Assembly: GCF_000238315.3 (NCBI RefSeq)
Contig: NZ_CP011924.1
Coordinates: 3,804,001 to 3,868,000 of the forward strand
Length of the DNA stretch: 64,000 bases
Direction of reading: 5' to 3'
Origin: Pseudoalteromonas piscicida
GTDB taxonomy: Bacteria; Pseudomonadota; Gammaproteobacteria; Enterobacterales; Alteromonadaceae
Position 1 is the stretch's first letter; every line of letters starts with the position of its first letter. The position numbers and the translations under genes were made by a program. The notes beneath the pieces were generated by a model that saw only the letters and a list, made by a program, of their open reading frames with translations, was not told the origin of the DNA and did not search any database. Positions 1 through 64,000 of the stretch are shown here, in pieces.

Positions 1-1
1 C

Positions 2-3000
2 GCTAAAGACGACTATTTTGCTTTAGGCGGCGACTCTATTTTGAGTATTCAAATCGCCAGTAAAGCCAAAGCACTCAAGTTACCTGTTAGCGCTACCGAC
101 GTGTTTACCTACCCCTGTGTTTCGGCACTTGCAGCAAGACTTGCCCAGCAAGATATTCACCTGTCGATGGGTAAAGAAAGGCAGCCATTGGTAGGTCAAC
201 TCGATAAATTACCAATTCAGCATTGGTTTTTTGCCCAACAATTTGCCAACCCCAGTCATTGGGATCAGAGCGTGCTGGTGAGTGTAGATAAATCCGTTAC
301 ACCAGCGCAGCTCATGCAAGTGATAGGGTACTTGATAGCCCAGCACGATGCGCTACGTTTGGTGGTTGCGGATGAAAATACCCTATTTATACGTGATGGC
401 ATTGATATTCAAAAGGTATTTACGGCGCATACGCTTGAGCGTGACGCATGGCAAGCTGAGCTGAGCGAGTTCAGTGAGCAAGTGCAGCAAGGCTTTGCGT
501 TTACTGGCACGCCACTGTTTAAAGCGGTGTTATATGTTACGCCTGACAGTGAGGCCAATAATCGCTTGTTGTTCAGCGCACATCACTTGCTAGTGGATGG
601 CGTCTCTTGGCGTGTGTTACTTGAAGATGTGAGCCAGCTACTACAGCAGCAAATAAACAATGTGCCGTTGGAGCTTCCTGCCGCAAGCGCGAATTTGGCT
701 GAACTTGCCGATTTTTATCGTGAACTTGCGACCAATGAGCGTGATTTGCGCAAATGGCAGAAGGTAGCTGCACTGGCTGAAACTTCGCACTTATTGAGTC
801 TTAAAGATACAAGCGCGACCCCAACCATAGCCAAAGTTCGCCACACATTGTCAGCAATGCACACCCGTGCGCTACTGGGAGCCGCCAACACCAGTTATGG
901 TACGACGGCGCAAGCATTGCTGCTCAGTACACTTGCTTGGTGTGCGCAAAAGCGTGGTGCAGGCAGTGAAGTGATCATGCTAGAAGGACATGGCCGCGAG
1001 TTACTAACCGAGGCACTGGATAGCAGCCGAACTATCGGCTGGTTAACGGCGCTTTATCCAATGCAGTTATTTAGTAATGGCAGCCGCTTGCATGATGTGA
1101 TTTGTAGTATCAAGGCAGAGCTTGAAAGGAGCGCTAAAGTTGCCAGTAGTTATGGTGCTGCACGGTATTTACACCCAGAGCCAAACGTTCGCTCATCGCT
1201 TGAGATTGATACCCGAGGCTTACTGTTTTTCAACTATTTAGGCCAGCTAGATACAGTCATTGAGCAACAAGGTTTGCTGGGAGATGCTCGTGAGTCGACT
1301 GGCACTTTGGTTGCAGAGTCAAACCTCAGTTACTTTGGAGCACAACTAACGGCGGCGGTCGTGGATGGTAAACTGGCGTTAACGCTGGAATTTGACAGCC
1401 AGCGCTTAGCATCTGAAGAAGCAGAGCGATTAAGTAAAGAGATACTCGAAAGTCTAATTCAGGTCATCGAGCATTGCCAATCCCAGCCTCAACGTCATTA
1501 CACAGTCAGTGACTTTGCACTTCTCAGCGGCATTTCTGAAAGGCAGTTACAGCGCATACTTGGGCAGGTTAAAGGAGACGTTGAGGATATTTACCCTCTA
1601 ACTGGTTTGCAGCAAGGCATGTGGTTCCACAGTCAAACGGCACGTGAGGCGGACACTAAAAGCACGCTACCTTACGTAGAGCAAACCAGCTTATTGCTAC
1701 AAGGTTGTGTGGATATAGAGGCGCTGAGTTACGCTTGGCAGCAATTAATTAAACAGCACAGCATATTACGCTCGGCCTTTATAGATGTTGCTGGCGAGCC
1801 GCTACAAGTGGTCTGTAAACATGCCGATGTGCCACTCAAACTGCTGCACAGCAGCGTCATTGCAGAAGAACAATCGCAAATAGTGGAATCACAGGCCGCG
1901 GTGGAGCTTGCCGAGCCGCTTAAGCTCTCGCAAGCGCCTTGTATGCGGTTAAGCTTAATCGCTTTTGATGATGGCAATGTTGGGGTGGTGTGGACCTATC
2001 ATCATCTTATTATGGATGGCTGGTCGCTGCCGGTGTTATTTGCTGAATTATTGGCATTTTATCAAGCCCGTTGCCGAGGTGAATTACGGCCCGTTGTGGT
2101 AGATAATTTCCGCGATCATATCGAATATTTGCATACGCATGTCGACCGCGACGAAGCGTTTTGGCGGGAGTATTTGGGTGGAGTCACCGCGCCCACATTG
2201 CTTAGCGAAAAGGTACTACATACTGAAAATAAAGTGACTGGTGTTAAAGAACTTAGTGTGACGTTACCGCAATCACTGCAAGATGCAGTGACTCGCTTTA
2301 CAGGCGAGCAAGGACTTACCGTCAATCAGTTTATCCAAGGGCTATGGGCGTATTGGGTGGCAAGTTGCTGCAACGAACCGTATGCCTTATTTGGTCAAAC
2401 CATTGCGGGTAGACCTACAGCGCTTAGTAGAATGGCGCAGCGCGTTGGCTTGTATATTAATACGCAAGCGGTCCATGTCACGATAGATCAAAATGCGCGT
2501 GTGAAAGATTACCTGCAAGCGGTGAAGTCGCAGCTTACGGCATTGGCGCAGCACCCGCATACACCACTGACACAAGTTCATCAGTGGTCGGGTATTGAGA
2601 ATGAAAGGCCACTGTTTGATTGCTTGTATGTTTTTGAAAATTATCCGCAAGATCCGTTACAAAATAGCGCTGCGTTGCCATTTATCGCAACAACCTTAAG
2701 TGAAGTTGACGAAACGCACTATCCATTGACCTTTGTGGTAGGCATAGGGGCGGGTTTATCGCTCACGCTGAGCTATCAGCAGCAATGCTTTGATGAAGTG
2801 TTTATAGAGCAAAGTCTTGCGGCGATGCAGCAGCTGATTTTAGCTGCGACACAACAGCCTGAACAAACGCTTGGGAAATTGTCTTGGCAGGCTCAACGCG
2901 CGCCGTACAGCAAGGCATTGCCTCTGCCTACTTTTGCACTGACGCAAGCGGCGAAATATCAAACGCCAAATTTACCTATTCAGCAATTATTTGCTCAAGT

Positions 3001-3865
3001 TGCTGCTGAGTTTCCTGAGCATATTGCTATTCGTGAATATGGTGCCGCCTCTGGGGAGGCACGCTGTTATCGCTATTCACAACTGGATAAAGACGCCAAT
3101 CAGCTCGCCCATTACCTTGCTTCACGACTAGAGCCGAGTACAGCCCCCGTTATTATTGGCCTGTGTTTAGAGGCGAATTATCAGCTTATTGTGGCTATGC
3201 TTGCGGTGCTCAAATTGGGCGCGGCTTATCTACCAATTGCACCATCACTACCCGAGCCTCGACGTCGTTTGCTGCTGCAAAATGCCAATGCAGCCATGCT
3301 GGTTACTAAAACAGAATATTGGCAGGGTAGCTCGGAGCAAGTGGTGCCTCAAGTCGATTTAGATAATATTCAGGGCACTTTGGGCGAGCAGCCTAGTCGT
3401 TGCTTTACTGCGCCATGCCAGATTGACGACCTATGTTATGTAATTTATACCTCGGGCACCACAGGCATGCCAAAAGGGGTGATGGTGGAGCATGCCAGTG
3501 TCGTTAATTATGTGCAGGCATTAGCCGCGCAATATGCGATTACGCCAAGCGACAATTACCTGCAATTTGCTAGCATGAGCTTTGATGTGTTTGCCGAAGA
3601 AGTTTTTTGTACTTTACTTCATGGCGCAACGCTGGTGATGGCACCGACAGACGACATGTTGGACCCCAACAAGCTGGCGCAATTAAGCCAAGGTGCCGAG
3701 CTGACACTGATGAGTTTACCAACGGCGTATTGGCATCAACTTGCTGCGACTTCAGTCACCTTGCCAAACCTCGTTACGGATCATCACCATAGGTGGCGAG
3801 CAAATGCAGATAGCCGCGCTCACCGATTGGCAGCAGCGCTATGGCGACCGTATTCGAATTATTAA
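2..3865 (+). CDS. Non-ribosomal peptide synthetase, 5'-partial piece before frameshift (PCP-E-C-A N-terminal part)
   Basis: The reading frame is open from base 2, so the gene starts left of the window. The order is a carrier domain with LGGDS (phosphopantetheine Ser codon 35-37), an epimerization domain (HHLLVDG at nt 581; EGHGRE, RTIGWLTALYP and FFNYLGQ motifs), a condensation domain (YPLTGLQQGMW, then HHLIMDGWS near nt 2000) and the first half of an adenylation domain (YTSGTTGMPKG near nt 3446). The preceding module therefore delivers a D-residue to this final module. After about nt 3770 this frame leaves the A-domain and ends in unrelated residues at 3865, while the domain continues in the next frame. 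The product is cytoplasmic and builds a peptide on carrier-bound thioesters. Domain calls are seen directly; the peptide is unknown. Confidence 0.93.
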   Translation, partial: AKDDYFALGGDSILSIQIASKAKALKLPVSATDVFTYPCVSALAARLAQQDIHLSMGKERQPLVGQLDKLPIQHWFFAQQFANPSHWDQSVLVSVDKSVTPAQLMQVIGYLIAQHDALRLVVADENTLFIRDGIDIQKVFTAHTLERDAWQAELSEFSEQVQQGFAFTGTPLFKAVLYVTPDSEANNRLLFSAHHLLVDGVSWRVLLEDVSQLLQQQINNVPLELPAASANLAELADFYRELATNERDLRKWQKVAALAETSHLLSLKDTSATPTIAKVRHTLSAMHTRALLGAANTSYGTTAQALLLSTLAWCAQKRGAGSEVIMLEGHGRELLTEALDSSRTIGWLTALYPMQLFSNGSRLHDVICSIKAELERSAKVASSYGAARYLHPEPNVRSSLEIDTRGLLFFNYLGQLDTVIEQQGLLGDARESTGTLVAESNLSYFGAQLTAAVVDGKLALTLEFDSQRLASEEAERLSKEILESLIQVIEHCQSQPQRHYTVSDFALLSGISERQLQRILGQVKGDVEDIYPLTGLQQGMWFHSQTAREADTKSTLPYVEQTSLLLQGCVDIEALSYAWQQLIKQHSILRSAFIDVAGEPLQVVCKHADVPLKLLHSSVIAEEQSQIVESQAAVELAEPLKLSQAPCMRLSLIAFDDGNVGVVWTYHHLIMDGWSLPVLFAELLAFYQARCRGELRPVVVDNFRDHIEYLHTHVDRDEAFWREYLGGVTAPTLLSEKVLHTENKVTGVKELSVTLPQSLQDAVTRFTGEQGLTVNQFIQGLWAYWVASCCNEPYALFGQTIAGRPTALSRMAQRVGLYINTQAVHVTIDQNARVKDYLQAVKSQLTALAQHPHTPLTQVHQWSGIENERPLFDCLYVFENYPQDPLQNSAALPFIATTLSEVDETHYPLTFVVGIGAGLSLTLSYQQQCFDEVFIEQSLAAMQQLILAATQQPEQTLGKLSWQAQRAPYSKALPLPTFALTQAAKYQTPNLPIQQLFAQVAAEFPEHIAIREYGAASGEARCYRYSQLDKDANQLAHYLASRLEPSTAPVIIGLCLEANYQLIVAMLAVLKLGAAYLPIAPSLPEPRRRLLLQNANAAMLVTKTEYWQGSSEQVVPQVDLDNIQGTLGEQPSRCFTAPCQIDDLCYVIYTSGTTGMPKGVMVEHASVVNYVQALAAQYAITPSDNYLQFASMSFDVFAEEVFCTLLHGATLVMAPTDDMLDPNKLAQLSQGAELTLMSLPTAYWHQLAATSVTLPNLVTDHHHRWRANADSRAHRLAAALWRPYSNY

Positions 3866-5603
3866 TGCCTATGGCCCGACCGAAGCAACCATTTCTGCAA
3901 CCCTTAATGATGTCACACACTTCAGCGGTGCGCGTGTGCCGATCGGTCAGCCCGTCGCGGGTTTGTCTTTATATTTACTTGATGAGCAGCTCCGAGCGGT
4001 AGCCACTGGTGTGGAAGGCGATTTATACATTGCGGGTATTGGCCTTGCCAGAGGCTATCTCAATGACAAAGAAAAGACGCAGCAGACCTTTATTATTGAG
4101 CCTAACAGCGGCCAGCGACTTTATAAAACTGGCGATCGCGCTTGCTGCTTAGCTTCAAATGAATTGCTGTATCTAGGCCGTGGTGATGACCAAGTTAAAG
4201 TGCGCGGTTACCGCATCGAATTGGGTGAGATTGAACGACAACTTCAGCTCATAGACGAAGTTGCTGCTTGTGCTGTGGTGGTGCGCGAAGATAGCAGCAA
4301 CAACGCGCAATTGGTGGCATTTGTACAGCCAACGCAGCATACGGAAGTGAATGATGCTGCTGTGCGAGCGCAGTTACTCGCAGTACTACCCGCTTACATG
4401 GTCCCTGAGTTGTTCCAATCAGTTAGCCAACTTCCGCTTACAACGAACGGCAAGATAGATCGCAAGCAGCTCATTGCACCGGCCGGTTCATACACTCCGC
4501 CTCAATCCTTGCGGCAAGAGGATAAGCTGGAAAGGCTCACACCACTACAAACTCAATTAGCGCAGCAGTTTGCCTGTCGTTTGCTGGTGGATGGAGTGTG
4601 CCTTGACGATAACTTCTTTAATCTAGGTGGTCATTCGCTATTAGCGATGCGTCTTGTGGGTGATATTAATCAGCACCTACAACTCAATTTGCCACTGCCG
4701 GCACTTTTTGAGTATCCGACTGTGCGTGGGCTCAGTCAGTATATTCAAGCATTGAGAGATGGTCTTGGCGAATGCGATGGCGAACCTCAATCGCTTGAAA
4801 CCTTAGTGTGTTTGCAAGAGGGCGAGCTTGGTTTTACACCTGTGGTGTTGATTGCGGGAGCGGGAGGTTGGCTAATGGCATTTCATGCGTTAGTGAATGG
4901 GCTTGATAGCCGTATACCCGTTTATGGCTTGCAGCCAGAGGCGCTAGCCGAGGAACCCGAGACACTAACCTCGATTAGGCGCACCGCAGAGTATTACTTG
5001 AGTGTATTAGCAGACGGTGAACTTGGTGAACAAGTGCATTTGGTCGGACATTCTTTTGGTAGCTTTATTGCCTATCAACTTGCCACTTTACTTGAGCAAC
5101 AAGGTCGAATTGGCTGCTCGGTAACTGTGATTGATACGCCTGTACCGAGCAGCCCTGAGCTTAATTTGGATGAAGCACAAATTGCACAAATGATGCTGGA
5201 TAATCTGATGGCGTTTTTCCGCCTTAGTGTCTCTGATACTGAAATCAGTGCCTATAAGCAAGGTGATGCTTCAGCACGCATTGCCTATCTCAATCGTTGG
5301 ATACACCAAGCTGGATTTAATTTTAGCGATGCGCATCTACGTCACTTTCAACAAGTTTTTAGTGCCCAACTGCGAGCAAATATTGAGATGCAGTCTATGC
5401 TTAGCGACACCCCAATCTGCGTTGTAAAAACGCAGCAAACGCAAGAATTTGAAGGCCGTCCTGTGAATAAAGACATGGGGTGGAAACCATTTAGTCACTC
5501 TCTCTCTTGTTATGAAGTCAAAGGAGATCATTTGTCCTGCCTACAAGCCGAGCAAGTGGGGCAGTTGGTTAACATAATTGAGCGCAACTATGTGTTGCAC
5601 TAG
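3741..5603 (+). CDS. Non-ribosomal peptide synthetase, continuation after frameshift (A C-terminal part-PCP-TE)
   Basis: This is the second half of the same synthetase in another frame. True homology begins near 3774 (IITIGGEQM), not at the nominal ATG at 3741. It has the rest of the adenylation domain (INAYGPTEATI, YKTGDR, TTNGKIDRKQL), a carrier domain (LGGHSLL, Ser about residue 299) and a type I thioesterase (GHSFGS about residues 436-441, likely His in GDHLSCL near the end). It is the terminal module, and the thioesterase would release or cyclise the peptide. A by-eye reading of the specificity pocket gives roughly D-V-E-S-I-I-A-I-S-K. The acid at the third position could hint at a basic amino acid, but this is weak. 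If the frameshift is real, this piece is not translated as part of the synthetase. Confidence 0.9.
   Translation: MLRLQSPCQTSLRIITIGGEQMQIAALTDWQQRYGDRIRIINAYGPTEATISATLNDVTHFSGARVPIGQPVAGLSLYLLDEQLRAVATGVEGDLYIAGIGLARGYLNDKEKTQQTFIIEPNSGQRLYKTGDRACCLASNELLYLGRGDDQVKVRGYRIELGEIERQLQLIDEVAACAVVVREDSSNNAQLVAFVQPTQHTEVNDAAVRAQLLAVLPAYMVPELFQSVSQLPLTTNGKIDRKQLIAPAGSYTPPQSLRQEDKLERLTPLQTQLAQQFACRLLVDGVCLDDNFFNLGGHSLLAMRLVGDINQHLQLNLPLPALFEYPTVRGLSQYIQALRDGLGECDGEPQSLETLVCLQEGELGFTPVVLIAGAGGWLMAFHALVNGLDSRIPVYGLQPEALAEEPETLTSIRRTAEYYLSVLADGELGEQVHLVGHSFGSFIAYQLATLLEQQGRIGCSVTVIDTPVPSSPELNLDEAQIAQMMLDNLMAFFRLSVSDTEISAYKQGDASARIAYLNRWIHQAGFNFSDAHLRHFQQVFSAQLRANIEMQSMLSDTPICVVKTQQTQEFEGRPVNKDMGWKPFSHSLSCYEVKGDHLSCLQAEQVGQLVNIIERNYVLH
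3770..3776 (+). other. Frameshift within NRPS adenylation domain
   Basis: Homology passes from the first frame (LPNL, ending at 3772) to the next frame (LRIITIGGE, from 3774). One extra base around 3773 explains the shift. No programmed-slippage heptamer is evident here, so this is either a real inactivating mutation or an assembly error. Confidence 0.8.
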
Positions 5604-5635
5604 CAAAAGTACTTACTTTTAAGGATGGGAAAACA

Positions 5636-6604
5636 ATGGATCACGCACTTTCTTTGGAATTGGATCCGACAACAATTGCAGCAGACTCTCGGATACATGA
5701 CTTATCTGAGGTTAAACAAAGCGGCATGGCATGGGTGAAAAACCACGTTCAAGAGGTGAATAACTGGGTTGAGCGAGATGGTTTTGCATTGCTTCGTGGC
5801 TTAAATATTGTGAGCACGAATCAGTTTAGCGCCATACTTGAGACCTTGTTTGGTGAGCGTTTAAGCCAGTATGTTTATCGCTCCTCACCACGTACGGCAC
5901 TGAACAACAATATTTACACCACCACGGAATATCATGCCGATCAAGTGATCCTGCAGCATAACGAAAATGCTTACTCCAATGTTTGGCCGATGCGAATGGG
6001 CTTTTTTTGTGTGATCCCAGCAACCACGGGTGGGTGCACTCCACTTGCCGACAGCCGTGAAGTGTATCGCCGTATTCCTAATGAATTAAGAGACAAGTTT
6101 GAGCGTTTAGGTGTGCAGTACGTGCGTAACTACGGTGATATCGACCTACCATGGCAAGAGGTTTTTCAAACTGAGAGTAAGACAGAAGTTGAGCAATATT
6201 GCCGACAAAATGAAATCGAATTTACTTGGCTTGATGATAAAAGACTGCAAACCAAGCAATGGCGTCCGGCGGTGATGCGCCATCCACAAAGTGGTGAAAA
6301 GGTATGGTTTAATCAAGCTCATCTGTTTCACTGCTCGAGCCTAGACAATCAGTTGAGTGCGCAAATGCGTGACAGTATCGGCAGTGAATTTTTACCTCGT
6401 AACGCCTTTTTTGGTGATGGTAGCGAAATATGTGACCAAGACATCAAGCTCATCAATCAGGTTTATCAAGACCTCAGTTTTGCTTACCCATGGCAAAGAA
6501 ACGATATTTTGCTGCTGGATAATATGCTGTTTACTCATGGTAGAGAGGCCTACACAGGCACTCATAAAGTACTAGTTGGCATGGCAAATATCGCGTCAGC
6601 ATAA
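5636..6604 (+). CDS. SyrP/AsnO-like Fe(II)/2-oxoglutarate dioxygenase (TauD family)
   Basis: 322 aa, starting 32 bp after the synthetase stop with an AAGGATG ribosome site. The TauD/clavaminate-synthase fold is recognised from HNENAY followed by WP, then GGCTPLADSREVY, the pattern of SyrP-type hydroxylases. The likely iron ligands are His108 and Glu110 (an H-x-E motif, as in AsnO-like enzymes) and a distal His301 in FTHGR. Family members hydroxylate the beta-carbon of amino acids, free or carrier-bound. Position directly behind the NRPS suggests it tailors a residue of the same peptide. The substrate cannot be read from sequence; an acidic, basic or amide amino acid is typical of relatives. 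Confidence 0.87.
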   Translation: MDHALSLELDPTTIAADSRIHDLSEVKQSGMAWVKNHVQEVNNWVERDGFALLRGLNIVSTNQFSAILETLFGERLSQYVYRSSPRTALNNNIYTTTEYHADQVILQHNENAYSNVWPMRMGFFCVIPATTGGCTPLADSREVYRRIPNELRDKFERLGVQYVRNYGDIDLPWQEVFQTESKTEVEQYCRQNEIEFTWLDDKRLQTKQWRPAVMRHPQSGEKVWFNQAHLFHCSSLDNQLSAQMRDSIGSEFLPRNAFFGDGSEICDQDIKLINQVYQDLSFAYPWQRNDILLLDNMLFTHGREAYTGTHKVLVGMANIASA

Positions 6605-6685
6605 CTAGTTGGTACTCATTCCGATGAAAGTCGGGCAACAACATTTGTTAGTGGTTACGTGGTTGGCAATGTAAGGAATGAAAAA

Positions 6686-8062
6686 ATGAAATGGCTAATA
6701 CAACTGCGGCTAAGAATGATGATGCTATTTTGCATCACCTTAGCACTGGCATCTTGTTTGCAGAAAAAGAGTGTCGCAGATAATCACACCATTATGCCTA
6801 ATCAATTAGAAATGATAGAGGCGGTGGTGAAGGAATATTGCGATGCCAACCTATTCTTTGGCACGGTTTATATCACCTCGGCTGATAAGGTGGTGTACCA
6901 GTCCAACTGCGGACCACAGAATATGCAATATGATGTTGATAACAGCGTTAAGTCTAAGTATCGCATTGGCTCCAATACCAAAGCGTTTTCGGCCGCTATT
7001 TTAATGAAGATGTTAGATGGTAAGGACTTACGGCAGGAAACCATTGGCGATCATTTGCCTTGGTACCCAGATAATCAATGTGCCGATGTTTCGCTACATC
7101 ATTTGCTTACTATGTCGTCTGGGATCAATAACTACAGCGATAACGAAGCCGTATACGATAACTACGGTTGGCGGCCTTATTTATATAACGCGAGTCTAGA
7201 TCTTAACGGACCGGAAGATTTTAGTAACCGCTTTTGCACCTGTGGTGCCGAAGCGGGGCAAAGTGGTACACCGTCATTTACGCCCGGCAGTAAGTATGAA
7301 TACAGCAACTGTAACTACTATCTTATCGGTAATATCATCGAGCAGTTAGCGGCTGGCAAACAAGGCAATATTGGTCGTGAGTATTGGTTTGCCAATATCG
7401 TTCAAGAGCAAATTTTAAACCCGCTTAGCATGACGGACAGCGGCTCTTACAGTGCGATTGGTGTCTATGCAAATATGACCACAGGTTATATCTATAATCA
7501 AAACCAATACTTATCGCTTGCTAATGGCCGTCCACCAGCCACTGGAGGCCCCGCACCTTACGAAGATATTTTAGTGAATCCATATAGCAACCCATTAGTG
7601 CTGTATTCAGCTGGAGATTTGTATTCCACAGTGGAAGACATGCATAAATGGGATCAAGGTTTGTATGGCACTCAAATCTTAAATGATACCCAGAAACTAG
7701 CGGCCTTTGCTCCCTACTCTAACACTGGTAGCAGCGACGAGTGTGAATACTATGGCTATGGCTGGTTTGTCACTTATGTCGACCCAAACCAGTACGGCAA
7801 AGTGGCAAATTGCCCCGAAAACCCAGCCGATGCAAATCTCAGAATGTATGAAAAATTCTTACAGTACTCTGGTAGTTACCCCTATTCATGGGTGACCAGT
7901 TTTACTCGTTTACTGGAACGAGATCAAAGCATCATGGTGTTTAGCAACTATGTGAAAGAGGGGATTGAGTCAGATTGTATCGCCAAGGAGATCCGCAACA
8001 TTATCTTCTATAGTGATAAACACCGTACCGAGCAATGCCAGCAAGATTTGAATCAGGCATAA
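6686..8062 (+). CDS. Serine hydrolase of the beta-lactamase/S12 family, predicted lipoprotein
   Basis: The chosen ATG at 6686 follows GTAAGGAATG and begins a lipoprotein signal with lipobox L-A-S-C (Cys24); a GTG at 6659 would only add nine residues. The SxxK nucleophile motif is S96-N-T-K99 in RIGSNTKAF, and a YSN motif sits near residue 205 (KYEYSNCNYY). These fit the serine beta-lactamase-like family, which includes D-aminopeptidases, esterases and ClbP-type prodrug peptidases. Its place in an NRPS locus with an epimerization domain makes a periplasmic D-residue-specific peptidase plausible, for maturation or self-protection, but that is inference. It has several unusual Cys residues, consistent with an exported protein. 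Confidence 0.85.
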   Translation: MKWLIQLRLRMMMLFCITLALASCLQKKSVADNHTIMPNQLEMIEAVVKEYCDANLFFGTVYITSADKVVYQSNCGPQNMQYDVDNSVKSKYRIGSNTKAFSAAILMKMLDGKDLRQETIGDHLPWYPDNQCADVSLHHLLTMSSGINNYSDNEAVYDNYGWRPYLYNASLDLNGPEDFSNRFCTCGAEAGQSGTPSFTPGSKYEYSNCNYYLIGNIIEQLAAGKQGNIGREYWFANIVQEQILNPLSMTDSGSYSAIGVYANMTTGYIYNQNQYLSLANGRPPATGGPAPYEDILVNPYSNPLVLYSAGDLYSTVEDMHKWDQGLYGTQILNDTQKLAAFAPYSNTGSSDECEYYGYGWFVTYVDPNQYGKVANCPENPADANLRMYEKFLQYSGSYPYSWVTSFTRLLERDQSIMVFSNYVKEGIESDCIAKEIRNIIFYSDKHRTEQCQQDLNQA

Positions 8063-8078
8063 CGCGGTAGGGAAAAAT

Positions 8079-8098
8079 ACCGAGCTTTCGTGCTCGGT
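8079..8098 (+). terminator. Weak hairpin after the S12 hydrolase
   Basis: A 7-bp stem (ACCGAGC / GCTCGGT) follows the hydrolase stop but lacks a good U-run, so it is a weak or Rho-assisted terminator at best. The rest of 8099-8328 holds no gene I can support. Confidence 0.35.
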
Positions 8099-8328
8099 TA
8101 AACAAATTAATAGAACGCCTGCAGTAGGTGGCAACGTTTCGCTCAGTTGTATTTGTGACACTGTGCAAGTCCTTGGTTGTTCTTAGGTTTACTTCTTCAT
8201 CATGGATGAAGGCGGTAAAGCTCAGAGTTGAATAAGTGCAGCTTGTTTGATTTTGGGTACTAGGGCAAGTGCCAATATGGTGCTTGATGAGTTCGACAAC
8301 TGTTTAAATAAATCATAGAGGATGAATT

Positions 8329-8889
8329 ATGGCAGTGACAAAAACAGCGAAGGATGACAAGGCGAGCGACGCTCCAGAACAACAGGAATCACAACTTGTT
8401 GCTGATGAAGACAGAGCAGCCGTTGCTCAGCTGATTGTCGACAAATACACAAAATGGTCGTTTGGCTCTGGGTTTATTCCCGTTCCTGCGGTTGATTTAG
8501 TGGCGTTGACAGGGATCCAAATGAAGATGATAGGCGAAGTAGCAAAAGTCTATGGTCAATCATATGGTGACAACAAGCTGCGTGGCACAGTAAGCGCATT
8601 GATTGGCGGCTCTTTTCCACAAACCTTAGGGGGCGCGGGACTAAGCAGCTTTTTGAAGGCGGTTCCTGTCCTTGGCACGTTAAGCGCAATCGCATTTATG
8701 CCAGTTGTGTCTGCGGCATCAACACACGCAGTAGGCGCAACTTTTGTTCGACACTTTGAAAATGGCGGCACGCTGATAGACCTGAATCTAGCAAGTATGA
8801 AAGGGGATATCGCAGACATCGCAGCTAAGTATCGTGCAAATAAAGGGAATGCGGACGCAACAGCTACAGCGGATAAAGCCACAGTATAA
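8329..8889 (+). CDS. DUF697 (YcjF-like C-terminal domain) membrane protein
   Basis: 186 aa, with an ATG preceded by AGAGGATGA. The N-terminus (about 1-40) is charged and low in complexity. Residues 45-160 hold two hydrophobic hairpins with the DUF697 pattern: KWSFGSGFIPVPAVDLVAL, then LKAVPVLGTLSAIAFMP. Such domains occur in YcjF and in stand-alone inner-membrane proteins of unknown function. It lies between the peptide-synthesis genes and the exporter but is separated by hairpins on both sides, so membership of the NRPS pathway is uncertain. Confidence 0.8.
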   Translation: MAVTKTAKDDKASDAPEQQESQLVADEDRAAVAQLIVDKYTKWSFGSGFIPVPAVDLVALTGIQMKMIGEVAKVYGQSYGDNKLRGTVSALIGGSFPQTLGGAGLSSFLKAVPVLGTLSAIAFMPVVSAASTHAVGATFVRHFENGGTLIDLNLASMKGDIADIAAKYRANKGNADATATADKATV

Positions 8890-8906
8890 CCGATACTGGC
8901 TGACAT

Positions 8907-8930
8907 AAACCGGCAGGCAACTGCTGGTTT
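8907..8930 (+). terminator. Probable intrinsic terminator after DUF697 gene
   Basis: A 10-bp stem with one G-U pair (AAACCGGCAG / CTGCTGGTTT) and a GCAA loop starts 17 bp after the stop codon and runs into TTTATTCTC. Confidence 0.5.
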
Positions 8931-8969
8931 ATTCTCCGCACCGAATTTATCAACAACTTGGAGAAAATT

Positions 8970-9146
8970 ATGCTTATCGCTTTATATTTAGTGTTATGCA
9001 TTTTAACTGGTTATTGGGGACGAAACACCTTTGCGGGGCCCGTGGGCTTCTTTTTAATTTCGCTGATGTTTACGCCTATTGTTGGCTTGATCATTTTACT
9101 AGTTGGGCAAAAGCGCAAGCCCACAGAGGTGAATGACGAGGAATGA
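8970..9146 (+). CDS. Small two-helix membrane protein
   Basis: 58 aa if it begins at the ATG at 8970, which has a GGAG ribosome site 7 bp upstream. The TTG at 8958 would overlap that site and is unlikely. It consists almost entirely of two hydrophobic segments (LIALYLVLCILTGYWG and VGFFLISLMFTPIVGLIILL) and a charged tail. The shape resembles small PMP3-like or signal-peptide-peptidase-associated proteins, but I do not recognise a family. No function can be assigned. Confidence 0.7.
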   Translation: MLIALYLVLCILTGYWGRNTFAGPVGFFLISLMFTPIVGLIILLVGQKRKPTEVNDEE

Positions 9147-9301
9147 GATTTTACATTGCCGGTAAAACTGGGCGATTTATAAATATAACTTAATGTTTTA
9201 ATGCAATATTTATTTAAATCCAACAGGCAGTTTTGATTTTTAGGGACTATGCTAAGTAGCATGCGCGGGCGGTAGCCCAATAACAATAAAAGATAATAAC
9301 A

Positions 9302-10963
9302 ATGGTATTGTACGAATTAATTCGCCGACATATTCAGATAAAGAAAAGGACCTTTATTGCACTGGGGTGCATTTCTGGTTTGGCCAATGCGTTGGTGCTT
9401 GCGCTTATCAACAACGTAGCTGCCAATATCTCTGATATTAATAAAGAAAATCATATTCTTTACTACTTAGTGCTATTTACACTGACGATTGCAATATATG
9501 GGTTCACTCAGCAAAGATTGATGACTAAAGCCGCGCAAATGGTGGAGCGTGCCATAGACAAATTGAGAGTCGATCTGTTTGAAAGCATTCGTCATACCGA
9601 GTTGTCAACACTAGAGAAAATTGGCAAAGAGCGGATCTTTAATACCATTAGCAAAGAGTTACAGACTATATCTCAGTCGGCACAGCTGTTTGTGATCATT
9701 GGTCAATCCATTAGTTTGGTGTTTTTCACATCGCTCTATATTGCTTGGCACTCTTTTGTGGCGTTTATGGTTATCTCGACACTGATTTTGGTCGGAGCCA
9801 GTATTCACCGTTTACGCGCCAATGAAATCCAGCGCAACATGCGCATTTCTTTTGAAAGCGAAAATCAGCTTATTCAACGCTTATCTGACTTGCTCGATGG
9901 CTTTAAAGAAGTAAAGCTCAGTGAGCCAAGAGCTGAAGATTTAGAACATGAATACCGCCGTGATTCGAATCGTGCAAGGCGTGCAAAAACCAAAACCCAA
10001 ACCTTGTTTGCGACCGACTTTATTCTGTCGCAAATCACCTTTTTCGCAGCGACGGGCGCGATGGTGTTTATCGTCCCTATGCTTTCGGATGTATATACCG
10101 ATGTGGTCATTAAAGTCACCACCGCATCGCTATTTTTAATCGGCCCTATTACCAGTATTGCTGGTGGGATCCCCGTTTTCACCACCGCAACAGAGGCGGC
10201 GCAAAACGTCTTAGCATTGGAACGCGATTTAAAAAATGTCCAAGATGAGCAAGAGACTAAACGACCTGAACCTGGTGAAAGCCTAACCTCATTTAATGCC
10301 ATTACCTTAGCGGGGGCGTTTTATCAACATCAGAAAAAATCGAGCGATCGTCCGTTTGCTGTGGGGCCGGTGGATATCACCTTTGAACAAGGGAAAACCA
10401 CTTTTATTACCGGTGGTAATGGTAGCGGTAAAACAACGTTTATACGGATGTTGACTGGCCTTTATGAATTACAGAGCGGACAAATCCTTTTGAATGGCAA
10501 AGCGGTTACGGAAGATAATCGCCTTGCTTATCGAAGCCTATTCACAGCCGTTTTTGCGGATTTTCATTTGTTCCAGCAGCTCTATGGTATTCGTGATTTG
10601 AGTACTGAAGAAATCGACGAATGGTTGGACTTTTTAGAGATGCGTGCCAAAGTGGGTATTCAAAATGGGGCGTTTAGCACCATAGATTTATCATCAGGCC
10701 AGCGCAAGCGTTTAGCGCTTTTGAGTACCATTTTAGAAAATCGTCCCATTTACATCTTTGATGAGTGGGCGGCAGATCAAGATCCTATCTTTAGACGAAA
10801 ATTCTACGAACAAGTGTTACCTCGTTTAAAAGCGCGTGGTAACACCATTATCGCCATCACCCATGACGATGCCTACTTCCATTTGGCCGATGTACACTTA
10901 AAAATGGAGGAAGGTCAGTTGTTAGCACACCACGACAGTGAAAGTAATGGAGTACCATCATGA
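9302..10963 (+). CDS. Cyclic-peptide-export type ABC transporter (SyrD/PvdE-like), fused permease-ATPase
   Basis: 553 aa. The N-terminal ~300 residues contain about six membrane helices of an exporter-type permease. The C-terminus is the ATPase with Walker A GGNGSGKTTF (about residue 370), signature LSSGQRKRLAL and Walker B with switch YIFDEWAADQDP. DEWAADQDP is typical of the SyrD/PvdE/YojI group, which exports lipopeptides and siderophore peptides. Location after the NRPS supports export of its product to the periplasm. The stop codon overlaps the next start (ATGA), so it is coupled to the SPFH gene. No clear ribosome site is visible at its own ATG. Confidence 0.9.
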   Translation: MVLYELIRRHIQIKKRTFIALGCISGLANALVLALINNVAANISDINKENHILYYLVLFTLTIAIYGFTQQRLMTKAAQMVERAIDKLRVDLFESIRHTELSTLEKIGKERIFNTISKELQTISQSAQLFVIIGQSISLVFFTSLYIAWHSFVAFMVISTLILVGASIHRLRANEIQRNMRISFESENQLIQRLSDLLDGFKEVKLSEPRAEDLEHEYRRDSNRARRAKTKTQTLFATDFILSQITFFAATGAMVFIVPMLSDVYTDVVIKVTTASLFLIGPITSIAGGIPVFTTATEAAQNVLALERDLKNVQDEQETKRPEPGESLTSFNAITLAGAFYQHQKKSSDRPFAVGPVDITFEQGKTTFITGGNGSGKTTFIRMLTGLYELQSGQILLNGKAVTEDNRLAYRSLFTAVFADFHLFQQLYGIRDLSTEEIDEWLDFLEMRAKVGIQNGAFSTIDLSSGQRKRLALLSTILENRPIYIFDEWAADQDPIFRRKFYEQVLPRLKARGNTIIAITHDDAYFHLADVHLKMEEGQLLAHHDSESNGVPS

Positions 10964-12039
10964 ACATTAATATTTCAGGGGATTTTGCCTTACTCGTCGT
11001 CGGCGGCTTAATACTGGCGCTGATCCTATCTAATTTGCTCATGCGGGTGTTAAAGCGTTACAAGCCCAAGTGGCATAAGCGTATTTTGTCTTGGCGTTTT
11101 CGCGCAGGTGTGACGTTACTTATTCTACTGTTTATTGCCGTTGCATTGGTCAAAGTTATTTTTATTAAAGTCGACTCAGGTCAAGTTGGGGTGCTGTGGA
11201 AGCGCCTTGGCGGTGGTACGTTTGTAGAACATCCATTTTATGAGGGTACGGTGCTGGTTTATCCCTGGGATACGTTGACGATTTATTCGAGTCGATTTCA
11301 AACTGCGACCACAGAGATCCACGCCATTACCTCCGAGGGGCTCAGGATCAAAATGGAAATAACAGTGCGATACCGTCCTGTTGTGGAACATATTCCTTAC
11401 CTACACAAGTTAGTCGGGACAGACTATCTTGATGAAATTGTGATCCCTGAAGTTGCATCAGCGGTTCGTATGATTGTTTCTGATTATACCGCTGAAGAGG
11501 TCTATGCTAATCAGCGATTAAAGATCCAAGATCAACTGTTAAGCACTGTGTTGAGAGAAGTTCAGCTACAAGAGAAGTCGATACTCAAACAAGAAAAAAG
11601 CGAAATGCAAGGGCACAATTTGGTGAATTTAGACGATATGCTTATTCGCCAGGTTGATATTCCTGAAGGCGTGCATAGTGCGATTGTTGCGAAGGTGAAT
11701 CAAATGCACCTATATCAAGAATATAAAATGCGTTTAGATGTTGCTGAAAAAGAGGCTGAGCGAAAGAAAGTGGAGGCTCAGGGGATAGCCGACTTTCAAG
11801 AAACGGTGAGTGGTGGGATCTCTGAAACTTATCTAAGATGGCGTGGCATAGAAGCAACCATAGAATTGGCGAAATCTAATAACGCAAAAGTGGTGGTAAT
11901 AGGCAGTGGTAAAGATGGTCTACCATTGATTTTAAATACGGAGGGCAGCACATCTGCTTTGCCTGCTTCGGTTAACCCAAATGCTACGGATCCACAAAGC
12001 CAAGAGCCACAAACACCTAATGCAGCTAAATCAAAGTAA
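10960..12039 (+). CDS. SPFH/band 7 (prohibitin-like) membrane protein
   Basis: 359 aa, sharing ATGA with the ABC transporter stop. It has an N-terminal membrane segment, a second helix near residues 48-68 (VTLLILLFIAVALVKVIFI), then a band 7 domain (VDSGQVGVLWKR, TSEGLRIKMEITVRYRP) and a charged coiled-coil region with KEAERKKVEAQGIADFQ, typical of prohibitin-like SPFH proteins. The C-tail is Ser/Pro/Gln-rich. SPFH proteins form membrane scaffolds. Tight coupling to a peptide exporter is unusual and suggests a membrane-protection or scaffold role for export, which is inference. Confidence 0.88.
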   Translation: MNINISGDFALLVVGGLILALILSNLLMRVLKRYKPKWHKRILSWRFRAGVTLLILLFIAVALVKVIFIKVDSGQVGVLWKRLGGGTFVEHPFYEGTVLVYPWDTLTIYSSRFQTATTEIHAITSEGLRIKMEITVRYRPVVEHIPYLHKLVGTDYLDEIVIPEVASAVRMIVSDYTAEEVYANQRLKIQDQLLSTVLREVQLQEKSILKQEKSEMQGHNLVNLDDMLIRQVDIPEGVHSAIVAKVNQMHLYQEYKMRLDVAEKEAERKKVEAQGIADFQETVSGGISETYLRWRGIEATIELAKSNNAKVVVIGSGKDGLPLILNTEGSTSALPASVNPNATDPQSQEPQTPNAAKSK

Positions 12040-12108
12040 GGAATAGTTACATTTTCAGTGTCACGGACTACACTGTGGCGATAAAGGAAAAGAGAAGGAC
12101 AACGAAAA

Positions 12109-13170
12109 ATGCAAATTGATTTACATCATGGCATGACATGGGTGGTCGCACGCGCGGCGGGATTCACTGACCAAGAGGCTGAAATTATTGCTCACGCGGC
12201 ACAATACGTAGATGATGCAACAAACTATGGTCACATCAAGTTTGATAACGGTGCTGCTTACGAGCGCATCGCAACCGCCCATAAGATGCTCGATTATAAA
12301 AACCTAGACAGCTTAAAGAACATGAAAGTGTGGGTACCTTTTCATTTCCTACCGGGTAATGGGGGGTTACCTGCTGGGCAAAATCCGTCGGGCACCTTTA
12401 TTCAAAAGCTAGTGTGTAAGCCACATTCCCATGTAGCAAAAGATATGGTCGCTGAGTGTATTGCAGATAAGCATAGGCCTTATGGATTGCACCGTCTTGG
12501 TATTACCTCTCATGTCTTTATTGATACTTGGGGGCATCAGGGATTTGCTGGCATACAGCATGAAGTCAATGAAGTGACTGAAATAATGGACTTGAATGGT
12601 GAAGCAGAAGAGACTTGGCGCGAGCGAATAAGCGAATACTTTTCTGATGTTTTTCAAGATGATATTCCAAGTTTAGGACATGGGCAGGCGCTTTCCCACC
12701 CTGATCAGCCTCATCAGCAGTGGAGTTACATCAACGGATTGGGCGAGAAAGTGGTGCGAGATAATCCAAGCGATTTTCTGGTCGCAGCCGATGAGCTCTG
12801 TAAAGTCTATCAAGACTATCTAGGCGAGGCTACAAGGGGTTTGAGTGAGTCATTAAAGCAAAAAATAGCGCAGTGCTTTGCTGAATTTGATATGGATGAT
12901 GGTGAAGAACGTCATCAACTGTGGCTTGATGCCATTGAAGCTAACCGATTTGGGCTTGGAAGTTATACCCTAACTTACATTGCAAAAGGTGAAGGGTCGT
13001 GGAAACACCAAGCGCTAGGTACAACCCGTGCTAAAGGTGACGACGATAGCTATTCATTTCGCAGTGAATTCTTAACTTCTAACTGGAAGTATTTTCACGA
13101 TGCAGCCAAAAAGCATCGCCTCTGTGTCATTGATGATATTTTACCCAAATACGGAATTTGTGTGAGCTAA
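12109..13170 (+). CDS. DUF6765-like protein of unknown function
   Basis: 353 aa, ATG after AGAAGGACAA. It starts MQIDLHHGMTWVVARAAGF and is rich in His and Asp (HAAQYVDDATNYGHIKF, RLGITSHVFIDTWGHQGF), suggesting a metal-dependent hydrolase-like fold. The His/Asp spacing recalls phospholipase C/P1-nuclease-like proteins. I believe it matches the family called DUF6765, from memory. No signal peptide is visible. It sits 70 bp after the SPFH gene, probably in the same transcript, and is closed by a terminator at 13185. Confidence 0.7.
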   Translation: MQIDLHHGMTWVVARAAGFTDQEAEIIAHAAQYVDDATNYGHIKFDNGAAYERIATAHKMLDYKNLDSLKNMKVWVPFHFLPGNGGLPAGQNPSGTFIQKLVCKPHSHVAKDMVAECIADKHRPYGLHRLGITSHVFIDTWGHQGFAGIQHEVNEVTEIMDLNGEAEETWRERISEYFSDVFQDDIPSLGHGQALSHPDQPHQQWSYINGLGEKVVRDNPSDFLVAADELCKVYQDYLGEATRGLSESLKQKIAQCFAEFDMDDGEERHQLWLDAIEANRFGLGSYTLTYIAKGEGSWKHQALGTTRAKGDDDSYSFRSEFLTSNWKYFHDAAKKHRLCVIDDILPKYGICVS

Positions 13171-13184
13171 GCTTCAGTAAAGTA

Positions 13185-13208
13185 AGTGCAGCAAGGCTGC
13201 ACTATTTT
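13185..13208 (+). terminator. Intrinsic terminator ending the NRPS-associated operon
   Basis: A perfect 8-bp stem AGTGCAGC / GCTGCACT with an AAG loop is followed by ATTTTT, between convergent genes. Confidence 0.8.
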
Positions 13209-13213
13209 TGTGT

Positions 13214-13960
13214 TTAAAATAGCTCGGAAGAAAGCTCGCGGGATTGTGAATTTTGGTTAATATGCCAAGTTTCGACAAGGCGAGTCGTACCACCCGAGTT
13301 TTTACAAATTAATTCTGTCACCAGCACTTTATAAAAACCACTGTATTTAGCCTCACCCACAACATTCAAGACATCACTATAAAATCCACCTTGATGTCTT
13401 TCATTGAAAAATTCTGGGTTACCACTGACGTAGTTGGTTTTACGGCACTGGCCTTGATGTGAGTTGTTATTAATATTAATCAAGCCTGTATATTGAACAT
13501 CTGCAAAATACCCTGGGCCATTGCTCGGCGTTTGCCAATCAGCCACTGTGATTTCACTGTGCCATACAATGGCGGGAGCCTTGGGTATCTTGTGATATAC
13601 AATCGCCTCTTCACCTGAGGGCAAGGTGCAGCTGAGTTTAACCGACTTTTCTGTCAGCTTATGCTCCGCAGGTAGTGGGCCAGAAATAAAGGGCGCGTTG
13701 AATGTGAGAGGAGCAATCAAATCGCCGGTTTGTGTATTAACCACTTCAAATTGATGGCATTCATCCACCGCTAAGCCGCCCGTGAGCGCATTAAAGTACT
13801 CAGTTGTGCCTGCACGAGCTGAGATAAAATCGACAGGTGCGCCCTGATACTGCGAATGATCTCCCGCACCATCCTGATCATAAAATACCTGTGTAGCCAA
13901 AACCGAAGTGGAACTACAAGCCAATGCCATAGCAAGCAGTCGAGTGTTGAATGTAACCAT
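13214..13960 (-). CDS. Secreted hypothetical protein
   Basis: 248 aa. The ATG at 13960 has an AAAGGAAAG ribosome site 6 bp upstream and opens a classical signal peptide (MVTFNTRLLAMALACSSTS, cleavage about VLA). The mature part is rich in aromatic and polar residues, with several Cys (DECHQFEV, KLSCTLPSG, GQCRKTN, ELICKNSGG), which suggests disulfides and a beta-rich exported fold. No family recognised. It is transcribed away from the 13961-14368 spacer, where I see no other gene. Confidence 0.8.
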   Translation of the reverse strand: MVTFNTRLLAMALACSSTSVLATQVFYDQDGAGDHSQYQGAPVDFISARAGTTEYFNALTGGLAVDECHQFEVVNTQTGDLIAPLTFNAPFISGPLPAEHKLTEKSVKLSCTLPSGEEAIVYHKIPKAPAIVWHSEITVADWQTPSNGPGYFADVQYTGLININNNSHQGQCRKTNYVSGNPEFFNERHQGGFYSDVLNVVGEAKYSGFYKVLVTELICKNSGGTTRLVETWHINQNSQSRELSSELF

Positions 13961-14368
13961 AGTCTTTCCTTTACAGTTGTGTTTGTTTTTTATTCAGTTT
14001 CAATATAAGGTAACTGTAACTTCATGCAACTTTTTGATTTTTCTGGTTCTGGCAACTATCTAATTACTGCAACCGCTATGTGTATTGGTACGTGATGTGG
14101 ATATAAATACTTAGAGTTTAGCCAGCGTTAGATGAATGGAGTTCAAGTGGGTAGGGGGTCGAGTCATCTGACGCTCTAGTTACTAGGTTTCAGTATTTTA
14201 TGATGTGGATTGAAAGTTGTGTTTGTACCTGCTTTGGATTAAAGCTGTGCAACTTTAAAGTTTAGGGCTAAGGAGCCAATATCTTTATAGTTTGCAATCA
14301 AATAAGCTTTTGAATATTGATTTAAGCAGTACGTTAAAAAAGAGTGCAAAAGACGTAAGGTAAGAAAA

Positions 14369-14445
14369 TGGTGGCCCCACCTGGACTCGAACCAGGGACC
14401 TAACGATTATGAGTCGTGCGCTCTAACCAACTGAGCTATAGGGCC
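14369..14445 (-). tRNA. tRNA with CAU anticodon (Ile2 favoured over elongator Met)
   Basis: On the minus strand it folds as a full cloverleaf. The acceptor is GGCCCTA/TGGGGCC, the D arm GCTC/GAGC, the anticodon loop CTCATAA, the T arm CCTGG-TTCGAGT-CCAGG, and a genomic ACCA end is present. The anticodon is CAU. Acceptor pairs C4-G69 and C5-G68 are the positive determinants described for lysidine-modified tRNA-Ile2 (TilS) in E. coli, and the stem differs from elongator Met, so Ile2(k2C-AU) is favoured. Pair 27-43 is mismatched. An annotation of tRNA-Met would be defensible. It is the last element of a long repeat-bearing transcription unit. Confidence 0.93.
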
Positions 14446-14570
14446 ATTTTGTATTGTAAGTGCTCATTAAATTCATCCATGAAGCAATATCCTGTCGGCG
14501 TCCTGCCTCCACCTCATCAAGCTGCGAAGCGCTGCTTCGGTCTTGATTTGCCCAACTGAGCTATAGGGCC
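14446..14570 (-). repeat. Diverged 125-bp tRNA-5'-end repeat unit next to the tRNA
   Basis: Minus-strand reading starts with the same first 19 nt of the tRNA (GGCCCTATAGCTCAGTTGG), then leaves it for a different hairpin (ATCAAG...GAAGC/GCTTC...CTTGAT), and ends with the same ATACAAAAT spacer that precedes every copy. Architecture matches the 142-bp units but the middle sequence is unrelated. Confidence 0.8.
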
Positions 14571-16132
14571 ATTTTGTATTTTTGCGCGTTATATTCATCC
14601 ATGAAGCTTGGTTCCGGTCTCGGATTCAACACTCAGGGTCGCTGCGCTAATATCCCTTCGCTTCCTCGACGTAAACTTTCTTTGAAAGTTTACCCAGCTG
14701 AGCTATAGGGCCATTTTGTATTTTTGCGCGTTATATTCGTCCATGAAGCTTGGTTCCGGTCTCGGATTCAACACTCAGGGTCGCTGCGCTAATATCCCTT
14801 CGCTTCCTCGACGTAAACTTTCTTTGAAAGTTTACCCAGCTGAGCTATAGGGCCATTTTGTATTTTTGCGCGTTATATTCGTCCATGAAGCTTGGTTCCG
14901 GTCTCGGATTCAACACTCAGGGTCGCTGCGCTAATATCCCTTCGCTTCCTCGACGTAAACTTTCTTTGAAAGTTTACCCAGCTGAGCTATAGGGCCATTT
15001 TGTATTTTTGCGCGTTATATTCGTCCATGAAGCTTGGTTCCGGTCTCGGATTCAACACTCAGGGTCGCTGCGCTAATATCCCTTCGCTTCCTCGACGTAA
15101 ACTTTCTTTGAAAGTTTACCCAGCTGAGCTATAGGGCCATTTTGTATTTTTGCGCGTTATATTCATGCATGAAGCTTGGTTCCGGTCTCGGATTCAACAC
15201 TCAGAGTCGCTGCGCTAATATCCCTTCGCTTCCTCGACGTAAACTTTCTTTGAAAGTTTACCCAGCTGAGCTATAGGGCCATTTTGTATTTTTGCGCGTT
15301 ATATTCATGCATGAAGCTTGGTTCCGGTCTCGGATTCAACACTCAGAGTCGCTGCGCTAATATCCCTTCGCTTCCTCGACGTAAACTTTCTTTGAAAGTT
15401 TACCCAGCTGAGCTATAGGGCCATTTTGTATTTTTGCGCGTTATATTCATGCATGAAGCTTGGTTCCGGTCTCGGATTCAACACTCAGAGTCGCTGCGCT
15501 AATATCCCTTCGCTTCCTCGACGTAAACTTTCTTTGAAAGTTTACCCAGCTGAGCTATAGGGCCATTTTGTATTTTTGCGCGTTATATTCATGCATGAAG
15601 CTTGGTTCCGGTCTCGGATTCAACACTCAGAGTCGCTGCGCTAATATCCCTTCGCTTCCTCGACGTAAACTTTCTTTGAAAGTTTACCCAGCTGAGCTAT
15701 AGGGCCATTTTGTATTTTTGCGCGTTATATTCATGCATGAAGCTTGGTTCCGGTCTCGGATTCAACACTCAGAGTCGCTGCGCTAATATCCCTTCGCTTC
15801 CTCGACGTAAACTTTCTTTGAAAGTTTACCCAGCTGAGCTATAGGGCCATTTTGTATTTTTGCGCGTTATATTCATGCATGAAGCTTGGTTCCGGTCTCG
15901 GATTCAACACTCAGAGTCGCTGCGCTAATATCCCTTCGCTTCCTCGACGTAAACTTTCTTTGAAAGTTTACCCAGCTGAGCTATAGGGCCATTTTGTATT
16001 TTTGCGCGTTATATTCATGCATGAAGCTTGGTTCCGGTCTCGGATTCAACACTCAGGGTCGCTGCGCTAATATCCCTTCGCTTCCTCGACGTAAACTTTC
16101 TTTGAAAGTTTACCCAACTGAGCTATAGGGCT
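14571..16132 (-). repeat. Array of eleven 142-bp tandem repeats, each carrying a tRNA 5' fragment
   Basis: The tRNA-like end GCTATAGGGCC recurs at 14560, 14702, 14844, 14986, 15128, 15270, 15412, 15554, 15696, 15838, 15980 and 16122, an exact 142-bp period. On the minus strand each unit begins with about the first 19 nt of the adjacent tRNA (one T-to-C change). A perfect hairpin (GTAAACTTTC-AAA-GAAAGTTTAC) follows, then a constant filler and an A/T-rich spacer ending ATACAAAAT. Copies are nearly identical and fall into blocks: CGTCCATG/CAGGG types at 14713-15138 and CATGCATG/CAGAG types at 15139-15990, while the outermost unit has CAGGG and a changed tRNA-like end. This indicates recent expansion or homogenisation. 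No open frame or spacer diversity; not CRISPR. Confidence 0.97.
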
Positions 16133-16141
16133 ATTTGCTGT

Positions 16142-16163
16142 AGTGATTTAAAGGTAAATCACT
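16142..16163 (-). other. Perfect hairpin at the head of the tRNA repeat transcript
   Basis: A 9-bp perfect inverted repeat (AGTGATTTA / TAAATCACT) lies between the promoter and the first repeat unit. It has no U-run after it, so it is a 5' RNA structure rather than a terminator. Confidence 0.6.
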
Positions 16164-16175
16164 GAAAGCGCAGGC

Positions 16176-16204
16176 AGTATAAAAATTTTTAACAGGCTTG
16201 TCAC
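16176..16204 (-). promoter_or_regulatory. Sigma-70 promoter with GC-rich discriminator for the tRNA repeat unit
   Basis: On the minus strand: -35 GTGACA (16204-16199), a 17-bp spacer, -10 TATACT (16181-16176), then GCCTGCGC. The GC-rich discriminator is typical of stringently controlled stable-RNA promoters. It points into the repeat array and then the tRNA, about 1.8 kb downstream. The remaining spacer 16205-16422 has no gene I can support. Confidence 0.7.
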
Positions 16205-16422
16205 TATTAAAACGTGAAAAAGTCGGGGCGAATGGATTGATCGCTCAATATTAAGCCAATGTTGTAGTGGTTCGGGTGTTGAGCTGTGCGGATCATTAAA
16301 ATGGCGAGGTAAGTACTAGTCTGGTTTTGCAGTGAAAAAATAGAGTCTCTTAGAATTCGGGTTGGATTTTTGCTGTAAACACAAGATGAGCAAGCAGTAA
16401 CGTTCGTTGGAAGTAGGGCAGA

Positions 16423-16450
16423 GATAAAAGAAGCCGGCAATTGGCCGGCC
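16423..16450 (-). terminator. Intrinsic terminator of accBC
   Basis: On the minus strand a GCCGGC / GCCGGC stem is followed by TTCTTTTATC, 23 bp past the accC stop. Confidence 0.75.
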
Positions 16451-16472
16451 TCTTTTAGGAGAACGAATTAGG

Positions 16473-17819
16473 TTATTGGTGCATGCCTAGTTTTTTCTCT
16501 AGGTAGTGGATATTCGTACCACCGTTTTGGAAGTTCTCGTCAGACAAGATCTTCTTGTGAAGCGGGGTATTGGTTTTAATCCCGTCAATCACTAGCTCAT
16601 TCAGTGCGTTTTTAGCACGAGCGATCGCAACATCACGGTTCTCACCATAAGTGATTAACTTACCGATCATTGAGTCGTAATGTGGCGGTACTGTGTAATC
16701 AGCGTAAATATGGCTGTCCCAACGGATCCCAAGGCCACCTGCTGGGTGGAAGCGTGTAATTTTACCCGGTGAAGGGATAAAGTTTTCTGGATCTTCTGCG
16801 TTAATACGGCACTCGATTGCGTGACCACGGATCACCACGTCTTCTTGTGTGATAGAAAGCGGTTGACCAGCAGCAATCTTAAGTTGCTCTTTGATTAAGT
16901 CTACGCCAGTGACCATTTCAGTTACTGGGTGCTCAACCTGAATACGGGTGTTCATTTCAATGAAGTAGAACTCGCCGTTTTCGTATAAGAATTCAAACGT
17001 ACCTGCACCGCGATAACCAATCTCGATACACGCACGAGTACAGCGATCACCAATGTACTTACGCATTTCAGCTGTGATCCCTGGTGCAGGTGCTTCTTCC
17101 ACTACTTTTTGGTGACGACGCTGCATTGAACAGTCGCGCTCACCTAGGTGGATTGCATTGCCTTGACCGTCAGCGAGTACTTGTACTTCGATATGGCGTG
17201 GGTTTTCTAGAAATTTTTCCATGTAAACCATGCCGTTACCGAAGAACTGCTTCGCTTCTTGTTGTGTTAAGGCGATAGAGTTTGCGAGTTCTTTCTCGTT
17301 GCGAACGACACGCATACCACGACCACCGCCGCCGCCAGCCGCTTTGATGATAACTGGGTAGCCGATACGCTTAGCGATCTGCGTATTGCGGTCGTTGTCA
17401 TCGGTCAATGGACCATCAGAACCTGGCACGCAAGGTACGCCTGCTTTTCTCATCGCTTCAATTGCTGATACTTTATCACCCATTAGACGAATAGTGTCGC
17501 CCTTTGGACCGATAAAGATAAAGCCACTTTGCTCAACTTGGTCTGCAAAGTCGGCATTTTCAGAAAGGAAACCGTAACCTGGGTGAATAGCAACCGCGTC
17601 TGTGACTTCGGCTGCCGCGATAATACGAGGAATATCAAGGTAGCTTTCGCTTGCCGCAGGTTTACCGATACAAATGGTTTCATCCGCAAGAAGAACGTGT
17701 TTTAGGTCGCGGTCAGCTGTTGAGTGCACAGCAACCGTCTTAATACCTAGCTCCTTGCAGGCACGCAATACGCGAAGTGCAATTTCACCTCGGTTTGCAA
17801 TGACTACTTTATCTAACAT
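16473..17819 (-). CDS. accC: Biotin carboxylase subunit of acetyl-CoA carboxylase
   Basis: 448 aa, full family length. It starts [25 protein letters not shown] and shows the ATP-grasp features [14 protein letters not shown] (glycine-rich loop), [23 protein letters not shown] and [18 protein letters not shown]. It carboxylates biotin on AccB with ATP and bicarbonate, the first half of malonyl-CoA formation for fatty-acid synthesis in the cytoplasm. It lies 20 bp after accB, in the usual accB-accC operon, and is closed by a terminator. Confidence 0.98.
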
Positions 17820-17839
17820 AACGTTGACCTTCTGCGTAA

Positions 17840-18301
17840 TTATTCGATGATGAATAGCGGTTGGTCGAATTCTACTGGCTCACCGTTTTCAACTAGGATT
17901 GCTTTCACTACACCAGCTTTGTCTGATTCGATCTGGTTCATCATCTTCATGGCTTCAACGATACAAAGTGTGTCGCCAACATTTACTTTTGAACCTACTT
18001 CAACGTATGCCGCTGCTGTTGGAGAAGAAGCTGTGTAGAAAGTACCAACCATAGGAGACTTAACTTGGTGACCTGCAGGTGCGCTGCTTTCTGCTGGTGC
18101 TGCTTCTACTGCAGGAGCCGCCGCTGGTGCTGCTGGTGCAGGTGCCGCTGGAGCTGCCATGTATTGTTGAGGTTGCGCATAAACTGGTGCACTGCTGTGG
18201 CGATTGATACGTACTGACTCTTCACCTTCAGTGATTTCTAGCTCTGCAATACCTGATTCTTCTACTAGCTCGATAAGTTTTTTGATCTTGCGAATATCCA
18301 T
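17840..18301 (-). CDS. accB: Biotin carboxyl carrier protein of acetyl-CoA carboxylase
   Basis: 153 aa. It has an N-terminal alpha-helical region ([20 protein letters not shown]), an Ala/Pro-rich flexible linker about residues 40-75, and a C-terminal biotinyl domain with the biotin-accepting Lys in EAMKMMNQI. It carries the carboxyl group between AccC and the AccAD transferase. First of the accB-accC pair, and 19 bp downstream of aroQ, as in many gammaproteobacteria. Confidence 0.98.
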
Positions 18302-18320
18302 ACAATGACCCGCCTGTTAG

Positions 18321-18782
18321 TTAATTTGAGTTATTTTGTTTTCGCAATTGCGCTAACGCTGCATCAAATGCAGCACGATAGCCCAACGCGCCTAATCCAC
18401 ATATCACGCCTTCCGCCACATCAGAAAAATAAGACTTGTGGCGAAATGGCTCTCTGGCGTACACATTGGTGATGTGTACTTCATAAAAAGGGATGTCCAC
18501 ACTGAGTAAAGCGTCTCGAAGGGCAATGCTCGTATGGGTAAATGCGGCGGGATTAATGATAATCGCATCGCATTGTTCATATTGAGCGTGAATAGCCTCG
18601 ATTAGCTGCGCTTCACTATTACTTTGAATGTGTGACAAGCTGACTTGCTGTGCTTCTGCATATTCAGTTAATGCGTCAACAATTTCGTTGAGAGTCTGCG
18701 TGCCGTACTTGTGCGGCTCACGGCGACCTAGCATATTTAAATTAGGGCCGTTTACTAATAAAATCTTTAATTTTGCAGACAT
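18321..18782 (-). CDS. aroQ: Type II 3-dehydroquinate dehydratase
   Basis: 153 aa from the ATG at 18782, which follows AAAGGAAG at good spacing; an upstream ATG at 18818 adds 12 unconserved residues and is less likely. Family features: [16 protein letters not shown] with the catalytic region Tyr nearby (KYGTQTL), [33 protein letters not shown] and [15 protein letters not shown]. It converts 3-dehydroquinate to 3-dehydroshikimate in the shikimate pathway. Upstream of accBC on the same strand. Confidence 0.97.
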
Positions 18783-18948
18783 ATTACGCGAACTTCCTTT
18801 AACTAAAGCATTAGCCAAAAATTTAGACTGTATGGCTTGTTAACTTAAGCCGAATTCCAGCAAATAGCAAATATTTCTCCATTTCGTGGAGTATTATAGA
18901 GAGTTCGAGGTAAATAGCAGCAAAATACTGGTCTAATCAGAAGGGTAG

Positions 18949-18970
18949 AGGGGCAAACAAGCTTGCCCCT
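18949..18970 (-). terminator. Hairpin terminator after dsbD
   Basis: An 8-bp stem AGGGGCAA / TTGCCCCT lies 8-29 bp past the dsbD stop; the U-run is poor. Confidence 0.45.
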
Positions 18971-18977
18971 AAAATGG

Positions 18978-20804
18978 TTACTTTGCGTCCTGCTTGGCCT
19001 TTTCTAGGTGGGCAGCAAAGTCTTTTGCGTCTAAAAAGCCTGTGATGCGGTGTGCTGGCATCTCATTACCTTGGCTATCAAAGATTAAAATAGTCGGTAA
19101 ACCAAACACCGTAAATGCTTCCATGATCTCTTGGGTGTTGTCATTGGCCTTGGTCAAATCGAGCTTTAATAGCTCATAATCTTTGAACTGTGCTTGTACT
19201 TCAGGTTTCGGGAAAGTGTATTTTTCAAACTCTTTACACGCAACACACCACTCTGCGTATAAATCAACGATAGGCACTTTGCCTTTAGCATTGGCCTCAG
19301 CAACGGCGACTTTAAGCGCGGCTAAGTCAGGTAGTAGCTTAAACTTCTGCTCTCCGGTAACGGTCTCGGTTTGAGTCGATGCAGTACTTACAACAGCTGC
19401 AGGTGCTGGAAACAGGCTTGTTTTTAATGCATATAAACCAACAATAAACAGGGTGATCGCGAAGCCCCATAATGTGGTTTTACCTTTGCCTGCCTGTAAT
19501 TGGCTTTGCCAATAATGCAAGTAGAGTGCTGTCGCTACGGCGAGGCCACCGGCAAGTGAGATAATCACTGTCGCATCGAGTATGCGCTCTAAAAGGATAA
19601 GCGGTACGAAGAGCATCACAAAACCAAATAGCGTTTTGACCTGATCCATCCAGCCACCTGCTTTTGGTAGTAATTTTCCACCTGAGGTACCTAGCAGTAA
19701 TAGCGGTAGGCCCATGCCCAAGCTAAGGGCATATAGCGTTACCGCGCCCACCACATAATCACCACTTTGCGCGACAAATAATAGCGCGCCAGAAAGTGGA
19801 GCCGTGGTGCAAGGCGATGCAATAAGTCCAGAAAGCACACCCATAATGAATACGCCCCAGTAATTGCCGCCTTTTTGCTTGTTACTGAGCTGAGTGAGTT
19901 TATCCATCATGCCGCTAGGCAAACGAATTTCGTAAACCCCAAACATAGATAGCGCAAGTGCGACGAACAATATACTAAAGCTGATAAGTACCGCTGGATG
20001 CTGCAAGTAGCCTTGAATTTGGCCACCGAAATACGCAACGACTAACCCAAGCGCAGCGTAAGTGACCGCCATACCTTGCACATAAATAAAAGACAAACTG
20101 AAGGCTTTTTTAGTCGAAAGACCTTGTTGACCGGCGATGAGGCTCGACAAAATAGGGAACATCGGGAATACACAAGGGGTAAACGCAAGGCCAATACCAA
20201 GGCCAAAGAACGTCAAAATATTCGCAAGTAAGCTGCGCTGCATTAACTGCTCAGTGAAAGATAAATTATCGTTATCCACAGGCGCGCTTTCGCTTTGAAC
20301 TTCTGCTTTTTTCTCAGGTGCTTTCGTTTCAGGAGCTTTGGTTGAGGTGGTCTTTGGCTTTTCTCCGGCAATCGTGCTTAGCGGCACTTCAACAATTTCT
20401 GGCGGATAGCAAAGCCCCGCTTCGGCGCAGCCTTGATAGCGTATTTTTACGATTGCACCTTGCTCGATATTACTGAGCTTAGAGATAACGGATAAGTTAT
20501 TAAAGTAGACTTCAGTGCGACCAAAAAACTCATCTTCAATCATCTTTCCTTGCTCAAGCTCCGGCACTTGGATGTCGGCTTGTTTGGCGATAATTTGAAG
20601 ATTCTTCTTATATAAGTAATAGCCGTCGGCGATGTCCCAACCTACAAACAAGGTGTTGCCTTGTTGGTCAAAATCGAACTTGAATGCTTCTTTTACTGGT
20701 AAAAAAGTCTGTTGTTTAGGAGCCAGTAAGCTGTCTAGCACTGCATTGTTTGCTTGCGCGGGAAACCACATCAGCAATGAGAAAAGAACTACTAAGAGTC
20801 GCAT
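18978..20804 (-). CDS. dsbD: Protein-disulfide reductase DsbD
   Basis: 608 aa from the ATG at 20804, which overlaps the cutA stop by one base (TAATG) and begins a signal peptide (MRLLVVLFSLLMWFPAQA). Order: periplasmic alpha domain with its Cys pair (CAEAGLCYPPE), eight-helix membrane beta domain with its two Cys (FTPCVFPMFP and LIASPCTTAP), and a C-terminal thioredoxin-like gamma domain with EWCVACKEF. It moves electrons from cytoplasmic thioredoxin to periplasmic DsbC/DsbG and cytochrome c maturation. Coupled to cutA, the common arrangement. Confidence 0.97.
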   Translation of the reverse strand: MRLLVVLFSLLMWFPAQANNAVLDSLLAPKQQTFLPVKEAFKFDFDQQGNTLFVGWDIADGYYLYKKNLQIIAKQADIQVPELEQGKMIEDEFFGRTEVYFNNLSVISKLSNIEQGAIVKIRYQGCAEAGLCYPPEIVEVPLSTIAGEKPKTTSTKAPETKAPEKKAEVQSESAPVDNDNLSFTEQLMQRSLLANILTFFGLGIGLAFTPCVFPMFPILSSLIAGQQGLSTKKAFSLSFIYVQGMAVTYAALGLVVAYFGGQIQGYLQHPAVLISFSILFVALALSMFGVYEIRLPSGMMDKLTQLSNKQKGGNYWGVFIMGVLSGLIASPCTTAPLSGALLFVAQSGDYVVGAVTLYALSLGMGLPLLLLGTSGGKLLPKAGGWMDQVKTLFGFVMLFVPLILLERILDATVIISLAGGLAVATALYLHYWQSQLQAGKGKTTLWGFAITLFIVGLYALKTSLFPAPAAVVSTASTQTETVTGEQKFKLLPDLAALKVAVAEANAKGKVPIVDLYAEWCVACKEFEKYTFPKPEVQAQFKDYELLKLDLTKANDNTQEIMEAFTVFGLPTILIFDSQGNEMPAHRITGFLDAKDFAAHLEKAKQDAK

Positions 20805-21136
20805 TACAATAATACCTCGTCCATCCATTTGAAATAAGCTAAGTTGCCGCTGGTTACGTCCACGACTTGAATTTCTGGAACATCATAACTGTGTAGTTCA
20901 CGAATCGCGGCCATCACTTGCTCTAGTTTTTCGGATTTTGTCTTGATTAACAGCTTGGTTTCTTGTGCATGTTCAACCTGACCTTCCCAAACATAAATAG
21001 ATTCCACTGCTGGGATTAGGTTCACACAAGCTGCAAGTTTTTGCTCTACAAGTTGCGTTGCAATCTTACGCGCTTCAGTAACTGAATCGCATGTAGATAA
21101 GACGAGTTTATATCTTACGCCCATTGCCATTTCCAT
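20804..21136 (-). CDS. cutA: Divalent-cation tolerance protein CutA
   Basis: 110 aa with the CutA pattern: STCDSVTEARKIATQLVEQKLAACVNLIP, SIYVWEGQVEHAQETKLLIKT and a C-terminal NLAYFKWMDEVL. It is a small trimeric PII-like protein linked to copper tolerance; its precise role is unsettled. Three close ATGs (21136, 21130, 21124) are possible and none has a clear ribosome site. Ends one base into dsbD. Confidence 0.96.
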   Translation of the reverse strand: MEMAMGVRYKLVLSTCDSVTEARKIATQLVEQKLAACVNLIPAVESIYVWEGQVEHAQETKLLIKTKSEKLEQVMAAIRELHSYDVPEIQVVDVTSGNLAYFKWMDEVLL

Positions 21137-21253
21137 TTTAGGGTTAGTAATGGCATCTTAGCGGATAGCGCCTCTTTTCTAAAGCGTCTTACTTATATCG
21201 CTTGAATTAAGACCTTAGCACCCATATTTATCTTTCGTAGATTTGGAGAAAGT

Positions 21254-21766
21254 ATGTTTAGATTCTTATTTATTTTATTTATCGCTATTCCGATTATTGA
21301 AATTGCTTTGCTGATCCAAGTCAGCGAGGTGATAGGCGGTTTTGCTACCATTGCGCTTGTAATTGGTACCGCTATTTTAGGGGCAAGACTAGTGAAACAG
21401 CAGGGTTTTGGCGCTTATGTCAACGTACAGCAACAGATGTCTCGTGGGCAATTGCCTGCACAAGATTTATTTACCGGTTTGTGTGTGATTATTGCCGGCG
21501 TGCTATTGATGACGCCTGGGATCATGACCGATGTATTAGGTTTTTTACTGTTAACTCCAGCCGTTAGAAAAAAGCTGGCGCAGTCGCTTTTAGCTCATGC
21601 CACCGTAAGAGTGCAAACAGGCATGCATTCAGGCCAGTCACCGTTTGCTAGTCAATCACGCGATGAGCGTCCGGAGCAGCAAGAAGAAATTAGAGATCCA
21701 TATAAAAATCAATCGGGTAGAAATTCTTCAACAACGATTGAAGGTGAATACGAAAGAAAAGACTAA
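21254..21766 (+). CDS. fxsA: FxsA-family inner-membrane protein
   Basis: 170 aa. It begins MFRFLFILFIAIPIIEIALLIQV, with further hydrophobic segments (ATIALVIGTAILGARLV, LCVIIAGVLLMTPGIMTDVLGFLLLTP) and a hydrophilic C-tail. FxsA is a cytoplasmic-membrane protein that, when overproduced, relieves F-plasmid exclusion of phage T7. Its position just before groESL is the conserved gammaproteobacterial arrangement. ATG follows TTGGAGAAAG. Confidence 0.92.
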   Translation: MFRFLFILFIAIPIIEIALLIQVSEVIGGFATIALVIGTAILGARLVKQQGFGAYVNVQQQMSRGQLPAQDLFTGLCVIIAGVLLMTPGIMTDVLGFLLLTPAVRKKLAQSLLAHATVRVQTGMHSGQSPFASQSRDERPEQQEEIRDPYKNQSGRNSSTTIEGEYERKD

Positions 21767-21784
21767 ATTTTTTTGGTTTTTTCT

Positions 21785-21815
21785 CTTGGGTTTTAATTTG
21801 CCCATCCCCATAAAT
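21785..21815 (+). promoter_or_regulatory. Sigma-32 (heat-shock) type promoter for groESL
   Basis: CTTGGG (21785-21790), 15-bp spacer, CCCCATAAAT (21806-21815), a good fit to the RpoH consensus CTTGAA / CCCCATNT. It lies about 110 bp upstream of groES. Confidence 0.75.
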
Positions 21816-21922
21816 GAAAGCAATTAAAATTGCGTGTGTTAACCACAACCTGTGGATGTAACACCGCCTTAAAAAAGCATTATTTCTGTCATTGTTCAGA
21901 AACTGTTAGGAGAACTATATAA

Positions 21923-22210
21923 ATGAACATTCGTCCTTTACATGATCGCGTCATTGTTAAGCGTCTTGAAGAAGAAACAAAGTCAGCTGGCGGCATTGTG
22001 TTAACTGGTTCTGCAGCTGAAAAGTCTTCACGTGGTGAAGTAGTTGCAGTAGGCAACGGCCGCGTGTTGGACAATGGTGAAACTAAAGCACTACAAGTAA
22101 AAGCTGGCGACACAGTGTTGTTCGGCTCTTACATCGAAAAAACTGAAAAGATCGAAGGTCAAGAGTACCTGATCATGCGCGAAGATAACATCTTAGGCAT
22201 CGTAGAATAA
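21923..22210 (+). CDS. groES: Co-chaperonin GroES
   Basis: 95 aa, standard length. [21 protein letters not shown], the mobile loop region [15 protein letters not shown], and [34 protein letters not shown]. It forms the heptameric lid of the GroEL folding chamber. ATG follows TTAGGAGAAC. First gene of groES-groEL, separated by 50 bp. Confidence 0.99.
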
Positions 22211-22224
22211 TTAATACTTTTTAG

Positions 22225-23939
<1,715 letters not shown>

Positions 23940-23942
23940 GAA

Positions 23943-23974
23943 AAACCCTAACAGTTTGATGTTAGGGTTTTTTT
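23943..23974 (+). terminator. Intrinsic terminator of groESL
   Basis: Stem AACCCTAACA / TGTTAGGGTT followed by a run of about seven T, 35 bp past the groEL stop. Confidence 0.9.
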
Positions 23975-24007
23975 ATGCCTGAAATTTGCTCAAGCGTCAT
24001 TATTTTA

Positions 24008-24043
24008 GGGATATAAAGTGGGGTATCGATTTAAGTCCCATGT
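24008..24043 (+). repeat. Short direct repeat, copy 1 (partner at 25668-25703)
   Basis: A 36-bp segment sharing AAGTGGGGTATCG and the end CCCATGT, equal in length and mostly identical to 25668-25703. With the groEL-end repeat it brackets the accessory genes at 24.2-25.4 kb. Confidence 0.65.
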
Positions 24044-24209
24044 GTTGTAAAAAAATGTGCTTTGTGCTGTTTCACACAAATGGACTAGTAGCAGGAACAT
24101 GCTTAGGTGGGCTAATAAACCGATGTATAACAACCATAAAATCCAACACAATATGCTAAAGTAAAATAGGAATACTGCCGATACTAAGGCAATACGAAAA
24201 GGAGCTTTT

Positions 24210-24839
24210 ATGACTATTCATTTTAATATCCATTCGGCGTCAACAACGAATGCGCCAACATCAACACCTACACAACCGTTTGCTGCGCCCGTAAAAAAGG
24301 AACCAGAACCAAATCAGATTAAAGATACCAAAGAGAAACAAGTATCTGACGAGTCTGTGTCTATTGCTGCATTTACAGGTGATGCACCGAGCAGTTCACC
24401 ATACAGCGCTCTACTTAATCCTGAGGGCTTTGATTTTGAGAATATGTCTATCAATGAATTTAAAGGTATTGTTGACGCAATTCGAACGTTGGAGTCTGAT
24501 ATGGCACGCTCGAGTGGGTATACAGGGAGCTTACGTGACACATTTTGGGATGATGTAATGGGGGTGAAAGGTTCTTTAGATGGTGTCAATTTTGAGGAAA
24601 AAGGTTTCAAGCCTGACGAAAAAATAAATATTATCGACTTCTTTGTAGATCATGTAGAAGGCGCGGCGCAAATGGAAAAAGAGAACTACCGCTCATTTCA
24701 TGGTGTGTTGGGTAATGTTCAAAAGAAACAGCAAACAGTTGCTAAAATCACTTCAGAATCTTTTCTCCAAGAGTATCAAGAGAAGGTGATCAATTTCCTA
24801 AAAAGCCAAGAAACTAAACTTGTTGATACGCAGGCTTAA
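24210..24839 (+). CDS. Hypothetical soluble protein, accessory
   Basis: 209 aa with a strong AAAGGAG ribosome site. Residues 1-60 are Thr/Pro/Ser/Lys-rich and probably disordered, followed by an acidic helical region (MSINEFKGIVDAIRTLESDM, EKINIIDFFVDHVEGA, FLQEYQEKVINFLKSQETK). No signal peptide or membrane helix. No family recognised. Lies between two direct repeats that resemble the groEL 3' end, so probably a gained cassette. Confidence 0.7.
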   Translation: MTIHFNIHSASTTNAPTSTPTQPFAAPVKKEPEPNQIKDTKEKQVSDESVSIAAFTGDAPSSSPYSALLNPEGFDFENMSINEFKGIVDAIRTLESDMARSSGYTGSLRDTFWDDVMGVKGSLDGVNFEEKGFKPDEKINIIDFFVDHVEGAAQMEKENYRSFHGVLGNVQKKQQTVAKITSESFLQEYQEKVINFLKSQETKLVDTQA

Positions 24840-24850
24840 TTAGCCTGCGT
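24828..24850. terminator. Hairpin between convergent genes
   Basis: Perfect inverted repeat ACGCAGGCT / AGCCTGCGT overlapping the stop of the 24210 gene. It can serve both strands, though U-runs are weak. Confidence 0.55.
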
Positions 24851-24858
24851 AATATAAA

Positions 24859-25365
24859 TTAATTCTCGCGGTATTCGTAACGTACACCGCCACGTATACT
24901 TGTACCGCCACCGTTGTTTTTCAGAGTTAATCTATAGCTGCCACGAGGAAGGTATCTTCCGATATGAGTACCTCGATCAATTTCTCTATCATCACGGTAT
25001 AAAATTAATTCCATATCATGGCCATCATAGTTTCTTTCTATTGTGAAAAAGTAAGAATTACAAGTACCGCCAAAGCTTGAAAAATTGGTAAGAGTAATTT
25101 CTTGATCTACTTTAGCACTTGCATACTTTGTATATTTATAGGTCTCGCAGCGTCCCCATTCAGCATTTAATTCAGCTGCTCTTTGATTTACGTCTAGCTC
25201 GCCACTTTCAGAACGGTCTAGCAGCTCAGCCATAGTAATACCTTCAGCTTTAGCGACCGCTTCAGCTCTTTGAACTAATCCTCCTTCGGCTTGAGCATAA
25301 GATATAGCAGAAGTGCTAACCAATGTCGCTAACATAAGCGATTTTAATAAACCGGTAACTTTCAT
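24859..25365 (-). CDS. Small secreted hypothetical protein
   Basis: 168 aa; the ATG follows AAAGGAAT. A signal peptide (MKVTGLLKSLMLATLVSTSA, cleavage about AQA) precedes a short helical region and a C-terminal beta-rich part with two Cys (WGRCETYKY, FGGTCNSYFF). Its RGSYRLTLKNNGGGTS pattern recalls bacterial pre-peptidase-like or carbohydrate-contact beta sandwiches, but the family is not recognised. Exported; function unknown. Between the direct repeats described at 23891 and 25739. Confidence 0.75.
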   Translation of the reverse strand: MKVTGLLKSLMLATLVSTSAISYAQAEGGLVQRAEAVAKAEGITMAELLDRSESGELDVNQRAAELNAEWGRCETYKYTKYASAKVDQEITLTNFSSFGGTCNSYFFTIERNYDGHDMELILYRDDREIDRGTHIGRYLPRGSYRLTLKNNGGGTSIRGGVRYEYREN

Positions 25366-25667
25366 AATATTCCTTTGTCCTTGAAGTTATTTTGTATGAT
25401 GAGAAAAAGAGAGTGATTTTGTAACTTGACTCTTGAAAGCCTTTTCTCAGAATCAAACTCGGAGAAAATTTTAATTTATCTATGTTCCTATTACAATACA
25501 AGGTAGTTCGAAATTTACTTCTAATTATATGATTGCCAGTATCATAACAATTTGTTATTAAATAATTTATATTGAATTGCTTCAGAGCCTTAGAGTTGTT
25601 GTTAGCGCGCTATTGATATAGGTAACTGGGTGAAAAATAAATAAATTTATCCTTTATTTCATCCGAG

Positions 25668-25703
25668 GGGTATTAAGTGGGGTATCGCCACTTTTTCCCA
25701 TGT
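25668..25703 (+). repeat. Short direct repeat, copy 2 (partner at 24008-24043)
   Basis: Same length as the partner and matching over AAGTGGGGTATCG and the CCCATGT end; internal bases differ. The spacer 25366-25667 is AT-rich and shows no gene. Confidence 0.65.
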
Positions 25704-25738
25704 TAATAGTTAAATAGAAACAAAAGCTTAAGCTCTGT

Positions 25739-25785
25739 ATGGGCGGCATGATGTAAACATCATCTCCTAAGCACTACACGCTTTA
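25739..25785 (+). repeat. Direct repeat copy 2: groEL 3'-end remnant
   Basis: Repeats the groEL end (GGCGGCATGATGTAA) and 3' UTR without any groEL body upstream. It is identical to 23891-23939 except for a missing TAA triplet and edge bases. The layout fits an att-type duplication or a recombination scar. Confidence 0.9.
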
Positions 25786-25786
25786 A

Positions 25787-25817
25787 AAACCCAGCTTCGG
25801 CTGGGTTTGTGCTTTTT
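25787..25817. terminator. Strong intrinsic terminator after the groEL-end remnant
   Basis: Perfect 9-bp stem AAACCCAGC / GCTGGGTTT with a TTCG tetraloop, followed by GTGCTTTTT. Placed like the groESL terminator relative to the repeat, but a different hairpin. Confidence 0.8.
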
Positions 25818-25933
25818 ATATTTGATACTAGGTTCTACACGCTCAGGCAAATGAACTTCTATTTCTTTGAGGTACTCGACTCCATGAGTAATAATTCCCA
25901 AACTTTTTCTCTATAGCACCTTGCTGCTTTTAT

Positions 25934-26095
25934 TTATCCCCCAAGAATATAAATAAACGCCCCTATATCATCCAAACACCGTGGATGTGTAGCCCATAAC
26001 TGCTTATTCGTAAGAATACCCACTCGCTCTTCAGCAGATGTGTAATGATAGATAAGGTCTTTATTCTCTTGTGTTATTTTTCGTGATTTAATTTT
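25934..26095 (-). pseudogene. Relic of a DUF2971-like gene (N-terminal fragment)
   Basis: Minus-strand translation gives IYHYTSAEERVGILTNKQLW then ATHPRCLDDIGAF, and stops at 25934. The pattern YHYTS...GIL...LWATH..LDD matches the start of DUF2971 proteins as I know them. There is no in-frame ATG near the start (in-frame stops just upstream) and only about 50 codons survive, so it is a decayed fragment. Codes nothing intact. Confidence 0.45.
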
Positions 26096-26123
26096 TCAAT
26101 TTCATAGCAGAGCATCAAAGTTT

Positions 26124-27659
26124 TTAGTGCTTTATATCTTTATTCACCAACTCCCTCACTACCGGCCACTTTTTGATTCCCTCTAATAAGGCGTCTGTTG
26201 TCCACTCGACCTCATTAAATGGGATGTCAGGTTGATAAAAATCACCATTGCCACGAGCTCTATTTACATAGACTTTATTAGGAATAATGACCTTGCTCAA
26301 GCCTGATGGGGTATCAACCAACCTTACATCCATATAGGTTGAATCTGAGCTACTTGGGGCGCCAAATAACACTGTATTTGAAAACAACTTAAAAGTATCG
26401 ACAGCATCCAGACAGGCGCTGCCACATTGCCCCGGCACGATCACTATCGCTTTATTTTTAAAGTCACTTTCAGCTAGCTGCTTTGAAGCATTGTTTGCTT
26501 GTGGCTTATGCTCTACATAAAATGGCTTTCCAGCCTCTAAGGATGCACGCATACCTACAGACACTGCTTTCACCATTTCATGCATCTCAGGCTGGTCGCG
26601 TAATACAGTTATTAACGACTCTACATACTGAGTATTATCTTTTGATGCTCGCCACCACACCTGTGATTTTTCGTCATGTTTATCTTTTCGATAATTAACG
26701 ATTTGCTGCCCCCATAATTGCTCGGCGATTTTCAAACTCCAATACGTTGAACCACCTTGATTATGACGAAGGTCTAATACCACAGCTGTAGCTGTGAGAA
26801 GTTGTTCGCGTTGCCTAGCTAAGTCAGCAAATAGTTGCTGGTAATTTGATTTTTCTGTTTCGTTAGGTGCAAAGGTGGGCATTGCTATCCAGGCTATATC
26901 TTCGACAGGCCAATGTAAACCGACCTCCAACTTATCGCCATTGTAAGCATTTACTAGATGTTGACTAACACTATCTGGTCGTTCTACCCACTGTAATTGT
27001 AGACTGTAGGCCACGCCACTCGATTGCACAAAGTCGCATGTTTTTAATGGTGGTAAAAATGGATTACCGTCGTCGATTAATAATCGCCACCCTTGATTCC
27101 ACCAATGACCTGGCTGCTCAACTTGACCATGAAACTTAAACAACGTGTTACGCATTAACGGCTTAATAGGTGTATCATTACAGCTTATGATCTTGTCGCC
27201 CTTAGTCACTTTATCATGCTCGCTGTAATACACTTTTAAACCATCACCACGCCAGACTACCGAGAACCCCGGCCAACGTCTAGGTTGCCTCACCGATTTT
27301 GGTAAAACCGCCACAGCGCCAGCATGACCATCCTGTAAAACCGTATTAAAACGGGCAATTGTGGCCTCATAGCCTGAGGTATTTTTGATCTTTTCAGCAA
27401 GCACTAAGGCTTGTTGCTTTGCGTTTTCAAGTAACTGTGCAAAGCCAGGATTGTGGCTATCCAACATACCGGGGTGGTTAGTAGCTGATTGCTGATAGGC
27501 GTAATGGATATCTTGTTTTGCAACAGCTTGCCACTGCAGAGCTGTGCTAGGCAGGTTGTCGATTGAATCGTTGTCATTTCCAAGCGCATGAGAATTCGTT
27601 GCAAGCACACAAAGGCAGCTCGCTAACGTTCCAAGGTAGGTGTTAATTGTTTTTTTCAT
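26124..27659 (-). CDS. S41-family (C-terminal-processing-like) peptidase, exported
   Basis: 511 aa from the ATG at 27659, which starts a signal peptide (MKKTINTYLGTLASCLCVLA); the upstream start at 27698 would bury it. An N-terminal helical part is followed by a PDZ-like stretch (GFSVVWRGDGLKVYYSEHD, KGDKIISCN) and a tail-specific protease domain: AVVLDLRHNQGGSTYW, then IVIVPGQCGSACLDAVD containing the likely nucleophile Ser, and VLFGAPSSSDSTYMD. Probably a periplasmic or secreted peptidase. Stand-alone, not in an obvious operon; the substrate is unknown. Confidence 0.82.
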   Translation of the reverse strand: MKKTINTYLGTLASCLCVLATNSHALGNDNDSIDNLPSTALQWQAVAKQDIHYAYQQSATNHPGMLDSHNPGFAQLLENAKQQALVLAEKIKNTSGYEATIARFNTVLQDGHAGAVAVLPKSVRQPRRWPGFSVVWRGDGLKVYYSEHDKVTKGDKIISCNDTPIKPLMRNTLFKFHGQVEQPGHWWNQGWRLLIDDGNPFLPPLKTCDFVQSSGVAYSLQLQWVERPDSVSQHLVNAYNGDKLEVGLHWPVEDIAWIAMPTFAPNETEKSNYQQLFADLARQREQLLTATAVVLDLRHNQGGSTYWSLKIAEQLWGQQIVNYRKDKHDEKSQVWWRASKDNTQYVESLITVLRDQPEMHEMVKAVSVGMRASLEAGKPFYVEHKPQANNASKQLAESDFKNKAIVIVPGQCGSACLDAVDTFKLFSNTVLFGAPSSSDSTYMDVRLVDTPSGLSKVIIPNKVYVNRARGNGDFYQPDIPFNEVEWTTDALLEGIKKWPVVRELVNKDIKH

Positions 27660-27968
27660 ATAGGTGCTTTTAATTATTATAATTTGACTATTTAACACAG
27701 CACAAAAAATCGAGAGATAGTGAGCTCTTTCACAATGACAAGCGCAATATGACAGGATAAATCTCGACCTAAAAAATCATCAAAATAGAAGGCTGATTGC
27801 TCAGCTTACCAACTCACTTACTATTGCAAACAAATCACTTTTGGTGCGAATTGCGCTAAACCCATGACCAATAGTGAGCTATTGATGCACTAATTTACCT
27901 AGTTACCACTTGGATAATTGAAAGTGAACTTAAAGGATTAGTTATCTTATTCTTAATCCAATCTCAAG

Positions 27969-28907
27969 TTAGCTACAAACTAGCGATACCTGCTCTTGGC
28001 CTTTTTTATTTCTTGTTATGACAACATGGCAGTCTTTAATTGATGTGCTAGCATTACCTTGACCACTATTATCTGAGTTATATATGGGCACGCCCCGATC
28101 TTCCACCCTACTTAGCCATTCGGTGAGCCACTTCATGCTACCAGCGGTTTCCTCATTTAATGCTCTGTCTTTGGCCCAAAGCCTAACCCCTAAGACGCCA
28201 CCACCAATAGGAATAATCTGGCCTTGTTTATCGAGTGCTTTTATGAGACTTCCCTCTACGGCTACACTTGTTCCATTAGTTGTGAGCAAATCCAACTTCA
28301 CCCAAGCATTGGTGCCATCTTTAAAATTTATTACCAACACAGGTTTCAGGTTTAAGCCTAGTGATGATAACCCAATATCTAGACCCAGATCAGCTTTTAG
28401 CTGTTTTAGTTGTGTATGAATGAGAGTGAATTGATTTTTAACCTTTTTGTCTGTTTTAATCCGAGTGGCAATTTTACTTATGAAGTTGTGCTCGGGTAAG
28501 GCAATTTGAAATGCACTTTCAAATTCCTCGTTGACGAGTAACGTGATCTCAGCTGTCCGTTTACGGAGCACCTCTACAGTCTTTTGAACTTCGATTAGTT
28601 TTTCTTTGAGTTGCTGTGACATAACCGAGTCTGGCCCGTGATATTCAATACTAAATGCGTGGTATTTATTAGGTGCAGTTACTTCATCAGTACTTAGGTC
28701 TAAAACAGATTTATAAAGTGTTATTTTAGGTGATGAGTGAACGAGATCTACAACATATATCCGCTCGCCTTCATAGCGAGTGACTTCTTCTACTAGTTTT
28801 TGCGAGTGCTCTGGACTACAAGCATTACATAGTACTGTTCTTTCAGCATGTACATAAGTGCTGCACAGACTCATGATTAACACACTGAGATATAAGAAAT
28901 ACTTCAT
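27969..28907 (-). CDS. Exported hypothetical protein
   Basis: 312 aa from the ATG at 28907; a TTG at 28916 is closer to the AAAGGA site but would add only three residues. Signal peptide MKYFLYLSVLIMSLCSTYVHA. The mature protein opens with a Cys pair (VLCNACSPEHSQKL) that resembles a CxxC redox or metal site, then mixed alpha/beta and a C-terminal Cys. I do not recognise the family. The flanking spacers 27660-27968 and 28917-29407 show no supported gene. Confidence 0.75.
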   Translation of the reverse strand: MKYFLYLSVLIMSLCSTYVHAERTVLCNACSPEHSQKLVEEVTRYEGERIYVVDLVHSSPKITLYKSVLDLSTDEVTAPNKYHAFSIEYHGPDSVMSQQLKEKLIEVQKTVEVLRKRTAEITLLVNEEFESAFQIALPEHNFISKIATRIKTDKKVKNQFTLIHTQLKQLKADLGLDIGLSSLGLNLKPVLVINFKDGTNAWVKLDLLTTNGTSVAVEGSLIKALDKQGQIIPIGGGVLGVRLWAKDRALNEETAGSMKWLTEWLSRVEDRGVPIYNSDNSGQGNASTSIKDCHVVITRNKKGQEQVSLVCS

Positions 28908-29407
28908 TTGAAACAATGTCCTTTTGTGTTTCTAAAAAGTGTATTTTGGTTGGTTTTTTGTGAATGTCAATAGTGGGCGGATTTATCATGCAAAATAAAT
29001 AGCAGTGGTTTGATGGGGATAAAAGAGCATAAGGATGAAGCTACACGATTGCTTGTAGTCGTAAAGACACCGCTTTGATTACATCCGTTTGAGAACGATT
29101 TACCCTAATTTAGGTCTTACTAACTATAAGCTAACTTGAACGCTAGCAATTGTGATTCCTTAGAATGCTTTAACTTTGGTTTTTAATAACTCCCAGAAAT
29201 CCTACATTGCTTTTGAGCAAGCACTTATCTAGGGTGGAATAGTATTAGTGAACTTAGTTTTTCATTCAGCTAGCTAACTTTTGTGTACAGCTTTAGGTTG
29301 GTTATGTAAATGTAGTCAAATGTCACACTGCGTAAAAGGGTGTGATCTTGCTTTACTTCGCACAATGAAGGAGTAAGGTGATGGTAGAGTTTGAAGGAGA
29401 TCCAAAG

Positions 29408-29890
29408 ATGAAAACACAAATTGCAATACTTGCTTTATTTATGACTCCCTTGTTTGTCAATGCAGGTGAGGTCGCTGTGACTTGGAAGGACTTTAAAGAG
29501 TATCGCGATGTTAGACCTGGTAATGAAACGCGAGGTTCGTTTCATAAACGGGTTGAAAAGCAACTACAGAAGCATCTAGAAGAATTAGCGACGAAATTAC
29601 CCGAGGGCTACAAGCTCGCAATTACCTTTGATGAGATAGACCTTGCTGGTGATGTTCATTACGGTACCACTGATATTCGGGTGATTAAACCAATCCATTT
29701 CCCTCGTTTTGAAATTAGCTATAAGTTAACAGATAAGTCTGGTAAAACCATCGCAGAGGAAAATGGCGTGACGTTAAAAGATATGTCGTTCATGGATAGA
29801 ATAAAAAGAGGCATGGACGAATCCTTTTATTATGAAAAGCGTCTCTTAACTGATTGGTTTGAAAATGACCTGATTAAAAAGGTTAGTTAA
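29408..29890 (+). CDS. DUF3016-family exported protein
   Basis: 160 aa. The ATG at 29408 follows AAGGAGATCC and starts a signal peptide (MKTQIAILALFMTPLFVNAG); the nominal upstream ATG at 29378 adds ten residues that include the ribosome site. The mature part matches DUF3016 as I know it: VTWKDFKEYRDVRPGNE, AITFDEIDLAGDV, YEKRLLTDWFENDL. Small periplasmic protein of unknown role, common in Alteromonadales and Xanthomonadales. Confidence 0.85.
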   Translation: MKTQIAILALFMTPLFVNAGEVAVTWKDFKEYRDVRPGNETRGSFHKRVEKQLQKHLEELATKLPEGYKLAITFDEIDLAGDVHYGTTDIRVIKPIHFPRFEISYKLTDKSGKTIAEENGVTLKDMSFMDRIKRGMDESFYYEKRLLTDWFENDLIKKVS

Positions 29891-29959
29891 TTAACAGGCA
29901 TTAGCCTTGAGATAAGCTTACACGCAGCGGCCAAGCTGCGTGTTTGGTTAACTAGTTGG

Positions 29960-30259
29960 CTATTTAAATGTAGCCAGTAGCTGTAGTAAGGATTGTAACT
30001 TTTTAACAACCAGTGCGAGTTTTTGCTCGTCAATTTTTTCAGTTGTCGATAGGCCTTCAACGTCGGCTGCAACATCCAAAACATAAGGTTTAAAGCGCTT
30101 TGCTTCAAACGTAAACCCCGCTTCTTCTTTAAATAACGCTTTAAACTTACCATGACCTTGCTGCTGCAATTCATCGAGTTTTTTATCAGCATCCAGCGCT
30201 TGGCGGTATATGATCTTGAGATTTTCATTAAGTTGTTCGATAACGGCTTGCATGGTCAT
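29960..30259 (-). CDS. Small conserved-looking helical protein
   Basis: 99 aa, soluble and largely helical (IEQLNENLKIIYRQALDADK, KLALVVKKLQSLLQLLATF) with a central KFKALFKEEAGFTFEAKRF. It resembles short gammaproteobacterial proteins sometimes annotated as PriC-like or hypothetical, but no diagnostic motif is visible. Start either at 30259 or the second ATG at 30253. Convergent with the DUF3016 gene. Function unknown. Confidence 0.65.
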   Translation of the reverse strand: MTMQAVIEQLNENLKIIYRQALDADKKLDELQQQGHGKFKALFKEEAGFTFEAKRFKPYVLDVAADVEGLSTTEKIDEQKLALVVKKLQSLLQLLATFK

Positions 30260-30370
30260 TCCAAACAGATTTTCAAAGCTCCATATTTTAAGGGTTTAGG
30301 GATTAAATGTCAGGTAGTAAGTTGGCAATAATTTCCTTAAACCACACATGGCTTCAATTGTGTCGCGTCT

Positions 30371-30723
30371 TATACCAATTCGCTTACTTAAGAGATCTAT
30401 TTTGAAGCGAGAAAATCTAGCCGATAACCAGACGAAAATTTTGGTATTTAAACTGAACTCGGGATAAGAAGTAAGTTAATTCAATAGTTTAAAGGTTGCA
30501 GTATCACTTTAGCCTGAAGTTATTTCTAAATACAAGGCAAATTTGTGCGTCAATAGCTGGCCTATTGCAAGCAAATTTAACGCAGTAGTAAGGGATGACT
30601 GCTAGAGAACAAGTTGTTATCCCTAGTTCAGGTTATTTAGTTGCTCTAAATGAGAAATTTTTAACGCAGTTAGTGTCAGATTTACTCCTTCAAATTGAGC
30701 AACTAGTAAGACTAATTGGTATT
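30371..30723. mobile_element. MITE-like non-coding repeat element
   Basis: Begins TATACCAATTCGCTTACTTA and ends ACTAATTGGTATTA, giving terminal inverted repeats around TACCAATT / AATTGGTA. It has internal inverted segments (ACTGAACTCGGGATAAGAA at 30452 against TTATCCCTAGTTCAGGT at 30616). About 350 bp and no transposase; the 68-codon frame inside is spurious. Related motifs recur at 62160. Confidence 0.6.
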
Positions 30724-30751
30724 AATCTAGAGGTTAGGCTGCATACCACAC

Positions 30752-31744
30752 TTAATAAAGCATATCTCGTTGTTTCTCAGACAACTCATCGTGATCTTTG
30801 AATTGGCTTCTATATTCTTTTGGAGTAAGCCCTGTTATGCGCTTAAATGTCCGCCTAAATTGGCTGTCATCGTTATAACCTAAGTTATCGCTCACGACGT
30901 TGATTGTTTGTGATGTCAAAACCAAGAGCTCGCAGGCACGGTTAATCTTGATTTGCTCTATTAGCTTCAGAACGGTCATGTTGAGCAGCGTCTTGACCCT
31001 TCTTGCTAGTGTTCGCTCAGTTAAGTTCAAATGGTCTGCAAGGTTTGATACCGATAGGTCGCATGCGAGTGTCTTATCAACCCAATGAAATACTTTTTTC
31101 AATAACGGATCGTCAAGATAAACCAGATCCAAGTGCCTAAAGGGCAAATAGTCTAAATGTGGTCGAGGTAGTACTAAAAATTTGAATACATCTCGCGCAA
31201 CACTTTCTTCGAATTTATGTCGCATAAGATTATGGAATATTTGTAAATAGCCATTGGCGCCAGAAGTTGTAGCGTCACCATCAGGGTGATAAATACACGC
31301 TAAATGATTATTCCATTTTACTTTAGAAAAGCGTGAAGCCGCTTGATCCGTTAACCACCATGTAATCGTGGCTTTCGTTTGATTTAAGCGCCCAGACTCC
31401 GCGTGTAATGCGACGCCGGTGCAATATGACCAAACTTGCGTTTCGCTGGGTAACTTTTTTAGCTCGTTAATTAATCGCCCATAGGTAATAGGCAAGCAAT
31501 GGAGATCTGTACTTCCCCAAAAGCCAGGTAATAATATCGCGTCGTATTGATAGTCATTGATAACGTTATCGACGTTGAGCTTGATGTTGTGTGCGCATGT
31601 GACTTCAGTTTTCTCTAAGCCTACCCAAGATACCTCAAATGCGGGTTGAGATAGCCGATTATTAACGGTCTCTAATAAGTCTAAAAAGTAAAATAATCCT
31701 GCAGGCATGCAATGTGGGTATAAAAAAAGCCCAATCCTTATCAT
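30752..31744 (-). CDS. GlxA-type regulator: GATase1/DJ-1-like domain plus AraC HTH
   Basis: About 330 aa from the ATG at 31744 (MIRIGLFLYPHCMPAGLFYF), which opens the DJ-1/PfpI-like fold. The upstream ATG at 31804 adds 20 unconserved residues; neither has a clear ribosome site. N-terminal sensing domain about 1-190, then an AraC double helix-turn-helix (LNLTERTLARRVKTLLNM and INVVSDNLGYNDDSQFRRTF, ending GLTPKEYRSQF). Divergent from the RND pump gene and next to the isonitrile genes, so a plausible local activator. The ligand is unknown. Confidence 0.88.
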   Translation of the reverse strand: MIRIGLFLYPHCMPAGLFYFLDLLETVNNRLSQPAFEVSWVGLEKTEVTCAHNIKLNVDNVINDYQYDAILLPGFWGSTDLHCLPITYGRLINELKKLPSETQVWSYCTGVALHAESGRLNQTKATITWWLTDQAASRFSKVKWNNHLACIYHPDGDATTSGANGYLQIFHNLMRHKFEESVARDVFKFLVLPRPHLDYLPFRHLDLVYLDDPLLKKVFHWVDKTLACDLSVSNLADHLNLTERTLARRVKTLLNMTVLKLIEQIKINRACELLVLTSQTINVVSDNLGYNDDSQFRRTFKRITGLTPKEYRSQFKDHDELSEKQRDMLY

Positions 31745-31862
31745 TGTCAGAAACTGTCCGTATTTGGTCCAATTATGCAATGATACCACGTTTACGTTTT
31801 GCATACAATTTGGGGTGTAATGTTAATTTAGTGTGATTTTAATCCGACAGGGGAGTTCTATT

Positions 31863-34235
31863 TTGAGCATTGAAACTCAAATTGCATCTCAGCCAAGCAA
31901 AATGAAACGCTTTACTGAGCTGCTGATACGTTTTCGATATGTGGTTACGCTGATAGTCGTCGCCATTTGTATAGCCACAAGTCTTGGACAAAGCAGGGTT
32001 GGCTTTAGTAGTGACTACAGGTACTACTTTGGTTCGCCATCACCTGTGATTGCTGCGATGGATGAATTAGAAAGTGATTATGCACTTTCCGATAGCATCT
32101 ATATTTCTATTAGCCCTAAGTCTGGGGGAACTGTATTCGACAAAGCTGTGCTATCTGCTGTGTTACATGCAACGGAAGAAGCTTGGAAAGTTCCTTATGC
32201 GACGAGAGTTGACTCATTGAGCAATTATCAAAATACAGTAGCAAATGATGATGATCTTACTGTCGCGCACTTATTTAAATCTGAAAGTGAATTAATCGGC
32301 TCTAATATTGATTATATCCGTCAGGTTGCGCTTGCTGAACCTATGTTGGAAAACCGTATTGTTTCTCAAAATGGGGAACACACAGGTGTCAATGTGGTGC
32401 TAACGCTTCCAGGTAAGTCGCCGATGGAGACTTCTGAGGCCGTATCTGCAGTGAGAGAATTGGCTCAAGAGCTTGAAGCTCAGTACCCGGTAGAAGTTCG
32501 ATTATCTGGCGTACATATGCTAAACCACGCTTTTGCTGAGATAGGTATGCAAGATATCGTGAACATCATGCCTGTTATGTATATGGTGATGTTGGCGATA
32601 TTGCTGGTGTTATTCCGCTCTGTATTGCAGGTATTAATGACAGTTGCAATAGTGCACTTATCGACTATTACAACGATGGGAATTGTTGGCTGGCTTGGTA
32701 TCCCGCTTACGGCTCCATCTTCAATCGCTCCGACTATTATTCTGACATTAGCAGTTGCTGATTCTGTTCATATCATAATGAGTTTTGTTATTGCCAAACG
32801 CCGTGGTGTGAGCGATGCCGAAGTAATTAAAGAGTCAATGTCGGTTAACTTCTTGCCAATTTTACTGACTAGTTTAACAACAATTATTGGTTTTGTTGCC
32901 TTGAACTTTGCTGATGCACCTCCTTACCATGACTTAGGCAATATTACGGCGATTGGTGTATTTATTGCGTTTGTTTTATCGATCACATTATTGCCTTGCT
33001 TACTGTATATTTTACCAAATTGGATTAAGCAAAAAGAGCAAGACACAAAGTTTTCAGATAAAATTTGGGCAAAACTCTCTCACTTTATTGAAAGTAAATA
33101 TAAGACCGTCATTATTATTTTCTCTGCATTAACTATTGCTTTTATGATCCCTATTCCAAATCTTAAATTAGATGATAGGTGGGTTGAGTATTTCTCTGAC
33201 AAAACACAGTTTAGAAATGATGCAGACTTTGTTCAAAAAAATGTAACAGGATTATACAGTATTGAGTTTAACATTCAGTCTTTAGGCTCTCAGGGAATTA
33301 GTGATGCTGAATATTTAAATACGCTAGATGATTTTGCGAAATACTATCGTAGCTTTGATAACGTTTATAATGTGAGTGTCTTGACCGATACCATGAAGCG
33401 ATTGAATAAAAACCTTCATGGTGATGATCCAAGCTTTTATCGTATACCTGAAAATAAAGAGCTCGCTGCGCAATACTTATTGCTATACGAAATGTCACTA
33501 CCATACGGTCTAGATCTAACCAATCAGATCAATATGGATAAATCTAGCTCGAAGGTAGTCATTACGATGAAAGATGTTTCAACTAATGAGCTAAGAGAGG
33601 CGGCAGCTAAAGGCGAAGCATGGTTAAAAAATAATGCGCCAGCTTATATGCATGCGATTGGTTCAGGCGCTACGGTGATCTTTGCTCACCAGTCAGATGT
33701 GAATATTCAAGGAATGGTCACAGGCACATTATTATCTCTCATTATGATTTGTATTGTCGTATTTATTGCAATGCGTAACATCAAATATGGCCTTATTAGT
33801 GTATTACCTAATGTATTACCAGCGATCTTCGCGTTTGGTGCTTGGACGCTGTTAAGAGGGCAGGCCGGAATGGAAGTTTCTATTGTGGTGTCTGCAACAC
33901 TAGGTGTCATAGTCGATAACTGTGTTCACTTCATGATCAAATACTTGCGTGGTAAAGAGCAATTTAACCTTGCCCCTGCCGATGCTATTAAATACGCGTA
34001 TCAAAATGTGGGAAATGCATTGCTATTTACGTCAGTTACGTTAATTGCAGGTTATACCGTCCTAACTATGTCTTCTTTCTCGTTGAATAGTTCTTTAGGT
34101 TTGATGTCTGCGTTAACTGTGGTAGCAGCTCTATTAGTCATCAACATTTTACTTCCAGCGATCATTTTGTTTGTTGACCGTGCCGAGCAACGAGCTGCTG
34201 ATGAAAGATTGATCAACGCGCAACTAGCATCATAA
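31863..34235 (+). CDS. RND-superfamily (MMPL-type) membrane exporter
   Basis: About 790 aa. A TTG start at 31863 is chosen because AGGGGAG lies 8 bp upstream; a GTG at 31833 is also open, and an ATG at 31902 is possible. Two halves, each with one N-terminal helix, a large periplasmic loop and five further helices (VVTLIVVAICIATSLGQ; IMPVMYMVMLAILLVLF; LTLAVADSVHIIMSF; ATLGVIVDNCVHFMIKYL). This is the MMPL/SSD branch of RND pumps. Followed at 11 bp by a LolA-like protein and then a beta-barrel, suggesting a lipid or hydrophobic-metabolite export chain across the envelope. Confidence 0.9.
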   Translation: MSIETQIASQPSKMKRFTELLIRFRYVVTLIVVAICIATSLGQSRVGFSSDYRYYFGSPSPVIAAMDELESDYALSDSIYISISPKSGGTVFDKAVLSAVLHATEEAWKVPYATRVDSLSNYQNTVANDDDLTVAHLFKSESELIGSNIDYIRQVALAEPMLENRIVSQNGEHTGVNVVLTLPGKSPMETSEAVSAVRELAQELEAQYPVEVRLSGVHMLNHAFAEIGMQDIVNIMPVMYMVMLAILLVLFRSVLQVLMTVAIVHLSTITTMGIVGWLGIPLTAPSSIAPTIILTLAVADSVHIIMSFVIAKRRGVSDAEVIKESMSVNFLPILLTSLTTIIGFVALNFADAPPYHDLGNITAIGVFIAFVLSITLLPCLLYILPNWIKQKEQDTKFSDKIWAKLSHFIESKYKTVIIIFSALTIAFMIPIPNLKLDDRWVEYFSDKTQFRNDADFVQKNVTGLYSIEFNIQSLGSQGISDAEYLNTLDDFAKYYRSFDNVYNVSVLTDTMKRLNKNLHGDDPSFYRIPENKELAAQYLLLYEMSLPYGLDLTNQINMDKSSSKVVITMKDVSTNELREAAAKGEAWLKNNAPAYMHAIGSGATVIFAHQSDVNIQGMVTGTLLSLIMICIVVFIAMRNIKYGLISVLPNVLPAIFAFGAWTLLRGQAGMEVSIVVSATLGVIVDNCVHFMIKYLRGKEQFNLAPADAIKYAYQNVGNALLFTSVTLIAGYTVLTMSSFSLNSSLGLMSALTVVAALLVINILLPAIILFVDRAEQRAADERLINAQLAS

Positions 34236-34246
34236 GGAGAAATAAT

Positions 34247-35035
34247 ATGCTGAATTTAAAAAAGGTTTTTGTGGCAACTAGCTTGCTAGCTAGCTCGACA
34301 CTCACATTTGCAGCGAGCGATGAAGATAAAGGACTACAACTTGCCCAGCTGGCAGATCAAGTGGATTCTGGTTGGGTAGATCAAACCGTTGATATCACCA
34401 TGACGCTGCAAGACAGAGCGGGTAATCAAAATATCCGTAAGGTTAGAAATGAGATGCTTGAAGTTGAGGATGATGGAGATAAAAGTTTGGTGGTATTTGA
34501 TACCCCATATGATGTGAAAGGCACAGTGATGCTGTCGTTTAGCCATAAGGTTGGAGATGATGATCAGTGGCTTTACCTACCAGCGCTTAAGCGAGTAAAG
34601 CGTATTTCGTCTAGTAACAAGTCAGGCCCTTTTATGGGAAGTGATTTTGCATACGAAGATATGAGTTCACAAGAAGTTGAAAAGTATACCTACAAGTTTA
34701 TCCGAGAGGATGAATTTGAAGGCCAAGCGGTCAATGTTGTTGAGCGTACTCCGGTATATGAAAACTCAGGGTATTCAAAACAGCTTGTTTGGTTGGATAA
34801 AAAGCGCACGATTCCGCTTCAAATAGAATATTTTGATCGTAAAGGGAGTGCTTTAAAAACCCAGCATTTTAAAGGCTATCAGCTTTACAACGAGAGATTT
34901 TGGTGCGTTGACGATTTGCTGATGGTGAACCATCAAAAGGGCACGCAAACTACGATTTCTTTTGGTAATTATAACATTAGCCAAGGAGTACGATTGACGA
35001 ATTTTGCACAAGCAAACTTGTCACGTATTAGGTAA
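34247..35035 (+). CDS. LolA-like outer-membrane lipoprotein-sorting protein
   Basis: 262 aa with a signal peptide (MLNLKKVFVATSLLASSTLT, cleavage about FAA) and a strong AAGGAGA site. The mature part has the COG2834 LolA/LolB-like half-barrel pattern: VDITMTLQDRAGNQNIRKVR, VVFDTPYDVKGTVMLSF, QWLYLPALKRVKRISSSNKS, GSDFAYEDMS. These proteins accompany MMPL pumps and are thought to shuttle lipophilic cargo through the periplasm. Function here is inferred from its place 11 bp behind the pump. Confidence 0.87.
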   Translation: MLNLKKVFVATSLLASSTLTFAASDEDKGLQLAQLADQVDSGWVDQTVDITMTLQDRAGNQNIRKVRNEMLEVEDDGDKSLVVFDTPYDVKGTVMLSFSHKVGDDDQWLYLPALKRVKRISSSNKSGPFMGSDFAYEDMSSQEVEKYTYKFIREDEFEGQAVNVVERTPVYENSGYSKQLVWLDKKRTIPLQIEYFDRKGSALKTQHFKGYQLYNERFWCVDDLLMVNHQKGTQTTISFGNYNISQGVRLTNFAQANLSRIR

Positions 35036-35047
35036 AAAACAATTGGA

Positions 35048-35065
35048 TGAGTGAGCGTTCACTCA
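35048..35065 (+). other. Intercistronic hairpin
   Basis: Perfect TGAGTGA / TCACTCA stem with a GCGT loop between the LolA-like and beta-barrel genes. No U-run; possibly an mRNA processing or stability element. Confidence 0.5.
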
Positions 35066-35087
35066 GCCAAGCAGCAAAGGATTAGAG

Positions 35088-36248
35088 ATGAAGTTAATAA
35101 TGATGCTGTTAGTCGGTGTGTTAACCACCTTTGCTTGTATTGCGGATGTGGACATTAGAGGTACTGCGAACTTCAGCCAGCGACAATATACGGATGCGCA
35201 ACCAGAGCACCATGAGAGTCAATCTTTGATTTTTATTGAGCCTGAAATATACCTGCCAATCAATACAAATTGGAGTGCACTTGCCAAACCTTATGCAAGG
35301 TACGACAGCCTCGGAGCTGCAAGACATCAGTTAGATTTTAGAGAGCTTAATCTGAGTTACATTAATGGTAACTTTGATGCAAAGATAGGAGTGAGTGAGG
35401 TATTTTGGGGCGTTACAGAGTCCCAGCATTTAGTTGATATTGTTAACCAGACAGATGTTTTAAGTAGTATTGATGGCGAAGATAAGCTCGGTCAGCCTAT
35501 GCTACAACTTAATTGGCTTCATGGCAGCGGTTCGCTGCAAATGTTTGTAATGCCATACTTCAGAGAGCGAAATTTTGCTAGCAAAGTACAGCGTTTACAT
35601 CCTGATGTTGTCATTAGTTCACAGTCTAAATATGAAGATAACCAAGAAAATAGCCATACAGATTTCGCATTGAGAGCGACAAATTCTTTTGATAGTTGGG
35701 AGCTTGCCGCTTCATATTTTATTGGTACAAACCGTACACCGAGCATGCTACTGGAAAATGGCCACTATACACCTTATTACAGCCAACTTACCCAGTATGG
35801 ATTGGAAGTTCAGGGGGTTTTCGGCGGATGGCTGATTAAGAATGAAACCATTTATCGAAAAGGCCTACATGATTGGGCTATCGCGCATACTAGCGGTTTT
35901 GAGTACACACACGCAGGTGCTTTAGGTCAAGCAGATTTAGGTTATTTGGTTGAATATAGCTTTGATGAATTAGATGAAAACAGCACTTCCAGTTTCCAGA
36001 ATGACGTCTTTTTTGGGGTTCGAGTTGCAATAAATGACGTTTCTGGGTCTGAGTTATTGATCGGTGCCATTCATGATATTGACGCGCATCACTGGTCGAT
36101 GTTTAGAGTAGAAGGTAGTACACGAATAACTCCCGCTTTGAGATTAAGAACTGAGATATGGGTCGGGGATGAAACCAGAGAAAACGATCCGTTTTTTAGC
36201 ACGAAAAAAGATGACTTTATTCAGTTAAGTATTGAGTATTATTTTTAA
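35088..36248 (+). CDS. Predicted outer-membrane beta-barrel protein (DUF1302-like neighbourhood)
   Basis: 386 aa, signal peptide MKLIMMLLVGVLTTFACIA, AAAGGA site. Alternating polar and aromatic strands throughout (ELNLSYINGNFDAKIGVSEV, LQMFVMPYFRERNFA, ELAASYFIGTNRTP) and a C-terminal Phe in LSIEYYF, the usual outer-membrane assembly signal. MMPL pump, LolA-like and barrel trios are a known arrangement, so this is probably the outer-membrane partner. Closed by a terminator at 36320. Confidence 0.82.
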   Translation: MKLIMMLLVGVLTTFACIADVDIRGTANFSQRQYTDAQPEHHESQSLIFIEPEIYLPINTNWSALAKPYARYDSLGAARHQLDFRELNLSYINGNFDAKIGVSEVFWGVTESQHLVDIVNQTDVLSSIDGEDKLGQPMLQLNWLHGSGSLQMFVMPYFRERNFASKVQRLHPDVVISSQSKYEDNQENSHTDFALRATNSFDSWELAASYFIGTNRTPSMLLENGHYTPYYSQLTQYGLEVQGVFGGWLIKNETIYRKGLHDWAIAHTSGFEYTHAGALGQADLGYLVEYSFDELDENSTSSFQNDVFFGVRVAINDVSGSELLIGAIHDIDAHHWSMFRVEGSTRITPALRLRTEIWVGDETRENDPFFSTKKDDFIQLSIEYYF

Positions 36249-36319
36249 ATGTTAATTATTTAAATGAACATCCTGCAATATTAGTTATTTTCAATTTTAA
36301 AATTTCCCTTTTGATTTTG

Positions 36320-36341
36320 CCCCTTTTTAGGGGCTTTTTTG
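36320..36341 (+). terminator. Intrinsic terminator separating pump operon from isonitrile operon
   Basis: GCCCC-TTTTTA-GGGGC followed by TTTTTT. The remaining 36342-36495 is AT-rich and probably holds the promoter of the next operon, but I cannot fix its -35/-10. Confidence 0.85.
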
Positions 36342-36495
36342 TTTGTGATTAACATAATAAATATTTTGTAACAAAGTTGTTTATTGTGTTTATATCTTGT
36401 GTCAATAATTGGCTGGTTTTGGTCGGTAATTGCCATAAAAAAGGTTCTACGAAAACATACAATAATTCTATTATTTATTTAATGATGGAACCAAA

Positions 36496-37584
36496 ATGGA
36501 GTATTTAAATAAACTGGTTAGTTCAATAAATGCGCCAGTCTCAATATCGAATCTACAGCTCAACAATCGCGTTGTAATGGCACCTATGACTCAGGAAAGC
36601 TCTGTAAAGCATATTCCTGGTAAGGTGCAAGTCGAACACTACGGACAAAGAGCAAAGCATGGCGTTGGTCTCATCATTACAGAAGGAACCGTTATTCCGC
36701 ATGCATCTGCTAATGGACATTTCAACGTCCCGCTTATGTATTCGGAATCCGCACTGTCGGGTTGGCGCAAAGTGGTTAATGAAGTGCACCGCTTTGACAG
36801 TAAGATCTTTGCGCAGCTTTGGCATGTCGGTGGTGTAAGAGAAGCTGCAATGCCACCTGAAGTTGGTGTACCTGCAGTTACCCCCAGCGGACTGTCAGCG
36901 CCAAATATACCAAATGGCAAAAAGCTAACCATCAAGGAAATTGACGAGGTCATTGCTGCGTATGCAAATGCTGCTAAGAATGCACAGCTTTGCGGGTTTG
37001 ATGGTATTGAAATACATGCTGCCCATGGATACTTGATCGATCAATTCTTATGGCAAGCGACTAACTTACGAAGCGACCAATACGGTGGTGGGGCAAAAAA
37101 CCGTTATCGCTTTGCTGCAGAGGTCGTGACTGCTATCCGTGATGCGGTTGGTCCCGATTTCACTATCGGTTTCCGTTGGTCTCAATGGAAGATTCAGAAT
37201 TTTTCAGCGCGTGTTTTCCAATCACCAGAAGAATTAGCTCCTTTCTTGCAAACAGTTTCCGAGGCCGGTGTGGATGTTTTTCATACGAGCACAAGAAGGT
37301 TTTGGGAGCCTGGATTTGAAGGCAGTGAAAGGACACTGGCAGGCTGGACAAAAGCGATTACACAAAAACCTTGTATAGCCGTTGGGGGAGTCGGACTTGG
37401 TAATGACTTCTTGCTCGGTGGGCCGTCAAGCGCCAGTCAACATGTTTATGAAAGCTTGATCCGGGGACTAGAAGAAAATGAGTTCGACTTGATTGCAGTA
37501 GGTCGAGCGCTACTCGCAGACCCTGCGTGGTTTTCAAAATTAAATCAAAGAAGTACGCAAAATAATAACCATGTTTTGGCTTAG
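36496..37584 (+). CDS. Old Yellow Enzyme family NADH:flavin oxidoreductase
   Basis: 362 aa TIM barrel. N-terminal LQLNNRVVMAPMTQESSV (FMN-binding), FAQLWHVGGVRE, EIHAAHGYLIDQFLW followed by RSDQYGGGAKNRYRF (the His pair and GGS/GGG loop of OYEs), TIGFRWSQWK and a C-terminal DLIAVGRALLADPAW. Reduces activated C=C bonds or related substrates with FMN. It opens the isocyanide operon (next gene 58 bp away), so likely acts on an alpha,beta-unsaturated isonitrile intermediate; that is inference. Confidence 0.9.
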   Translation: MEYLNKLVSSINAPVSISNLQLNNRVVMAPMTQESSVKHIPGKVQVEHYGQRAKHGVGLIITEGTVIPHASANGHFNVPLMYSESALSGWRKVVNEVHRFDSKIFAQLWHVGGVREAAMPPEVGVPAVTPSGLSAPNIPNGKKLTIKEIDEVIAAYANAAKNAQLCGFDGIEIHAAHGYLIDQFLWQATNLRSDQYGGGAKNRYRFAAEVVTAIRDAVGPDFTIGFRWSQWKIQNFSARVFQSPEELAPFLQTVSEAGVDVFHTSTRRFWEPGFEGSERTLAGWTKAITQKPCIAVGGVGLGNDFLLGGPSSASQHVYESLIRGLEENEFDLIAVGRALLADPAWFSKLNQRSTQNNNHVLA

Positions 37585-37642
37585 CGATATTTTCGCTAAA
37601 GCGCCAAGCATTGGATGAATAAGTTTATAAGGACTGAGATTT

Positions 37643-38629
37643 ATGTCAAACCAGAATGTAGCGGAGTTATCCCGTCAGATACTGCAACTCGTATTTCGTG
37701 AGCGAAAGTTGGTAGAGTCCGAAGTTTCGCAAGCGGACGAGAACCGTGAGTATTTAAGTGAAGATGAACTGTATCCTCACTTAGATAAAATAGAGCGGAT
37801 GGTCGCGAAGGGTGAGCCGATAACAATGGTATTACCGGCCTATCCGGGAAAATCACCAAATCGCAATAAAACATTGAGTAAATACCCTGATTTAGCCGAG
37901 AAGCATTCTATCGATATGCTTCATGTACTTTGCGACAGAATTGAAAAAATCTATTCGCCGGGTGTAAAGGTATTAATTTGTTCCGATGGGTATGTGTTCT
38001 CTGATCTTGTACGGATCCCCGATACAGACGTACATAGCTATACCGAGGCTATCAAAGAATATTACAGCAGCAATTATCCTACCCAATTTGATTTTTACGA
38101 CATTAAAGATGCCTTCCCCGAAATAAAATGTTTAGACGCGATGCGAGAAGAGTTAATGATCCGCTATGGTGAGTCATTGGTTAGTTTAACAAATCGCTCG
38201 CAAAGCGAAAAAGAAACTCGCTCCATGTATCAAGGAATAACTAAGTTCTTATTTGAGGATTTTCTTGGTTTAGTTGAGTTTGCTGGGGTGAGTAAAACTC
38301 AGGTACAAAAAGCAGCTAAGTCTACGGCCTTAAGGGTAATACTTCGAAGTAATGCTTGGAGTAAGTTGCTAGAAGTGAGATACCCAGAAGCCTTGAGATT
38401 ATCCATTCATCCACAATTTAGAATTTCGCAAAAAATCGGTATCAAACTCGCTAATTCAGCAGATTGCTGGCGCACACCATGGCACTCAGTCGCAGTACTG
38501 AAAAAGGATCAAATTCACCTTGCTCACAGAAATATGGTGAGCGAAAGCAGTCACCGATTGATGTTTAGTCAAGGAGCGCCAAGTCATTATGTTATGTCTT
38601 GGGAAAATGGAGCAGCAGCGCATGTATAA
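37643..38629 (+). CDS. Isocyanide (isonitrile) synthase, PvcA/DIT1 family, stand-alone
   Basis: 328 aa; ATG after ATAAGGACTG. Family signature LPAYPGKSPNRNKTLSKYPD, LHVLCDRIEKIY, VKVLICSDGYVFSDLV, and the C-terminal ALRLSIHPQ plus TPWHSVAVL. PvcA/IsnA enzymes convert the amino group of an amino acid (Tyr or Trp in known cases) to an isonitrile, with ribulose-5-phosphate as carbon donor. It overlaps the HAD phosphatase by 8 bp (shared ATGTATAA). A second synthase domain is present in the gene at 39279 and the two differ considerably, so they probably act on different substrates or steps. Confidence 0.92.
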   Translation: MSNQNVAELSRQILQLVFRERKLVESEVSQADENREYLSEDELYPHLDKIERMVAKGEPITMVLPAYPGKSPNRNKTLSKYPDLAEKHSIDMLHVLCDRIEKIYSPGVKVLICSDGYVFSDLVRIPDTDVHSYTEAIKEYYSSNYPTQFDFYDIKDAFPEIKCLDAMREELMIRYGESLVSLTNRSQSEKETRSMYQGITKFLFEDFLGLVEFAGVSKTQVQKAAKSTALRVILRSNAWSKLLEVRYPEALRLSIHPQFRISQKIGIKLANSADCWRTPWHSVAVLKKDQIHLAHRNMVSESSHRLMFSQGAPSHYVMSWENGAAAHV

Positions 38630-39269
38630 GCTCGCAATTTTCGATCTGGATGGCACCTTGATTGACACGCTCAGCAGCATCACCACTAGCGTCAATATTT
38701 TGCGCGGAAAAGGTGGGCTTGACGCTGTGGATCAAGACGTTGTTTTACCATTTATTGGTAAGGGAAGTGCAAACATGCTGCAAGCACTCTGTGGAACTTC
38801 TACTGGATCGTTACATGAAACTGTAGCTGCATACAACAAAGTATATGACGACAACCTATTCACTCAGCTCACTGTTTATCCCGGCATAGTGCAGTTACTT
38901 GAAAGCTTGCATGCACAGGGAGTGAAAACCGCAGTTGTAACCAATAAATATCACCGTCAGGCGCTAGATGTATTGGAGTACTGCTTTAAGTATTTCGCAT
39001 TCGATGCAATTCAAGGTGTCACCGATGAAACGCTCAAAAAACCGAATCCTACTCAGACTTTAAGGCTTATTGAAAAGCTTAGCGTTCAACCCAATGAGGT
39101 GGTGTTTATTGGTGACTCTGAAATCGATCAATGCACAGCACAGGCCTCGAATATTGATTTCAGGTTTGTTACTTGGGGATACGGTGTGGCAGAGCAGCTT
39201 AAGCTTAAAGCCGATGAAATTGTGAGTTCGGCTACAGAATTACAAAAATCAATTTTAAGAAGTGTTTAA
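38622..39269 (+). CDS. HAD-superfamily phosphatase (phosphoglycolate phosphatase-like)
   Basis: 215 aa from the ATG at 38622, which lies inside the end of the isocyanide synthase gene; earlier in-frame starts would merely extend into it. HAD motifs: I, FDLDGTLIDTLSS; II, VTNKYHRQ; III, Lys in LKKPNPTQ; IV, FIGDSEIDQCTA. Cap type 1. Relatives act on phosphoglycolate and small sugar phosphates. Tight coupling between two isonitrile genes suggests it removes a phosphate from a pathway by-product, since the isonitrile carbon comes from ribulose-5-phosphate. That link is a hypothesis. Confidence 0.92.
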   Translation: MYKLAIFDLDGTLIDTLSSITTSVNILRGKGGLDAVDQDVVLPFIGKGSANMLQALCGTSTGSLHETVAAYNKVYDDNLFTQLTVYPGIVQLLESLHAQGVKTAVVTNKYHRQALDVLEYCFKYFAFDAIQGVTDETLKKPNPTQTLRLIEKLSVQPNEVVFIGDSEIDQCTAQASNIDFRFVTWGYGVAEQLKLKADEIVSSATELQKSILRSV

Positions 39270-39278
39270 GAGAACATC

Positions 39279-41483
39279 ATGGAAATTTATAATTATATAA
39301 AAATAAACGATAAGGTTGCATTAGCAGGTCAGCCATCAGCACATGAGTTTGAAGTGTTGATAGCAAATGGTGTGAATTGCGTTATCAACATTGCACCATA
39401 TGACGAGCGTTATTCTATCGAGAATGAAGCTGAACTAGTTGAAAAGCTCGCTGCGACATATATTTATTACCCAATTGATTTTGCGAACCCAACTCTTGCC
39501 GACTTTGCAAAAGTAGAAGCATTGCTTTTGGATAACCAAGATAACAATGTGCTATTACATTGCGCTGCCAACTACCGAGCTTCGCTGTTATTTGGGCATT
39601 TTGCGATCCGCCACTTAGGCTGGAGCCGAGCAGAAAAAAATGCCTTAATCAATCAGATTTGGTCATTGGATGATTTCCCTGCTTGGAAGGTTTTAGATGA
39701 AAAGTTAGAGGCTGGATTAAACGATGATATTAATACGCGGGTAGCTGATGTTATCGAAAAGTACTTAGTACAAACTGGTGACGGTTTTGCAAAGCAGGGT
39801 CGAGCTGAGCTCGCAAAAGCTATTGCGGCATTTACGAGCCAAGACCAAGCAGTGCAGCTTGTGCTACCTGGGTTTCCTTGCAAATCACCAAATATAGATG
39901 CGAAATCATTTTCTAACTTACCAGATTATGGTGAGGTATTGGCCTTAGAGCGAATGCAGTCTTTGTGTGATGATATCCAAGATATTTATCCAGTTGGCGC
40001 GAAATTAACCATTATTAGTGATGGCGCAACTTTCTCAGATCTTGTTGGTGTCGATGACGCTATTATGCAGGAATACAATGCGGCATTAAGAACGTTAACC
40101 ATAACTCATGACATACAATGGGCAGATTTAACCGATTTATGTCAATTAGAAAAAGCAAACTCAGAGTATGACTCTGCTTATCTAAGAAAGCAGCTACTTA
40201 AGAATTTAACGACGAATCCCAGAGCACTACAAAATTATACTGATAAGGTTAAAAAAGATGCGCAGCTTCGCATCGAACATGATGATTTATGTAGCTACCT
40301 ATATAACGATGTTTGTCTTGTACATCTCTCACAAAATGATAGAGACGATTACTTAGCAAGCATATGCGATAAAGCCTACGAGATGATGTTTCGAGGAAAG
40401 GCGCTGACGCATAGCATCAATGAACGATTCTCAAACCATATCCGTTTATCAACGCACCGATACGACAATACAGGGCCAAAGTTTACTATCGCTTTGTCGG
40501 CGAACAATCAACAAGTGCTAGCACCTTGGCATGCTGTTCCTGTGATGCGTTTGAATGGCAATGTCGAGTTGATGCCGCATGCAACGGCTAAGGAGCTCAA
40601 TGTTGCTAATGTGACTTTCGAAAATAGCAACTGGATGTATATAGAAGTTTCAGAAGCGCGCTTTACAGCAATGCAGTTTGAAGTGCTGAAGTCACCACGT
40701 TTCGGACTGAGAATAAACCTACCTTCAGATATCACCTATCAAGAGTTGTCTCCTCAATTCCTCACGATGTTAAGTCAAGAATTTGGTTTTGTTTTACTAC
40801 CAAATGCAGGCCTTGAAGAAGAGCAGGAATTAGTCGAGTTAACTGCGCCTTTTGGTGAGATTTATCAATGGCAGTTTGGACCTGTTCACGTGGTGAAGCC
40901 TGAAGAGAAACCTCATGGATTTGTTCACTCCATTGAAAAAACACCATTACATTGGGATTTGAGTATGTTACCGCTCGATCATGAGCGTGTTATTGATAAT
41001 GAGCGTTTCTACGCATCAACCTTTTTACTTTACTGTAAAACAGCTGCGCAGCCCGGCGAAGGGCAAACAACGATTGTTGACAGCCGTAATGTGTTGAAGC
41101 TTGCAGGTCGAAAAAAGGTGAGAGAGTGGCAAGAAACAGAAGTTATCTATTCCACAAAGATGACTTATTTTGGCGGTGTGCCGCGCGTGTACCCTTTAGT
41201 GTTTGAACACCCAAAAAATGGTGAGTTATTACTGCGTTATCAAGAGGGTAGCGACTCTCAGTTGCAAACTTTTGAACTGAGTTCAGAGCAACTGGAAAGC
41301 AATGCATTTAATGCGCTGATCTCTGAAGTCAACGCATTGTGTTATGACGAGCGCTGCATGATTGCCCATGATTGGCAGGATGGTGACTTAATCATAGTAG
41401 ACAATCATTACACCCTACACGGAAGGTTGCCCATGACGGAGCTTTCGATGAACCGTGAAGTGTGGCGAGTGCAGGTAATTTAA
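39279..41483 (+). CDS. Trifunctional fusion: phosphatase-like domain / isocyanide synthase / PvcB-like dioxygenase
   Basis: 734 aa in three parts. Residues 1-150: a beta-lactamase-hydrolase-like/dual-specificity phosphatase fold (VALAGQPSAHEFEVLIANGV, and VLLHCAANYRAS with Cys95 and Arg100, a C-x4-R loop). Residues about 155-455: isocyanide synthase (LVLPGFPCKSPN, MQSLCDDIQDIY, IISDGATFSDLV, PWHAVPVM). Residues about 455-734: TauD/PvcB-type Fe(II)/2OG dioxygenase with His558-x-Asp560 (PLHWDLS) and His714 (TLHGR). The synthase and oxygenase together would form and desaturate an isonitrile, as PvcA and PvcB do separately. The N-terminal phosphatase-like domain is unexplained. Starts 9 bp after the HAD gene. 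Confidence 0.92.
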   Translation: MEIYNYIKINDKVALAGQPSAHEFEVLIANGVNCVINIAPYDERYSIENEAELVEKLAATYIYYPIDFANPTLADFAKVEALLLDNQDNNVLLHCAANYRASLLFGHFAIRHLGWSRAEKNALINQIWSLDDFPAWKVLDEKLEAGLNDDINTRVADVIEKYLVQTGDGFAKQGRAELAKAIAAFTSQDQAVQLVLPGFPCKSPNIDAKSFSNLPDYGEVLALERMQSLCDDIQDIYPVGAKLTIISDGATFSDLVGVDDAIMQEYNAALRTLTITHDIQWADLTDLCQLEKANSEYDSAYLRKQLLKNLTTNPRALQNYTDKVKKDAQLRIEHDDLCSYLYNDVCLVHLSQNDRDDYLASICDKAYEMMFRGKALTHSINERFSNHIRLSTHRYDNTGPKFTIALSANNQQVLAPWHAVPVMRLNGNVELMPHATAKELNVANVTFENSNWMYIEVSEARFTAMQFEVLKSPRFGLRINLPSDITYQELSPQFLTMLSQEFGFVLLPNAGLEEEQELVELTAPFGEIYQWQFGPVHVVKPEEKPHGFVHSIEKTPLHWDLSMLPLDHERVIDNERFYASTFLLYCKTAAQPGEGQTTIVDSRNVLKLAGRKKVREWQETEVIYSTKMTYFGGVPRVYPLVFEHPKNGELLLRYQEGSDSQLQTFELSSEQLESNAFNALISEVNALCYDERCMIAHDWQDGDLIIVDNHYTLHGRLPMTELSMNREVWRVQVI

Positions 41484-41495
41484 GGAATATATAAA

Positions 41496-42683
41496 ATGAA
41501 TAACAAAATGACATTTGAACAAATAGATAACAATATTGATGGAATTATTAATCAAATAGCTGCGGCGAGTGCAGATATTGAAGCACTGAGAAGATTACCA
41601 GAAAGCACGGTTACTCTGCTCAAAGAGACCGGTGTATTCAGTATGGCGATGCCAAAATCAATGGGGGGCGCTGAGCTAGATCCAATCAATCAAATTAAAT
41701 TGATTGAGAAAATATCTCGAGCCAATAGTGCGGCAGGGTGGTGCACTATGATCGGTTCAGACAGTGGTTACTTTGCAGCAATGTTACCTCAAGAGCTGGC
41801 AACAAAAACCTATCCAAACCCTCATGTCATCAGTGGTGCAGCTCTATCACAAACGGGTAAAGCGCGTAAAGTTGCGGGCGGTTATATGGTAAGTGGTCGC
41901 TGGCCCTTTGTCAGTGGTTGTAATAATGCTGAGTGGTTGATTGCGGGTTGTAAGGTGTATGACGGTGAAGACATGGTGTTACTAGAGGGAGATATTCCGC
42001 AAACACTGCAATGTTTTTTAAATATGTCAGATCTCGAAATCCTTGATACTTGGCATGTGATGGGGCTACGGGGCACTGGTAGTAATGATGTCGCATTACA
42101 GCAAGAGATATTTGTGGCAGAAGAAATGACGTTTAGCTTCCAGCAACCAAGAAGTTTTCAGGATGGGGCGCTTTATCAATTCCCCATGGCCTTTATGTTT
42201 AATTTCTCTGCTGTACCGCTTGGGGTGGCACAATCTGCATTAGACTTTTTCCTTTCGGAAGCAAATAAGCCAACCAGGCAAGTGCATCAGGCAGGGCAAT
42301 TTTTAAAAGGCCGGGCATTAAAAGATGAATCTTTTGTACAAGGTGCAGTTGGCGAAGCGGCAACTAAACTTAGAGTGTTAAGAGCATTTTTGTATCATGA
42401 AGTTGAGCAAATCTGGTCTTTATTGAAGCAAGGTGAGATGCCTTCACCTGTGCAACAGGTGGCCTTTTTAGCTGCTACCACTGAAGTATTTAGTGGCTGC
42501 CAAGAGATTGTAGAAACGTTAGTTAAGTGTCGTGGTGGTTCGGCGGTTTATCAGGGAAACCCATTAGAGCAAGCGCTTCGAGACATCGTCACTATGAATC
42601 AACACGCCATGACATCGCCGCGTAATCAACATCAATTGGGGAGAGCCTTACTTGGTGTTCCTCCAGAGCAAATCTTACTTTAA
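41496..42683 (+). CDS. Acyl-CoA-dehydrogenase-fold flavoenzyme (possible group D monooxygenase)
   Basis: 395 aa, AAGGAAT site, 12 bp after the fusion gene. Fold features: LLKETGVFSMAMPKSMGGAE, RANSAAGWCTMIGS, SGRWPFVSGCNNAEW, DTWHVMGLRGTGSNDV and a C-terminal CRGGSAVYQGNPLEQALRDI. The HsaA/DszC/HpaB-like branch, which uses reduced flavin to hydroxylate carbon or nitrogen, fits better than a true acyl-CoA dehydrogenase because a clear catalytic base for CoA chemistry is not obvious. In this operon it may oxidise the isonitrile precursor or product. Substrate unknown. Confidence 0.85.
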   Translation: MNNKMTFEQIDNNIDGIINQIAAASADIEALRRLPESTVTLLKETGVFSMAMPKSMGGAELDPINQIKLIEKISRANSAAGWCTMIGSDSGYFAAMLPQELATKTYPNPHVISGAALSQTGKARKVAGGYMVSGRWPFVSGCNNAEWLIAGCKVYDGEDMVLLEGDIPQTLQCFLNMSDLEILDTWHVMGLRGTGSNDVALQQEIFVAEEMTFSFQQPRSFQDGALYQFPMAFMFNFSAVPLGVAQSALDFFLSEANKPTRQVHQAGQFLKGRALKDESFVQGAVGEAATKLRVLRAFLYHEVEQIWSLLKQGEMPSPVQQVAFLAATTEVFSGCQEIVETLVKCRGGSAVYQGNPLEQALRDIVTMNQHAMTSPRNQHQLGRALLGVPPEQILL

Positions 42684-42691
42684 AAGGTGCA

Positions 42692-42712
42692 ACCCGTATC
42701 CTTGATACGGGT
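42692..42712 (+). other. Intercistronic hairpin
   Basis: Perfect ACCCGTATC / GATACGGGT stem with a CTT loop between the flavoenzyme and class V genes; no U-run, so it is an attenuator or processing site rather than a full terminator. Confidence 0.55.
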
Positions 42713-42749
42713 CATCTCCTACACTTGTTAAAGAGCAAGGAGCCACGAA

Positions 42750-44198
42750 ATGAATTCGTTAGAAAACTACTTTTTTCCTTACCGCGAGGGAATTATAGGT
42801 ACAGAGCACAAGGTTTCTAGAAATAATCAGAGCAAGTCTTTAATTTATGCTGATTGGACGGCTAGTGGGCGATTATATGAGCCAATTGAACGCTATATAA
42901 GTCAAGAGTTAGGGCCTTATATTGCCAACACCCACACTGAATCCAATGAGACTTCTCGGGTGATGACTAAGGCATACCATGAGGCGCAAGATATTATCAA
43001 AGCGCATGTTAATGCGGATGATAATGACATCTTATTGTTTGCTGGAAATGGGTCAACAGCGGCTGTAAATAAGTTGCAGCGTTTAATGGCATTGAAAGGA
43101 CCCCGTGTTGGTGCCGAGCCCCTTCCTGTGGTTTTTGTTACACATATGGAGCATTACTCAAATCACGCTTCATGGCTGGCATGTGAGGTCGAAGTGGTTG
43201 TTATTCCTGCAGCTAAAGGTAAGCCAGCATCAGACTTAGCTGCCTTTAAACGTTTATTATCTGCATACGAGGGGCGTAAGATCATTGGTGCATTTAGTGC
43301 GGCCTCTAATGCATCGGGTGTATGTACACAACTCAGTAGCTTAGCGGCTTTAGTACACCAATATGGTGGTGTTTGTATTGCCGATTTCGCCGCCGCAGCC
43401 CCGTACCTTGAAATCAACATGCATCCAGAGCGGGACGAGTGTCGTTTAGACGCGGTTTTTTTCTCCCCACATAAGTTCTTAGGCGGTCCCGGTGCTTCAG
43501 GTGTGTTGATATTTAATAAAAATCTATATCAGCTAAATACGCCAGATCAACCCGGTGGTGGTACAGTGGAGTCTGTAGATAAACAGGGGAATCCTACTTA
43601 CATCGCAGACATTACACAAAGAGAAGATGGTGGAACGCCTGGTACATTGCAAGCTGTTCGTGCTGCTTTGGCCGTGGTACTAAAGGAAAAAATGGGAGTG
43701 AAAAATATTCTTGCAAGAGAAAAAGAGCTCAGGTTTTTACTTGCACAGCAGTTACGAGAAATTTCAGGCCTTCATATTGTCGAAGATCAACCAGTTGAAA
43801 AATTGGGTATTATTTCCTTCTTTGTTAATAACCTTGACCACAATGACATTGCTGAGGAGTTAGATAACCAATTTGCTATCCAAGTTCGAGGTGGGATCTC
43901 TTGTGTAGGTTATTATGCACATCATATTTTTAAGAAGGAATTTGAAAAGCTTGGATGTGGTGTAAAAAGTGCGACGCCAGCAGGCTGGGTAAGAATTTCG
44001 TTACACCCAACAATGACGACAGCAGAAATCAATGACATCGGCACTGCCGTTAAGGCTGTTGTAGAGCAGCTAAAGTCGAATAAAAAAGCTAGTAGCAAAT
44101 TGAGCACCGATAAGCTGATGGCTCTTCGTGAGGTGGAATTATTTTCGCCTACAATAAGCTGGAATAAACAGAATGAAGGAGTAGCAGTTGGTGTGTAA
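42750..44198 (+). CDS. Class V aminotransferase / cysteine-desulfurase-like PLP enzyme
   Basis: 482 aa with AAGGAGCC. PLP Lys in FFSPHKFLGGPGASG, phosphate-binding FAGNGSTAAVNKL, Asp in VCIADFAAAAP. Near the C-terminus RGGISCVGYYAHH places a Cys where group II cysteine desulfurases have theirs, so it could mobilise sulfur as well as transaminate. The last ~40 residues are extra and basic. Last gene of the isonitrile operon, 66 bp after the flavoenzyme. A role in making the amino-acid precursor, or adding sulfur to an isonitrile, is possible; sequence alone does not decide. Confidence 0.85.
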   Translation: MNSLENYFFPYREGIIGTEHKVSRNNQSKSLIYADWTASGRLYEPIERYISQELGPYIANTHTESNETSRVMTKAYHEAQDIIKAHVNADDNDILLFAGNGSTAAVNKLQRLMALKGPRVGAEPLPVVFVTHMEHYSNHASWLACEVEVVVIPAAKGKPASDLAAFKRLLSAYEGRKIIGAFSAASNASGVCTQLSSLAALVHQYGGVCIADFAAAAPYLEINMHPERDECRLDAVFFSPHKFLGGPGASGVLIFNKNLYQLNTPDQPGGGTVESVDKQGNPTYIADITQREDGGTPGTLQAVRAALAVVLKEKMGVKNILAREKELRFLLAQQLREISGLHIVEDQPVEKLGIISFFVNNLDHNDIAEELDNQFAIQVRGGISCVGYYAHHIFKKEFEKLGCGVKSATPAGWVRISLHPTMTTAEINDIGTAVKAVVEQLKSNKKASSKLSTDKLMALREVELFSPTISWNKQNEGVAVGV

Positions 44199-44309
44199 CC
44201 TTTATTTTTTCGTTATTATGGATGATGAAATAAGTTAAAATTTATCCTAAAGGTTTAGTTTTTTACGTCGATAACTAACCTGATCCATCAAAAAGTCAGG
44301 TAATCACTT

Positions 44310-44519
44310 ATGAATATTTCCGGAAGTAACCTACCTGCTATGTCTGGAGCTGGTCAAAGCGGTGAAGTATACAGCGCCGTTTTGGCAAAAAAGCAACAGA
44401 AAGCAGATGGACAAGCCGCGCTTGCTTTAATTGAATCTGCGGGCAGCAGTGCAGCAGCACAAACGCCAGCTAAATCAGTGACAGCAACGCTAGGCAACAA
44501 CATCAATACATATGCGTAA
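44310..44519 (+). CDS. Small protein resembling YjfB-like putative motility proteins
   Basis: 69 aa. MNISGSNLPAMSGAGQ, a helical middle with AVLAKKQQKADGQAALALIE, and a C-terminal LGNNINTYA. This AVL-KK, ALxLI, G-NIN-YA plan resembles short gammaproteobacterial proteins called putative motility protein (YjfB-like). The ribosome site is weak (CAGGTAATC). Followed by a good terminator, supporting a real transcript. Function unknown. Confidence 0.6.
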   Translation: MNISGSNLPAMSGAGQSGEVYSAVLAKKQQKADGQAALALIESAGSSAAAQTPAKSVTATLGNNINTYA

Positions 44520-44573
44520 GCTTATGTCTGATGGCACGTTGTCTTCGGCATGTCCGATAGATATGTGCAAAGC

Positions 44574-44606
44574 AATCGGTGCTAGGGTCATTAGCACCGA
44601 TTTTTT
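44574..44606 (+). terminator. Intrinsic terminator between convergent genes
   Basis: Stem AATCGGTGCTA / TAGCACCGATT then TTTTT. The AT-rich 5' side may also serve epmB on the other strand. Confidence 0.9.
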
Positions 44607-44612
44607 GCTATT

Positions 44613-45629
44613 TTAGTCTAGTAAATTTAAGTCAATCGGTGTTTTACTTGGCTGACCACCAATTTCTCGCACTAACTTAGGCACCAAGAATCCCGGCAGC
44701 ACCTCCAAAAGCTCAGCCATTATCGCCTTGGCTTCACGCTCTGCTACATCAAAATGACTAGCGCCTTCTACCTTATCGAGTAAATGTAAATAATAAGGCA
44801 GTATATCTGCATCGAACAGGGCTTCACTCAGTTGAGCTTGGGCCGCAACATCGTTATTAATTCCTTTAAGTAGCACAGCTTGGTTTAGCAAGGTCACATT
44901 GGCTTGTTTAAGCTTTTGCATTGCCGCTTTAAAAGTATCATCGATTTCATTTGCATGATTAATGTGATTTACCAAAATCACCTTTAAATGACTCTTTGCT
45001 AAACGTAGGCACAACTCCTCGGTTATTCTCGCTGGGATCACTACCGGTAAGCGACTGTGAATACGCAAACGTTTGATTTGTGGTATCGCCTCTAACTGTT
45101 CTAGCACCCAAGCTATCATGTCATCTTTGGCCATCAGTGGATCACCGCCACTTAAGATCACCTCATTGATTTCATGATGGGCGCGCAAATAATCAAATAC
45201 AGGCTCTAAGGTGCGTTTGTTGACCTGATTATCCTGATAGGGGAAGTGGCGTCGAAAACAGTAGCGGCAGTTGACCGCACAACCGGTTTTGAGCATGAGC
45301 AATACCCTAGAGCGGTACTTATGTAACAAACCAGGTACAGGCGCGTCTTGTTCTTCGAGTGGATCTTTACTAAATCCCGCTTCAGTTAAATATTCCTGAT
45401 GTACAGGTAACACTTGTAATAGCAAGGGATCATGACGATCTCCGTGGCGCATTTTAGCGATAAATGGGCGAGGTACTCGCATAGGAAACAATCGCTTAGC
45501 TGCAAAGTCTCGTGCATCAAATTGGTCATGCAACCCCAAGATGTTGAGTAGCTCTTGTGGGTCAGTGACAACATTTGCTAATTCTTTTTGCCAGTTAGTC
45601 TGCAAATTTACTTCATTTATTTGTATCAT
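44613..45629 (-). CDS. epmB: EF-P--(R)-beta-lysine ligase partner: L-lysine 2,3-aminomutase EpmB
   Basis: 338 aa radical-SAM protein of the KamA family with the cluster motif CAVNCRYCFRRHF (C-x3-C-x2-C) and EVILSGGDPLM. Makes (R)-beta-lysine, which EpmA attaches to EF-P. Divergent from efp across 42 bp, with epmA after efp, so the whole EF-P modification module is together here. Length fits EpmB (about 340) rather than the larger catabolic KamA. Confidence 0.96.
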   Translation of the reverse strand: MIQINEVNLQTNWQKELANVVTDPQELLNILGLHDQFDARDFAAKRLFPMRVPRPFIAKMRHGDRHDPLLLQVLPVHQEYLTEAGFSKDPLEEQDAPVPGLLHKYRSRVLLMLKTGCAVNCRYCFRRHFPYQDNQVNKRTLEPVFDYLRAHHEINEVILSGGDPLMAKDDMIAWVLEQLEAIPQIKRLRIHSRLPVVIPARITEELCLRLAKSHLKVILVNHINHANEIDDTFKAAMQKLKQANVTLLNQAVLLKGINNDVAAQAQLSEALFDADILPYYLHLLDKVEGASHFDVAEREAKAIMAELLEVLPGFLVPKLVREIGGQPSKTPIDLNLLD

Positions 45630-45671
45630 TAGCAGGTTAATTACTCGAATATACGTAGATTAGAGGATACG

Positions 45672-46238
45672 ATGGCGAATTATAGCACCAACGAGTTCAA
45701 GGGCGGCCTAAAAATTATGATGGACGGCGAGCCTTGTTCTATCTTAGAAAATGAAATGGTCAAGCCTGGTAAAGGACAAGCGTTTAACCGCGTTAAAATC
45801 CGTAAGCTTATCTCAGGTAAAGTACTAGAGAAAACATTTAAGTCTGGCGACTCAGTGGAAGGCGCAGACGTAATGGATACTGATCTAGTGTATTTATACA
45901 CTGATGGTGAGTTCTGGCATTTCATGAACAACGAAACATTTGAGCAGATCGCAGCTGATGAAAAAGCACTTGGCGATAGCGTAAAATGGTTGGTTGAAAA
46001 TGACGTATGTACTATCACACTGTGGAATGGTAACCCAATCGCAGTAACACCACCTAACTTTGTTGAGCTTGAGATCACAGAAACAGATCCAGGCCTGAAA
46101 GGCGACACTGCGGGTACTGGTGGTAAGCCTGCAACCCTAAGCACAGGTGCTGTTGTTCGTGTTCCTTTGTTCGTTCAAATTGGTGAAGTGATCAAAGTTG
46201 ATACGCGTAGTGGCGAATACGTAAGCCGCGTAAAATAA
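45672..46238 (+). CDS. efp: Translation elongation factor P
   Basis: 188 aa, three-domain [23 protein letters not shown], the conserved loop [12 protein letters not shown] with the Lys that receives beta-lysine, and the C-terminal [22 protein letters not shown]. Relieves ribosome stalling at polyproline. ATG after GAGGATACG; terminator at 46267. Confidence 0.99.
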
Positions 46239-46266
46239 TAGCGTAAAGCAATTTACGATGTTTTAT

Positions 46267-46295
46267 AAATCCCAGCATGTTGCTGGGATTTTTTT
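46267..46295 (+). terminator. Intrinsic terminator after efp
   Basis: AAATCCCAGCA / TGCTGGGATTT stem with T-run. The GGAG just after it is the ribosome site of epmA, so some read-through or a separate promoter is needed. Confidence 0.85.
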
Positions 46296-46305
46296 GGAGT
46301 AAACA

Positions 46306-47280
46306 ATGACGGTGAACAATTGGCAACCTAGTGCAACGATAGAGACGCTTAGGCAAAGGGCTGCAATTTTAGCGAAGATACGGCACTTTTTTGCTGTTCG
46401 TGATGTGATGGAAGTCGACACGCCGAGCCTTTCTCAAGCCTCAGTGACCGACCCTCACTTAGATACTTTCCATACTCGATTTGTTGGCCCAAATCACAGC
46501 CAAGGTTTGCCTTTATTTTTACAAACGTCACCCGAGTATGCGATGAAAAGACTACTTGCCGCAGGCAGTGGTGCGATTTTTCAATTGTGTAAGGCTTTTC
46601 GTAATGAAGAGTCTGGGCGTCATCACAATCCAGAATTTACGATGTTAGAGTGGTATCGTCCGGGCTTTGACGAATTTGACTTAATGGCGGAAATTGATGA
46701 GTTGATGCAGATGTTATTGGACTGTCCTGCTAGTGACTCAATGACCTACCAACAAGCCTTTGAGACACATCTTGGGTTTGATCCCTTAAGTGTGTCGCTG
46801 ACGGAATTGAAAGCGCACGCCAATAAATACGGTTATGGTGATATTGCAGCTATCGAGAATAATCCAGATACTTTACTGCAATTGCTATTTTGCATGGAAA
46901 TTGAGCCTAAAATCGGTCAGCAGCAACCTTGTTTTGTTTATCACTTTCCGGCATCCCAAGCGGCACTGGCAAAACTTAACCCGAAAGACAATCGCGTTGC
47001 AGGGCGTTTTGAGCTCTATTATCGCAACATGGAACTGGCCAACGGATTTAACGAATTGACGGATGCGGTAGAGCAAAGAGCGCGTTTTGAGCAAGATAAC
47101 CAGCTCAGAGCTGAGATGGGATTACACCCAGTGCCGGCCGATGAGCGGTTATTGGCTGCACTTGACGCAGGCCTCCCCGATTGTGCTGGCGTTGCACTGG
47201 GAATAGATAGGCTAGTCATGCTGGCGCTAAACAAAGCTAGCATCAGCGAAGTGCTCACATTTGATGTTTCGCGGGCTTAG
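46306..47280 (+). CDS. epmA: EF-P--(R)-beta-lysine ligase EpmA (GenX/PoxA)
   Basis: 324 aa class II lysyl-tRNA-synthetase-like catalytic domain without the anticodon domain: motif 1 region [20 protein letters not shown], motif 2 [23 protein letters not shown], motif 3 [14 protein letters not shown]. Attaches (R)-beta-lysine to the EF-P loop Lys. Directly follows efp. Its stop overlaps the convergent chemoreceptor gene by 4 bp. Confidence 0.97.
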
Positions 47281-48503
47281 CGCCGCGAAACAAAACGAGT
47301 AAGTTCTTTTTGAGTGGTTTCTGTGAGCTTTTGGGCACTTTGGCATTCAGCTAACGCGCCATCAATTTGTGATTTAGATTGCTGACCCAGTTCGACAATT
47401 TGTTGCACTGCTTGATGGGTATGTTTTTGTGTTTCTTCAAGTTGGTGCACCGCACTAACAATTTCTTCTAATTGCGCTTGATTGCGTTCAAAGTCATCAC
47501 TCATCGAAATAAAGCCTTGGGAGGTATCACTGATGGCTTTCTCTGCTGAGCTTGAATGAGAAATCAGTTGTTCTGATTCTTGATTGGTTTCACCGACTAG
47601 CACGTTCATTTGATTGATAAAATCGCTGATCTGGCGGGTGGCCGCATTGACCTTGACCGACAGCGCACGAACTTCATCGGCAACCACTGCAAAGCCACGT
47701 CCGGCTTCACCTGCTCGAGCTGCTTCAATTGCCGCATTGAGCGCAAGCAAGTTGGTTTGGTCGGAAAACTCTTCAACCATTTTTAGAATGTTGCGAATAT
47801 TCTCACTATTTTCTTTCAGGCCTGAAACCGTCGATGAAAAGTTACCTAGTAGCGTGGTGATTTGTTTTACTTCAGCGACAAGCTTAGTTAGCGACTGTGA
47901 TGAACCGCGAACAAAGTGCAAGCTTTCGGTATTGGCCTGATAAACCTGATCGGTATTGTGCACAATACTTTGTAAACTGTGGCTGACCTGATCGGAAGCG
48001 GCAATAATCGTGTCACCTTGGCTCAGCTGCTGCTGTCCATACTTTGCGGTACTTTGCATGGAGCTGGTGATATCGCGGTTGCTTTGTGTCGCCGCAGCGG
48101 CACTTTCGTATGTTTTTTCCAAAAGGACACTAAGGTGGGTAGTAAAGGTGTTGTACTGCTCGCTTAAATCTCTAAATTCGTCATAAGTGAATTGTGGCAG
48201 TTTCGCATCTAAGTTACCGTTTTGGCGATTAACACGCTCCAATGACTCTTTCATCGCTTGTACAGGTCGTACGATTAAAAAGCGCATATAGAAGACGGTA
48301 AACACAAACGCGGCAAGGATCACAATAGTGATAAGCCAAAACAGTCCCATACTCGCACCGGAGTGAGCAAGTTCAGAATATAGCCAAACTAAGCTAATAA
48401 CCTGAAATAGGAGTAAAAAGCCTAAATTGCCAACAATTTTACGAGAAAGGGTATAGAAAAACGTCTGTTCTACAAAATTATAAATGCGCATATATAAACT
48501 CAT
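47277..48503 (-). CDS. Methyl-accepting chemotaxis-like protein with short sensor region
   Basis: 408 aa. Two N-terminal membrane helices ([20 protein letters not shown] and [20 protein letters not shown]) with a very short loop between them, so no large periplasmic sensor. Then a HAMP-like segment ([19 protein letters not shown]), a long coiled coil and the signalling tip [21 protein letters not shown] followed by [12 protein letters not shown]. It would talk to CheA/CheW, sensing something in or near the membrane. No pentapeptide tether at the C-terminus. Convergent with epmA. Confidence 0.92.
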
Positions 48504-48584
48504 ATTGGGCTCATCATTGTGCCACTTTATTTGTCTCAGTATAGATGAGCTAAATGGAATAACAATGCTAAAGCGATCAAGCAG

Positions 48585-49307
48585 TTACTCAATTGGGGTG
48601 GCGTAGGCGCCAATGCCCTGTAAATACATTTTGGTTTGGCATGGAAAGTTGGTGAAAATACCATCCACCCCGAAATCTAGCATCATATCTATGTCTTGCT
48701 GTTTATCGACCGTATAAGCAAATACCTTTAATCCGCGAGATTTTGCGTCCAACACATATTCATGATTAATAAAGTTTTTGTCCATATGAATGCTGTAGGC
48801 ATGGAGCGATTCGGCAAATTGCGCATAATGAATTGGAATAGAAGCGGTTAACGCGCCAATTCTTACCCAAGGTAATTTTTGCTTTAGCCACAATAGTTGA
48901 TGATGGTCAAAAGAGGAGATGAGTAGCTGCTCTCTGGTGATCACGCCTTGCTGGATATGTTCTTCAATATAGGTAACGAATTTATCTAGGCCAAAGGTAT
49001 GCTTTAGTTCTAAATTGATATCTGTCTGTTTGCCTATCGTGGCGAACACTTGCTGCAAGGTGGGAATTGATTGCCCTTTACCGGCATCAAGCGTAGCAAG
49101 GTAGGCTTGAGTTTGTTCATTAACTCTACCCACGCCGTTGGTGGTTCTGTCTAGCCAAGTGTCGTGGATAATGGCGTAATCATCCGCGCAACTTTGCACA
49201 TCCAACTCAATACCATCAACGCCAATATGGAGAGCCGCTTCTATTGCAGCAAGTGTATTTTCTGGATAGATGCCACTGGCTCCACGGTGCGCTAAGACTT
49301 GAATCAT
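48585..49307 (-). CDS. ugpQ: Glycerophosphodiester phosphodiesterase
   Basis: 240 aa from the ATG at 49307, which overlaps the stop of the EamA gene (ATGA); an upstream start at 49331 is less likely. GDPD motifs: LAHRGASGIYPENT, GIELDVQSCADDYAIIHDTWLDRTTNG, NLELKH, and the C-terminal KVFAYTVDKQQD and GVDGIFTNFP. Hydrolyses glycerophosphodiesters to glycerol-3-phosphate and an alcohol. No signal peptide, so cytoplasmic UgpQ-type. The gene symbol is by similarity. Confidence 0.92.
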   Translation of the reverse strand: MIQVLAHRGASGIYPENTLAAIEAALHIGVDGIELDVQSCADDYAIIHDTWLDRTTNGVGRVNEQTQAYLATLDAGKGQSIPTLQQVFATIGKQTDINLELKHTFGLDKFVTYIEEHIQQGVITREQLLISSFDHHQLLWLKQKLPWVRIGALTASIPIHYAQFAESLHAYSIHMDKNFINHEYVLDAKSRGLKVFAYTVDKQQDIDMMLDFGVDGIFTNFPCQTKMYLQGIGAYATPIE

Positions 49308-50167
49308 GCTTTTTTCCTTGTAATAGACCAAGTTTCAAAACAGGCTGCACTAACTACCAACAACCCGCCAAGTAATGTTGTAAGTGTCAACGTCTCGTGT
49401 AACAGAATATAAGCTAATAGCGTTCCATACAATGGCTGTAAACAAGAAATTAACCCTGCAGTGGTGGCAGATAAATAACGTAGGCTAGAGGCAAACAAGG
49501 CGTGTGGAATTGCCGTAAATATTGCTCCTGCAAGCAAGATTAACCAGATGTTTTCTGTGGATACTTGCTGAATTGGCACTTCCACAAATGCTAACAGCAT
49601 GAGGCATGCAACAAGCGTTTGATAAAGCATTGTGTGTGGGCCGCTATAGTGAGAAAAGAAGCGCTTTTGGAGCAAGTTGCGCAGCGCAAAGAGTGCGCCC
49701 GAGAATACGCCGGTAATAATCCCCAAGGTAACTTGGTTGCCAAGGTTCGCTTCTGGCACTAACAGATAGATACCAAATAACACCGCGCTCGCACTGATAA
49801 AATCTTTTAGTTGTACACGGCTGCGAGTGAAAAGTGGCTCTAAAAAAACGGTGATCACGGGGTAGGTGAAAAAGGCAATGATCCCAACTGCAATTCCCGC
49901 CATTTGCATGCCTGCAAAGTAAGTCACCCAATGGAGTCCCACGATGACACCAAGAACTAAAGCAGTTAGGTAATCTTTTGTGTGTATTAATTTTATCGGC
50001 TGCCGTTGTATTTTGAGTAAGAGGAGTAGCACAACGAAAGCAACGGCGGTACGGTAAACGGTGATATCCAGTGCTGAGAGTGAAATTAATTTTGAAAATA
50101 ATGCTGTTCCACCAAATAATAAAACGGCACTATGAAGCGAGAGTAAAGCGGATTGTTGTGGGCGCAT
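49304..50167 (-). CDS. EamA/DMT-family transporter
   Basis: About 287 aa from the ATG at 50167 (MRPQQSALLSLHSAVLLFGG); the earlier start at 50203 is possible and neither has a clear ribosome site. Ten hydrophobic helices in two EamA repeats (HWVTYFAGMQMAGIAVGIIA; LISCLQPLYGTLLAYILLHE), the RhaT/YdcZ-like drug/metabolite transporter pattern. Substrate unknown. Coupled to ugpQ by a 4-bp overlap. Confidence 0.9.
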   Translation of the reverse strand: MRPQQSALLSLHSAVLLFGGTALFSKLISLSALDITVYRTAVAFVVLLLLLKIQRQPIKLIHTKDYLTALVLGVIVGLHWVTYFAGMQMAGIAVGIIAFFTYPVITVFLEPLFTRSRVQLKDFISASAVLFGIYLLVPEANLGNQVTLGIITGVFSGALFALRNLLQKRFFSHYSGPHTMLYQTLVACLMLLAFVEVPIQQVSTENIWLILLAGAIFTAIPHALFASSLRYLSATTAGLISCLQPLYGTLLAYILLHETLTLTTLLGGLLVVSAACFETWSITRKKA

Positions 50168-50236
50168 ATTGAATATTAGAACTGTTTTTTGGCAGTCTAT
50201 CATTTAATCGCTTTGAGATGACAAGATTGTTGACAC

Positions 50237-51394
50237 TTGTCACTCAACATTCTGCGTTTAAACGTAAATAATAATAAAAAGAGTGAATCAGAGAAGCTTG
50301 TGTCCATTACCACAGAATTTACCCTAGTTGAGAAACGGCGCTCATTTTGGAATGCCGGACCCCTTATATTTTCAACCTTTTATTTTTTCCCATTGATATT
50401 TAACTGGGCGCAATTGAGTGTAGCTAATATTGCGTTGCAAGTTGTTGTTTACCTTAGCTTTGTCGTGCTCTATTGGCAGAGTATTACAAAAACGGGCAAT
50501 GCGTTGGTGATGAATTTAGTGCTGATGGCAGGGCTTTGTGTCGCAGGTAGTTGGGTGACGACCGGGACGAGTTCGTTATTTGGCTTTATTGCTTTTTTCT
50601 GCGGTTTTAATTTTCTGCCTCGCTATAAAATCATTGCGATGCTGGTCATCATAGCGTTGGTATTGCTAACGGCTAAATTTATCGCCACCCAGCAAACGGT
50701 TTATTTCTTGATGCCAGCTCTGTGTGTGGCATGTGGACTCTTTATTTTTGGTTGGATGTCACACCGAGAGCGAGTACATCAGGAGTTGCAGAGGCAAAGT
50801 GAAGAGGAAATTAAGCGATTAGGCGCAGTGGCTGAGCGGGAGCGTATAGCGCGCGACCTACATGATTTACTTGGTCATTCACTCAGCTCGATAGCATTAA
50901 AAGCAGAGCTGGCGAGTAAATTTGCTGCTGCAAATGCATTAGAACAAGCGCAATCAGAAGCGCAGCAGGTTGCAGACTTAGCGAGAGAAGCACTAAGCGA
51001 AGTGCGCCAAGCCGTCACCGGCTACCATCAGCTAGCGCTTGATGCTCAGCTGCACATTTTGGCATCGAGGCTAAAAGATAAGGGCATTGCCGTAACGCTA
51101 GAATTGCAGGCGGTCACTTTAGATAAAGTAAGCGAAGCCTGTTTGTGCTTTTTTGCTAAAGAAATATGCACCAACATTATTCGTCACAGCGACGCGGATA
51201 AGGTTTGCTTCAAACTACGACAAACTGACAATAATGTCTTTGTAGAAATTAAAGATAATGGTTCTATAAAGTCCATAAAAGAAGGAAATGGTTTAATGGG
51301 GATCCGTACCCGATTGAAAGAATGTGGTGGCCAATTATTTTATCACACCGAACAGGGCGGATACTTTAAGGCGGTATTAGGGGAAGTAGGATGA
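50237..51394 (+). CDS. DesK-type sensor histidine kinase
   Basis: Up to 385 aa; TTG at 50237 or GTG at 50300 are both possible. Four or five membrane helices (about 35-170), then a HisKA_3 dimerisation region with the phospho-acceptor His in RIARDLHDLLGHSLSSIALK, and a C-terminal ATPase (IKDNGSIKSIKEGNGLMGIRTRL). Its membrane-sensor plan fits the DesK group, whose founder senses membrane fluidity. Overlaps the response regulator gene by 4 bp. Confidence 0.9.
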   Translation: MSLNILRLNVNNNKKSESEKLVSITTEFTLVEKRRSFWNAGPLIFSTFYFFPLIFNWAQLSVANIALQVVVYLSFVVLYWQSITKTGNALVMNLVLMAGLCVAGSWVTTGTSSLFGFIAFFCGFNFLPRYKIIAMLVIIALVLLTAKFIATQQTVYFLMPALCVACGLFIFGWMSHRERVHQELQRQSEEEIKRLGAVAERERIARDLHDLLGHSLSSIALKAELASKFAAANALEQAQSEAQQVADLAREALSEVRQAVTGYHQLALDAQLHILASRLKDKGIAVTLELQAVTLDKVSEACLCFFAKEICTNIIRHSDADKVCFKLRQTDNNVFVEIKDNGSIKSIKEGNGLMGIRTRLKECGGQLFYHTEQGGYFKAVLGEVG

Positions 51395-51993
51395 TCAAAG
51401 TTTTTATTGTTGAAGATCAAGCATTAGTAAGAGGAGCTATCGCGGCATTATTGAGCTTAGATAGAGAGATAGAAGTGGTTGGCGAGGCTGAAAATGGTCA
51501 AGTTGCAAAGGAAAAGTTAGCAAAGTTAACGCCTGATATCGTGCTAACCGATATTGAGATGCCACAAGTCACAGGGCTTGAGCTTACTCAGCACTTACAA
51601 CAAAAAATGCCAGACACAAAAGTGGTTATCATGACGACCTTTTCTAAAGCGGGTTATATTCGTCGCGCGATCACTTTAGGGGTAAATGGATTTGTATTAA
51701 AAGAAGCCCCAAGTGAGTACTTGCTATCAACGCTGAAAAAGGTCATGAATGGATATAAGGTTATTGACCCAGAGCTTGCGTTGTACGCTTTGGAAGATGC
51801 TGATCCACTAACCGACAAGGAACGCAAAGCGCTGCGCTTAGCCAGTGAAGGACTAAAAACTGCTGAAATCGCAGGACAGCTATTTTTGAGTGAGGGAACG
51901 GTAAGGAATTATTTATCAGATGCTATCGCAAAATTACATGCGACAAACCGGGTAGATGCAGCAAGAATTGCTAAGCAAAAAGGATGGCTGTAA
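51391..51993 (+). CDS. NarL/LuxR-type response regulator (DesR-like)
   Basis: 200 aa. Receiver domain VFIVEDQALVRGAIAALLSL with phospho-acceptor Asp in DIVLTDIEMPQ, Thr in VVIMTTFSKAGY, and Lys in FVLKEAPSEYL. LuxR HTH at the C-terminus (LTDKERKALRLASEGLKTAE, LFLSEGTVRNYLSDAIAKL). Partner of the upstream kinase by ATGA overlap. Regulon unknown; DesR itself controls a fatty-acid desaturase, but none lies nearby. Confidence 0.93.
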   Translation: MIKVFIVEDQALVRGAIAALLSLDREIEVVGEAENGQVAKEKLAKLTPDIVLTDIEMPQVTGLELTQHLQQKMPDTKVVIMTTFSKAGYIRRAITLGVNGFVLKEAPSEYLLSTLKKVMNGYKVIDPELALYALEDADPLTDKERKALRLASEGLKTAEIAGQLFLSEGTVRNYLSDAIAKLHATNRVDAARIAKQKGWL

Positions 51994-52099
51994 CTAGGTG
52001 TAATAGCATATATCCAGTTAATACTTCAAAATAATGCTGTGCGGTAATATACTGCACCATTCGCCAAGTAATAATAATGTATTAATTTTGAGTGCAATA

Positions 52100-54286
52100 A
52101 TGGATCCTAAATTACTTATTCAAGTTACCGCAATAACGACTGTGATCTGTACAGTTTTTATGGCCGTAAACTGGTTTATTAATAAAGGCCTACCAGGCAC
52201 TCGAGATTGGCTTATTTTCATTGCGCTCACTGCAATTGGATGTGGCCTGTTGGCCGCCTATACACTTCCCATTACGTTCTCAATTTTTATCCCCAATCTC
52301 ACTATCGCATTTGGGCTTTTTTATCTGGCTCGTGGTGTTGATGCGTTTTTTAGTGTGAAAAGCAATTACATGCCTTGGTATGTATTAGCCGCATTGGGTA
52401 TTCCCAGTTTTACTTACTTTTTGTACGTGGATTTTAATTTTATCGCTCGCGTCGGGATCAACTACTTAGTCTGGGCGATGGCGATGATTTACTGCCTGCG
52501 AGCGTTAAATAAAGGCCATAAATTATTATCACAACAGTTTAGTGCGGCACATTGGGCGTTTGGCCTATCGTGCTTGAGCTTATTGGCCGTGTTTACTTTT
52601 AGAGTAGTCATGTTTGGCGGCTACTCAGTGACAGACAGCCTTGTTTCGGCAAATTGGGTTAATCAGTTTTTTGCTGTCTCTGTGAGCACGATGCCGCTGC
52701 TGTTGTGTTTTTCTTTATGTCTGTTATGTAGCAGCCGTCGTGAAAAAGAACTATGCCTGTTAAAAACTGCTGCTGAGCAGTCAGCGCAAGTAAAAGGACA
52801 GTTTTTAACGTTATTAAGTCATGAACTGAGAACACCACTAAACGCCATTGTGGGTCACGCAGAATCACTTAAAAAAGTGCCGCGTGAGCCCAATCGCCAT
52901 GCTCAATTATGCGATGTTATCGTCCACGCCGCGATGTCGATGTCAGACTTAGCCAATCAAGTATTATTGCAAGCGAAAGGGGAATATGCGGCGCAAAATC
53001 GCGTGCCTGTCTCGTTTTATAGTCTTTCGCAAGAGTTAGTTCGCCTCTTACAGCCGCTGGCATTGGCTAAAGGGTTGAGTTTGAGGGTCGAGGTTAAAGG
53101 CCTGTATCCACAGGACGTTCATGTCGTCGAGCAAGATACATTGTCTTTGGTACTTAGAAATCTGCTCTCGAACGCGATTAAGTACACAGATAAAGGCATT
53201 ATTACGCTGATCCTTGAAGGTACAAGTCGCGCTGAGGATAAGCAAACTATCCGCTTTGCAATTAAGGATACAGGCAAAGGACTGACTGAAGTACAAATGG
53301 AAAAGATCTTCGAACCCTTTGTCACATTAAATACCGAACAATCCATCTCGCAAAGTGCAGGATTTGGGTTGGCGTTATGCAAGCAACTGCTGCAAGGGTT
53401 AGACTCTGAGCTTAACGTCGACAGCAAGCTTGGCAATGGCACCGTGTTTAGCTTTGAGTTAGATTGCCAGTGTAGTGATTCACCGTTACAGAGCGCAGAG
53501 TTTAATACAGAGAAGCTAGCACTCAATGTGCTTGTTGTTGAAGATAACGCCATGAATATTGATGTGATCAGCACCTATTTAAACGATATGGTGAGTGAGT
53601 TTTCTATTGCTAAGTGCCTCGCAGAAGCTGAGGTCGCGCTATTAGAACACAATTTCGATATTATTTTGTTGGACATGCGACTGCCAGATGGAAATGGTCT
53701 TGAGTGGTTTAAAGAGGGCTTCAACGAAATTGGCTTTACCTCCAGTGTTAAGGTTATCGCGTTAACGGGTGATGGCGATCCTGAGTTGAAAAGGCGATGC
53801 CTCCGAGCTGGCATGCAGGACTGTTTAACTAAGCCTATCATGCCAAGCCGTTTATATGCGGCACTGGAATGTGCGACTGTAAAAACAACGTCTCGCTTGG
53901 AATGTAAGACTCTGATTGATCAATCAAGATTTATGGATCTCGCAAACCGTGAAAGTTCAGGCGTGCTGGCGACGAAATTGATGTATTTAGCAGATCGATT
54001 TGAGTACGAAATTGCGCAAATTAAAGGGCTCACAGAGTTGAATGTAACTGACTTAGCCGTTGATAAACTTGCCTACATTGAAAACGAAGCACTGGAGCTT
54101 GGCATGGTGAATTTTGCCGAGCTTGTTCAAGCAGCAACTGCGCAGCTAAGTTACTCGGAAGAGCAAGTTGATTGGGACGGTCTTGCTATGGTTGCTAGAC
54201 GCTCAGTTGAGCGTTTATTAGAACTTCATGCCCAAATTGCAACACTGGAGTCGGTATCAAATTCAGTGGTTAATCTATCTGCATAA
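52100..54286 (+). CDS. Hybrid sensor histidine kinase with receiver and degenerate Hpt-like tail
   Basis: 728 aa from the ATG at 52100 (MDPKLLIQVTAI); an upstream ATG at 52034 adds 22 residues. About seven membrane helices (to residue ~215), HisKA with LLSHELRTPLNAIVGHAESL, ATPase (N box VLRNLLSNAIKYTDKG; G boxes IKDTGKGLTEVQMEKIFEPF and SAGFGLALCKQLL), and receiver VLVVEDNAMNIDVI with Asp in DIILLDMRLPDG. The last ~100 residues look helical like an Hpt domain but have YIENEALELGM where the His motif would be, so probably no phosphotransfer. Signal unknown. Confidence 0.9.
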   Translation: MDPKLLIQVTAITTVICTVFMAVNWFINKGLPGTRDWLIFIALTAIGCGLLAAYTLPITFSIFIPNLTIAFGLFYLARGVDAFFSVKSNYMPWYVLAALGIPSFTYFLYVDFNFIARVGINYLVWAMAMIYCLRALNKGHKLLSQQFSAAHWAFGLSCLSLLAVFTFRVVMFGGYSVTDSLVSANWVNQFFAVSVSTMPLLLCFSLCLLCSSRREKELCLLKTAAEQSAQVKGQFLTLLSHELRTPLNAIVGHAESLKKVPREPNRHAQLCDVIVHAAMSMSDLANQVLLQAKGEYAAQNRVPVSFYSLSQELVRLLQPLALAKGLSLRVEVKGLYPQDVHVVEQDTLSLVLRNLLSNAIKYTDKGIITLILEGTSRAEDKQTIRFAIKDTGKGLTEVQMEKIFEPFVTLNTEQSISQSAGFGLALCKQLLQGLDSELNVDSKLGNGTVFSFELDCQCSDSPLQSAEFNTEKLALNVLVVEDNAMNIDVISTYLNDMVSEFSIAKCLAEAEVALLEHNFDIILLDMRLPDGNGLEWFKEGFNEIGFTSSVKVIALTGDGDPELKRRCLRAGMQDCLTKPIMPSRLYAALECATVKTTSRLECKTLIDQSRFMDLANRESSGVLATKLMYLADRFEYEIAQIKGLTELNVTDLAVDKLAYIENEALELGMVNFAELVQAATAQLSYSEEQVDWDGLAMVARRSVERLLELHAQIATLESVSNSVVNLSA

Positions 54287-54365
54287 AAAGATTCATCGAT
54301 CTTGGCCTAGGTCATTAGGCTATTTTGAGTTAAAATAACAGCATAGCTTATTTAACAAGACAGTA

Positions 54366-56855
54366 ATGCCAAAACAGGATCCCTATCTCGATAGAGAACA
54401 GCAAAAATACGACAATCCAGTACCTAGTCGCGAATTTATCTTAGAACACATTAAAAGCGCGGCCAAACCACCTTCTTTCTCTCAATTGTGTAACGATTTA
54501 AAAGTGCAAGACGAAGAACGTCAAATTGCGCTTAAACGCCGCTTGCGCGCAATGGAGCGAGACGGTCAACTGCACTTTAATAAATTTAAGTGTTACACCA
54601 TTCCAAGTGATGATGGTCTAGTTAAAGGCCGCGTTGTTGGACACCGTGACGGCTTTGGCTTTTTAGAAGTGGAAGGCGAACCCAAAGATTGGTTTATCAC
54701 TAAGTATCAAATGGAGCGCGTGCTGCATGGCGATTGGGTGTTAGCGAAGGCTGGCAGCCGAGGCTCAGGTGGTAAGGTGGAAGCGCGCATTGTGCGGGTA
54801 CTTGAAAAGGAGCGTGCGCCAGTCGTCGGTCGTTATTTTGTTGAGTTTGGCATGGCAGTTGTGGTGCCAGAAGATCCTCGCATTACTCAAGATATCATCA
54901 TCGTACCTGGCCAAGAAAATGGTGCTCGCCATAATCAAATGGTGCAGGTAGAGATCACTCAAAGCCCTAGCAAACAAATGAATGCAATGGGTAAAGTACT
55001 TGAGGTGCTCGGCGATCATATGGCACCGGGTATGGAAATTGAGGTGGCACTTCGCAATCATGACATTCCTCATGAGTGGCCAAGTGAAGTAGAAGCACAA
55101 GTTGCAAATCTTGGTGAGTTTGTTGAAGAGTCAGCCAAACAAGGCCGAGTTGACCTGCGCGATTTACCGTTAGTGACCATTGACGGTGAAGACGCACGTG
55201 ACTTTGATGATGCCGTATATTGCGAGCGTAAAAAGTCAGGAGGTTGGCGTTTATGGGTTGCTATTGCGGATGTGTCTCATTATGTCGGCAAAGGCACTGC
55301 GCTTGACAAAGAAGCGATTGAGCGTGGTAACTCAGTGTATTTTCCTGAGCAAGTTGTGCCAATGCTACCTAAGGTGCTATCGAACGGTTTATGTTCATTG
55401 AATCCGAAGGTAGACCGTTTATGTATGGTTGCGGAAATGACCGTGTCCGAAGCGGGTCGTTTGTCTGGCTACCGTTTTTACGAAGCCGTGATGAACTCTC
55501 ACGCTCGTCTTACTTACACCAAAGTCCATGCGATCTTACAAGGTGACGAAAAGCTCAGAGCCGATTATCAGCCTCTTGTGCCTCATCTAACTGAGCTCCA
55601 TAACATGTATATGGCGCTGAAGGCTGCAAGGCAGGAGCGTGGCGCGATTGAATTTGAAACCCTAGAAACGCGCTTTGTATTTAATGCTCATCGAAAGATT
55701 GATTCTATCGTGCCTGTGGTTCGTAACGACGCCCACAAGCTGATTGAAGAGTGCATGATCTTGGCGAACGTGTCAGCAGCAAAGCTGTTGGAAAAACACG
55801 AAGCCCATAGCTTGTACCGTGTTCATGATGAGCCAGATCCTGAAAGATTGAGCCAATTTAGGCAATTCTTGCAAGACTTGGGTATTGAAAGCCAATTACC
55901 TAACGATCCGTCGCCAGAGGAATTGACCCAAGCGCTTGAGTCATTGGGAGATCGCCCTGAAAAAGAATTGATCCAAACTATGTTACTGCGCTCAATGAAG
56001 CAAGCGGTATATCAGCCAGAAAATATTGGCCACTTTGGTTTGGCATTAAAAGCCTATGCACACTTTACCTCACCTATTCGCCGTTATCCGGATCTGGTGG
56101 TACACCGCGCAATCAAAGGCATTTTACAGCAGCAACAACAGCCAGTAAGTGGCGCTTACATCTACAATGAAGATGAAGTGAAACAACTGGGCGAGCAGTG
56201 CTCGATGACAGAGCGCCGCGCTGATGACGCCACTCGTGAAGTCGCTGATTGGCTAAAATGTGAATTTATGCAAGATCACGTTGGCGATGAATTTACCGGT
56301 GTGATCTCATCGGTCACCAACTTTGGATTATTTGTGAGGTTGGACGACCTGCAGATTGACGGGATGATCCATGTTAGCAATTTAGGGCATGAGTACTTCC
56401 ACTTTGATGGTGCAAAGCAATGTTTGATTGGCGAGCATAGTCGTACGGTGTTTAGACTCGGCGATAAACTTACTGTTGTGGTTGCTTCAGTTAGCTTGGA
56501 CGATCGTCGCATCAACTTAGCTTTAGCTGAAGAAGGTCAGCAAGACAGGTATGCAAGGCGTCGAAAATCGCCAAAAAGCACAGCAAGTAGTGTTCGTGAG
56601 CAGCTAAAAACGGGTAAAATCCCGGGAGCTAAGCGCCGTGACGGTGAAACGTCTGGTCGCGATAAAGATAATAAAGGCGATGACAAAGCCAAAAAGCGCA
56701 AAAGAACGACCCCTAAGGGTGAGCTCAAACAGGCGAAAAAGGCAGGCACGCTGAAGTCGAAGAAAAAATCGACGAGTAAAAAAGCCAAAGCGGCAAAGGG
56801 TAAAGCAAAACGCCCAGGTAAAAACGAAAGAAATCGTAGCAAAAAAGCGCAATAG
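54366..56855 (+). CDS. rnr: Ribonuclease R
   Basis: 829 aa. N-terminal helix-turn-helix (PSREFILEHIKSAAKPPSFSQ), cold-shock domains, catalytic RNB domain (LVTIDGEDARDFDDAVYCER with the metal Asp cluster, SPIRRYPDLVVHRAI), S1 domain (DEFTGVISSVTNFGLFVRLD) and a long Lys/Arg-rich tail. 3'-5' exoribonuclease that degrades structured RNA, including defective rRNA. Precedes rlmB by 22 bp, the standard arrangement. Confidence 0.98.
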   Translation: MPKQDPYLDREQQKYDNPVPSREFILEHIKSAAKPPSFSQLCNDLKVQDEERQIALKRRLRAMERDGQLHFNKFKCYTIPSDDGLVKGRVVGHRDGFGFLEVEGEPKDWFITKYQMERVLHGDWVLAKAGSRGSGGKVEARIVRVLEKERAPVVGRYFVEFGMAVVVPEDPRITQDIIIVPGQENGARHNQMVQVEITQSPSKQMNAMGKVLEVLGDHMAPGMEIEVALRNHDIPHEWPSEVEAQVANLGEFVEESAKQGRVDLRDLPLVTIDGEDARDFDDAVYCERKKSGGWRLWVAIADVSHYVGKGTALDKEAIERGNSVYFPEQVVPMLPKVLSNGLCSLNPKVDRLCMVAEMTVSEAGRLSGYRFYEAVMNSHARLTYTKVHAILQGDEKLRADYQPLVPHLTELHNMYMALKAARQERGAIEFETLETRFVFNAHRKIDSIVPVVRNDAHKLIEECMILANVSAAKLLEKHEAHSLYRVHDEPDPERLSQFRQFLQDLGIESQLPNDPSPEELTQALESLGDRPEKELIQTMLLRSMKQAVYQPENIGHFGLALKAYAHFTSPIRRYPDLVVHRAIKGILQQQQQPVSGAYIYNEDEVKQLGEQCSMTERRADDATREVADWLKCEFMQDHVGDEFTGVISSVTNFGLFVRLDDLQIDGMIHVSNLGHEYFHFDGAKQCLIGEHSRTVFRLGDKLTVVVASVSLDDRRINLALAEEGQQDRYARRRKSPKSTASSVREQLKTGKIPGAKRRDGETSGRDKDNKGDDKAKKRKRTTPKGELKQAKKAGTLKSKKKSTSKKAKAAKGKAKRPGKNERNRSKKAQ

Positions 56856-56877
56856 ATTATAAAGCGGGAGCTTTAAC

Positions 56878-57618
56878 GTGAGTAACGAATTAATTTTTGG
56901 CTTTCATTCAATCGAAGCCATTTTGAATAACGCGCCGGAGCGCTTTTTAGAAATTTATGCACTAAAGGGACGTGAAGATCAGCGTTTAAATCAAGTCGTA
57001 AACGATGCCCGTAAGTTTGGTATTTCAGTGCAGTTTATGCAGCGAAAAGCGCTTGATAACAAAGCGAATGGTGAGCAACATCAGGGCATTATTGCCAATG
57101 TTAAAGCGGCGCGCGCATACAATGAAAAAGATCTTGATGAGATCATTCAAAGAGAAACCACACCATTTTTCTTGGTACTTGATGGGGTAACGGATCCTCA
57201 TAACTTAGGTGCATGTCTGCGTAGTGCGGATGCAGCAGGTGTACATGGTGTTATCGTACCAAAGGATAAGTCTGCAAAGCTAAACGGCACTGCAAGAAAA
57301 GTAGCGTGTGGCGCTGCAGAAACGGTTCCGCTTATCCAAGTAACCAATCTTGCTCGCACATTGCGTGATATTAAAGAAGCCGGTGTGTGGGTTGTGGGTA
57401 CTGCAGGTGAAACCGATACAGCTGTTTTTGATGCAAACCTGACTGGGCCTATGGCCATTGTAATGGGCGCTGAAGGTGATGGCATGCGCCGCTTAACTCG
57501 AGAGCATTGCGATGAACTGGTTAAGATCCCGATGGTAGGTAGCGTGTCTAGTTTAAATGTATCGGTTGCGACCGGTGTGTGTTTATTTGAAGTGTTAAGG
57601 CAGCGCTCAGCACTTTAA
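56878..57618 (+). CDS. rlmB: 23S rRNA (guanosine-2'-O)-methyltransferase RlmB
   Basis: 246 aa with a GTG start at 56878 behind CGGGAG. SpoU motifs: [43 protein letters not shown] and [20 protein letters not shown]. Methylates G2251 (E. coli numbering) in the 23S P-loop using SAM. Operon with rnr. Confidence 0.98.
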
Positions 57619-57657
57619 TCACTTGATAAGTGCCGGCTTTGCGGCGCATCTTCAAAA

Positions 57658-57690
57658 GTTTTAAGAGCTCGCAAGGTAAACTTGCTCCTG
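57658..57690 (-). repeat. REP-like hairpin, inverted copy
   Basis: GTTTTAAGAGCTCGC followed by AAGGTAAACTTGCTCCTGC. It is the reverse complement, with a changed stem, of the direct copies at 57698-57839, giving a BIME-like arrangement. Confidence 0.6.
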
Positions 57691-57697
57691 CTCAGGT

Positions 57698-57839
57698 CTA
57701 CCTTTGGTAGGAGCCGATTTATTCGGCGAGCTTTTAAAACCCGCAAAGTCAGCATGCCCCACACAGCGCTACCTTTGGTAGGAGCCGATTTACTCGGCGA
57801 GCTTTTAAAACCCGCAAAGTCAGCTTACTCCCACACAAT
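57698..57839 (+). repeat. Two tandem 71-bp REP-like units
   Basis: Each contains GTAGGAGCCGATTTA.TCGG: GTAG, then a GCCGA/TCGGC stem with TTTAC or TTTAT loop, then GCGAGCTTTTAAAACCCGC. GTAG starts at 57707 and 57778. The GTAG tetranucleotide before a hairpin is the form of REP sequences handled by RAYT transposases. A relative is at 63481. Confidence 0.75.
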
Positions 57840-57850
57840 TGTACAGGGTA

Positions 57851-58528
57851 TTACCCCATTAAAATCCCTTGCAACTCTCTCAGAGACTCTACGGTATAGG
57901 TTGGCTTGATATGGTCGGGGCAGACTTTGCCATCATGCTTTAACCAACAGCTATCAATCCCAAAGCGATTTGCGCCTAAAATGTCACTCGCTGGTGTGTC
58001 GCCAACCATTAATACTTTGGATTTATCAGGGTTCCCCAACAGCGCTAACGTATGCGCAAAAATACTCGGATCTGGTTTGGCTTTACCCACCAACTCAGAG
58101 ATCACCACTTCAGAAAAACGATCCACAAGGCCAGTATGTTCCAATCTTTTTTGCTGAAGCGCGGCAAATCCATTGGTAATAATAGCCAAAGTACATTGGC
58201 CTTTCAGGCTGTCGAGCAAGGCTTTAGCCCCTGGTAACGGTTGGCAAATTTCAGCCATCGCTGCCAAGAATCCCGCATTGAGTATTTCAGGCGCGATATC
58301 GAGTTTTTCAGCCCAGCGGCTAAAGCGCGTTACCTGAAGTGTTTTTGCGTCAATCTCACCATTTTGATACTGCACCCAAAGTGGCGCATTTAAGCTGTTG
58401 TATTCTTCGTAGTCCTCGTCAGTGAACACAACGTCATATTGAGTAAACAGCGTTTGCAATCCAAGTTTGGCATTAAAGCTAAATAAGGTTTCGTCAGCAT
58501 CAAATAAAATATGTGTGTAGTTCGGCAT
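57851..58528 (-). CDS. yjjG: YjjG-type pyrimidine 5'-nucleotidase (HAD)
   Basis: 225 aa. HAD motifs ILFDADETLFSFNAKLGL, ITNGFAALQQKRLEHTG, GKAKPDPSIF, MVGDTPASDILGANRFG. The opening FDADETLFSF and cap type fit YjjG, which dephosphorylates non-canonical pyrimidine nucleotides in house-cleaning. Starts one base into the yjjX stop (TAATG), supporting a two-gene nucleotide-sanitation operon. Confidence 0.93.
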   Translation of the reverse strand: MPNYTHILFDADETLFSFNAKLGLQTLFTQYDVVFTDEDYEEYNSLNAPLWVQYQNGEIDAKTLQVTRFSRWAEKLDIAPEILNAGFLAAMAEICQPLPGAKALLDSLKGQCTLAIITNGFAALQQKRLEHTGLVDRFSEVVISELVGKAKPDPSIFAHTLALLGNPDKSKVLMVGDTPASDILGANRFGIDSCWLKHDGKVCPDHIKPTYTVESLRELQGILMG

Positions 58529-59061
58529 TATAAATACATCTCAGGGTGATTAAAGGGCGCCATCGCGAGCAATAAGGCTTGCGTGTAGCTACTTTCTCTG
58601 GTGGCAAGATGGTTGGTTAGTAAACCTATAGCACCGCCTTGTTGCTTGATATTAGTGGTGTTGAACAGGTCATCCATTACATGCCCTAGCTCTTCACCTT
58701 GTTCAAGGCGTGTATAGACCGATGCCGGTAGAGGCAAATTACAACTACGGCCGACACTTGTACGACGGTTATCCGCAATGACGACATAAGCAAAAGTAGC
58801 TGCACCGTATTCAAATTTGGCAGCACCTCCTTCCATGGCACAATAAAAATCGGCTTGATGATGTTGCTGTAAGTAAGTAACACGATTCTCTGCGCCTTCG
58901 CGGGTGGCTTGTTCACCTAAAGGCTGATCCGCAACGAGACTCGGCGCTGAGATACCCTGACAGTCAATTTTTGCATTGGGAAAGTACTGCGCAAAGATGG
59001 TTTTTGCAGCATTGATTTTTACTGGGTTTTTAGACCCCACTAAAATGGTAAGCACGTCCAT
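58528..59061 (-). CDS. yjjX: Inosine/xanthosine triphosphatase YjjX
   Basis: 177 aa. VGSKNPVKINAAKTIFAQYF, ISAPSLVADQPLGEQATREGAENR, YCAMEGGAAKFE and LPLPASVYTRLEQGEELGHVMD are typical of the YjjX/NTPase fold. Removes ITP/XTP from the nucleotide pool. Coupled with yjjG. Confidence 0.95.
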   Translation of the reverse strand: MDVLTILVGSKNPVKINAAKTIFAQYFPNAKIDCQGISAPSLVADQPLGEQATREGAENRVTYLQQHHQADFYCAMEGGAAKFEYGAATFAYVVIADNRRTSVGRSCNLPLPASVYTRLEQGEELGHVMDDLFNTTNIKQQGGAIGLLTNHLATRESSYTQALLLAMAPFNHPEMYL

Positions 59062-59158
59062 ATAACAACTACTCGTGATGCCCTAAAAGGCGTCAGTGTA
59101 AAGTGTGATATGGAGCGATGCAAGGAAGCTATTATTCCTAATCAAAACATCAGCTGGG

Positions 59159-60058
59159 TTAAATCGGTAAATCGACTGGTGCCATATTCTCAAGGGCACG
59201 TTTCTTTACTAATAATTCTTTGATAAGTGGAGTCAGTACTAACTCCATTGCCAATCCCATTTTTCCACCCGGCACAACTAACGTGTTTACGCGAGACATA
59301 AAGCTGCCTTCGATCATTTGTAAATAGTAAGGAAAGTTAACATCTTCGATGCCACGAAAGCGAATAACCACAAAGCTTTCGTCTAATGATGGTATGTCTT
59401 TAGCACTGAATGGGTTAGAAGTATCCACGGTGGGCACGCGTTGAAAGTTAATATGCGTGCGAGAAAACTGGGGAGTGATGTGATTAATGTAGTCATCCAT
59501 TGAGCGTACAATCGATGTCATGACCGCTTCTTTGGAGTGGCCGCGCTCATTGGTATCGCGAATGAGCTTTTGGATCCATTCAAGGTTGATGATAGGCACC
59601 ATGCCAATCAATAAATCAACGTTGCTGGCCACATCATATTCTGGGGTCACGACACCGCCGTGCAGTCCCTCATAAAACAGCATATCGGTGTTTTGTTCTA
59701 GTTCTTGATAAGGAGTAAAAGTGCCCGGTAGCTGATTGAATGGCACGGCATCGTCAAACGTATGAAGGTAGCGACGGACTTTGCCATTGCCGGTTTCGCC
59801 ATAGCTTTTGAACAGGCTTTCTAATGCGCCGAAGTCATTGGCTTCTTCACCAAAGTAGCTAATGTGCTTACCTTCTTGCAGCGCTTCGCGACGCAGCTTA
59901 TCCATTTCTGGGCGAGTGTAGCGATGAAAGCTATCGCCTTCGACATAGGCGGCTTTGGTATTAAGACTGCGGAATATGTGTTTTATCGCGCTTGTCGTTG
60001 TTGTAGTGCCTGCGCCTGAACTACCAGTAATGGCGATAATAGGGTGTTTGTCTGACAT
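59159..60058 (-). CDS. prkB: Phosphoribulokinase-like kinase
   Basis: 299 aa. P-loop ITGSSGAGTTTTTSAI, GDSFHRYTRPEMDKLRREAL, LHTFDDAVPFNQLPGTFTPY and FYEGLHGGVVTPEYDVASNVD, the PrkB pattern common in non-autotrophic gammaproteobacteria. The canonical reaction is ATP plus ribulose-5-phosphate to ribulose-1,5-bisphosphate, but no RuBisCO is nearby and the role in such bacteria is unclear. The monocistronic 60059-60193 spacer likely holds divergent promoters. Confidence 0.94.
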   Translation of the reverse strand: MSDKHPIIAITGSSGAGTTTTTSAIKHIFRSLNTKAAYVEGDSFHRYTRPEMDKLRREALQEGKHISYFGEEANDFGALESLFKSYGETGNGKVRRYLHTFDDAVPFNQLPGTFTPYQELEQNTDMLFYEGLHGGVVTPEYDVASNVDLLIGMVPIINLEWIQKLIRDTNERGHSKEAVMTSIVRSMDDYINHITPQFSRTHINFQRVPTVDTSNPFSAKDIPSLDESFVVIRFRGIEDVNFPYYLQMIEGSFMSRVNTLVVPGGKMGLAMELVLTPLIKELLVKKRALENMAPVDLPI

Positions 60059-60193
60059 AAATCTGCCTTAGCTTTCATCATCCGTTAATTCGATGTTACG
60101 CGAAGCAAAGTTTTTGGCAAGCTTTGCTTGAGGGCGAGTGTTGGGTATCATAGCGGGGTGATATAACTACAATGAAAAATCAAAGGAACGTCC

Positions 60194-61078
60194 ATGCCCA
60201 TTTCAATGCGTGTGAAGCTCGCAGTTTGTCTATTCGCTTTCGCGTCCTGTTTACCTGCGTATTCAGCCATGCCCAAAAGCCAAATTTGGCTAGCTGAATT
60301 AGGTGAACATTTCAGTGCTAAACCAATTACTGAAAACACCGCATATTTTAATCAGCCGCTAGTGACTGATTCTGGGGTTTACTATACCGCGGAAGTAAGC
60401 GCTGATGGCAATAGCCAAACGGACCTGTTTTTTTACGACTTGCAAAGCCAAAACACAACCAACCTCACGCAATCCCCTGTCTCCGAGTATTCACCCACAC
60501 TACATCCTAATGGGGAAGGGTTAACGACGATTGTGGTTGAGGGATCCGGTAAGCAAAAATTGTGGTTTTATCCGTTTGATCAGGCGACAAAACCAAGTCG
60601 TGTTTTTGAGCATATTGAACCTGTTGGATATCATGCTTGGGGGAGCAACCAAGGTCTGATTATGTTTATTTTAGGTGCGACTGAAAGTGCTCCGCATACC
60701 TTACAGTACACAGATATTAACGGTCATTTACCACAAATTCTTGCCGAAGATATTGGTCGAACTTTGTCTTACAACCGTGCGCGTGACGTATTTGCTTTTA
60801 CTTATCAAGTCAATGGCTTGATGTGGTTCGCAACCTACCACAGAGAGAGCGATCATATTCAGCGATTTTTTGCTCTTCCCAGTCAGGTGCAAGATTATAC
60901 CTGGTTGGATGATAACAAAGTGGCGTACTCATTGGATAACAAGATTTATTACCGAGATTTAAACGCGCCTAAAAAAGTCCACTTATTAAGAAACTTAAGA
61001 AGTTACTGTCAGACTTCAATTTCTCGCTTGAGCTTTTTTGATAACAAGCTGGCATTTGTATGCCACAGTGAAGACTGA
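60194..61078 (+). CDS. Exported WD40-like beta-propeller (PD40/TolB-like) protein
   Basis: 294 aa; ATG after AAAGGAACG, signal peptide MRVKLAVCLFAFASCLPAYS. Repeated blades such as DLFFYDLQSQNTTNLTQS, SPTLHPNGEGLTTIV, KQKLWFYPFDQATKPSRVF and KIYYRDLNAPKKVHLL fit a PD40/TolB-like propeller. Ends with two Cys-bearing segments. Probably periplasmic; function unknown. galE follows at 60 bp. Confidence 0.82.
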   Translation: MPISMRVKLAVCLFAFASCLPAYSAMPKSQIWLAELGEHFSAKPITENTAYFNQPLVTDSGVYYTAEVSADGNSQTDLFFYDLQSQNTTNLTQSPVSEYSPTLHPNGEGLTTIVVEGSGKQKLWFYPFDQATKPSRVFEHIEPVGYHAWGSNQGLIMFILGATESAPHTLQYTDINGHLPQILAEDIGRTLSYNRARDVFAFTYQVNGLMWFATYHRESDHIQRFFALPSQVQDYTWLDDNKVAYSLDNKIYYRDLNAPKKVHLLRNLRSYCQTSISRLSFFDNKLAFVCHSED

Positions 61079-61138
61079 TAGCGATACATTAAATTGCATG
61101 TTAAACGCAATGCACAGACAACAACCATAGGAATAGAT

Positions 61139-62152
61139 ATGACGATTCTCGTAACAGGTGGCGCAGGCTATATTGGCTCTCACACTGTATTAGAGCTGCT
61201 ACAGCAAGGCAAAAAGGTAGTGGTCGTAGATAATCTAAGCAATTCTCAGCAGACTTCATTACATAGAGTCGCTGAGATAGTAGGAAAGGAAGCCGCATTC
61301 CATCAAGGTGATATTCTTGATAAGGCATTTCTTGATAGTGTATTCGCGCAATATGATATTGAAGAAGTCATCCACTTTGCCGGTTTAAAAGCCGTTGGAG
61401 AGTCGGTTAAAAAGCCAATCGAGTATTATCAAAACAACGTCCAAGGTACGTTAACGCTCCTTGATGCGATGCGTGACGCCAGTGTATTTAAGCTAGTTTT
61501 TAGCTCATCAGCGACGGTATATGGAGATCCTGCCAGCCTTCCTATTCGTGAAGATTTCCCTGTAGGTGGCACAACTAATCCTTATGGTACGTCAAAACTG
61601 ATGGTTGAAATGGTACTTCAGGATGTTGCTAAATCAGACCCACGTTGGGCCTTTGCTATTTTGCGTTACTTTAATCCGGTTGGCGCACACGAGTCGGGAC
61701 TAATTGGTGAAGATCCAAATGGTATTCCCAATAACTTACTGCCCTACATCTCACAGGTTGCTGTTGGTAAACTGGCGAGTTTGGGCGTCTTTGGTAACGA
61801 CTATGACACCAAAGATGGTACGGGCGTGAGAGATTACATTCATGTGGTTGACCTTGCTATTGGCCATTTAAAAGCACTTGAGAAAATCGCAGTAGCGGCA
61901 GGCACGCATATCTATAACTTAGGTACCGGCAATGGCTACTCGGTACTAGAGATGGTTACCGCGTTTGAAAAGGCAGCGGGCAAAGCTATACCGTATGACA
62001 TTAAACCGCGTCGCGATGGCGACATTGCCGCCTGTTATGCTGCGCCTGAAAAAGCCAAATCTGAATTAGGCTGGCATGCAGAGCGTGGATTGGATGCCAT
62101 GATGCAAGATACATGGCGCTGGCAAAGCAATAATCCAAACGGTTATAAATAA
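61139..62152 (+). CDS. galE: UDP-glucose 4-epimerase
   Basis: 337 aa from the ATG at 61139, with an AGGA site 8 bp upstream. NAD-binding [17 protein letters not shown], the SSATVYG Ser, catalytic YGTSK (Tyr and Lys) and [18 protein letters not shown]. Interconverts UDP-glucose and UDP-galactose for surface polysaccharides. Single gene here, no gal or wz genes adjacent. Confidence 0.97.
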
Positions 62153-62157
62153 CCTAA

Positions 62158-62195
62158 ATTCTTATCCTGAGTTCAGGTTAAATAACCTAAACTCG
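62158..62195. repeat. Inverted-repeat fragment related to the 30.4-kb MITE
   Basis: TTCTTATCCTGAGTTCAGGT and CCTAAACTCGGG form an imperfect palindrome and match the inner inverted segments of the element at 30371-30723. Probably a remnant of the same dispersed family. Confidence 0.5.
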
Positions 62196-62288
62196 GGAGA
62201 ACAACCAGAGCCTCTGTTGGCTCTCTTCGCCTTTGCCATTTAGGGTAAAGGCGAGGTTTCATTGAGCATCATTACTACATCAATCTTA

Positions 62289-62317
62289 GTTTCATAAAAC
62301 TGTCATGCCGTTGTCAC
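62289..62317 (+). promoter_or_regulatory. Pho box (three heptamers) upstream of phnW
   Basis: GTTTCAT-AAAA-CTGTCAT-GCCG-TTGTCAC: three CTGTCAT-like heptamers at 11-bp spacing, the PhoB half-site pattern. It lies 48 bp before phnW; an extended -10 (TGGTATAGA, 62338-62346) follows at about 20 bp. Confidence 0.7.
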
Positions 62318-62364
62318 CTAAACTCGGTTAAATAATCTGGTATAGACCAGTTTAGAGGCAAGTT

Positions 62365-63471
62365 ATGAACAACGATTATTTACTCCTGACGCCAGGCCCA
62401 CTCAGTACCTCCCACACCGTGAAAGAAGCCATGTTGAAAGACTGGTGCACCTGGGATGATGAATATAACCAAGGCGTGGTGCAAGTTATTCGCAAGCAGC
62501 TTTGTGAAATTGCGGTTGCAGATCCACAGTATCGCAGCGACTACAGTGCAACCTTAATGCAGGGCAGTGGTACAGCAAGTGTAGAGGCGGCTATTGGAAC
62601 TTTTATTCCTCAGTCTGGCACTTTACTGGTTATCAATAATGGTGCCTATGGTGCGCGTATTATTGAGATAGCCAATTATCTAAATATTAATGTGATAGCG
62701 CTCAACTTTGTTGAAACCGAATTGCCGCAACTAGAGCAGATCTCACAAGCGCTTGAGCAACACCCTGAGATCACCCACGTAGCAATGGTACACTGCGAAA
62801 CCACAACGGGGATGCTGAACCCGGCTAAGCGCGTAGCGGAGCTTGCGAAACATCATAACAAAGTCATGATCCTTGATGCCATGAGCAGTTTTGGCGGCAT
62901 TGAGATGGATATGCACGAGTGGCAAATTGATATCCTCATCAGCTCAGCAAATAAGTGTATTCAAGGTGTTCCAGGTTTTGGCTTTGTGATCGCAAAAACG
63001 GCGCTGCTGGTTGCCTCTGAAGGACAAGCACGTTCACTCTCGCTGGATCTTCACGCCCAGTGGAAAACCATGGAAAATCACCATGGTAAATGGCGTTTTA
63101 CTTCGCCAACGCATGTTGTCAGAGCATTTGCCAAGGCACTAGAAGAATTGGCGCAAGAGGGAGGCGCTTCTGCACGATTTAAGCGTTACAGTGAAAATCA
63201 AAAACAACTCGTTAGCGGCATGAAAGCTCTTGGTTTTGAAGCCTTGTTACCAGAAGCCATGCACTCACCTATTATCACTTCTTTTTATTCACCAAGTGAC
63301 GAAAGCTATGAGTTTAAGCGCTTTTATGAAGTATTGAAGCAAAAAGGATATGTGATTTACCCCGGTAAAGTATCAAATGCAGATTGCTTTAGGATCGGTA
63401 ATATTGGCGAAGTGTATGCCGCAGATATTAGCGGACTACTTAAAGCTATTTCTGAAGCAAAGTATTGGTAA
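62365..63471 (+). CDS. phnW: 2-aminoethylphosphonate--pyruvate transaminase
   Basis: 368 aa class V PLP enzyme. [67 protein letters not shown] and the PLP Lys in [15 protein letters not shown] all match PhnW. Converts 2-aminoethylphosphonate plus pyruvate to phosphonoacetaldehyde plus alanine, the first step of phosphonate use. Neither phnX nor phnA/phnY is visible before the window ends. The upstream Pho box fits phosphate-starvation control. The class V alternatives (serine-glyoxylate type) seem less likely. Confidence 0.93.
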
Positions 63472-63480
63472 ACCGTCAGA

Positions 63481-63503
63481 GTAGGAGCCGCTTTACGCGG
63501 CGA
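63481..63503 (+). repeat. REP-like hairpin, single copy
   Basis: GTAGGAGCCGCTTTACGCGGC: GTAG followed by a GCCGC/GCGGC stem with a TTTAC loop, related to the copies at 57698. Lies 10 bp after the phnW stop and may act as a 3' mRNA end structure. The rest of 63504-63841 shows no gene I can support. Confidence 0.7.
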
Positions 63504-63841
63504 TGGGTTAAGGGGGTTACACCCCTTTAGCTAAATAAATGAATAGCGAATCTTCAATTGTGTTAACGATGGCCTAATCTGGGCTGTCACCTTCCCATAA
63601 AATGAGACATGTATAATTGGAGCCTTCTGCACTCATTAAAGCAGGAAGCTAACTAAGAAAAATCACGTTTTACCAAATCATAGATCATCGAGTTGCTTAC
63701 AAAAGCCGGAAAGTTTCCGGTGTACGAAGTAAATACGACGTAAGTAATGGTATGATTTCCAATCTAGTTGCTAATTAGCTATCGTAGCTTGTTCTATAGC
63801 GCCTCGCGCTCTTCCTCATCATTGAACAGCTGCCTCTTCGG

Positions 63842-64000
63842 TTAAAGCCTCTTGTGCTTTTTCTTGCTCATTGTGTTATCAGGATCAAATGGTGTTGGCA
63901 ATTTAATATCATCTATATCTTGGTTGTTTATCGATGTGCAAGACCATTCAACATACCCGTCTTGCCCGATAACTTTGATGTAGCTTTTTTGGTCGCCATC
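63842..64000 (-). CDS. Unidentified protein, C-terminal 52 residues (partial)
   Basis: The minus strand is open from the window edge to a TAA at 63842-63844. The peptide includes SYIKVIGQDGYVEWSCTSIN and ends with a basic KKKHKRL. Too short to assign a family; its start lies beyond 64000. Confidence 0.5.
   Translation of the reverse strand, partial: DGDQKSYIKVIGQDGYVEWSCTSINNQDIDDIKLPTPFDPDNTMSKKKHKRL

Follow-up and report, generated by a model that had tools for sequence, protein, structure and literature searches.

A block of about 13.9 kb in the Pseudoalteromonas piscicida chromosome is probably a horizontally acquired cassette for isonitrile (isocyanide) biosynthesis and export, as judged from its sequence. 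It lies in the window, the whole 64,000-nucleotide stretch that was analysed, and contains two putative isonitrile synthases, ICS1 and ICS2. The two-synthase core is already in print for Pseudomonas corrugata (PMC5890197, in the available text); the added enzymes were found only here and in the near-identical genome S2755. The features are as follows.

30321..44238, strand (.): inserted block carrying the whole cassette
30752..31804, minus strand: AraC-family protein, probable regulator (S2755 copy, L144, matches HTH_18, 3.3e-21)
31833..34235, plus strand: MMPL/HAE3-type RND exporter (PF03176, 1.5e-35)
34247..35035, plus strand: LolA-like outer-membrane-lipoprotein-sorting protein (PF17131, 1.6e-61)
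35088..36248, plus strand: probable outer-membrane protein, OMP (no Pfam match)
36319..36334, plus strand: terminator-like hairpin and T-run between exporter and biosynthetic genes (pattern match only)
36496..37584, plus strand: Old Yellow Enzyme (OYE), an ene-reductase (PF00724, 2.1e-67; GTN reductase and OPR structures)
37643..38629, plus strand: ICS1, putative free-standing isonitrile synthase on the PvcA/IsnA side of its family (PF05141, 1.5e-78; PvcA 3e59, 1.9e-58; tree)
38622..39269, plus strand: HAD phosphatase, phosphoglycolate-phosphatase-like (PF13419, 9.9e-35; DxDGT motif present)
39279..41483, plus strand: 734-aa fusion DUF442 - ICS2 - PvcB (AlphaFold model, mean pLDDT 87.9)
39279..39725, plus strand: N-terminal DUF442 domain, residues 1-149, with six-residue loop C95-A-A-N-Y-R100
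39822..40601, plus strand: ICS2 domain, residues 182-441 of the fusion
40713..41471, plus strand: PvcB-like Fe/2OG oxygenase domain, residues 479-731 (metal ligands H558, D560, H714; carboxylate anchor R730)
41496..42683, plus strand: acyl-CoA-dehydrogenase-fold (ACAD) flavin monooxygenase, HsaA / C2-HPAH / XiaF type (PF08028, 1e-21)
42750..44198, plus strand: class V PLP enzyme, SufS/selenocysteine-lyase-like (PF00266, 8.6e-46)
44574..44602, plus strand: terminator-like hairpin of 12 pairs, downstream (pattern match only)

An earlier note had described 36496-44198 as a two-synthase isonitrile operon, and that description is borne out by profile matches, the predicted structure and conservation. 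Profile matches recover all six genes: the ene-reductase, ICS1, the HAD phosphatase, the ICS2-PvcB fusion, the flavin monooxygenase and the PLP enzyme. One synthase is free and the other fused, as the note had it, but the third, N-terminal DUF442 domain of the fusion was missed, and so were the MMPL-LolA-OMP trio and the AraC regulator of the same inserted block.

Comparison of related genomes finds the block absent or replaced in relatives. In G034, G071, G040 and G098 the match to the window stops at 30261-30320 and resumes at 44236-44239, with only 45-92 bases in between. The GC content is 0.413 in the block and 0.442 across the remaining window. The junctions share no direct-orientation word of 10 or more bases, no tRNA was found in 24000-48000, and the hairpin at 44574..44602 falls beyond the end of the block, in the chromosome. 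The same hotspot, adjoining epmB, holds a different halogenase-isnA-isnB cassette in five other Pseudoalteromonas, where homologues of the MMPL exporter (41-42%, near the cassette's head), the LolA-like protein (43-45%) and the OMP (30-32%, in the same place) are also found. The exporter trio is common to both cassettes, and a HAD gene lies within both (the window's own type with G083, and 5/5 alternative cassettes); a HAD match was found in none of ten hotspot regions that lack a synthase, of which some are truncated. The S2755 copy of the AraC-family protein also has a DJ-1/PfpI match below cut-off. Sister strains that hold two different isonitrile cassettes with homologous exporters at one hotspot can readily be compared for product, exporter and ecology.

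Both synthases match PF05141 (264.5 and 211.7 bits against a cut-off of 26.4), as the earlier note expected, which supports their assignment to the PvcA/DIT1 family as putative isonitrile synthases. The L-tyrosine isonitrile synthase equivalog NF045653 (cut-off 600 bits) was not reached by ICS1 (224) or ICS2 (113), so any substrate assigned to them is putative. In an alignment of 32 ICS1-side and 21 ICS2 rows, the two groups share one residue, conserved to at least 90%, at each of 28 columns, for example K70/K202, D115/D248, R252/R389, H256/H393 and H281/H418, all kept in both window proteins. Three differences are fixed between the groups (A66/G198, W239/L376 and S262/G399). The two form separate groups in a 55-row tree (support 100/99), and their median identity within a locus is 31%. 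The low identity, separate clades and shared conserved residues together argue against a recent duplication. Distance matrices for the two correlate at r 0.93 over 18 loci, with none of 9999 permutations as high and the distances uncorrected for the species tree; this suggests that ICS1 and ICS2 are inherited together, and part of the correlation could come from linked genes being transferred jointly.

Is the pairing peculiar to this strain? Among 56 related loci, 46 have a divergent ICS1 and ICS2·PvcB pair, and 37 have a HAD between the two or fused. Outside the cyanobacteria ICS2 has ICS1 beside it at 46 of 47 loci, the exception (L008) beginning at a contig edge, and the tree shows the two still paired at loci from eight named bacterial families. 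The earlier note's claim that known clusters usually have one synthase undersells these HAD-bearing loci, the hapalindole-type I1/I2 pairs (PMC4236562, available portion) and the P. corrugata locus (PMC5890197, likewise). The tailoring set was rightly called unusual: OYE, ACAD and PLP genes occur with the core in 1/56 loci, in this genome and S2755 only, and the six-gene form in 2 of 108 genus genomes. No match to the three was found within 4 kb of the core, or in frames, in the other 55 loci, and they could therefore be a local add-on. No product was found in print for the two-synthase core. Pairs of non-equivalent synthases, which usually flank a phosphatase gene, are widespread in bacteria (Pseudomonas, Dickeya, Shewanella, Thalassomonas); the set lacks a HAD in Chromobacterium and has DUF442 in Burkholderia, and the marine strain carries the most elaborate version found in this analysis. 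This raises a question for isonitrile-synthase chemistry: why does a phosphatase travel with the synthase, sometimes fused to it? The terminator-like site between the exporter and biosynthetic genes also counts against the cassette reading, as do the 19 of 56 loci with no HAD match beside the core.

The flavin monooxygenase falls in group D (HsaA / C2-HPAH) by PF08028 and its structural relatives (Rv3094c 2.9e-54, XiaF 6.2e-21), below the equivalog cut-offs of NF045629 (1.8e-47, 162 bits against 450) and NF045920 (1.6e-33, 116 against 650). The PLP enzyme is likewise below the cut-off of the SufS family TIGR01979 (1.4e-39, 136 bits against 475). Its K242 and C385 are invariant in 20/20 aligned sequences, namely the window protein plus 19 picked from a list of 120, and a Cys aligns with that of the SufS RxGHHCA motif, the catalytic Cys of SufS. 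The PLP-lysine and catalytic-Cys positions of SufS-like cysteine desulfurases are kept.

The cassette may work as follows. ICS1 and ICS2 would each make an amino-acid isonitrile by condensing ribulose-5-phosphate with the amine of an aromatic amino acid, for which the analogy with PvcA/PIsnA suggests tyrosine or tryptophan. The two probably act on different substrates, or on two amines of a single molecule. What ICS2 makes would be desaturated in cis by the PvcB domain, yielding an isocyanoacrylate or vinyl isonitrile. The flavin monooxygenase would hydroxylate the ring, a reaction carried out in paerucumarin biosynthesis by the HpaB-like PvcC. The ene-reductase and PLP enzyme may trim the product, the HAD and perhaps DUF442 would strip phosphate from a by-product or intermediate, and MMPL-LolA-OMP would export the product. 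At positions 107 and 188 of PIsnB, Leu and Cys mark PvcB (isocyanoacrylate-forming) and Lys/Arg and Asn/His mark PIsnB (vinyl-forming) (PMC9467999); the window domain has a mixed Leu and Gln. Among 49 fusions, position 107 is Leu in 39 and Pro in 10, and position 188 is Gln in 44, His in 2, Leu in 2 and Asn in 1.

The gene set fits a product with two isonitrile units as well as one with a single unit that requires both synthases. Two synthases need not mean two isonitriles, because AmbI2, the second synthase of the ambiguine pathway, is functionally redundant (PMC4236562, available portion). A single isonitrile, with ICS2 (or ICS1) redundant, regulatory or a partner subunit in a heteromer, is possible though doubtful; the near-constant company of ICS1 with ICS2 would suit it. 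However, I1 and I2 are at least 78% identical in the same source, far from the 31% seen here, and the three fixed differences occur in proteins that both keep the shared conserved residues. A di-isonitrile, which the earlier note had put forward as a possibility and which would form by joining the ICS1 and ICS2 units or converting two amines of one scaffold, is rather unlikely. Two intact, non-equivalent synthases kept together across eight families speak for it, but no ligase, P450 or NRPS to join units was found among the scanned block genes (the OMP having no match at all), and the di-isonitrile xanthocillin is proposed to need one ICS-DOX and a P450 (PMC5974471, available portion).

We consider a sulfur end product unlikely. 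Here DUF442 would be a rhodanese-like sulfurtransferase that converts the isonitrile, as it forms on that very chain, to an isothiocyanate; the SufS-like PLP enzyme, whose aligned Cys is kept, would supply the sulfur. A precedent exists in Burkholderia gladioli, where a rhodanese makes isothiocyanate from isonitrile (Mlotek 2024, Dose 2021, via PMC12112954, available portion). Sulfurtransferase activity is proven for the DUF442 domains of CpSQR and Blh, and the last residue of the six-residue CpSQR loop, CRTGTR, is an Arg that is essential (PMC8533005, PMC5823870, in the parts available). The window domain likewise has a six-residue Cys...Arg loop on a PTP-like fold, CX4R without the CX5R signature of protein tyrosine/dual-specificity phosphatases, and the loop is kept (C[AV]ANYR in 13/13 proteins, CAANYR in 3/3 other loci). 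Two phosphatase-named Pfam models retrieved 31 loci: 12 carry PTP-type loops of seven residues (CALGRGR, CSAGIHR and CWHGADR among them), 18 have six-residue loops by the same pattern (5 being repeats of the same genes), and the remaining one, L181, has CRTGTR. Against sulfur transfer, in L011, L051 and L054 DUF442 occupies the HAD place of other loci with no HAD match nearby, as if a phosphatase had been replaced, and no PLP match was found there within 4 kb or in frames. In addition, 9/10 aligned sequences (Asn in L051) have an Asp in a P-[VIM]-D-F motif that could serve in acid catalysis; the CRTGTR-type relative lacks this Asp and differs in the loop as well. The nearest Pfam models are phosphatase-named (PTP-NADK), with the window's domain below cut-off and P0002 and P0010 above.

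A stronger version is quite improbable: a three-step assembly line (synthase, Fe/2OG desaturase, DUF442 sulfurtransferase), fed persulfide by the SufS-like enzyme, would take an amino acid to a vinyl isothiocyanate or isothiocyanatoacrylate, with ICS1 supplying a second isonitrile unit. If true, it would be a bacterial pathway dedicated to isothiocyanates, in contrast to B. gladioli, where a rhodanese is recruited. It is also distinctly improbable that the OYE, ACAD and PLP genes are unrelated passengers, as their absence near the core elsewhere and the frequency of PLP relatives in other contexts (67/345 family genomes, this one counted, with a match at E 1e-40 or lower) might suggest, since they sit 12-66 bp apart in one run within one inserted block and, suggestively only, P0176 (the best full-length non-genus PLP relative, ~50%) and the ICS1 relative P0067 (60%) are both on 8644-long contigs.

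How does the probable cassette compare with known systems? The pvcABCD cluster of P. aeruginosa, which makes paerucumarin, shares with it PvcA, PvcB and an acyl-CoA-dehydrogenase-fold flavin hydroxylase, the role that PvcC has there. It differs in having one synthase and a hydroxylase of another family, and we know of no OYE, PLP enzyme or DUF442 in it; the window cassette does not have the pvcA, B, C, D gene set, its genes being different. The hapalindole, ambiguine and welwitindolinone clusters also pair two PvcA-like synthases (I1 and I2) with a PvcB-like oxygenase, but I1 and I2 are near-duplicates, I3 is a separate gene, and the available text names no HAD or DUF442 (PMC4236562). The same three-gene core is found in DIT1_1 - gph_2 - DIT1_2 of P. 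corrugata (the species of L036), from a 2018 RNA-seq paper whose available text gives regulation by PcoR/RfiA and no product (PMC5890197): it has a free synthase, a phosphoglycolate-phosphatase-like HAD and a synthase-oxygenase fusion, but L036 lacks a DUF442, OYE, ACAD or PLP match. Sinapigladioside of B. gladioli is alike in that sulfur may be transferred to an isonitrile, but RhdE is a rhodanese and the window has a fused DUF442 domain of putative activity (PMC12112954, available portion). Finally, the isnA-isnB cassette of the five other Pseudoalteromonas shares the epmB hotspot, the homologous trio and a HAD gene, yet has one synthase, a separate IsnB, a PF04820 halogenase-like gene, another insertion point and TetR in contrast to the AraC of the window.

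The inserted isonitrile cassette is real, and its product is likely an isonitrile. A block of approximately 30321–44238 is present in the window and missing from the empty sites of other Pseudoalteromonas. Besides the six biosynthetic genes (36496–44198) there are:

Upstream of the biosynthetic genes: MMPL exporter, LolA-like protein and probable outer-membrane protein (OMP)
Upstream of the biosynthetic genes, divergent: AraC-type regulator

Seventeen regions were fetched, and ten hotspot regions of these were aligned to the window. Four (G034, G071, G040 and G098) have an empty site, with the two flanks 45–92 bases apart. A different cassette is present in four others (G075, G072, G045 and G046), the same cassette is in G083 (strain S2755), and in G018 the right flank alone matches the window.

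The synthase profile PF05141 has matches in 8 of 108 genomes of the genus. In G075, G045, G072, G046 and G054 the matching gene adjoins epmB, in the order TetR, MMPL, LolA, OMP, PF04820 halogenase-like (538 aa), isnA, isnB and an opposite-strand HAD, with family assignments checked on G075 (L139:2103-12661, PF04820 at 7.8e-16; the other regions are L141, L142, L147 and L149). This halogenase-like cassette would predict a halogenated isonitrile in these five. In the neighbourhood comparison across Pseudoalteromonas proposed by the earlier note, the two-synthase cassette was found, also beside epmB, in the window's own genome and G083 only. The eighth genome, G088 (S16_S37), has a HAD-ICS2-PvcB fusion on a contig other than that of its epmB flank, and a synthase is absent within the 13 kb fetched of that flank. 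Did the two cassettes arrive separately? The insertion points differ, the other cassette lying between window positions 29888 and 29961 and that of the window between 30320 and 44239, and the exporter trio is homologous across both (41–42% identity for MMPL, 43–45% for LolA, 30–32% for OMP). This suggests two arrivals at a single hotspot with related export machinery; exchange via recombination is a possible alternative. The trio had no match among the frames of loci L004–L077.

Elsewhere in the window a tandem array adjoins a tRNA gene:

14369–14445: tRNA-Met
14547–16136: tandem array, 142-bp unit, 11.2 copies, 99% matches

By eye, the unit appears to hold the 5' half of a tRNA on the minus strand; tRNA calling found none within the array.

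When the genomes of named species were searched with a profile, 219 stretches were confirmed; the 80 retained make up 75 loci. The counts below cover the 56 loci where the fusion matched well (L003–L058).

Gene organization at the 56 loci
ICS1-HAD-ICS2-PvcB: 35
ICS1-HAD-ICS2, truncated: 1
Full gene set (S2755): 1
ICS1-DUF442-ICS2-PvcB: 3
ICS1-ICS2-PvcB: 6
ICS2-PvcB alone: 10 (9 from cyanobacteria, the other at a contig edge)

Both synthases, the free ICS1 and the fused ICS2, are present at 46 of the 56 loci, and the HAD too at 37. The two-synthase operon of the earlier note is real, though its remark that known clusters usually have one synthase gives too little weight to earlier examples. Its "unusual tailoring set" holds up, as the ene-reductase, the acyl-CoA-dehydrogenase-fold enzyme (ACAD) and the PLP enzyme had no match within 4 kb of the core in these loci except in S2755. 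The two-synthase core is widespread, and its product was not found in the literature searched. In Pseudomonas corrugata the three-gene core is PcoR- and RfiA-dependent, the accessible part of that report giving no product (PMC5890197).

HAD-less two-synthase cores in Chromobacterium (L046, L055), Xenophilus (L052), Burkholderia D-99 (L054) and Pseudomonas Au-Pse12 (L011) lie near frames of ~1030 aa. These fall together with the L011 protein of AcrB type (PF00873) and could be a different exporter. In Pseudomonas frederiksbergensis 36C6 two core copies (L014, L015) with identical frame layout lie on the same 'joined' contig, perhaps as an artefact of assembly.

Judged by sequence, ICS1 is not a duplicate of ICS2. 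In a tree of 55 rows (21 ICS1, 3 of them classic Pseudoalteromonas IsnA; 21 ICS2, 3 cyanobacterial), for some of which the program flags long branches, a 100/99 branch separates the two, with PvcA and PIsnA on the ICS1 side. Identity inside one locus is 23–36% (median 31%). Distances over 18 loci are correlated (r 0.93; 0 of 9999 permutations as high, without species-tree control). The same residue is at least 90% conserved in both groups at 28 columns, and three columns differ (A66/G198, W239/L376, S262/G399, ICS1/ICS2). This would favour two enzymes that are both active and differ in their pockets.

The oxygenase domain keeps its metal ligands (H558, D560 and H714) together with the anchoring Arg and the partner Trp. 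The accessible text of PMC9467999 proposes two positions as separating isocyanoacrylate from vinyl isonitrile formation, single changes at which left the outcome of PIsnB-Ah unaltered. Here they are Leu, as in PvcB, and Gln, of neither type (an amide like Asn); Leu occurs in 39 and Gln in 44 of 49 fusions. With this mixed pattern the outcome cannot be called. Since the ACAD groups with HsaA and C2-type hydroxyphenylacetate hydroxylases, hydroxylation of the ring of a tyrosine-derived unit would be a natural guess; the block genes profile-scanned included no dedicated flavin reductase. The PLP enzyme is SufS-like, keeps its Lys and Cys positions and belongs to a very large family common in other contexts, with only remote relatives in its own genome (27 and 32% identity).

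The HAD phosphatase accompanies synthases in three ways: between them, fused to the second synthase (L004, L050 and six homologous proteins) or on the opposite strand (all five other Pseudoalteromonas cassettes). The 10 synthase-free hotspot regions, some of which are truncated, gave no HAD match. The isonitrile synthase reaction consumes a sugar phosphate, and the HAD target may be tied to it.

Could the DUF442 domain transfer sulfur? Its six-residue loop, CAANYR, matches in length that of CpSQR, whose DUF442 domain is a proven sulfurtransferase per the accessible text (PMC8533005), and differs from the seven-residue loop of phosphatases; Blh is described in the part available as another such enzyme (PMC5823870). 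However, DUF442 takes the place of the HAD in all three other loci, where the PLP enzyme was not found beside it. Also against a sulfur role is D67, an Asp in 9 of the 10 sequences (L051 has Asn) but absent from the CRTGTR-type relative. We lean slightly towards a phosphate-related or structural role. A stand-alone DUF442 protein (L157 in G435, open frame of 186 aa) has an identical loop and might serve as a simple model for what the domain does.

Both the accessory gene set and the fusion of DUF442-ICS-DOX type are rare. The HAD-ICS-DOX architecture, with the HAD N-terminal to the synthase-oxygenase fusion, is seen in G088 (L154:8021-11462) and Thalassomonas (L004:8329-11794). Neither fusion was found described in the literature searched, and both add to the three ICS architectures, ICS, ICS-DOX and ICS-NRPS, listed in the accessible part of a 2018 survey (PMC5974471).
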